Under the pieces are notes generated by a model. That model was not told the origin of the DNA. It saw only the letters and a list, made by a program, of their open reading frames with translations, and did no database searches. The position numbers were made by a program, and so were the translations under genes. A stretch of DNA of 21,839 nucleotides from the IMG/VR virus record IMGVR_UViG_3300006030_001281, positions 1-21,839 of that record. One strand, written 5' to 3'. This stretch comes from a virus. Positions within the stretch are counted from its first letter, which is position 1; each line of letters opens with the position of its first letter. Shown here one piece after another: positions 1 to 21,839 of this stretch.

Positions 1-12
1 CGAGATAGCCAT
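1..12 (-). CDS. Start of a further late gene (four codons only)
   Basis: An ATG at 12-10 follows GGTGAG with a six-base spacing, two bases after the stop of the fibre gene. Only Met-Ala-Ile-Ser is visible before the window ends. It is probably another tail or lysis gene of the late operon; nothing about its function can be read here. Confidence 0.5.
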
Positions 13-14
13 GA

Positions 15-1043
15 TTAACTCACCAACTTATTAAGTTTAAATCCAGTCGTATAAACTATACACGCTGTTCCACCATGAGAAGTAATGTATACTGTGTTTG
101 AGGTAATTAATCTGAATTCAGCGTAGGCTTGAACTTTTGCGCCTGCTTCTGCTCCAAACATGATTTTATTTGGTGCGTTATTGGTTGCACTAACGCTTCC
201 ATCATTTGAAAATACTGGAGAATCACTTGAGCCTGATGCGGCAATAAAACAACCACGATCAGATAAAGCACTTGGAATAGTTGAAGTTGTATCAACTGAA
301 GAGAAAACATTTGCTGTCGGTGTTCCACTATAAGCAGTTTGACTAACAACGTAATCGTAATGCCTTCCAGTCTGAACAAAATCTATAAAATTACTTGACC
401 CATCATTCCTAACAGCAGAAACTAAGGCTTTCTGGTCATACCCGCTCGGCATCGTTGGAGATGTAGAAGATGTTGAAATTAATCCAGCCACTGTTCCGTC
501 GGTACTTTTTCTAATAACCCAAAGATAATACCAAGTAGAAGATCCTTCTGCCCCAGTGTCTAATCCGTTTGCTCCGCTTGATGTGATGGCTGGGTTTACG
601 CTAACAGACGTACAAAGCCAACCAACATTGTTGGTATCAAAAACAACCAATCTATCAGCCGTGATAGCACAAGTTGTCGCATTGGTTCTAGATACTGAAA
701 GATTAGAAAATCCTCCAGCAGAGGGAGGGATGACCCAAGATGGGTTTGCTGAAGCTCCTCCAGTTCTTAATCCATATCCAGCGGTTCCGGCCCCAAGCCT
801 TGCATTCGCTGAAGACGAACTCGCATAATAAATATCACCCTGAGCCTGAGAGCTAACCGTCAGGTTCGTAATGTTTATCTTCGGCCCCTGATTACTCGTC
901 CCGTCATGCGAATGGCCAGTAGTAGAATTTAAACACGCAACGAAATAGGCGTGAAGAATATCTAGCTGTCCTTCAAGGTCGGCGTCAGTAAGAATCTCCG
1001 TACCCCAGTTTTTTGTCCTTGCGCTATCACTTGGAAATGCCAT
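15..1043 (-). CDS. Putative tail fibre / virion surface protein
   Basis: A 342-residue protein at the end of the visible tail module. The N-terminus (about residues 1-60) is charged and helix-prone and carries a GHSHDGT motif near residue 43, a feature I associate with N-terminal attachment parts of phage fibres and appendage proteins. The rest is rich in Ser, Thr, Gly, Ala and Asn with alternating hydrophobic residues, as expected of beta-structured fibre or receptor-binding domains. The ATG follows GAGGAGG by seven bases, and the upstream stop lies just before the start. No peptidase, lyase or depolymerase motif is evident. The role is inferred from position and composition; the exact receptor-binding function is not shown. 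Confidence 0.65.
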   Translation of the reverse strand: MAFPSDSARTKNWGTEILTDADLEGQLDILHAYFVACLNSTTGHSHDGTSNQGPKINITNLTVSSQAQGDIYYASSSSANARLGAGTAGYGLRTGGASANPSWVIPPSAGGFSNLSVSRTNATTCAITADRLVVFDTNNVGWLCTSVSVNPAITSSGANGLDTGAEGSSTWYYLWVIRKSTDGTVAGLISTSSTSPTMPSGYDQKALVSAVRNDGSSNFIDFVQTGRHYDYVVSQTAYSGTPTANVFSSVDTTSTIPSALSDRGCFIAASGSSDSPVFSNDGSVSATNNAPNKIMFGAEAGAKVQAYAEFRLITSNTVYITSHGGTACIVYTTGFKLNKLVS

Positions 1044-1045
1044 TG

Positions 1046-2626
1046 TTAAGCCTCCTCTAAGGCAACTGCTGTAATCTTAATCTTCTTTATCTTAGGCAGA
1101 ACGCTCGTTCCGCTGTTTGAGAATGTGAATTGAAAACGTCTACCAACCGCATCATTCGGGAATGTATACACTCTCGTCTTATCCGCAGGGGTGGTTGTAA
1201 TGTAAGAAGTATTTACGATGAAAGTAGTATTAAGGTTATCTCCCGTAGCTGTAAGGTCTATGCTTTTAGACCCACTGTGCAACCCACGATCTGCATCCCA
1301 GAGAACAGACACTGCCCCGACTGTACCATAGAAACTGACTGTCATCTTGAGAAGCTTCATGCGGACATCATCAATGGGAAATTGTCCTCCAGATGCAAGA
1401 GCGAAATCTCTGGAAGAAAAAGTCTTGGTCTTATAGACCGCTAGAGTGTTCTGACCCTCATCTGAATTATCAGTTGTTTCAAGCTCATAAATCTTATCTT
1501 TCTGAGAAGACGCACAGTAAAACTCGTTATTGGAATACTGAAGCCTTGCGGGATACCCGAAGTTATCGGAGAGAGCTGTGTTCACGGGGCGATTCATCCA
1601 ACGCCCAAACTTCGCATCGTACACTCTCATGCGGTTAGGATACGTAACTCCTGAATTAGTCTCATTGTAAATAAGATAATACTTACGGTTACGGTAGAAT
1701 CCAAATATTCGCTTTGAGAAGTCAATGAGATCAACGAATACATCGTGGTTAAACTGAGTAAGTTCAGTGAAAGTATTTCCATCAAACAGAAATACTCCAA
1801 GAGTAGGACGGCGAGAAACAAAGTATACACCTTCGTTGCCTAGGGCTATGGAATACGGCGCACCACAACCACGAGAAGGAGTTCCGATTGCTCTGAAAGC
1901 AGTATTAGGGAAATTGCTTAAGGCATACGCCTTCTCTTCAGTGAATACTAACTGCTCGTTTCCAGAAGGAAAATCCATCACCATTCCCCTGGTATCCCCT
2001 GGGACATCGACGCTCCACGCATCGTTCGACAGACTCCACGCATCTGCCGCTGTCCAATTGCCTATCCCTGTTCTTGTACCATATACTCTGTAAGGATAAG
2101 TGGCCGACCCTTCTGCCGTGAGCCTGTTCTTATGCTTATAAATCCTAGCACAAGCCGTGGGGGGAACGCTAGCAGGGGTGGCAATTGCCACGCCCACTGC
2201 CTTCTTCTTAAGATTGTCCGTAGAGTTTGTGATCCATAGAAATCCACCAGTGTCTGAAACCCCGTGAGATAAAACGCCACTTGTGAATGCCCCGTTATCA
2301 TCGTTCGTGAATCCAGAACCATTTTTATAAATCAGATCTCCTTCAACGATTCCGTAGGTGTTAGTTCCTCCAGCGTCTTTATGCTGAATAAGCAGGTCTA
2401 GGGGATTGGTATAACTTGCCCCACCATCAGCGACCTCGTTGAACCCATTTGATCTCTGCATCCCACCAAGAGAAATCGCATCCCAGTTCTCAACGGTTCG
2501 TGCTTCTTCCGTCTTCATAGCTTGGTCTTCAGAGATGGTATTCTCACCGCCTGCAAAGGAAAGAATCTCTAGCGCAAGTTCCTGAAGCGAATATTTATCT
2601 AATACCGAATTATTAGAGAGTCCCAT
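1046..2626 (-). CDS. Tail tube/nozzle-type structural protein, probably beta-propeller
   Basis: A 526-residue virion protein. A short N-terminal helical part (about residues 1-60) is followed by many beta-rich segments. One of these reads RGCGAPYSIALGNEGVYFVS near residues 250-270 and recalls repeated blades in P22 gp10 / T7 gp12-like phage tail proteins. It lies directly after the head-tail adaptor, which is the usual place for a nozzle or tail-needle-docking protein of a short-tailed phage. The start ATG shares one base with the adaptor stop (TAATG), so translation is coupled. A long-tail or baseplate role is less likely because no tape-measure or sheath gene is in view. The family assignment is by pattern and gene order. 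Confidence 0.65.
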   Translation of the reverse strand: MGLSNNSVLDKYSLQELALEILSFAGGENTISEDQAMKTEEARTVENWDAISLGGMQRSNGFNEVADGGASYTNPLDLLIQHKDAGGTNTYGIVEGDLIYKNGSGFTNDDNGAFTSGVLSHGVSDTGGFLWITNSTDNLKKKAVGVAIATPASVPPTACARIYKHKNRLTAEGSATYPYRVYGTRTGIGNWTAADAWSLSNDAWSVDVPGDTRGMVMDFPSGNEQLVFTEEKAYALSNFPNTAFRAIGTPSRGCGAPYSIALGNEGVYFVSRRPTLGVFLFDGNTFTELTQFNHDVFVDLIDFSKRIFGFYRNRKYYLIYNETNSGVTYPNRMRVYDAKFGRWMNRPVNTALSDNFGYPARLQYSNNEFYCASSQKDKIYELETTDNSDEGQNTLAVYKTKTFSSRDFALASGGQFPIDDVRMKLLKMTVSFYGTVGAVSVLWDADRGLHSGSKSIDLTATGDNLNTTFIVNTSYITTTPADKTRVYTFPNDAVGRRFQFTFSNSGTSVLPKIKKIKITAVALEEA

Positions 2627-3306
2627 TAGTTCCCGAAGTCGTAACCCGTGCCTTGAGTGTCGTTAGTGAATCCGCCGATTGAGTTAACATCAGGGTTTGC
2701 GTAGTTCTTGTCAACGTATAGTCTTTCAGAGTAAGCCTGAGCATCCCTGACGTATTTTTGGTAGATCGCCATATATTTGTCTGAAATATCATTCTTCCCA
2801 ATCTGCATCATCAGTTGATAGGCGGCGTAATAAACAGAAGCCTCACGATACTCCTCTGGGAATAAACTCACATCGGAATCTGAGGATAGCTCAGTCGTTG
2901 GCTTCTTAATGTAATAAAGAGAGTAAGTCGTCCCGTTTGGAGATCCGAAGAATTTGATGTAGCGAACGGATGATTCCTCAGAGAAATAGTAAAGCGGTAC
3001 GCTTCCAGAGTATGAGTTCCATCTCTCATATTCCTTCACGCTAACTTCCCGGTCGTTCGTAAGGACTAGATCGTTCACAATCAAGCAGTAGATTTCCAAG
3101 AAATCTGTAGGAACAGTGATTGAACCACCGCTAACCGTCCCGGAAGTCTTCTCACGGAGATACTTAGTGTCCTTCGCAAAACACCACTCCCCACGGTTTA
3201 TAGCCTTCTTACGTTGAGCCAGTGGGAACTGATCGTCCGTCCCAGTATTACTATCTCCTAATAGTGAACTAAGAAGTGATTGTTGATCGCTGAATGTAAA
3301 ACTCAC
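2626..3306 (-). CDS. Head-tail adaptor protein (SU10/P22 gp4-like)
   Basis: A 226-residue protein expected to form the dodecameric ring below the portal and link it to the tail. The N-terminal part is helical with an AxNRGxW stretch near residues 35-41. It is followed by the GTVSGGSITVPTDF segment (56-69) that marks this adaptor family, a beta-rich middle, and a helical part with EEYREASVYYAAYQLM near 148-163. The start is GTG at 3306, overlapping the TGA of the GT-B gene (GTGA), with AAGGAG seven bases upstream. In related phages I would expect this gene close behind the capsid gene. Here it is separated from the capsid by about 5.7 kb of mostly sugar-related genes. Confidence 0.75.
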   Translation of the reverse strand: MSFTFSDQQSLLSSLLGDSNTGTDDQFPLAQRKKAINRGEWCFAKDTKYLREKTSGTVSGGSITVPTDFLEIYCLIVNDLVLTNDREVSVKEYERWNSYSGSVPLYYFSEESSVRYIKFFGSPNGTTYSLYYIKKPTTELSSDSDVSLFPEEYREASVYYAAYQLMMQIGKNDISDKYMAIYQKYVRDAQAYSERLYVDKNYANPDVNSIGGFTNDTQGTGYDFGN

Positions 3307-4448
3307 GATGTTACTCCTTCAGGCTTAAGAGCTTTCTCATAAGCCTCAATCCAAAGATGAGCTTTTGTGTTTGAATTGTGATTCTCTAAAACTTCTTCTT
3401 CCGCACGTTTCGCTAAGTTAATCCTCTTATGCTTATCTGAAATCAAGGAGTTAATTGAATCCACCCAGTCTTTCTTGTCTTCAGCTCCGCATAGAATCCC
3501 TGTTCTTCCGTTGTCAATGACTTTAGAGTACGGAGGAATGTTACTCGCCACCGTTGCCATTCCCATCAAGGAATACTCCATCCACTTAATCGCAGACTTA
3601 TTACGATTAAACACATTATCAACAAGAGGGCATAGGCCAATATCAATGTTCATAAGAGCGAGCTTGTAAGGATAAGTCGCATGACTTACCCACGGATGCC
3701 ATTCGATCTGATCTTGAGGGCAATCTTTAAATAGTCCAGTGAACCGCATATCCCCAAAGTATACGAACTTAGCTGTCTTATTTTTCTCTAGAACTTCCTT
3801 GATTACGTCTTTCAAGAAGTATAAGTCCTCATAATGGGAGGCTCCACCCTGCCAACCAAGCCTAACACCTTTCTTAACCATCTCAACATTACGAGGGAAA
3901 AAATCAGGGTCGATAAGATTAGGGAGAACAGCAACATTTGGATTTATCTTCAAAAACTCTTGACGAAGTTCTTCTGTGGTACAGGTCACTAAATCGCTCT
4001 TCTTGAAGTTCAAACGAAACATATCACGGTGGTTAATGTTGCGCTCAATGTCGAAGATTCGCTTCCCACCCGCCGACACCATCCCTTCGCTCCAAAGCAT
4101 TTCCTTAGTACCATCTGCCCAAGTCCACTCCACCTCTTCTGTCCCCGTATACTGATAGAAAGGATTCAGCGGAGAGGTGTTAAAAGGATCATCGTCGTAA
4201 TCACTGACAATCACCTTCCCATATTTTCTGCAAGTTTTGATGAAATTAAACCATGCCTCAGAAGCGGGTCTTTGGAACATAATGATGTCAGCCCATAAAG
4301 CCATCTGCGTGGCTTCGGGAGTCCCAAGCTGAGACTCCTTAAGGATGAAAACATCAGCCAACTTATTCTCATCGATCTTCACAAGAGGCTGAAGTACCCG
4401 GTAGTAGGAACAAGCCGTAGCATCACGTTCAATCCCTAGAATCTTCAC
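3303..4448 (-). CDS. GT-B fold glycosyltransferase (GT4-like)
   Basis: A 381-residue protein, the usual length of a family 4 glycosyltransferase, predicted to transfer a sugar from a nucleotide-sugar donor. The N-terminal Rossmann half begins MKILGIERD and contains SDYDDDPF (82-89). The C-terminal half has LGWQGGASHYEDL (197-209) and NKSAIKWMEYSLMGMATVAS (283-302), which matches the GT4 donor-binding region where a conserved Glu (here E291) contacts the nucleotide sugar. NGRTGILC (313-320) follows. The start is GTG at 4448, overlapping the TGA of the kinase fusion gene. Donor and acceptor cannot be read from sequence. It is the last gene of the sugar block before tail genes resume. Confidence 0.85.
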   Translation of the reverse strand: MKILGIERDATACSYYRVLQPLVKIDENKLADVFILKESQLGTPEATQMALWADIIMFQRPASEAWFNFIKTCRKYGKVIVSDYDDDPFNTSPLNPFYQYTGTEEVEWTWADGTKEMLWSEGMVSAGGKRIFDIERNINHRDMFRLNFKKSDLVTCTTEELRQEFLKINPNVAVLPNLIDPDFFPRNVEMVKKGVRLGWQGGASHYEDLYFLKDVIKEVLEKNKTAKFVYFGDMRFTGLFKDCPQDQIEWHPWVSHATYPYKLALMNIDIGLCPLVDNVFNRNKSAIKWMEYSLMGMATVASNIPPYSKVIDNGRTGILCGAEDKKDWVDSINSLISDKHKRINLAKRAEEEVLENHNSNTKAHLWIEAYEKALKPEGVTS

Positions 4449-5443
4449 GCAGACACACCCTTTTCTTCCAGTTCGTACTGGATTTGTTTAACTACACATC
4501 TCATAGAGTAATCATCATCAAATCCCCAGGAAGGCTTATTGGGATACCCTAGGCAGGAAGGGGCAGGTTTACTCTCAATCTCATCCACATACACAGACCA
4601 GCCAAAATCAATCAGCTTAATCACGCCGTCCTTAACAGTCAGGTTGTCAACCTTTAAATCTCTATGAATTATACCATGAATTTTTAAGTCTTGCATTATT
4701 TCAATTAGCTGTTCTCTCCAATTGTCAGGTATATAGGATAGAATCGGATATCCGCAATCTTCCATCGTGATAACATTTCCGTCATAGCCAAAGACCTTTG
4801 GGAAGTGCGGGGAGTTCGCATCTCTAAGTTTTTCATACTCATTTTGGATTAGCTTGTAACTCTTATAGTTCACTTGCTCTTTCTTGATTTTACCGTCTTC
4901 CTTGGTAACTAGAGCCGTTGCTCCTTTCCAATATCCGTTAAATGATCCCACAGATTTATCCTTTGGTGCTATCCACCCGATTGATGATTTCTTAAGTGCC
5001 TCAAGTAGTCCTTCCACAGAAGCATCACCAAGGAATCTCGTGTATTCCCTAGAGATATAATCCTTGTGATGGACGGCGTGATAAGCAAGAGCAATCCTAT
5101 GGTGGATTGGGTTTGGCGTATAGAATCCCTTAGAGTTCCACTCACGAGTCTCTAAGATTGCCCGTTCAAAGTCCTCAGGGTAATAGTCATCTCCGATATG
5201 CCTAACATCCACATAAACGTAGCTATCATCCACCGCTAGCTTCATCCTCACTCTTGGATACGGATATTCCGCTACAGCCTCAGGGAATATCTCTTTCCAA
5301 TGCTCAAAGTCTGCCACGAGCAAGTCTAAGTCAGAATGTTCACCAAGATTAAAGTCGTAGGGTAGACCGTCCCAATTACGGAGAACGACATACTCAAATG
5401 AAATATCATTCATATAAGCGAAAAACTGCTTTAGGCTTTGCAA
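4445..5443 (-). CDS. Nucleotidyltransferase-protein kinase fusion protein
   Basis: A 332-residue two-domain protein. Residues 1-150 look like a minimal nucleotidyltransferase: GEHSDLD (34-40) is the G-x2-S-D-x-D metal-binding signature, and D79 in VYVDVR is a candidate third carboxylate. Residues 160-325 look like a kinase of the protein-kinase/LPS-kinase superfamily: a loose glycine loop (GYWKG, 170-174), candidate ATP Lys K188, candidate helix-C Glu in NEYEKL (201-206), HRDLKVDN (260-267) with catalytic D262 and N267, and DFG (279-281). All core kinase catalytic residues appear present. The start is TTG at 5443 with AAGGAG eight bases upstream; it overlaps the WbqC gene by 13 bases. The substrate may be a sugar, lipid-linked glycan or protein. 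Heptose or Kdo kinases are possible relatives; this is inference. Confidence 0.75.
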   Translation of the reverse strand: MQSLKQFFAYMNDISFEYVVLRNWDGLPYDFNLGEHSDLDLLVADFEHWKEIFPEAVAEYPYPRVRMKLAVDDSYVYVDVRHIGDDYYPEDFERAILETREWNSKGFYTPNPIHHRIALAYHAVHHKDYISREYTRFLGDASVEGLLEALKKSSIGWIAPKDKSVGSFNGYWKGATALVTKEDGKIKKEQVNYKSYKLIQNEYEKLRDANSPHFPKVFGYDGNVITMEDCGYPILSYIPDNWREQLIEIMQDLKIHGIIHRDLKVDNLTVKDGVIKLIDFGWSVYVDEIESKPAPSCLGYPNKPSWGFDDDYSMRCVVKQIQYELEEKGVSA

Positions 5444-5982
5444 GATTTAAACTCCTTGTTAAGAATCTTTACAGTCCCATCAATTCCGTGGGACTCAAAC
5501 ATCTCAGGAAGTGATTTTCTGTACTCAGCTGGAGGATGACATGAAACCATCTCAATCCCTGCGTCATTTAATTCTTTCTCACTTAAATACTTGTCCGTAG
5601 CCTCAGGATTCGTAAGGTACTGATCGCAATTAAATCTCTTGCAAATCTCGATAATTCTCTCTGTTCCCTTAGATTCCGTTGGAAAATCGTAGTGAATCTT
5701 TGAGGTGTTAATACCAAGAGCCTTAGCCAATCCGATAATCAGCGGCATATTCACATCAATAAGTTTATTACCATTTGAATAATGCTTATCCTTAATCGCC
5801 ATCGTTCCGCCCGTCACTGGAACACTCCACCATTTATCCTTAACTAACGCACGATTCTGAAACCCGTTCTTTTCAAACTGACAATGGATCATAACAACGA
5901 ACACATCCGCCTTCGCCATCTTATAGAAGAACGGAAAATAAGGAAAAAAATTAGGCTGATGTATGGCTATCTTACCTGCCAC
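5431..5982 (-). CDS. WbqC-family protein
   Basis: About 183 residues from a GTG at 5982. It has the hallmark N-terminus of the WbqC family: KIAIHQPNFFPYFPFFYKMA, then ADVFVVMIHCQFEKNGFQNR. WbqC-like proteins are found in O-antigen, exopolysaccharide and amino-sugar loci; their exact chemistry is not settled to my knowledge. I prefer the GTG at 5982 because GAGG lies six bases upstream and the protein then begins like family members. A longer version from GTG at 5994 lacks a clear ribosome site. It overlaps the methyltransferase stop by 11 bases and is followed by the kinase fusion, supporting a shared glycan-related role. Confidence 0.8.
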   Translation of the reverse strand: MAGKIAIHQPNFFPYFPFFYKMAKADVFVVMIHCQFEKNGFQNRALVKDKWWSVPVTGGTMAIKDKHYSNGNKLIDVNMPLIIGLAKALGINTSKIHYDFPTESKGTERIIEICKRFNCDQYLTNPEATDKYLSEKELNDAGIEMVSCHPPAEYRKSLPEMFESHGIDGTVKILNKEFKSCKA

Positions 5983-6451
5983 GAAGAACCTCACTCAATC
6001 TCTTAAACATTCCCTCATCATCCGTAAGGGTTACCGTACTCATTTCGTCCGTCCATATTTGGAACTTGTACTCCAACACTGCTTCTCTGTATTGCTCACG
6101 ATCTGCGTCATGGAGCATAACCGGGCATCCAAGACATCGAACTTCCCTGAGACAAGCGGAGCGATTCCTTCCATCGACGAACACAAAATCTGTTTTCTTT
6201 TCAAGCTTTGTTTTTGCGTAGGTATCGAGATTTGGCTCGTAAACGAGCTTCGTGTTATCTGAGCAATTCCCCTTATTCTTTTCGTAATACTCCTTATCGT
6301 GTTCAACAGAAAGTAGCGAGACAACGCTAGGATACATTCCCATAATCTGAGTAGAAAATCCGCTCCCGAACTCAAGGACTGTCTCAGGCTTGAGAAGTTC
6401 CAGAACTTCATAGAGCGTTTCCTTGTAGCTGTCCCAACTTCTTGCCGACAA
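5972..6451 (-). CDS. Class I SAM-dependent methyltransferase
   Basis: A 159-residue compact Rossmann methyltransferase from a TTG start at 6451. Motif I is VLEFGSGFST (25-34), which binds S-adenosylmethionine. SVEHD (48-52) supplies the acidic residue at the end of strand 2, FVFVDGRNR (89-97) is the strand-4 motif, and LHDADR (113-118) follows. I chose TTG 6451 because TGGAGG sits exactly six bases upstream. The longer frame from an ATG at 6508 would overlap the deacetylase-like gene by about 100 bases. Class members near glycosyltransferases often methylate sugars, but the acceptor here is unknown; small-molecule or protein methylation is equally possible. Confidence 0.75.
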   Translation of the reverse strand: MSARSWDSYKETLYEVLELLKPETVLEFGSGFSTQIMGMYPSVVSLLSVEHDKEYYEKNKGNCSDNTKLVYEPNLDTYAKTKLEKKTDFVFVDGRNRSACLREVRCLGCPVMLHDADREQYREAVLEYKFQIWTDEMSTVTLTDDEGMFKRLSEVLRGR

Positions 6452-6968
6452 GATAATCCTCCAATTGTTCAGTAGTCCAACGCCAGGGATGCAGATACCA
6501 TTTCTCATGATTCAAATCAAACTTGTTATGCTCCATAGAAAGCCATCCGTCTGATAGTTTCTGGAGCTTAATTCCGTGATCCTTACAGATCATTTCAGTC
6601 TGCTGGTTCCATCTATTAAATGGCGGAACGAATATGTCCGTATCCAAGTACCTGCACGAACTCACAATGCTCATCTCTTGAGCATCGATTCCAATCCTTG
6701 AATGATCGCAGTGAATAAGACCATGAGATACCAGCTTGCGATTAAAAAGGTGAGGAAGGAAAGTTCTATCAACGTTATAAAAATATTCTTTAGGTTTGTC
6801 CTTAAACGGAACATCCGGGTAAACCGAATTAACGTTTGAAGACTTCGAGAACATATTAACCGCAAACCATATCTCAAGATTCGGAATCGCATCGTCTAGT
6901 ACCTTTATAAGATTGTTCATCTTATACACATTGGTGTTTGGGTTCACATCATCAAATCTGATTATCAT
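6408..6968 (-). CDS. Polysaccharide deacetylase-like hydrolase
   Basis: A 186-residue protein starting at ATG 6968, which overlaps the TGA of the GT-A gene (ATGA). It opens with IIRFDDVN, the N-terminal Asp-Asp motif of NodB/CE4 and DUF2334-like deacetylases (D6, D7). SHGLIHCDH (81-89) supplies metal-binding His residues (H82, H86), and VPPFNRW (114-120) matches the conserved PPxxR motif. HPWRW near 160 may give the catalytic His. The family removes acetyl groups from N-acetylated sugars. A longer frame up to 7097 exists, but its extra 43 residues are an out-of-frame reading of the upstream gene. At 186 residues the domain is short for the family, so some strands may be reduced. Confidence 0.7.
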   Translation of the reverse strand: MIIRFDDVNPNTNVYKMNNLIKVLDDAIPNLEIWFAVNMFSKSSNVNSVYPDVPFKDKPKEYFYNVDRTFLPHLFNRKLVSHGLIHCDHSRIGIDAQEMSIVSSCRYLDTDIFVPPFNRWNQQTEMICKDHGIKLQKLSDGWLSMEHNKFDLNHEKWYLHPWRWTTEQLEDYLVGKKLGQLQGNAL

Positions 6969-7654
6969 AACTCTGAACTCCATGCGATAGGTCTTCCGAC
7001 ATAAGATGAATAGGCTTGATGTTCTTCTGATTTGATGTGATTTTCGTGCTTCCCACTCCAATGGCCGATGTCTTGGACGGTTACATTCGGAAGCCAACCG
7101 ATCTTTGGTTCCTTCTCGACTATGATCTGATAGAGCAAACTAAACGCCCCCTTGATTCCTCTTGCGCTCATTCTTTCGAACTGAACGTCATCAAGTAGAC
7201 TCGTTCTCATAATCCAGAGTCCACCGACAATCTTGGAGGGGCGATAAGGAAGACCATCCTCATGTTTTCCATGAACGAACGCCGCATTAGAAGGCTCAAC
7301 ATTCGGAGAGAGAATATCAACATCCGTTGACTCAAACACTTTTACTACGTCATTAAGCCAGTTCACAGGAACCGCACAGTCATTATCGATCTTAGCGATA
7401 AGGTCAAATCTCTCATTCTTTGCCCAGTCAAAAAACCCAAGAATGCTCGATCTAAGTCCGTGATTTTCCTTAGAAATGATAGTGGTAGAATCAAGACTTG
7501 CGTTATTTAGAATATCAGAAGTACCATCCTGTGAGCCGTCATCAAGAAGATAGAACTCGCAATCCTTATACTCTTGCGCTTTTTCTAAAGCCTTGATGCA
7601 GATGGCTGTGTACTCAGGGCGTTTGAAGCAAGGGACAAATATACCGACCTTCAT
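6965..7654 (-). CDS. GT-A fold glycosyltransferase (family 2-like)
   Basis: A 229-residue glycosyltransferase that begins MKVGIFVPCFKRPEY, a typical family 2 N-terminus. DDGSQDGT (38-45) is the nucleotide-binding motif and KIDNDC (88-93) holds the D-x-D metal site (D90, D92) that positions the nucleotide-sugar. GGLWIMRTS near residues 144-152 is typical of the acceptor-side segment. It is soluble, with no membrane helix, so it probably acts in the cytoplasm. ATG 7654 overlaps the previous TGA (ATGA) and GAGG lies seven bases upstream. Together with the GT-B enzyme it gives the phage two sugar-transfer steps. Donor and acceptor are unknown. Confidence 0.85.
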   Translation of the reverse strand: MKVGIFVPCFKRPEYTAICIKALEKAQEYKDCEFYLLDDGSQDGTSDILNNASLDSTTIISKENHGLRSSILGFFDWAKNERFDLIAKIDNDCAVPVNWLNDVVKVFESTDVDILSPNVEPSNAAFVHGKHEDGLPYRPSKIVGGLWIMRTSLLDDVQFERMSARGIKGAFSLLYQIIVEKEPKIGWLPNVTVQDIGHWSGKHENHIKSEEHQAYSSYVGRPIAWSSEL

Positions 7655-8100
7655 AACTCTGCCTCAATTACCGCTTGACGTAAGGTCTTGTACTGATCCT
7701 TAGTCAGCTCTAAACGCAAGTCCCATAGCTTAAGATGAACATACTCCGGGTCTTCTAACTGTGCGCCCTCTGCAAATATCTTTCCGACATTCATAGAGTA
7801 GAGATTCTTATTCAAGTTAATCTTCACGGAATCTCCGCCAAGATTCTTAGAACCTACGACTTTCCTGCAAAGTTCAATGTGAGTACCCTCGGCTGGCTCA
7901 GGGCATCTGCGCTCATCCCAACGCCTAAGAGAATCCGCCATCCCCTTAGCCATTTCTTTCCAGTCTTCTAAGGAAAGGAGAATTCTTAGATTCTTGTAAT
8001 GAACGTGAACCGCCTCACAGATCTCCACAACAAATCTCTTGGGAAATATCTGCTCACCATCTAGCTTAGACTCTTTAAGATTCTCTATCGTCTGACCCAT
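7651..8100 (-). CDS. Conserved-looking protein with an internal duplication
   Basis: A 149-residue protein I cannot name. Two copies of a unit are visible: residues 31-51 (VHVHYKNLRILLSLEDWKEMA) and 121-141 (VHLKLWDLRLELTKDQYKTL and one more residue), in register at an offset of 90 residues, sharing V-H, L-R, L and K plus many conservative changes. Each unit reads as a beta hairpin followed by a helix. CPEPAEG (66-72) and FAEGAQLEDPEYVHL (109-123) are other notable stretches. It sits at the head of the sugar block, coupled to the GT-A gene by ATGA and to the 156-aa gene by TAATG, so a role in sugar metabolism or as a binding partner is possible but unproven. Confidence 0.65.
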   Translation of the reverse strand: MGQTIENLKESKLDGEQIFPKRFVVEICEAVHVHYKNLRILLSLEDWKEMAKGMADSLRRWDERRCPEPAEGTHIELCRKVVGSKNLGGDSVKINLNKNLYSMNVGKIFAEGAQLEDPEYVHLKLWDLRLELTKDQYKTLRQAVIEAEL

Positions 8101-8570
8101 TAGTTCAAAACCAAACCTTCCTGGGAATTACTCCCGTAGTATGCTTTTACTTTCATTAGAGTTTCCATCGGATCATCACCCCGAAGAATATTCTTCATGA
8201 ACTTTCTCCAGACCTTCTCATTCGCCTCTTCCCAAAAATCCGAATAGACAAGATTCACCATGAAAAGATAGAGTTCTTGCGGGATCTCATAATCAAACTT
8301 GAACTCTCCTTTTTCGCTCCATCCCATTGAGTCCGTATACTTTCCCTTCTTCCCAATCTGATTAAGCTCATCCCACTTAAGTTTATTCTGCCAACGAGTC
8401 ACTTCGCATAGGCGTGGAAAATCATCAATTCGATTCTCGCAGAACTTCTTATATACCAAGTTAATAAACTCAAGAGGGTTCTGCTTGGCAAGGCGAGGGT
8501 TTTCTTTTAAAGCCTCAGCTTGTGCATTCTCTCTTAAAGCCTCGTTTGACGAAGACTTAAAATCATCCAT
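8100..8570 (-). CDS. Hypothetical late protein, 156 residues
   Basis: Start chosen at ATG 8570, which shares its A with the TAA stop of the upstream gene; AGGAG lies about ten bases upstream. A longer frame to 8597 only adds nine residues read from the neighbouring gene. The protein is charged and helical. The N-terminal 40 residues are Glu, Lys, Asn and Ala-rich; the middle is rich in aromatics (FDYEIPQELYLFMVNLVYSD, about residues 90-109), followed by FWEEANEKVWRKF. No signal peptide, membrane segment or catalytic motif is visible. Position between a capsid-adjacent protein and the sugar block leaves its role open: a virion protein or an accessory factor for the block. Confidence 0.65.
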   Translation of the reverse strand: MDDFKSSSNEALRENAQAEALKENPRLAKQNPLEFINLVYKKFCENRIDDFPRLCEVTRWQNKLKWDELNQIGKKGKYTDSMGWSEKGEFKFDYEIPQELYLFMVNLVYSDFWEEANEKVWRKFMKNILRGDDPMETLMKVKAYYGSNSQEGLVLN

Positions 8571-8968
8571 TAAATAGCTTCTCCTGAAGCGGTGCAAGAA
8601 CCAGTCGCTTGGGTTGTAGCCGCACCGTCCACTGTCACATTCAGAGCTGTGTTAGCAGAAAGAATGTAACCATTAGGAGCAAGATTGAATGAGTAAACAG
8701 CTACGGCATCAGCATCAGCTTGAAAGATTCGAGTTCCATTGGCCCCATTTTCTAAAGCAATTTCTCCACCACTACCAACAGCCGCAACCTCAACAGCGCA
8801 TACAACAGAAAGAACTCTAATCGAAACACCCGCACCCTGAGCGGGGATTACGCTGGCATCAACCGAACCGTTAGAAACACCAGCCGTACCATAAACGGTA
8901 CGTCCATCAGCAAACACATCTGAGCTTAAAATCATCAAAGCAACCAACACCATCAAAAGTTTTTTCAT
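8570..8968 (-). CDS. Small exported or decoration-like protein with Sec signal peptide
   Basis: A 132-residue protein. Residues 1-20 are a textbook Sec signal peptide: MKK, a hydrophobic core, and a VFA cleavage site before Asp21. There is no lipobox Cys. The mature part (about 112 residues) is small-residue-rich with alternating hydrophobics, as in one beta-sandwich domain. Two Cys residues (one near 57 in SVVCAVEV, one near the C-terminus in GSCTASG) could form a disulfide, fitting export to the periplasm or surface. The gene lies directly after the capsid gene, where decoration proteins are usual. It follows AGGAG with a six-to-seven-base spacing. Without the signal it would be called a decoration protein. 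Confidence 0.7.
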   Translation of the reverse strand: MKKLLMVLVALMILSSDVFADGRTVYGTAGVSNGSVDASVIPAQGAGVSIRVLSVVCAVEVAAVGSGGEIALENGANGTRIFQADADAVAVYSFNLAPNGYILSANTALNVTVDGAATTQATGSCTASGEAI

Positions 8969-8988
8969 TTAATTCTCCTGTTAAATTA

Positions 8989-9015
8989 GGGAGAGGGATT
9001 TTTAGTCCCCCTCCC
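8989..9015 (-). terminator. Strong stem-loop between capsid and signal-peptide genes
   Basis: On the minus strand GGGAGGGGGA and TCCCTCTCCC pair around a seven-base loop CTAAAAA, with one mismatch in a ten-base stem. It lies in the only 60-base gap after the capsid gene. The following bases are TAATTTAAC rather than a clean T run, so I read it as a partial terminator or an mRNA-end stabiliser that would make capsid mRNA more abundant than downstream genes. Which of these applies is inference. Confidence 0.5.
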
Positions 9016-9028
9016 CAATCATTAACTA

Positions 9029-9952
9029 CTAGGCGATAGTTCCACCAGATTTCAAATAGCTGGCTTTACCATGTCCTTTTTCATTACCCCAGTTTAAAGT
9101 CTGCTCAGATTCGACCCATCCACGAACGGATGAAGCGGCCTGCGCTCCTTTATACTGTTCGATATCACGGAAGATACCAACCCGAACAAGGGAAGGCGTC
9201 ACAATCGTGATACGCTTCGTCATGTGCTGACGATCACCGATAATGTCAAGAGTACCGAAAGAACCTTCGTACTTATTGACGTTAGCGATGGCTGTACGAG
9301 CAGACGCTTCAATGTTCCAAGTGAATCCAGTCTTCGCAGAGAATTTCTTGGAAATAACGTTCTTGTTGTGTCCACCGCAATACAACGCTCTAGGATCACC
9401 GCCCTGCGCCCAGATTTTCTTAAGGAGCAAGTTAACGTTATCTTCTGTTAGCTGAATAACACCTGAATTACCAGCACCCGTTCCAACAGCGGTATTCGTG
9501 ACAATAGCTTTCTGAATACCCTTGGATTTACGTCCCGTGGAAGTAGTACCCGCAGACGTATTACCAGTATTCAAGAAGATTTTGTCATAATCCGTCATCA
9601 AAGACTTCATCGCTTTCATTACTTCACGAGCGATTTGGTCAGGAACCCCGGCAACATCCATCGAAGCCTGGGAGAAAGTAACATCCCAGTTACGAAGACG
9701 GATATGGCAGTAGTTTTGGTGACGGGTACGAGTTGCGGGTTGCGTATAAGTAACAGTCGCACCTTCAACGATAGCCGTAGTGCTAGCCGCCGCTAAAGAA
9801 TCGTCCTGCCACTCAGTTTTACTATTTCCCACTTTGTATTTCTTCGCCATCGCATAAAACGGGACTTCATCGGCGAAAAGGTCAGCGACCTTATTCGAGA
9901 GTTCTTCCCGATTTCCTTTAGCGAAGTACGTATTTACCTGTGTAGACGCCAT
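9029..9952 (-). CDS. Major capsid protein (SU10-like, DUF5309 type)
   Basis: A 307-residue HK97-fold shell protein, a usual length for this family. The N-terminal stretch NREELSNKVADLFADEVPFY (14-33), then TEWQDDSLAAA (47-57), is the recognisable opening of the SU10/DUF5309 capsid family; the later GTLDIIGDRQ and WVESEQTLNW segments fit the C-terminal part. No long N-terminal delta domain is present, consistent with the separate scaffold gene just upstream. The ATG follows AAGGA by seven bases. A strong stem-loop follows the gene, as expected for a highly expressed product. Confidence 0.85.
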   Translation of the reverse strand: MASTQVNTYFAKGNREELSNKVADLFADEVPFYAMAKKYKVGNSKTEWQDDSLAAASTTAIVEGATVTYTQPATRTRHQNYCHIRLRNWDVTFSQASMDVAGVPDQIAREVMKAMKSLMTDYDKIFLNTGNTSAGTTSTGRKSKGIQKAIVTNTAVGTGAGNSGVIQLTEDNVNLLLKKIWAQGGDPRALYCGGHNKNVISKKFSAKTGFTWNIEASARTAIANVNKYEGSFGTLDIIGDRQHMTKRITIVTPSLVRVGIFRDIEQYKGAQAASSVRGWVESEQTLNWGNEKGHGKASYLKSGGTIA

Positions 9953-9979
9953 TTCAATTTCCTTTTAGACCCAGCCTCA

Positions 9980-10981
9980 TTAACTCTTGTTCGGCTTATA
10001 CATATCCTGGGAAATAACAGACTTCTTGAAGAAGTTCAGCTTGTCATCCTCAGTCCCATGCTTGGCTTTCTGAAAGGTCTTTCGATCTGTCTCAGCCTGC
10101 TCGGTTCCTTTGGTAACACCGCTATCCACGCTCACCTTCTTCTTAAGGCTATTGAATTTCCGCTCGGTTTCCACGCTCTTTGATTTCCCCTCCGATAATT
10201 TGGAAACTTCTTTATAGTGTTCAACAGCTAGGTTCCAAGCTTCAGCCTGACCGTTAACACTACTTTTCAAAGACGAAGACTTAGCGTAAATCTCCTGGGC
10301 TTTCTTGAATATCTGAGGACTCGCTTGTTTAAAGTTCGGAATTTCTCCGTCAGAAACGGTTTCATTCACGGCTTCGTTAAACTTACGAATCTGAGAATCA
10401 GCAAAACGCTTAGGAGCGTTAGAGGCGACTGAATCAATCTTATCCTCTAAGTCCATAAGCTCGTTTAGCTTCGCACGATCCTGAGCCTGCACAGCGTTCA
10501 TTTGCTCTGCTTTCACTTGACGTTTTAAAGCCTTGAGCTGTGCGTCATCCATCGCTTCGAGCTTCTGAAGATCAGAGTCTTCCGGGGTTCTCTTTTCCTC
10601 GGCCTGCTGTTCAAGCTTACGAAGTCTCGCCGCCATTTCCTTCTTCTCACGGGTAAGCTCGTCAATTCTCGCTTGAACCTTCGACTTCGGAATTAAGTCC
10701 TCTTCCTCTTCATCTGATTCATCAGACTCAGAATCTCCATCGTCCTCAACATCTTCGGACGCTTGCTCTTCCTCAGAATCCTCTACATCTTCTTCCTCTT
10801 CCTCTTTTTTCTTAGGCCCACGCTTTTCATCTTCTATCTTCTCGTCAATCTCATTAGCAAGATTGGAGGGTAAATCAAAGCTCTCGACGAGCTTTTTTGC
10901 AAACTCGTCCTCTCGTGAAAATTGATCCGCCGAATTAAGAGCTTTCTGTTCTGGGTTCATGTTGTTTATATTTACTGGCAT
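9980..10981 (-). CDS. Scaffolding protein (acidic, coiled-coil)
   Basis: A 333-residue, highly charged protein immediately upstream of the capsid gene, the standard place for a head scaffold. Residues about 58-97 are a near-continuous Glu/Asp/Ser tract. Residues about 99-150 read as a heptad-rich coiled coil (VQARIDELTREKKEMAARLR and following). The C-terminal third is helical and basic, fitting a capsid-binding end. No Ser-His-Asp or Ser-Lys protease motif is seen, so this is not an obvious scaffold-protease fusion. AAAGGT precedes the ATG by about eight bases. Identification rests on position and composition. Confidence 0.75.
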   Translation of the reverse strand: MPVNINNMNPEQKALNSADQFSREDEFAKKLVESFDLPSNLANEIDEKIEDEKRGPKKKEEEEEDVEDSEEEQASEDVEDDGDSESDESDEEEEDLIPKSKVQARIDELTREKKEMAARLRKLEQQAEEKRTPEDSDLQKLEAMDDAQLKALKRQVKAEQMNAVQAQDRAKLNELMDLEDKIDSVASNAPKRFADSQIRKFNEAVNETVSDGEIPNFKQASPQIFKKAQEIYAKSSSLKSSVNGQAEAWNLAVEHYKEVSKLSEGKSKSVETERKFNSLKKKVSVDSGVTKGTEQAETDRKTFQKAKHGTEDDKLNFFKKSVISQDMYKPNKS

Positions 10982-11010
10982 TGTTTTTTACCTTTCATTC
11001 CATGAGATTA

Positions 11011-11099
11011 AAGGTTCTCAAGAAACCTTCGCAACCTACTCAGGGGTTATATGGAGTCCCAGTCTCCCGCAGTTTTACGAGTTGAGGCTCGTCGGTTGC
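11011..11099 (-). ncRNA. Candidate structured RNA / leader before the scaffold gene
   Basis: The 140-base gap between the 127-aa gene and the scaffold gene holds several nested inverted repeats. On the minus strand GCAACC (11099-11094) can pair with GGTTGC (11036-11031), plus a T-G pair. Inside are ACGAG/CTCGT around CCTCAA, and GGAG/CTCC around a seven-base loop ACTGGGA. Directly after it AAGGTT/AACCTT closes on TCTTGAG (about 11030-11011). The layout recalls a degenerate cloverleaf, but there is no T-arm and no T at the position before the would-be anticodon. I read it as a structured leader or cis-acting element of unknown role. Confidence 0.4.
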
Positions 11100-11121
11100 A
11101 AAAAATTTATTATTTAAATGT

Positions 11122-11505
11122 TTAGTCCGGCCCATAGTTATAAGAGTGAACGCCCTCAAGGTTTTCCTCTGATGGTTTCATGAGCTTGTCTTTGTCTAAA
11201 ACAAATTGCTCAAGATCGCACCAAAGAGAATCGGCCATCTCAAGACGCCCTAGCACACGCTCGCTTGGAACATTCATAGTCCTAGAAGCTGAAAGCTCAG
11301 AACTAGTACGGCCCACAGTCAGAGCCTTAATCACCGCCCCAAACTCTCCACGAAGAACACGCTCTACTAGATTCCCGACATAGATAATATGCTCTGCTTC
11401 CTTGCGCCCACATCCCGCAAGGCGATCTTCAATATCAAGTTGAATCTGAGTATCCTTCGCCCTCTTCGCACTCTCGGCAATCTGAACTTTCTTACTTTTC
11501 GCCAC
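11122..11505 (-). CDS. Hypothetical protein between portal and scaffold
   Basis: A 127-residue protein with a very basic N-terminus (AKSKKVQIAESAKRAKD) followed by helical segments and a C-terminus rich in Tyr, Asn and Asp. The start is GTG at 11505, with AAGGTAGG just upstream, and it overlaps the portal gene by 14 bases. No family is recognised. The GRKEAEHIIYVGNLVERVL stretch (about 33-51) suggests an amphipathic helix. Genes in this slot in other phages often encode small head-assembly or internal proteins; here that is only suggested by position. Confidence 0.6.
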   Translation of the reverse strand: MAKSKKVQIAESAKRAKDTQIQLDIEDRLAGCGRKEAEHIIYVGNLVERVLRGEFGAVIKALTVGRTSSELSASRTMNVPSERVLGRLEMADSLWCDLEQFVLDKDKLMKPSEENLEGVHSYNYGPD

Positions 11506-13537
11506 TGCCTACCTTCGCTTTCTTCTCCACATCTGGAGCGTATTTCCTTCCCTGAATCGGGACTAGCTGAGCTTCCTTCATAACCTCTAAATGATCCTTC
11601 CCTTTCTGCATCAACAAAGCTGTCTGTAACTGCTTGACCTGTTGAGCCTCAGCTTGCATAGCGTCAGCTTGCATTTCTTGAGGAGTCTTAAGAAGAACCT
11701 GAGAAAGACGCAGATCGTCATCATCAAGATACTGCTTCCTTAACTGATCCTGACGAATGTACGGATCTCCATTAAACATCTGTAGCCTGTTCTGTGCTTT
11801 CTGCGCCCTTAACTGAGGATTCGAGTTATCAAGCCGTCCGTTCGGAACAAGATTGAATCTACCCTGTTGTTCTTTTCTGGTAATCCTCATCGCAGGTTGG
11901 CCTGTAATAGCTATGGACTCTTCATCGTCCCCAAACTGGTAGTACAGAGAGTCGATCTGATAATACAGATCTACCATTTGAGATTGGAAGACGAGAAGAT
12001 CCATTGAATTCTGCTGAGAGGCCGCCCCTTCAATCGCCCCGACCTCTCTTGCAGTCTTAGTACCCTGTGGGCCTGAGCCTGGGGTGTTGTTCACCTGAGA
12101 AATCGCCGCTTGAATGTTTCCAATTCGGTCATTTGCCCAGGCTTTCAGGTATTGCATATTGTTAAAACGATTCGCCTGACCTAAGTTCGTGTTCTGGACA
12201 ACAGTGTAATCAGCTGTTCCATTTTCTGTCTCAACGACTTGTCCGGGTACATACCTAAGATTCCTAAGATTCTTAACTGAGTTCTTCCTCGCCACAACAG
12301 TAGGAGTAGTCGTAATCGTCCCCGCATCAATGTCTTGGTTGAACAAAGTTGAGATACCAGTCTGAAAGTCATCATCAAGAGCAGGTATTCCACGGCTCGA
12401 CATAATCTCCGCATCGTTGTACTCCCTTCTTACCACCACATATGGAAACATTCCGTGGTCGTAGGGGTTTTCAATAAATCTAAGAATGCAATCTGGATCG
12501 GCATCAGGGAAAGTAATAATCACCCTCTCATCAATCCCGTCATTGTTTGTGTCATACCAAGTAGAGATCTCATGAAGAAGTATTAAATCCTCCTGAGAGT
12601 TCTCTGCGTGAATCCCGTCACGGGTGGCCTTCAAGAATTCAGTCGTCGAACCATCCGCTGATTTCGTAGTCCAACAATCAATATCATAATCATCATACTT
12701 CTCATACTTACCCGACTTAATACACTTCTTAATATGATCCTTAGTCACCCAAAACTTATGGTCAATAAACTGAGCTTCCTGAATATCACAAGTCCCAACA
12801 GGGAAGATCACATCCTCCCTGGGGTTCAACGCTTTAACCTCGGCTCGGTTCACGGCTTTCTCGGTAAACTCTAGTTCAAATCTAGATTTACCCTGGCGGA
12901 ATTCTTTCACTGCCTTCTTGATGGCTTCCATGTTTTCCTCAAGAGTCATATCGGGCTTTAAATCCTCAGCGATAATCGCCCCGATCATCTCGTCATTCAC
13001 CTCAGGCATATACATCGCTTCCAAGATCTGCTGAGGAACTTCCTTTAAATCAATCACTTTCAAATAAGTCCTAGTCTCAAATCTCCAACCAGTCTTAAAA
13101 AGTGTAAACCCGTTGTGAAGCATATAATCCACGGACAGACAATAATCCTTAAAGAACTTGACCTGAGTCCTCATTCTCCAATCAAATAGAATCTCCCTCT
13201 TACGAGCTGGCTCAACATCCTCCGCCCCAAACGGCTCAAAGGTAACGATTGGACTTACGCCCATCGCCAAATTCACATAAGCTGGCTTCAGCCGATTAAT
13301 ATCAGAATCAATCTGAGGAAGGATGAAGTTTGCGCTGCCAGGCCAAGGGAAATTCTTCTTTGATCTAATCCCATACCGCTTACGGGTATAAGAATCTATT
13401 CGGTTCTCCCACTCCTCCCTGTTACTCTTCTCGTCCCGTGACTTCCCGAAAATCTCCTGAGTAAACTCCCTAACCTTATCATCAATCTTAATCGAAGCGA
13501 TGCTATCTAATGCCTCTGGGTCTTTTATCTCTTCCAC
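11492..13537 (-). CDS. Portal protein
   Basis: A 681-residue portal, the dodecameric channel through which DNA is packaged and ejected. The size fits the large portals of short-tailed phages. PWPGSANFILPQIDSDINRL (64-83) is characteristic of the N-terminal clip/wing region, and EYNDAEIMSSRGIPALDDDF lies in the stem/crown-proximal part (about residues 370-390). The C-terminal 130 residues are Gln, Ala and Met-rich and helical, matching a P22-like barrel. The start is GTG at 13537 with GGAG six bases upstream; the upstream 44-aa gene ends just inside it. It lies after TerL as usual. Confidence 0.85.
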   Translation of the reverse strand: MEEIKDPEALDSIASIKIDDKVREFTQEIFGKSRDEKSNREEWENRIDSYTRKRYGIRSKKNFPWPGSANFILPQIDSDINRLKPAYVNLAMGVSPIVTFEPFGAEDVEPARKREILFDWRMRTQVKFFKDYCLSVDYMLHNGFTLFKTGWRFETRTYLKVIDLKEVPQQILEAMYMPEVNDEMIGAIIAEDLKPDMTLEENMEAIKKAVKEFRQGKSRFELEFTEKAVNRAEVKALNPREDVIFPVGTCDIQEAQFIDHKFWVTKDHIKKCIKSGKYEKYDDYDIDCWTTKSADGSTTEFLKATRDGIHAENSQEDLILLHEISTWYDTNNDGIDERVIITFPDADPDCILRFIENPYDHGMFPYVVVRREYNDAEIMSSRGIPALDDDFQTGISTLFNQDIDAGTITTTPTVVARKNSVKNLRNLRYVPGQVVETENGTADYTVVQNTNLGQANRFNNMQYLKAWANDRIGNIQAAISQVNNTPGSGPQGTKTAREVGAIEGAASQQNSMDLLVFQSQMVDLYYQIDSLYYQFGDDEESIAITGQPAMRITRKEQQGRFNLVPNGRLDNSNPQLRAQKAQNRLQMFNGDPYIRQDQLRKQYLDDDDLRLSQVLLKTPQEMQADAMQAEAQQVKQLQTALLMQKGKDHLEVMKEAQLVPIQGRKYAPDVEKKAKVGSGEK

Positions 13538-13659
13538 TTTTCACTCCATGAACGATCATGTTCTATGACGCAGTACCTGCAAGTTCCAAAATAAATTGGA
13601 GACTGAAACTTAATATGCTTCAGCCTATTCCAAAAACTAACTGTCCCGTTGCATTTCAT
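13525..13659 (-). CDS. Small Cys-containing protein, 44 residues
   Basis: A short frame from ATG 13659 ending inside the portal start. The product begins MKCNGTVSFWNRLKHIKF and contains C3 and a CRYC pair (C27, C30) followed by H34, a spacing that could bind zinc. It ends in a basic, Trp-rich tail. An alternative start at 13674 adds MSLRK. The ribosome site is weak, but the gene is embedded in a coupled series (it overlaps the 51-aa gene before it and the portal after it). A longer frame starting at 13764 is misleading because its first third is an out-of-frame reading of the preceding small gene. Function unknown. Confidence 0.5.
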   Translation of the reverse strand: MKCNGTVSFWNRLKHIKFQSPIYFGTCRYCVIEHDRSWSEKWKR

Positions 13660-13792
13660 TTTTCTTAAACTCATTAAATTGTTCGCTAACAAGTTCCTCG
13701 ATTTGCTTTGACTTAAAACTCTGAAGCTTGATAGGACGCTCTTTAACATCATGGTAAAAATCAAGTTCTTTGAAATCGCTAGGGTTCTTCAA
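13637..13792 (-). CDS. Small charged protein with TTG start, 51 residues
   Basis: The frame opens with TTG at 13792, overlapping the TGA of the large terminase gene (TTGA), and ends at TAG 13637. The product, starting MKNPSDFKELDFYHDVKERP, is charged and helical, with a Glu/Lys-rich second half (SKQIEELVSEQFNEFKKNEM). It fills the 250-base gap between TerL and portal together with the 44-aa gene. There is no strong ribosome site, so coupling to TerL translation is assumed. It could be a terminase or portal accessory factor, but no family is recognised. Confidence 0.5.
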   Translation of the reverse strand: MKNPSDFKELDFYHDVKERPIKLQSFKSKQIEELVSEQFNEFKKNEMQRDS

Positions 13793-15552
13793 AGGTTGTA
13801 CCCGCTGAAGTCCTCGCCCACACCCACCATATCATGAGGCTGTGAGTAGACTCTCTCACCCTGACCCTGAGAGTCCCCTGAGGCTAAGGCCATATCCTTA
13901 ACATCCTGATTGCTGACGTACTCAAGGGCAAATAAGCCCATAACGAAGGAATCGCCTCTATCGGGAGATCTTCCGAGTCTCTTCTTAATTTCATCCTTCG
14001 ACTCAACTTGAATCTTCCCGGTGGAGTTGTAATCGAATTTAACCCCCGCAAGCTGTCCTGAAAGGATAGAATCCTCAGGTAACGCAACTCTCGAATTGGC
14101 GAAAAGTTCTCCCGCCTCCATCCAAAGCTGAGAGCGTAGGTTCATGTACTTTCTCTGCTTATTCTCAACGGTCGGCTTTGAAGAAGAGTTAATCGCAAGG
14201 ACAGGCTCCTTTAACTCATAGAGTGCATCCACAATCCCAGCTCCAATACCAATTACGTCCACTGCGATAATCTGAGCGTCCCACTTTCGGCGAAGAGAAC
14301 TTAGACGCCCAGCCGTATCCATAAGGCTCTTATGCTCAAGATAAATCTGCTCGACCACTGACATCACACGGCCATCGTCCTCCATGACGTAAATCACGTT
14401 CTCGTCGTCACCGAATCTTGCAGGGTCATTCACGATCACCCTCTTTAACGCACGATCCTCTGACTTCCGCTTCTTCGCATCATTAATCCAGCTTCCCTGA
14501 ATACAAACGTTATGCCCCGCCAAGTCGTCCCACGAACCATAGAGGTAGGCGGCCAACAAATTTGGCCGATGCTTGAAGGCTTCTCTGAGGTTTTCCGTAT
14601 AATCTTTCGGAAGGTGGGGATTGTCGGAGGGCAACGCCCCGATAAAGGCGAAATCCTTTTCGGGGTTAAGAATGAACTTGTCCTTTAACCAACACTGCGC
14701 TGGATTGGCCGTGAGGCGAACTTGGTAGGGAGGAAACGTGCCATCGGGTAACTTATGACGAAGCGTCCCACGAATCATAGAAAATGAGTCCTGCTCTACT
14801 TCCTCAGCTTGGTCGATTCCAATATGAGCGTACTCGGCTGAGTTTAAGCTCTGAATAAGTAGAGGATCGTCCAAACCTCCGTAGTCAATCACGCTCCCAG
14901 ACCTATCAATGTAAATCTTCTTCTTCTGCTCGTTAATCCTATAAAGATTCGCAGGGATACTCTTCTTCCATGTCTCAAGAGTGGTATTCGTGAAGTCAAC
15001 AGACCGCCTACGGCAGAAGAACAACTTGTTACCCTTGTACTTAACAGCCATTAAGAACATCCAGATACAGATAAACCAGGACTTCCCTCCGCCCTTGGCT
15101 CCCCCATACAGCAGGAACTTCGCAGGGTTCCTTAGAGCTTCCCCCTGCTTCGCACTCAGATCAATCTTCATCGTCACTGAGTCCTTAGACGGGGCTACGT
15201 CTTCCGCTAAGTTAATCCCAGGCATGGGCTTCGAGGACACAGCCTTCGCAACTTTTTCCTTTTTGGCGGGTTTTTTTATAATAGGATCGGCCTTTTCAGA
15301 CTTTTTCCCAACAGGAGAATCCTCTGAACCCACCCCCCCTGCTTTCTTCGCCTCAAAGATCAACCGCCTCTTCTCCCTTGCCCTAGCTACGTTCTCACGC
15401 CTGAACGCAGATAATTCCTCCTTGGACATTTTTACTTTTTGAGGGCTGGATGTAGTGGGGAGGGTATGACAGTAACCACCCACCCCTTCATTAGCGGTGG
15501 CTGGGGTCACTCCACCCCCACCATTCAACACAGTTTGCTCAGTGTTAGACAA
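13789..15552 (-). CDS. terL: Terminase large subunit
   Basis: A 587-residue packaging motor: an ATPase followed by a nuclease. Walker A is GGAKGGGKS (150-158), the Walker B region is IGIDQAEE (244-251), and the coupling motif is TANP (281-284). The RNase H-like nuclease has D376 in NDPARFGDD, D432 in AVDVIGIGAG and D534 near RSPDRGDSF. The catalytic core begins only near residue 130; before it lies a low-complexity Gly/Thr and then Lys-rich extension. The start is TTG at 15552 with a weak AGGA about eleven bases upstream. A shorter start at ATG 15429 (residue 42) is possible but has no ribosome site. Confidence 0.9.
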   Translation of the reverse strand: MSNTEQTVLNGGGGVTPATANEGVGGYCHTLPTTSSPQKVKMSKEELSAFRRENVARAREKRRLIFEAKKAGGVGSEDSPVGKKSEKADPIIKKPAKKEKVAKAVSSKPMPGINLAEDVAPSKDSVTMKIDLSAKQGEALRNPAKFLLYGGAKGGGKSWFICIWMFLMAVKYKGNKLFFCRRRSVDFTNTTLETWKKSIPANLYRINEQKKKIYIDRSGSVIDYGGLDDPLLIQSLNSAEYAHIGIDQAEEVEQDSFSMIRGTLRHKLPDGTFPPYQVRLTANPAQCWLKDKFILNPEKDFAFIGALPSDNPHLPKDYTENLREAFKHRPNLLAAYLYGSWDDLAGHNVCIQGSWINDAKKRKSEDRALKRVIVNDPARFGDDENVIYVMEDDGRVMSVVEQIYLEHKSLMDTAGRLSSLRRKWDAQIIAVDVIGIGAGIVDALYELKEPVLAINSSSKPTVENKQRKYMNLRSQLWMEAGELFANSRVALPEDSILSGQLAGVKFDYNSTGKIQVESKDEIKKRLGRSPDRGDSFVMGLFALEYVSNQDVKDMALASGDSQGQGERVYSQPHDMVGVGEDFSGYNL

Positions 15553-15612
15553 TGACTCAACGTCCTATAGTAATAATTATGTTAGGTTGTGCATGACGTA
15601 AGTCCATTGGTA

Positions 15613-15990
15613 TCATATACTTACATCGTTGCCCATAATATTGATCTGGATGTTTATCTCTTTGCTTGATTCGGGCGAAGATGTGCGGTCGAGTGCGCCG
15701 TGTAGTTCGTATCCAAGGCGCAAGCTTCTGAATTGAACGTCTGAGCTTTCATTCTCAAGCAAGTCAGATAGCTTTTTGTTAAGACGTTGCACTGACACAC
15801 CATCGTTAGCCAACAACTCAGAGATTCTATTTTTTACGGCAGGGTAATCGTTAATAATTCGTGAGGCAGAGTTCCTTGCTGATTTGTCCGGCTCTACCTG
15901 GTATGTCTCAGCATAAGCTTTCGTTAAAGAGGGCGATTTTATAACTGCCCTTGCGAATTTCTCGTGCTTAACGTTCTTTAGAGGAGGCAT
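15613..15990 (-). CDS. terS: Terminase small subunit
   Basis: A 125-residue DNA-recognition subunit of the packaging motor. The N-terminal half has the HTH pattern of the Terminase_2-type family: KHEKFARAVIKSPSLTKAYA (8-27), then SARNSASRIINDYPAVKNRI (37-56), followed by a helical oligomerisation part and an Ile-rich C-terminus. It directly precedes TerL. The ATG at 15990 has no ribosome site, and the predicted promoter places the RNA start within a base or two of it, implying a leaderless message. Confidence 0.8.
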   Translation of the reverse strand: MPPLKNVKHEKFARAVIKSPSLTKAYAETYQVEPDKSARNSASRIINDYPAVKNRISELLANDGVSVQRLNKKLSDLLENESSDVQFRSLRLGYELHGALDRTSSPESSKEINIQINIMGNDVSI

Positions 15991-16027
15991 AATAAACCAT
16001 ATAGCACAATATATAGTGGTTTGTCAA
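15991..16027 (-). promoter_or_regulatory. Promoter of the late (terS) operon
   Basis: On the minus strand TTGACA (16027-16022) is followed after 18 bases by TATATG (16003-15998), preceded by TGC like an extended -10 (TGCTATAT). Transcription would start near 15991, directly at the terS ATG. It is the only consensus-like promoter I see for the late operon. Confidence 0.6.
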
Positions 16028-16191
16028 GTATTTAATACAAGATATAGTAACTATTGATTAGATACACTATTAGTTGTGTCTTTATTAGGTAATAGACACT
16101 ATATGTTGATTTCATTAAAGCGGCGGATTTTAGAAAATAGTCAAAGTCTAAAACTTTCTTCAAACTATTTTATCTGTATTGGGAAAATAGT
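16013..16191. repeat. Cluster of ATAGT/ACTAT elements in the divergent region
   Basis: Eight copies of ATAGT or its complement ACTAT lie at 16013, 16044, 16050, 16066, 16098, 16137, 16164 and 16187. Copies at 16044 and 16050 form an 11-base palindrome (ATAGTAACTAT). The copies at 16164 and 16187 extend to AACTATTTT/AAAATAGTT inverted repeats with a 12-base spacer. The cluster covers the space between and over the two divergent promoters, as expected of operators for a repressor or activator, or iterons of an origin. Which one is not decided by sequence. Confidence 0.5.
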
Positions 16192-16193
16192 TC

Positions 16194-16222
16194 TTGTGTA
16201 ATTACGTAGTCAATGCTAAAGT
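16194..16222 (+). promoter_or_regulatory. Possible promoter of the rightward early genes
   Basis: TTGTGT (16194-16199), a 17-base spacer and TGCTAAAGT with TAAAGT at 16217-16222. The hexamers match consensus only partly, but the TG dinucleotide before the -10 helps. The start would be near 16229, giving a leader of about 50 bases before the first rightward gene. Confidence 0.4.
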
Positions 16223-16281
16223 ATTTACATCAGCAGGACGTTAATAGATCAAGAGCAGGTAACTAAAGAAAGGTGGATGAT

Positions 16282-16443
16282 ATGACAAAAGTAAATGTAG
16301 ACGTTGAGGAGTTGGAAAGATTGCTAGAAGATGCCATGAATGACGCTTGCATGGCAAGGGAAAACGTACAAAAGGCAATCAGTAAGATCAATTCGATTAA
16401 ACAAAATTGGATCACTAAACAACAATTAAAAGCGCAAGCTTAA
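16282..16443 (+). CDS. Small helical protein, first rightward gene
   Basis: A 53-residue protein (MTKVNVDVEELERLLEDAMN and following). It is largely one or two amphipathic helices (ELERLLEDAMNDACMARENV, KAISKINSIKQNW), suggesting a dimeric helical bundle. A good ribosome site, AGGTGG, lies five bases before ATG 16282. As the first gene after the divergent control region it might be a regulator or an anti-host factor, but there is no recognisable DNA-binding motif. Confidence 0.65.
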   Translation: MTKVNVDVEELERLLEDAMNDACMARENVQKAISKINSIKQNWITKQQLKAQA

Positions 16444-16481
16444 CACTTTAACCGCCGATCTTTCGGCAGAGAGAGGACACG

Positions 16482-17081
16482 ATGGAAACTCTAGAACTAT
16501 CGCCAAAAGTAAGCTTTGGCAATAAGAAACTCCCAAAAGATACATTGATTTTTAATATTCCCGCCGTGAAGACTTGCCCGGGAAAAACGGCTCTTTGTTC
16601 TAAAGACTGCTATGCATTAAAGGCCGAAAGACTTTACCCGCAAGTATACCCAGCAAGAAAGCATAATCTTAAATTGACTATGAGCAATAATTTTCCGTCT
16701 TTAATGATTGGAATTATTCAAAAGAATCAGAAGAAAATTAAACAAGTAAGAATTCACGAGGCCGGGGATTTTTATAGTCAAGCTTACTTAGATAATTGGT
16801 TCTTAATTGCTAAAGAATTCCCGGGTTTGACGTTTTATGCATACACTAAGTCTTTCCACTTAGATTTTAGCGGGAAGCCGTCAAACTTTGTCCTTATAGC
16901 GTCTTTCGATGAATCATCTACCATGAGAGACAAAGGCCTATATGAATTCCGCAAGGCCTATTTTAATAATACCTTTACGATCGTCGACAAGAAAGCCCAA
17001 GCTTCATGCATCCAGGACTGTACTGCTTGCAATGCCTGTTGGAAATCTTCAGGGCTTAATATAACCGTCAATAAACATTAA
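16482..17081 (+). CDS. GP88-like cysteine-rich phage protein
   Basis: A 199-residue protein with the pattern I recognise from the mycobacteriophage GP88-type family of unknown function. CPGKTALCSKDCYA gives C32, C39 and C43. RIHEAGDFYS (90-99) and FYAYTKS (118-124) are the conserved core. A C-terminal group C-x3-C-x2-C-x2-C (C176, C180, C183, C186) follows. Seven clustered Cys suggest an iron-sulfur cluster or zinc sites; the H-E-A-G-D motif looks catalytic. GAGAGAGG lies upstream of ATG 16482. It may act in nucleotide or DNA metabolism given its neighbours, but no reaction can be assigned. Confidence 0.7.
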   Translation: METLELSPKVSFGNKKLPKDTLIFNIPAVKTCPGKTALCSKDCYALKAERLYPQVYPARKHNLKLTMSNNFPSLMIGIIQKNQKKIKQVRIHEAGDFYSQAYLDNWFLIAKEFPGLTFYAYTKSFHLDFSGKPSNFVLIASFDESSTMRDKGLYEFRKAYFNNTFTIVDKKAQASCIQDCTACNACWKSSGLNITVNKH

Positions 17082-17083
17082 AA

Positions 17084-17350
17084 ATGAAAACAAATATGGA
17101 AAATATTCCCTTGTGGATGAAAGGCAAAAGCGAGGAAGAGATAAATAGCTTGATGGAATTAAGAGAGCGGGCTTTCCCAAAAACCAGAAAGGAAAATAAA
17201 ATGAAGCTAACCATAGAGGAATTAGAAAATACCCAGGAATGCGCTATCTGTGGAGGGTATTATCCAGAGATTATGATGATCGAATTTGCCGATGATAGCA
17301 CTAGAAGTTATGGCGGGGTCAAGTTTATGTGCAAGGAGTGTGACCTATGA
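17084..17350 (+). CDS. Small zinc-ribbon-like protein
   Basis: An 88-residue frame. The second half has CAIC (C54, C57) and C83-x2-C86, a four-Cys zinc ribbon. The first half (NIPLWMKGKSEEEINSLMEL) is charged. Two starts compete: ATG 17084, three bases after the previous gene but without a ribosome site, and ATG 17201 with AGGA about seven bases upstream, giving a 49-residue zinc ribbon only. Both could be used. The stop overlaps the next gene (ATGA). Function unknown; DNA or protein binding is possible. Confidence 0.6.
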   Translation: MKTNMENIPLWMKGKSEEEINSLMELRERAFPKTRKENKMKLTIEELENTQECAICGGYYPEIMMIEFADDSTRSYGGVKFMCKECDL

Positions 17351-17571
17351 GAAAGCGATTAGACGTTTTTTGGGATAGATCGGAAATTGAGAATAAGATC
17401 GGATGCGCTCCAGAAGATATCAACGAGAATGCCATAGCCTTTATCTTTGACAAAAAAGACCGTTGGATAGTGGAATTTAAAGACGGAACTTTCTGGACTG
17501 TTGCTTATAACGAGGATGAGATATTCATCGATTCTAATAATGCTTTTAAATGGCTAAAAAGTAGACTATGA
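17347..17571 (+). CDS. Hypothetical protein, 74 residues
   Basis: An acidic, aromatic-rich small protein (five Trp, many Phe, Asp and Ile) with no family I recognise. Alternating segments such as RWIVEFKDGTFWTVAYNEDE suggest a small beta-sheet followed by a helix (NNAFKWLKSRL). ATG 17347 overlaps the previous TGA, and its stop overlaps the following ATG 17568 (ATGA). This places it in a coupled run with the zinc-ribbon and methyltransferase-like genes. Confidence 0.6.
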   Translation: MRKRLDVFWDRSEIENKIGCAPEDINENAIAFIFDKKDRWIVEFKDGTFWTVAYNEDEIFIDSNNAFKWLKSRL

Positions 17572-18176
17572 AAAAAATCGTCCTTCATCTTTGCGCTGAT
17601 ATCGGAAGCGATTCTAAGCCCTATCAGGATGCAGGCTATGACGTGCGCTTGATCGGCAAGGATATAGGCGTTGAGAATTATGTCCCGCCCGATAATGTTT
17701 ACGGAGTTATTGCAAACCCAGTCTGCACGGAGTTCAGCATAGCGAGAGGCTTTCACAAGAGGTTAGATACGGCGAAGGGCTTAGTCATGGTCAGGCATTG
17801 TTTGAGGATTATAGAGACGTGCAAGCCTGTTTTTTGGGCATTAGAGAACCCCGCAAGCGGAAGACTTAAAGAGTTTCTAGGCAGGCCGACAATGACCTAT
17901 GAGCCCTGGCAATACGGAAGCCCTTGGACTAAAAAGACGGCTCTCTGGGGTGTGTTCAAAATTCCGCCGCCACTTTATACGAAGTGGGGACAGGTACCTA
18001 AAAATCCCGCTTTGTATGTAAGGCCAGGAAGACCGAAGCCTTCTATGGCGTTCTTACATAAGAGCGCAATTAATCACATAGAAGAGTTTAAAAATTTTAA
18101 AGTCGATGATGATATGAGCTTCAGATCATTATGCAGTCAGAATTTCGCTAAAGCATTTTTTAAAGCTAACCAATAA
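17568..18176 (+). CDS. C5-cytosine-methyltransferase-like protein, compact
   Basis: A 202-residue protein with reduced forms of DNA C5-methyltransferase motifs. LHLCADIGSDSKPY (6-19) stands where the SAM-binding FxGxG motif lies, ANPVCTEFSIAR (49-60) is a variant of the catalytic PPCQ-type motif with C53, and ALENPASG (91-98) replaces the ENV motif. GSPWTKKTALWG (117-128) is a further conserved-looking segment. At 202 residues it lacks room for a normal target-recognition domain, so sequence specificity is probably low, supplied elsewhere, or replaced by a different nucleotide substrate. ATG 17568 overlaps the previous stop. Confidence 0.75.
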   Translation: MKKIVLHLCADIGSDSKPYQDAGYDVRLIGKDIGVENYVPPDNVYGVIANPVCTEFSIARGFHKRLDTAKGLVMVRHCLRIIETCKPVFWALENPASGRLKEFLGRPTMTYEPWQYGSPWTKKTALWGVFKIPPPLYTKWGQVPKNPALYVRPGRPKPSMAFLHKSAINHIEEFKNFKVDDDMSFRSLCSQNFAKAFFKANQ

Positions 18177-18189
18177 AGGAGCCTAGACC

Positions 18190-18294
18190 ATGAGCAAACA
18201 CGAACCAGACTTAGATTTAATAGCGGAACAAATTCACGAAGCACAACAGGAGAATAAAACCATGCATACGCCGACGCCTTGGAATAAAGAATAG
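18190..18294 (+). CDS. Very small protein ending in an HTPTPW segment, 34 residues
   Basis: AAGGAG is eight bases before ATG 18190. The product is acidic (MSKHEPDLDLIAEQIHEAQQ) and ends HTPTPWNKE. HTP-x-PW is a frequent opening of small phage proteins of unknown function, so this may be a natural microprotein or the remnant of a fusion with such a gene. An internal ATG in front of HTPTPW would give only ten residues. Confidence 0.45.
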   Translation: MSKHEPDLDLIAEQIHEAQQENKTMHTPTPWNKE

Positions 18295-18304
18295 GGGGTT
18301 TTAA

Positions 18305-18430
18305 ATGGACTTAAAAAGATGCGTCAAGTGTAATGGGTTCATCGGGCAAGTAAAGAAAAGAGGGCGGTTGTGTGCTGTGTGCGTCTTGCGGCGGGTTCTG
18401 GGGATTCGTACTTCGGGCGTTCGGGCGTAG
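18305..18430 (+). CDS. Tiny zinc-ribbon protein, 41 residues
   Basis: The frame from ATG 18305 has GGGGG six bases upstream. The product has CVKC (6-9) and CAVC (23-26), a compact four-Cys zinc knuckle with a basic linker (QVKKRGR) and a basic tail. Such peptides in phages are often nucleic-acid or RNA-polymerase binding. No family is recognised. Confidence 0.55.
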   Translation: MDLKRCVKCNGFIGQVKKRGRLCAVCVLRRVLGIRTSGVRA

Positions 18431-18458
18431 CTTTTTTTCAAATACAAAACAAAAAGCT

Positions 18459-18487
18459 TTGCGTTTACAATGTCATAGTATTATAAT
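18459..18487 (+). promoter_or_regulatory. Promoter with perfect -10
   Basis: TATAAT at 18482-18487 with TTGCGT at 18459-18464, spacing 17. The -35 is weak but the -10 is perfect, and the 80-base gap here (18431-18510) is AT-rich and gene-free. Transcription would begin near 18494, just before a strong ribosome site (GGAGG). It probably drives the next gene and the transglycosylase run. Confidence 0.55.
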
Positions 18488-18510
18488 TACAAAAAAACGG
18501 AGGTTTTAAA

Positions 18511-18678
18511 GTGAATAATCGGAAGTTTGTTATGGTTCAGAGTACAGAAAAGGAAAAGGAAGAGTACAAGCAAGCAAGCGAGATCCGTGGCTTTAAAGGT
18601 AAAATTGCTCCCTGGATGACTTGGCTTGCGAAGAGGGATTTAAGATTGGCTAAAAAGATGGATCATCCCAATGCTTAG
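18511..18678 (+). CDS. Hypothetical small basic protein, 55 residues
   Basis: The GTG start at 18511 follows GGAGG by seven bases and a perfect -10. The product is charged (STEKEKEEYKQASEI) with a basic second half containing two Trp (APWMTWLAKRDLRLAKKM). No signal peptide, membrane helix or known motif. Its stop overlaps the start of the transglycosylase gene by eight bases, so the two may be coupled; a lysis-related or regulatory role is conceivable but unproven. Confidence 0.6.
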   Translation: MNNRKFVMVQSTEKEKEEYKQASEIRGFKGKIAPWMTWLAKRDLRLAKKMDHPNA

Positions 18679-19096
18679 AGAGGCGGTGTTTATTATGATT
18701 AGTCTTGCGTTTGTCCCAACGGCCTCGGCTTTTAACGTCAATCTTGATGCTTTGGCTATGGTGGAAAGCGGAGGAAATCCAAAGGCAATCGGGGATAACG
18801 GCCTCGCATTGGGCGAGTTTCAGCTCCACAAAGAAGCCGTTTTAGACGCCAATAGGTTTTTAAAGGCCAAATTTAAGCATAAGGACGCATTAGAGCCTAG
18901 ATCGGCGAGAATCATAGCCGATGCCTATATAAACGGAGTTTTGCCCGCATACCTCAAAAGAATGAAAATTCCAGATACCCTAGAGACTAGATTATCAGCT
19001 TACAATCAAGGGATAGGATTTGTTAAAAGGGGAGTAGTCGCAACATCGTATATTAAAAAATACAAAAAGGCGGTGGCCAATGTTAGACGTGGATAA
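18671..19096 (+). CDS. Lysozyme-like lytic transglycosylase with signal peptide
   Basis: A 141-residue peptidoglycan-cleaving enzyme candidate. Residues 1-20 form a signal peptide (MLR, a hydrophobic core, then TASA before Phe21). ALAMVESGGNP (27-37) carries the catalytic Glu E32 of the SLT/lysozyme fold, GLALGEFQLH (44-53) is the following substrate-cleft motif, and RLSAYNQGIG (106-115) matches the second helix-turn of the family. It could be the phage endolysin, exported by Sec, or an entry-type enzyme. The start at ATG 18671 overlaps the previous gene; ATG 18695 has a nearby GAGG but would leave a signal without basic residues. Confidence 0.75.
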   Translation: MLREAVFIMISLAFVPTASAFNVNLDALAMVESGGNPKAIGDNGLALGEFQLHKEAVLDANRFLKAKFKHKDALEPRSARIIADAYINGVLPAYLKRMKIPDTLETRLSAYNQGIGFVKRGVVATSYIKKYKKAVANVRRG

Positions 19097-19310
19097 GCAG
19101 ATAGCAGATTCTTTTAATGCACCTTGGAATCGATTAGAGCGTGAAACGTGGGACGTTCAATATTGGTCACGCTCCGCTGGCGGGTGGGTGGCTTTTAAAG
19201 AGTACGAAAACGAAGAGGAAGCTTTCTGGAAGGCCGAAGTTTTGGCTGAGGGGTTGAAAGTTAGAATTATGGCACCTGATAATTCGGAGGCATGGAAAAG
19301 CCGTGGGTAA
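19080..19310 (+). CDS. Hypothetical protein, 76 residues
   Basis: Overlaps the transglycosylase end by 17 bases; GGCGGTGG lies just before ATG 19080. The product contains many Trp and aromatics (WDVQYWSRSAGGWVAFKEYE, about residues 24-43) and then an acidic helix (ENEEEAFWKAEVLAEGLKVR). It looks like a small beta-hairpin-plus-helix domain. No family is recognised. It sits between a cell-wall hydrolase and a membrane microprotein, so a lysis-control role is possible. Confidence 0.6.
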   Translation: MLDVDKQIADSFNAPWNRLERETWDVQYWSRSAGGWVAFKEYENEEEAFWKAEVLAEGLKVRIMAPDNSEAWKSRG

Positions 19311-19383
19311 AATTCTATACGTTCTATTGGTTGTGCTGTTCTTTATTTTATTGAGCGACTTTCCGGGGAGGTTTAAAAAATGA
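19303..19383 (+). CDS. 26-residue single-pass membrane microprotein
   Basis: GTG 19303 opens a frame that ends at TGA 19383, overlapping the next ATG (ATGA). The product is one hydrophobic helix (KILYVLLVVLFFILLS, residues 3-18) with a basic tail (GRFKK). GGAGG lies twelve bases upstream, a little far. It lies two genes after the transglycosylase, so it could be a small holin-like or lysis-regulating peptide. That is inference from position and hydrophobicity only. Confidence 0.5.
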   Translation: MGKILYVLLVVLFFILLSDFPGRFKK

Positions 19384-19583
19384 CTGAAGAGCAAAAATAC
19401 AAAGCGTTTATTAAGTTTATGCTTGAATTAAATCCGGGAGTTAGTGCGACCTTAAAAATTAGAGCATCTATTGAGCGTTGGCTAGATTACAAGATCGACA
19501 GCCTTCCTGGGATCAGCGAACAAAAGAAAAAGGAATTGGACGAGATGGACGAATTTAACAAAATCATGAAAGGGGCGATGTGA
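19380..19583 (+). CDS. Hypothetical helical protein, 67 residues
   Basis: GGGGAGG precedes ATG 19380 at good spacing. The product is helical and charged (MTEEQKYKAFIKFMLELNPG, then a Lys/Glu-rich C-terminal helix, KKKELDEMDEFNKIMKG). No motif or family is recognised. Its stop overlaps the nuclease start region, which suggests coupling to that gene. Confidence 0.6.
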   Translation: MTEEQKYKAFIKFMLELNPGVSATLKIRASIERWLDYKIDSLPGISEQKKKELDEMDEFNKIMKGAM

Positions 19584-20425
19584 TGAAGATAAAAATAAGC
19601 TCAGGATTCACAGGAGTCATCAATCGGGGAAGCTTTGAAAACTCCCGCCCGGCCTTTAGTGCGGAGATCGAATACGACCTAGACAAAGACTCGCCGCTGA
19701 TCTTGACTATAGATAAAATTCAAAAGGATCTTCAAAAGGTATGCTATGACAATTTTAAAGCTTGCGAAGAGCAGGCGATTGTCGAGCGTGTCAATCGTGA
19801 GCGTAAGGACATCCGTTGGTATACCGACTCCACAGGCCAAAAAGTGCCTTCTGTTACTTCGATTATCGGATGGGATGCGGAAATGTATTGTAGCCCAGAA
19901 GAACTCGCCCAATACGCCTCTCAGTCGAATATCTGCCATAAGCAAGTAGAGCATTTTATTAAAACGGGAATTTGGGCAGAAGCTAAAGACACGCCCGACA
20001 CTTGGGCGGATATTGTGATTGTCAAAAAGGGAAATTTGACCCTAGACACAGAGGGTTGGTCATTTCCTGATTTTTTAAAAAAATACCCGATCTTAGAAAT
20101 GAAAAATACAGGATCGTCGATCAACGAAGAATTTAAATACGGCGGGACTCCTGATTTTATCGGGATTCCAGACTTCAAAGGAGCCGAAAAAGTTTTGACT
20201 CTTTTTGATGTGAAAAGAACAGTCGATAAAACCAAAGCTTTTAAACAATTAAGTGCGTACTCAAAAATGAAAGGCTTCGAGGACGTAAAGCAAATCTGTA
20301 TCGTGCCGCTAAACAATAAAACCGAACAGGGTTTTAGCAAACCAGTCGTGGAGAATAGAATAGAGCAGTATTTTTCGATGTTCCTCAAGGATCGTGAGAA
20401 TTTCAAAAGCAGATTCGGCGTTTAA
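19580..20425 (+). CDS. PD-(D/E)XK nuclease, RecB/Cas4-like
   Basis: A 281-residue nuclease candidate, by GTG at 19580 or (more likely) ATG 19583 with GGGG seven bases upstream. VPSVTSIIG (89-97) is the opening motif of phage Cas4/RecB-like exonucleases. H120 in ICHKQVEHF is the helix His, GTPDFIG (189-195) gives the first Asp (D192), LFDVKR (208-213) gives D210-x-K212, and QLSAY (223-227) is the QxxxY motif of the RecB family. All key residues are present. A four-Cys iron-sulfur motif, as in Cas4, is not complete. It probably acts in recombination or replication beside the SSB-like gene. Confidence 0.8.
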   Translation: MMKIKISSGFTGVINRGSFENSRPAFSAEIEYDLDKDSPLILTIDKIQKDLQKVCYDNFKACEEQAIVERVNRERKDIRWYTDSTGQKVPSVTSIIGWDAEMYCSPEELAQYASQSNICHKQVEHFIKTGIWAEAKDTPDTWADIVIVKKGNLTLDTEGWSFPDFLKKYPILEMKNTGSSINEEFKYGGTPDFIGIPDFKGAEKVLTLFDVKRTVDKTKAFKQLSAYSKMKGFEDVKQICIVPLNNKTEQGFSKPVVENRIEQYFSMFLKDRENFKSRFGV

Positions 20426-20445
20426 CTAAAAAAGGAGAAATAAAA

Positions 20446-20997
20446 ATGGAAACTTCATTCCCTAAGCAAGCAAAAACATATTTTAGAACCGAGAATTTCC
20501 AAGATCAGGAAATTACCTTAACTTATGTTGGATGGATTAAGAAAGCCAACGAAGACCGACCTGCTCGTGGTAATACCGCCGCTAGCACTTGGAAGCAAAA
20601 CCTTAAATTCTGCCTTAGATATTCATATCCAGAGTTTGCAGTGGATGAGGTGGGAGAAAAGATTTTAGGAAAAGACGGAAATCCTTGGAGAAACCGAAAC
20701 TTTGATCCCGCATATCCTCATGGATACACCGTTGTTTATAAGTTTGAAGAAGGAGAATTAGACTCTGGTTCTCTTCCACTTTTTAAAGCCTTCTGTATGG
20801 TACAGCCTTCCCCTGGTGACCGATTAGTTATTGGGAAGACTGGAAGGGACAAGGAAACTAAGTGGCGGGTTAAGAAAGTAAATAAAGACCATACGGTTTC
20901 GGCTCAAAGCCATCAAGAAGTCCCCGACATTGATTTTAACGCACCAGAGTTTAGCGGCGATGTTGAAATTAACCCAGAAAACGGCCTGCCGTTCTAA
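20446..20997 (+). CDS. Possible single-stranded-DNA-binding protein
   Basis: A 183-residue protein directly after the nuclease, with AAGGAG upstream. The body is beta-rich with many aromatic and basic residues (RNRNFDPAYPHGYTVVYKF, RLVIGKTGRDKETKWRVKK), as in OB folds. The C-terminal 25 residues are acidic and end NPENGLPF, close to the acidic tail with a final Pro-Phe of bacterial SSBs and phage SSBs, which recruits partner proteins. An SSB role next to a RecB-type nuclease is coherent, but OB-fold membership is not certain. Confidence 0.5.
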   Translation: METSFPKQAKTYFRTENFQDQEITLTYVGWIKKANEDRPARGNTAASTWKQNLKFCLRYSYPEFAVDEVGEKILGKDGNPWRNRNFDPAYPHGYTVVYKFEEGELDSGSLPLFKAFCMVQPSPGDRLVIGKTGRDKETKWRVKKVNKDHTVSAQSHQEVPDIDFNAPEFSGDVEINPENGLPF

Positions 20998-21194
20998 TGA
21001 AATCAACAAAAGAGTGGGCTATGGTGGTTGATCTTTACAGGATTAAAAATAAAATTAAAGAGAAAAACCAACGGAATTTCATCGAGGGACTTTATGAACT
21101 CCTCGATGAGTTCCAGCCCATATTAGATCAGCAATCAGAAGCTCAGGTTGACTATCTTTACAGCCTTTACTCTAAATACATTACAAAAAAATAA
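20997..21194 (+). CDS. Hypothetical helical protein, 65 residues
   Basis: Starts at ATG 20997, overlapping the TAA of the SSB-like gene by one base. It is charged and helical (MVVDLYRIKNKIKEKNQRNF), with a Tyr-rich C-terminus (QVDYLYSLYSKYITKK). No family is recognised. It may partner the replication proteins around it. Confidence 0.6.
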   Translation: MKSTKEWAMVVDLYRIKNKIKEKNQRNFIEGLYELLDEFQPILDQQSEAQVDYLYSLYSKYITKK

Positions 21195-21202
21195 GAAAAT
21201 GC

Positions 21203-21230
21203 TTGACAATAAATAGCGGGGAAGTATTAT
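21203..21230 (+). promoter_or_regulatory. Promoter before the replication gene
   Basis: TTGACA (21203-21208), a 16-base spacer, TATTAT (21225-21230): near consensus on both hexamers. Transcription would begin near 21237, inside the first codons of the longest frame of the next gene, so use of this promoter would require the downstream start at 21378. Confidence 0.6.
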
Positions 21231-21839
21231 ATGACGCATGCGAAAGACTCTTTTAATAAAGACGAAAATTCTCAAAAATGCACTCACAAAAATTTAAATC
21301 CTCTCTCGGATTCTGTCTGTCTTTCGCACCCCATCGGGGAATTTTCGGACGTGGCCTTGAGAGGGCTTTTTCTTTCTATGGCTAAAGACGCATACTATTT
21401 TTCCCACGATTCAAATTCAAGACAAGATCCAAAAATATCAGCTTTAAGATCAAAATTCGGATGGGCAGGTTACGGTTTGTTTTGGGCGATTATTGAAGTA
21501 TTAAGAGATCAGCCCGATTATAGCTACCCTAATGGCCTGCTATATGGCCTCGCATTAGCCGTTGGTTTTGATAACAATAATCCATATGGTCCAGATATTA
21601 AATTTAAAGATTTTATAGACTTTTTGATAGAGATCGGGTTGCTTATCGACGATGGAAAAAGTATTTTTAGTCAAAGTCTAATTAATAGAATGAACGCATT
21701 AGCAGAGTACAGATCGAAATTATCAGAGGCTGGAAAAATTGGGGCTAAGAAAAGATGGGGTGGCTATGGCCAGGCTAATGGCCTCGTATGCGACCCTAAT
21801 AGCAGTAAAGTAAAGGAAAGTAAAGTAAAGGAAAGTAAA
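21231..21839 (+). CDS. Replication-initiator-type protein (DUF4373/Lin1244-like), partial
   Basis: The frame is open to the window end, so the C-terminus is missing. The domain starts at KDAYYFSHDSNSRQDPKISA and continues through FGWAGYGLFWAIIEVLRDQP, the signature of the Lin1244/Lin1753-like N-terminal domain found in phage DnaD-type replication proteins. SEAGKIGAKKRWGG is the conserved closing segment. Two starts are possible: ATG 21231, with GGGGAAG upstream and a 49-residue extension, or ATG 21378, which fits the family's usual length and a promoter whose start lies after 21231. The visible end is a Lys-Glu-Ser-Lys-Val repeat linker. Confidence 0.75.
   Translation, partial: MTHAKDSFNKDENSQKCTHKNLNPLSDSVCLSHPIGEFSDVALRGLFLSMAKDAYYFSHDSNSRQDPKISALRSKFGWAGYGLFWAIIEVLRDQPDYSYPNGLLYGLALAVGFDNNNPYGPDIKFKDFIDFLIEIGLLIDDGKSIFSQSLINRMNALAEYRSKLSEAGKIGAKKRWGGYGQANGLVCDPNSSKVKESKVKESK
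21239..21377 (+). promoter_or_regulatory. Possible structured leader of the replication gene
   Basis: TGCGAAAGAC (21239-21248) is perfectly complementary to GTCTTTCGCA (21319-21328). Next to it CCCC-ATC-GGGG (21329-21339) can form a hairpin, and GCCTT/AGGGC (21354-21366) is followed by TTTTTCTTTCT, terminator-like, just before ATG 21378. If the message starts at the promoter above, this is a leader with attenuator-like structure. If ATG 21231 is used, it is coding. Confidence 0.4.
21804..21839 (+). repeat. 15-base tandem repeat, coding linker
   Basis: AGTAAAGTAAAGGAA occurs twice in a row and begins a third time at the window end. It encodes a Ser-Lys-Val-Lys-Glu linker. Such KESKV repeats are common between the DUF4373 domain and the C-terminal domain of phage replication proteins, and may vary in number by slippage. 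Confidence 0.7.

Follow-up and report, generated by a model that had tools for sequence, protein, structure and literature searches.

Results

Organization of the locus

The window (the whole stretch of DNA analysed, 21,839 nucleotides of IMG/VR record IMGVR_UViG_3300006030_001281) contains an SU10-type podophage virion module, in which capsid, portal, and adaptor proteins of SU10 families are encoded in order (PF17236, PF23899, and PF24175). Seven open reading frames (ORFs) on the minus strand fill the interval from 3303 to 8100 between the capsid region and the head–tail adaptor, as the initial annotation had described. The features of the region are as follows.

1046–2626, minus strand: tail nozzle/head-closure-like protein (phrog_578, 0.003), beside the adaptor in relatives too
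2626–3306, minus strand: head–tail adaptor, downstream border of the block (PF24175 SU10_adaptor, 3.1e-17)
3303–4448, minus strand: GT-B, GT4-type glycosyltransferase, 381 aa, fixed frame, adjoining the adaptor gene (PF13692, 6.5e-11; phrog_7162, 1e-39)
4445–5443, minus strand: nucleotidyltransferase-like and protein-kinase-fold fusion (NT-kinase), 332 aa, fixed frame (Pkinase/RIO/APH matches)
5431–5994, minus strand: WbqC-family protein, 187 aa (PF08889, 1.5e-24)
5972–6508, minus strand: SAM-methyltransferase-like protein, variable cassette gene (PF13578, E 0.016, below cutoff; PDB 3cvo, 7.5e-6)
6408–6983, minus strand: CE4/NodB-fold deacetylase, 191 aa, variable cassette gene (AF2 model and invariant residues)
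6965–7654, minus strand: GT-A, soluble GT2-type glycosyltransferase, 229 aa (PF00535, 4.3e-18)
7651–8100, minus strand: repeat protein, 149 aa, first gene of the block, new family, present in every relative
8100–8597, minus strand: p165, upstream border between the capsid gene and the block, kept in relatives
9029–9952, minus strand: major capsid protein, SU10 type (PF17236, 3.9e-54; phrog_1328, 9.4e-51)
11492–13537, minus strand: portal protein, SU10 type (PF23899, 5.7e-28)

Family searches with p165 gave no match. The mostly overlapping joins claimed initially were also found (1–101 nt as annotated): p165 and the repeat protein share 1 nt (TAATG), the repeat protein and GT-A 4 nt, GT-A and the deacetylase 19 nt, the deacetylase and methyltransferase 101 nt as annotated, the methyltransferase and WbqC 23 nt, and WbqC and NT-kinase 13 nt, while the NT-kinase/GT-B and GT-B/adaptor junctions each overlap by 4 nt (GTGA). 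The deacetylase start was corrected to the ATG at 6983 (191 aa) in place of the 229-aa TTG ORF, and the relatives indicated that the methyltransferase probably starts at TTG 6451, about 19 codons inside the annotated ORF. Promoter-like sites in the region were rarer than expected (12 vs. 27.9 in shuffles), and the idea of an early promoter was therefore dropped.

Enzyme assignments

The initial enzyme calls were motif-based. Profile searches supported those of GT-A and GT-B, identified as phage-encoded glycosyltransferases, as well as those of WbqC and the kinase, and a structure model supported that of the deacetylase; the methyltransferase and nucleotidyltransferase assignments remain weak. 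WbqC scored 87.5 bits against a gathering cutoff of 21.3 (PF08889), and its alignment comprised 18 rows of same-position proteins. Nothing on WbqC function was found in the open-access literature, and PDB profile searches with WbqC and with the repeat protein returned nothing useful. No known protein-acceptor glycosyltransferase family, as a signature of protein glycosylation, was found.

The deacetylase matched no Pfam or NCBIfam profile. Its AF2 model (pLDDT 81) gave PDB fold matches at E ≤ 1e-3 that were all CE4 deacetylases (18/18), and D11, D12, H87, H91, and H94, forming the DD and HG..H..H motifs, were invariant in 10 homologues. As its sequence is too divergent for profiles, the protein is called CE4-like by fold only. 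The methyltransferase matched PF13578 below cutoff (E 0.016) and the methyltransferase-like structure 3cvo by profile (7.5e-6).

The kinase half of NT-kinase matched Pkinase in all 18 homologues and PDB kinases as well. Moreover, H260, D262, N267, and D279-F-G, corresponding to the HRD...N and DFG motifs, were invariant, and on these matches this half is assigned a protein-kinase fold. The nucleotidyltransferase half matched only PF14907, below cutoff (E 0.0094) and in one of 18 members, and its HxDxD motif, including D38 and D40, was invariant. A defence-system reading was rejected, as the searches gave only generic kinase matches and marginal matches to PADLOC models.

A repeat protein of a new family

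The internal repeat noted initially was borne out by shuffle tests, in which half-versus-half similarity exceeded 997 of 1000 shuffles, and all 1000 in two distant homologues. The model of the protein (pLDDT 92) consists of two strand-strand-strand-helix units. Its family alignment holds 28 rows and matched no known family, and no fold match was detected in the PDB or among viral models. The repeat protein is thus a new family without a known fold, and it may serve as a scaffold or an acceptor-recognition part. One bacterial homologue was found in a Poribacteria MAG, and none in 84 further Poribacteria genomes; this single case offers no bacterial context from which function could be read. Matches in Nitrososphaeraceae and Parcubacteria have phage genes alongside and seem to come from phage contigs within MAGs. 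In addition, annotated phages contained no match for the repeat protein, NT-kinase, WbqC, the deacetylase, GT-A, or the nozzle, and cultivated phages therefore gave no functional lead.

Conservation of the block in the lineage

The order mcp-p165-repeat-GT-A-...-WbqC-...-NT-kinase-...-GT-B-...-adaptor was kept in each of the 17 distinct relatives whose sequence covers the stretch from capsid to adaptor and whose capsid proteins share 49–79% identity with that of the window, indicating that the block is neither a matter of chance nor of one odd contig. The initial annotation had inferred a joint late sugar system, which scattered or degraded genes in related phages would have made improbable. 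This inference held up: in the 17 relatives the genes lie together within the virion module, in the same order and on the same strand, neither scattered nor degraded. No relative lacking the block was found among the matches of the capsid- and nozzle-profile scans wherever the sequence reaches far enough. The block is a trait of the lineage.

NT-kinase, the repeat protein, and GT-B are conserved to the level of the portal, with mean identities of 56.6, 54.8, and 54.0, respectively, compared with 51.1 for the portal and 48.1 for the adaptor. Distances of the frame enzymes correlated with those of virion proteins (0.44–0.90, permutation p 0.0005), part of which close linkage alone would give. 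A sugar pathway that is conserved to portal level and never absent where visible is probably required to build the particle or to use it.

HNH homing endonucleases have invaded the block in some relatives, as might be expected if its genes were unrelated morons that hitch-hike without a joint function. We consider this barely credible, since all relatives preserve the gene order, the genes themselves, and their active-site residues and the frame genes evolve as slowly as the portal. Furthermore, other, independent phages with different capsids or gene sets also carry sugar enzymes in the capsid–adaptor slot, and this gap in SU10-like podophages is a recurring site for such enzymes.

An exchangeable inner cassette

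The main structure of the block, in which a fixed frame encloses an exchangeable cassette, was missed initially. The cassette sits between GT-A and WbqC, and its content differs among relatives. One type, that of the window, carries a CE4 deacetylase, usually with a methyltransferase. The other carries a protein of dehydrogenase-like/left-handed-helix acyltransferase type, to which a PIG-L deacetylase, an NDP-sugar dehydratase, or a sulfotransferase may be added. The variable genes are again sugar enzymes.

This content also bears on sugar hypermodification of DNA. DNA glucosylation is common for phage glycosyltransferases (PMC12619734 and references there), but the block is part of the late module, and the enzymes encoded by its cassettes are of amino-sugar type (CE4, PIG-L, and hexapeptide acyltransferase). 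Moreover, the block proteins include no enzyme that would make a hydroxylated or otherwise reactive base. For the replication half of the window the reading covered the ORFs and a few family matches, so that base-precursor enzymes may lie elsewhere in the genome; on this coverage, DNA as the target is very improbable.

Phylogenetic trees were used to see which genes moved with the cassette. Two relatives, L016 and L057, group with their backbone relatives in the portal tree, and likewise for GT-B and NT-kinase, where grouping by cassette was rejected by the AU test (p 0.0006 and 0.0015). In the GT-A tree, by contrast, they group with the other cassette type, and the backbone grouping was rejected (AU p 0.023). 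These trees show that GT-A travelled with the cassette and that the portal, GT-B, and NT-kinase remained with the backbone. The DxD-like motif of GT-A carries D in 12/12 of the CE4 type and G in 9/9 of the other type, a split that links GT-A to the cassette, with the residue and cassette switches counting as few evolutionary events and not as 21 independent ones. Trees of the repeat protein (AU p 0.405 and 0.063) and WbqC (0.003 and 0.092) were less clear, and the repeat protein was accordingly left unassigned to either side of the exchange.

Solubility and export partners

The enzymes of the block all look soluble: no membrane-like segment was detected in the block proteins or in members of their families, the largest mean hydropathy over 19 residues being 1.61. 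Sugar-export genes were not found: GtrA, a Wzx-type flippase, and membrane acyltransferase-3 were detected in 0 of 13 related records, in scans whose controls gave signals (7/14 positive for GtrA). No GT2 above cutoff beyond the block's own was present in these records, and an integrase occurred in only one of the 13. A Gtr/serotype-conversion reading was rejected, as the GtrA flippase, a membrane-anchored undecaprenyl-phosphate glycosyltransferase, and a polytopic glycosyltransferase were all missing.

The initial annotation had left the choice between glycosylation of the particle and remodelling of the host surface. Late remodelling of host lipopolysaccharide or capsule might help released particles to avoid debris or the cell to exclude other phages, and it would agree with the weak similarity of GT-A to GtrB-like phage glycosyltransferases (phrog_841, 2.1e-9) and with the match of one kinase-fusion homologue to the lipopolysaccharide kinase family WaaY (0.0024). 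However, GT-A (229 aa) lacks the membrane helices of GtrB, and the block genes both lie among the late virion genes and diverge in step with them. Soluble enzymes without membrane partners, the near absence of integrases, and conservation to portal level favour the particle, and we regard host-surface remodelling as unlikely.

A soluble or packaged glycoconjugate, modified internal ejection proteins, or a secreted protein bearing a signal peptide could also be the product instead of a modified particle exterior. Small proteins with secretion-signal-like starts lie beside or within the block (window 8570–8968; 11099–11680 in relative L008), and no role in protein glycosylation has been described for a kinase/nucleotidyltransferase fusion. 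Unlike the block, those small proteins are conserved neither in place nor in sequence among relatives, which makes such a target rather improbable.

Discussion

We propose, with a probability of about 0.6, that the block encodes a late cytoplasmic phage pathway for making a modified sugar and placing a variable glycan on a virion protein. From the genes we infer a glycan, the virion as its target, and the following order of reactions. The block would be expressed together with the late virion genes. The fixed frame, comprising NT-kinase and GT-B in the constant company of the repeat protein and WbqC, would synthesize or attach a core that does not vary, and GT-A with the exchangeable cassette, in the window phage the CE4 de-N-acetylase and the methyltransferase, would set the outer sugar. 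The acceptor would be a particle protein, such as the capsid, p165, adaptor, nozzle, or fibre. Swapping the inner segment would then alter the surface sugar of the particle with the virion itself unchanged, and such exchange within a fixed frame predicts differing sugars on otherwise similar particles. At slightly less than even odds, we further speculate that this uncultured lineage possesses an obligatory glycan-synthesis locus within virion morphogenesis, whose fixed core, including the new two-repeat family and the nucleotidyltransferase–kinase fusion, is combined with a recombining cassette that switches the sugar type of the particle, in effect creating phage serotypes, much like bacterial O-antigen loci or the capsid glycans of chloroviruses.

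Few systems are documented in which phage particles carry sugars. In mycobacteriophages, glycans on capsid and tail-tube subunits alter immune recognition (Freeman et al., 2023, Cell Host Microbe, as described in PMC12619734 and PMC11256854). The likeness lies in phage-encoded glycosyltransferases; in these accounts, however, glycosyltransferases alone are reported, in Maravista close to the 3' end of its genome, whereas the present locus has at least seven genes in the capsid–adaptor interval. Relative to the same accounts, the deacetylase, WbqC, the kinase fusion, and the exchangeable cassette are extras of the present locus.

Glycans of the chlorovirus major capsid protein are made by virus-encoded enzymes in the cytoplasm and combine a common core with variable decoration, and some of these viruses carry a polysaccharide deacetylase gene (PMC5408694). 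The likeness is only in the way of working, as chloroviruses infect eukaryotic algae and their glycans are N-linked. We know of no homologous locus or operon shared with the present block. The Gtr, or three-component, glycosylation systems (defined in PMC11409707) resemble the block as small, often phage-borne gene sets for sugar transfer, and GT-A is distantly GtrB-like, but the block has no membrane-bound undecaprenyl-phosphate glycosyltransferase, flippase, or polytopic glycosyltransferase.

Among podophages, the metagenomic Podoviridae sp. ctQWt234 (MW202801.1, Manatee Spring) holds radical-SAM-like, glycosyltransferase, PhyH, methyltransferase, NodB-like, and glycosyltransferase genes in its capsid–adaptor slot. 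The last of these is a GT-B homologue (profile E 2.9e-49) that likewise adjoins the adaptor, but the repeat protein, WbqC, and NT-kinase are absent, and its capsid and adaptor are unmatched by the present families. The LUZ24/SU10-type podophages UFV-P2, HTVC106P, Venkman, and phiM5 share the virion order terminase, portal, scaffold, capsid, small protein, adaptor, but have no annotated glycosyltransferase in that slot; in phiM5 it holds a GDSL hydrolase whose annotation records its detection in the particle proteome. Virion glycosylation is already known from mycobacteriophages, and what is new here is a hard-wired multi-enzyme locus with a fixed frame and a swappable cassette.

Genomic setting of the block

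The window, which is the entire IMG/VR record (21,839 bases), is a fragment in which virion and replication-type genes occupy opposite strands:

~15,990 down to 15, minus strand: virion module, in the order small terminase, large terminase, portal, scaffold, capsid, p165 (a conserved protein), sugar-modification block, adaptor, nozzle-like protein, fibre-like protein
15-1043, minus strand: fibre-like protein
3303-8100, minus strand: block
8570-8968, minus strand: protein with a secretion-signal-like hydrophobic N-terminus
beyond 16,270, plus strand: replication-type genes
16482-17081, plus strand, opposite to the virion module: GP88-family protein (PF17338, 1.4e-35)
17568-18176, plus strand: protein resembling a DNA cytosine methyltransferase by motif reading only, with zero Pfam matches

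The portal, capsid and adaptor belong to SU10 Pfam families, so that the window most likely comes from a short-tailed phage. A search of 50,697 annotated phages returned no match to the large terminase at 80% coverage; all matches lay below 60% identity, and those listed at or below 35%. Most relatives match just the first ~100 residues of the fibre-like protein, which fits a constant base joined to a host-binding part that varies. Secretion-signal-like N-termini, which are unusual among tailed-phage structural genes, were also seen in three related records (L008:11099-11680, L012:19545-21143 and L011:19385-20590); all four proteins sit within the virion operon or among fibre genes.

Gene content of the block

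All seven genes that the initial annotation had placed in the block were found intact, and nearly every joint between them is a short overlap. The start of the deacetylase gene was corrected to ATG 6983; that of the methyltransferase is probably TTG 6451. Among the motif-based enzyme calls, both glycosyltransferases (GT-A and GT-B), WbqC and the kinase half of the nucleotidyltransferase–kinase fusion (NT-kinase) were backed by curated profiles, while two of the seven calls, the methyltransferase and the nucleotidyltransferase half, are weak and fell below curated cutoffs. The profile search gave zero matches for the deacetylase; its predicted structure matched CE4 deacetylases exclusively at E<=0.001, and the residues for metal binding and catalysis do not vary among ten homologues, supporting a putative CE4 type. 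A structure model and a repeat test confirmed the internal repeat of the repeat protein, for which family profile and fold searches returned zero families and zero known folds. Distant two-repeat homologues with clear HIHYRNLR-type repeats occur in a Poribacteria MAG (L053:3012-3401) and on a different 56-kb virus contig (L050:8408-8788), which also carries a GT9-like gene by sequence reading (16338-17378, minus strand; zero Pfam matches).

Conservation of the block in relatives

Searching IMG/VR with the capsid, GT-B, NT-kinase, the repeat protein and the nozzle protein as queries yielded about thirty contigs, to which phage contigs in two MAGs were added. The order capsid, p165, repeat protein, GT-A, WbqC, NT-kinase, GT-B, adaptor was kept in 17/17 distinct capsid-to-adaptor records (16 order-checked together plus L057, near-copies counted once), which include the window's own phage on a longer contig (L010) and one record that stops inside the adaptor gene (L045). 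Shorter contigs showed the same order over whatever stretch they cover, and no block-less relative was found among contigs with this capsid type and sufficient sequence. The repeat protein of one record, L046 (IMGVR_UViG_3300022868_000203, 9983-10420), is identical to that of the related record L042 over its available length; the gene lies at the contig end and its upstream genes are quite unlike those of L042. This may be a chimeric assembly or a recent transfer.

Across 15 genomes, mean pairwise identity was 56.6% for NT-kinase, 54.8% for the repeat protein and 54.0% for GT-B, values that exceed the 51.1% of the portal and the 48.1% of the adaptor. The distances of the three proteins correlate with virion-protein distances (r up to 0.90), with a permutation p of 0.0005 for every block–virion pair tested in these genomes. 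Accessory cargo would not show such a pattern. Linkage alone would explain part of the correlation but does not account for how slowly the proteins change.

Exchange of the cassette together with GT-A

Relatives vary between GT-A and WbqC, and also at a few other joints. One cassette type, that of the window, holds a CE4 deacetylase that is in most cases accompanied by one or two methyltransferases; the second type holds a dehydrogenase-like protein and a left-handed-helix acyltransferase protein, in one ORF or two, and in some cases additionally a PIG-L deacetylase. Enzymes acting on the N-acyl groups of sugars are thus present in both types, and we infer an amino sugar as their common theme. 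Single relatives carry an NDP-sugar dehydratase-type enzyme, a sulfotransferase or an additional glycosyltransferase, and a second methyltransferase family takes several different positions. HNH endonucleases break into the block in some relatives, at differing joints of or beside it (L012:4563-5135, L017:1794-2357, L026:8657-9103 and L079:3562-4234; Pfam matches except L012, called through similarity to L017). In the relative 3300009537_000233, an extra glycosyltransferase (PF13524, 5.4e-13) and an unassigned gene lie outside the usual capsid–adaptor slot, between the portal and the next conserved gene (L007:3540-5334).

In trees of 17-20 sequences, the portal placed two phages with a PIG-L/acyltransferase cassette (L016 and L057) among CE4-type phages, and the GT-B and NT-kinase trees agreed with the portal, whereas GT-A clustered both with the non-CE4 type. 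Grouping by cassette was rejected for GT-B and NT-kinase (AU p 0.0006 and 0.0015), as was backbone grouping of GT-A (AU p 0.023), these p values being somewhat optimistic since the grouping was chosen with the portal tree already in view. The GT-A motif was D-(N/S)-D in 12/12 CE4-type proteins and G-N-D in 9/9 of the other type (read off the alignment for L020 and L039, both missed by the regular expression). The AU tests and the motif split indicate that GT-A and the cassette travel together, and probably function together, while GT-B and NT-kinase stay with the virion genes. The number of independent cassette switches is small.

Probable target of the sugar system

The initial annotation had proposed either the particle or host surface glycans as the target. 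Location among late genes and an evolutionary rate shared with virion proteins speak for the particle. Conversion of the host serotype by the block is disfavoured: its proteins have no membrane segments, GtrA flippase, Wzx-type flippase and membrane acyltransferase were absent from 13 related records (control genomes were positive), only 1/13 carries an integrase, and each of the 13 has a single GT2 enzyme above cutoff, inside the block.

Comparison with known systems

The capsid–adaptor slot holds sugar enzymes in other deposited metagenomic podophages too. MW202801.1 has six, with a GT-B homologue adjoining the adaptor as in the window; MW202718.1/MW202524.1 have three glycosyltransferases behind the capsid gene, and MW202711.1 and MW202496.1 one slot glycosyltransferase each, whereas no sugar enzyme is annotated in the slot of LUZ24-like UFV-P2, HTVC106P and Venkman. 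We know of no study of these slot enzymes. In Sinorhizobium phage phiM5 (MF074189.1; L098:6346-7656) the slot is occupied by a GDSL/SGNH hydrolase whose annotation records its detection in the proteome of the phage particle.

Glycans on the capsid and tail tube are established for mycobacteriophages (Freeman et al., 2023, as cited in PMC12619734 and PMC11256854). In chloroviruses, capsid glycans are synthesised cytoplasmically and combine a shared core with decoration that varies (PMC5408694); the likeness to the block would lie in the way of working, not in descent. What defines three-component glycosylation systems is their membrane parts (PMC11409707), which are absent from the block phages, and sugars go unmentioned in the SU10 structure paper (PMC9509320). 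We therefore class the block with phage virion glycosylation, as a variant of its own in which we infer the virion to be the target.

What the first reader, a model, noticed from the sequence alone, without database searches (positions are those of the whole stretch)
4445..5443. Nucleotidyltransferase fused to an intact-looking protein kinase
A GxxSDxD nucleotidyltransferase domain is followed by a kinase domain with HRD-x-K-x2-N and DFG, all catalytic residues present. Fusing nucleotide transfer and phosphorylation in a phage sugar block suggests activation and phosphorylation of a sugar or lipid-glycan intermediate, or regulation of neighbouring enzymes. I know of no described phage enzyme of this architecture.
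Basis: partly seen in the sequence, partly recalled or inferred. Interest (0 to 1): 0.7.

Follow-up and report, generated by a model that had tools for sequence, protein, structure and literature searches.

The report
Phage enzyme joining transferase and kinase
A phage gene inside a sugar-building block makes one protein that joins a nucleotide-transfer domain to a kinase domain, and its relatives suggest that it puts a phosphate-linked cap on sugar chains.

Summary
Window 4445-5443 (minus strand) encodes a 332-residue protein: a PolB-type nucleotidyltransferase (NTase) domain followed by a short RIO-like kinase. Predicted models match NTases and kinases respectively. In 19 of 19 distinct full-length relatives the NTase acids (D38, D40, D79) and kinase residues (K188, E202, H260, D262, N267, D279-F280-G281) are kept. 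The gene sits in a capsid-adjacent glycan block; WbqC-like upstream and GT4 downstream in 22 of 22 loci.

Relatives point to glycan capping. The same kinase is fused to a methyltransferase in other phages, and that pair has WbdD, the O9a methyl-phosphate cap enzyme, as its best solved match. A Patescibacteria chromosome has NTase-kinase plus a likely coiled coil beside wzm/wzt-type genes and glycosyltransferases, the layout of WbdD-type chain terminators. One phage contig fuses the NTase to an unrelated, CTP-dependent-riboflavin-kinase-like domain.

Best reading: a glycan kinase whose partner domain is an NTase instead of a methyltransferase, installing a phosphate-linked cap on glycan made by the neighbouring enzymes (confidence 0.5). 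Donor, acceptor and target (virion or host surface) are unknown. Synthesis of a nucleotide-sugar donor is the main rival.

The parts
4445..5443 (-). NTase-kinase fusion gene, 332 aa, TTG start
   Evidence: ORF; identical in L001 and L002; 19 distinct family members
4964..5443 (-). Nucleotidyltransferase half (residues 1-160)
   Evidence: AF2 model pLDDT 73.6, pTM 0.70; VIA best MenT1 Z 9.4, TM1012 Z 8.7, LnuA Z 8.3, ANT(2'')-Ia Z 7.3, FKRP Z 6.8
5330..5332 (-). Codon of catalytic acid D38
   Evidence: 19 of 19
5324..5326 (-). Codon of catalytic acid D40
   Evidence: 19 of 19
5207..5209 (-). Codon of third acid D79
   Evidence: 19 of 19; D-x-R-x-x-[GD]-D motif found in 27 of 27 proteins including distant ones
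4448..4951 (-). RIO-like kinase half (residues 165-332)
   Evidence: RIO1 above cut-off; VIA RIO2 Z 15.3, Ark1 Z 13.8
4880..4882 (-). Codon of K188, presumed ATP-binding lysine
   Evidence: 19 of 19; role inferred
4838..4840 (-). Codon of E202, presumed helix C glutamate
   Evidence: 19 of 19; role inferred
4643..4666 (-). Catalytic loop H260-N267 (HRDLKVDN)
   Evidence: H260, D262, N267 19 of 19; R261 18 of 19; K264 11 of 19
4601..4609 (-). DFG motif 279-281
   Evidence: 19 of 19
3303..4448 (-). GT4-type glycosyltransferase, next gene downstream
   Evidence: Glyco_trans_1_4 6.5e-11; present downstream in 22 of 22 loci
5431..5994 (-). WbqC-like protein, next gene upstream
   Evidence: WbqC 1.5e-24; present upstream in 22 of 22 loci
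5972..6508 (-). Methyltransferase-like gene, variable part of block
   Evidence: Methyltransf_24 0.016, below cut-off; 8 of 22 loci
6408..7097 (-). DUF2334-like (weak) gene, variable part of block
   Evidence: DUF2334 E 0.19, below cut-off; 10 of 22 loci
6965..7654 (-). GT2 glycosyltransferase
   Evidence: Glycos_transf_2 4.3e-18; 19 of 22 loci, the three without it being truncated upstream
7651..8100 (-). 149-aa gene whose relative is fused to the NTase in L039 and L082
9029..9952 (-). Major capsid protein upstream of the block
   Evidence: phrog_1328 9.4e-51
2626..3306 (-). SU10-type head-tail adaptor downstream of the block
   Evidence: PF24175 3.1e-17

Best explanation
A two-domain glycan-capping enzyme. 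Step 1 (inferred): the kinase half phosphorylates a hydroxyl, most likely on the outermost sugar of a glycan built by the neighbouring GT2, WbqC-like and GT4 proteins. Step 2 (inferred): the NTase half, in the place of WbdD's methyltransferase, finishes the cap by moving a nucleotidyl group, or a phospho-linked group carried on a CDP-type donor, onto that phosphate or sugar. The product would end or tag the glycan. In the phage the block lies between major capsid and head-tail genes, so virion glycan is the likelier target, host surface glycan the alternative. Shown here: fusion, both folds (as predicted models), invariant catalytic residues, purifying selection, conserved setting, homology to a chromosomal enzyme in a polysaccharide-export locus. 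Not shown: any activity, donor, acceptor or product.
For: Same kinase fused to a SAM methyltransferase-like domain in L062 and L063; hhalign of the kinase family (A5) to L062 prob 99.9, 130 columns, 36% identity; the L062+L063 profile finds WbdD first among solved structures, E 2e-9, by the methyltransferase and, weakly and in the same order, the kinase loop. WbdD phosphorylates the terminal mannose, then methylates the phosphate (PMC3482155: abstract and passages read). L088, 684 aa on a 334-kb Patescibacteria contig: NTase and kinase colinear with our family over 316 columns, prob 99.7, then a heptad-patterned tail (16 of 2000 shuffles as good, residues 611-660), in the order ABC-2 permease, ABC ATPase with Wzt_C-like end (28.9-29.2 bits, cut-off 30.4), NTase-kinase, RgpF, GT. 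L040 fuses GT2, NTase and a CTP-dependent-riboflavin-kinase-like domain (1.5e-8, above cut-off): a second, unrelated kinase on the same NTase. L039 and L082 have kinase and NTase as adjacent genes. Mycobacteriophage Minerva has a lone relative of the kinase (hhalign prob 96.4) between glycosyltransferase and methyltransferase genes just after the capsid gene.
Against: No activity is known for any member. Only one cellular hit (L088) has both domains; in L096-L099 (L096 and L097 near copies) the NTase sits in what look like polysaccharide gene clusters without a fused kinase, so the two steps are not obligatorily coupled. The phage protein lacks a coiled coil and its block has no ABC transporter. 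The match of WbdD itself to the phage kinase loop is weak (domain i-Evalue 2.8). The NTase fold match is modest (best Foldseek E 4e-3). The L040 type rests on one complete contig (the match in L065 ends near the end of that locus). Distances of the two halves correlate only moderately (Spearman 0.42, 171 pairs).
Confidence: 0.5

Rival explanations
1. Donor synthesis: the kinase makes a sugar or alditol phosphate and the NTase turns it into an NDP-activated donor for the neighbouring GT4 and GT2, as FKP does for fucose with unrelated domains.
For: Kinase plus NTase in one chain is the logic of FKP (PMC11982464, abstract read). No other sugar-nucleotide gene was recognised in the window's block. 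NTase also fused to a small-molecule-type kinase in L040. GT4 adjacent in 22 of 22 loci.
Against: L088 has a coiled-coil-like tail and lies by Wzt, a polymer-capping setting. The kinase's other partner is a methyltransferase, which suits a cap, not a donor. NTase occurs without kinase in clusters that contain rml-like genes (gene names there are from a look at the sequence, recalled).
Confidence: 0.27
2. The kinase regulates the NTase (cis or trans phosphorylation), as TakA silences the NTase toxin TglT, or acts as a protein kinase on virion or host proteins.
For: The NTase half resembles MenT and TglT NTases. TakA phosphorylates TglT at S78 in the active site (PMC7205606, abstract and passages read).
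Against: The only near-equivalent serine, S37, is glycine in 2 of 19 family members and in L088, L096-L098 and L040. C-lobe cut short, no long activation segment. Glycan neighbours in every block that is not truncated. An unrelated riboflavin-kinase-like domain in L040 would not regulate.
Confidence: 0.12
3. The NTase half is a LicD/FKRP-type transferase that moves phospho-ribitol, phospho-glycerol or phosphocholine from a CDP donor, and the kinase adds a separate phosphate.
For: FKRP is among the fold matches (6kal Z 6.8, rmsd 5.4, 125 aligned).
Against: No LicD match listed in Pfam up to E 1; FKRP ranks below MenT1, TM1012, LnuA and ANT(2'')-Ia.
Confidence: 0.12
4. RNA repair or tRNA modification: RNA kinase (Ark1-like) plus CCA-type NTase used against host defence.
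For: Ark1 8yv5 Z 13.8; CCA-adding enzymes among weak Foldseek rows.
Against: Z is tied with many protein kinases; no RNA-binding domain seen; fixed place among glycan enzymes; GT2-NTase fusion in L040.
Confidence: 0.04

Closest known systems
WbdD (E. coli O9a chain-terminating kinase-methyltransferase; PDB 4azs, 4uw0)
   Same: Protein-kinase-fold glycan kinase behind a second transferase domain; short activation segment; cellular homologue L088 adds a coiled-coil-like tail and Wzt-type neighbour in the same order
   Different: Partner is an NTase, not a methyltransferase; phage form has no coiled coil; kinase closest to RIO models among the rows shown
phrog_3297 kinase (Omegavirus mycobacteriophages, Minerva gp15)
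   Same: Related small kinase in a capsid-adjacent block with glycosyltransferases and a methyltransferase
   Different: Stand-alone, 164 aa, no NTase
FKP (fucokinase/GDP-fucose pyrophosphorylase)
   Same: Kinase and nucleotidyl transfer in one chain serving glycan synthesis
   Different: Unrelated folds (recalled for the fold classes), 949 aa; its pyrophosphorylase, like our NTase, is N-terminal
TakA-TglT toxin-antitoxin pair and MenT NTases
   Same: NTase fold resembles MenT1 and TglT; a kinase is paired with an NTase
   Different: Site serine not conserved; fused, in a glycan block; TakA belongs to another kinase type (abstract calls it atypical)
Pfam PF14907 NTP_transf_5
   Same: Best Pfam family for the NTase half
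   Different: 16.0 bits against a cut-off of 31.2

Membership tests
PolB-type nucleotidyltransferase superfamily | D-x-D plus a third acid on a later strand | tested here: met
   D38, D40, D79 19 of 19; D-x-D motif and D-x-R motif found in 27 of 27
PolB-type nucleotidyltransferase superfamily | NTase fold | tested here: met
   Predicted model only; leading VIA rows are NTases, best Z 9.4
PF14907 NTP_transf_5 | Score above curated cut-off | tested here: not met
   16.0 vs 31.2 bits; 2 of 14 members match at E 0.1
Protein-kinase fold | Lys, Glu, HxD, Asn, DFG residues and fold | tested here: met
   (19 of 19); VIA Z 15.3 to RIO2
Canonical Ser/Thr protein kinases | Lys of HRD-x-K and full C-lobe | tested here: not met
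   K264 in 11 of 19; 51 residues after DFG
RIO1 (PF01163) | Score above curated cut-off | tested here: met
   26 vs 22 bits for the window protein; 7 of 14 members match at E 0.1
WbdD chain terminators | Methyltransferase domain before the kinase | tested here: not met
   NTase in its place; methyltransferase present in L062 and probably L063
WbdD chain terminators | C-terminal coiled coil | tested here: not met
   Window protein ends in the kinase; coiled-coil-like tail only in L088
WbdD chain terminators | Phosphorylates the end of a glycan | not testable with these tools
   Needs an assay
LicD/FKRP transferases | Use of CDP-alditol or CDP-choline | not testable with these tools
   Fold row Z 6.8 only
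TakA-TglT toxin-antitoxin | Phospho-acceptor serine in the NTase active site | tested here: not met
   S37 17 of 19, G in 2, G also in L088, L096-L098, L040

The most novel reading that the evidence does not exclude
A new class of glycan terminator: the kinase phosphorylates the end of the chain and the fused NTase caps that phosphate with a nucleotidyl or other phosphate-linked group, used by bacteria for ABC-exported polysaccharides and by phages to cap glycan on their own virions, with the second enzyme (methyltransferase or NTase) and even the kinase exchanged between lineages.
Probability: 0.3. Interest if true: 0.8.

Novelty: new variant of a known kind. Interest (0 to 1): 0.6.

Why it matters
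[quoted passage not shown] This family gives a single enzyme, with predicted active sites and mutable residues, by which that can be tested. It also predicts a glycan cap that is neither methyl phosphate nor a sugar, and links the phage enzyme to a gene of unassigned function in a bacterial polysaccharide-export locus.

Tried and rejected
Close isolates: tblastn of the window protein in 50,697 phage records gave nothing at E 0.01 and, at E 10, 59 records of which the 40 listed match in the kinase part (kinase half alone, 60 records; NTase half alone, 4 records at E 6). L040, L062 and L063 proteins: no match. Plasmids: two weak kinase matches.

Defence reading: PADLOC matches (PD-T4-6 and others) cover only the kinase part, the level any kinase would give; not pursued.

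OspG-type effector kinase: weak Pfam matches below cut-off and 4bvu among Foldseek rows; shared minimal fold only.

L100 (G501), the sixth hit, looks like an ordinary protein kinase and is not counted. L061 is a truncated kinase piece of the family and was left out of the 19. L021 and L087 are one contig, binned in a Parcubacteria MAG under a title with 'viral-cat'; read as phage because it carries the same block. G003 is that MAG, so the cellular count there is 1 of 286, and 5 of 392, G267 being the same genome in both.

WbqC function: paper search gave nothing useful (listing only). The first structure job used only 8 sequences; whole-model Foldseek therefore saw mainly the kinase, and the NTase half was modelled apart. 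LicD was not listed by Pfam up to E 1; WbdD does not stand among the 50 VIA rows shown, which excludes nothing.

Paper searches on architecture: (listings read; WbdD, Klebsiella O7, Cluster J, TglT and FKP papers opened at abstract, passages or one section).

Full report
What is there. Window 4445-5443, minus strand, is one open frame of 332 residues from a TTG. Its start lines up with the first residue of its relatives. The window is an IMG/VR record of 21,839 bases. The N-terminal half carries G34-x-x-S37-D38-x-D40 and a later acid D79; the C-terminal half carries K188, E202, HRD-x-K-x-x-N and DFG. Pfam gives RIO1 above its cut-off, Pkinase a hair below, and NTP_transf_5 well below.

Folds. 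The whole-protein model (pLDDT 78.6, pTM 0.54) matches RIO2, RIO1, Bud32 and many protein kinases (Foldseek), over residues 166-332 in the VIA rows (RIO2 1tqi Z 15.3, rmsd 2.7, 140 aligned; Ark1 RNA kinase 8yv5 Z 13.8, rmsd 2.8, 132 aligned). The NTase half, modelled alone (pLDDT 73.6, pTM 0.70), gives only modest Foldseek values (best 4e-3, ANT(2'')-Ia) but VIA's leading rows are nucleotidyltransferases: MenT1 Z 9.4 (rmsd 3.9, 116 aligned), TM1012 8.7, LnuA 8.3, ANT(2'')-Ia 7.3, TglT 7.1, FKRP 6.8. Values near 8 can be a common arrangement; the agreement with the conserved acids is what makes the call firm.

Family. Scans of viral contigs and of 84,980 species genomes gave 22 loci with the full-length protein, 19 distinct sequences counting the window. 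All keep D38, D40, D79, K188, E202, H260, D262, N267 and DFG; K264 varies (11 of 19 K). Both halves are under purifying selection. The one genome hit, L021, is a contig titled 'viral-cat' in a Parcubacteria MAG and carries the phage block.

Setting. In 22 of 22 loci a WbqC-like gene lies upstream and a GT4 gene downstream; the adaptor is found in 21 of 22 (the other stretch ends first); major capsid, GT2 and two small genes in 19 of 22 (the other three are truncated upstream); DUF2334-like and methyltransferase genes in 10 and 8 of 22. So GT2, WbqC, NTase-kinase and GT4 are the constant core and the rest varies. The capsid protein is distantly like those of many isolates (147 records, all under 60% identity). 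A Manatee Spring podophage has a similar capsid-adjacent block with GT4 and 'nodB-like' genes; no NTase-kinase is annotated in it.

The parts recombine. Kinase: in L062 and L063 it follows a methyltransferase-like domain (Pfam support in L062; in L063 only weak solved-structure matches and alignment to L062). The two-sequence profile A7 finds WbdD first among solved structures (E 2e-9; the methyltransferase domain scores 27.9 bits, the kinase loop 9.8 bits, in the same order). In Omegavirus mycobacteriophages the related kinase (phrog_3297) stands alone beside a methyltransferase gene, close after the major capsid gene. The Cluster J authors noted these genes and asked whether the targets are viral or host. 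NTase: in L039 and L082 it is fused behind a domain related to window ORF 7651-8100, with a separate 155-158-aa kinase gene directly upstream. In L040 it is part of an 861-aa protein with GT2 before it and a CTP-dependent-riboflavin-kinase-like domain after it (E 1.5e-8, above cut-off). NTase and kinase thus meet as a fusion, as neighbours, and, with an unrelated kinase-like fold, as another fusion.

Cellular relatives. In a Patescibacteria genome (G267, 334-kb contig; group taken from the MAG title of L021, whose phylum was searched) L088 encodes a 684-aa protein: an N-terminal domain shared with L040 (30% identity over 299 aligned columns that include the NTase, E 4e-34), NTase, kinase, and a heptad-patterned tail. 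Its operon reads ABC-2 permease, ABC ATPase with a Wzt_C-like end (below cut-off), this gene, RgpF, GT. In the class of that genome 6 of 392 genomes matched; one looks like an ordinary kinase (L100), leaving 5, of which four (L096-L099; L096 and L097 near copies) have an N-terminal region plus NTase without a fused kinase, in clusters that look like polysaccharide genes (these neighbours were named from a look at the sequence, not by a family search). In the first phylum sample 2 of 286 matched, one being the phage-bearing MAG.

Mechanism. WbdD phosphorylates the last mannose and then methylates the phosphate; its domains run methyltransferase, kinase, coiled coil, and terminators with a different methyltransferase-kinase pair exist (Klebsiella O7; PMC11231755, passages read). 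L088 has the same order with an NTase in front. By this parallel the phage protein most likely phosphorylates a glycan and completes a cap through its NTase. This is inference: no member has been assayed. The four cellular NTases without kinase show that the NTase has a use of its own. The main rival, making an NDP-sugar for GT4, is not excluded. Regulation by phosphorylation at the active-site serine, as in TakA-TglT, is disfavoured because S37 is glycine in 2 of 19 family members and in L088, L096-L098 and L040.

Novelty. No phage record matched over both halves and none of the papers listed shows such an enzyme by title or abstract; the full texts of those lists were not read, apart from the passages named. 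I rate it a new variant of a known kind (kinase-plus-transferase glycan cap enzymes). It is not filed as a WbdD member because two defining features were tested and not met.

Noticed in passing
window 7651-8100; L039 5575-6492; L082 5626-6543: The 149-aa protein has two similar stretches (HYKNLRI / HLKLWDLRLEL) and a relative of it is the N-terminal part of the NTase protein in L039 and L082, which hints that it works with the NTase.
   Followed up: partly
window 8570-8968; L007 1313-1684 and 1689-2216: Small proteins with signal-peptide-like starts lie in or beside the sugar block; if exported, the target of the block could be the host surface.
   Followed up: no
L003 5512-5997; L007 1689-2216; L087 1067-1501: A small, probably beta-rich protein family sits between WbqC and the NTase-kinase gene in some phages; looks like a virion decoration or fibre part.
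   Followed up: no
L040 4204-6789, residues 757-856: Domain like archaeal CTP-dependent riboflavin kinase (PF01982, above cut-off) at the end of a phage GT2-NTase protein.
   Followed up: partly
L088, L040, L096-L098 N-terminal parts: A domain without a Pfam match precedes the NTase in bacterial and one phage protein (conserved run ending WTGGGHRVHGSN-like in L096-L098); function unknown.
   Followed up: partly
L009 4206-5385; L010 3623-4802: In place of the DUF2334-like and methyltransferase genes these phages carry a dehydrogenase-like and a hexapeptide-acetyltransferase-like gene (named from a look at the sequence).
   Followed up: no
window 16482-17081: Cysteine-rich 199-aa protein that resembles phage gp88-like radical SAM proteins (recalled).
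   Followed up: no
L039 7614-8207; L082 7129-7722: Conserved 197-aa protein in the same sugar block with no Pfam or PHROG match (L039 copy searched).
   Followed up: partly
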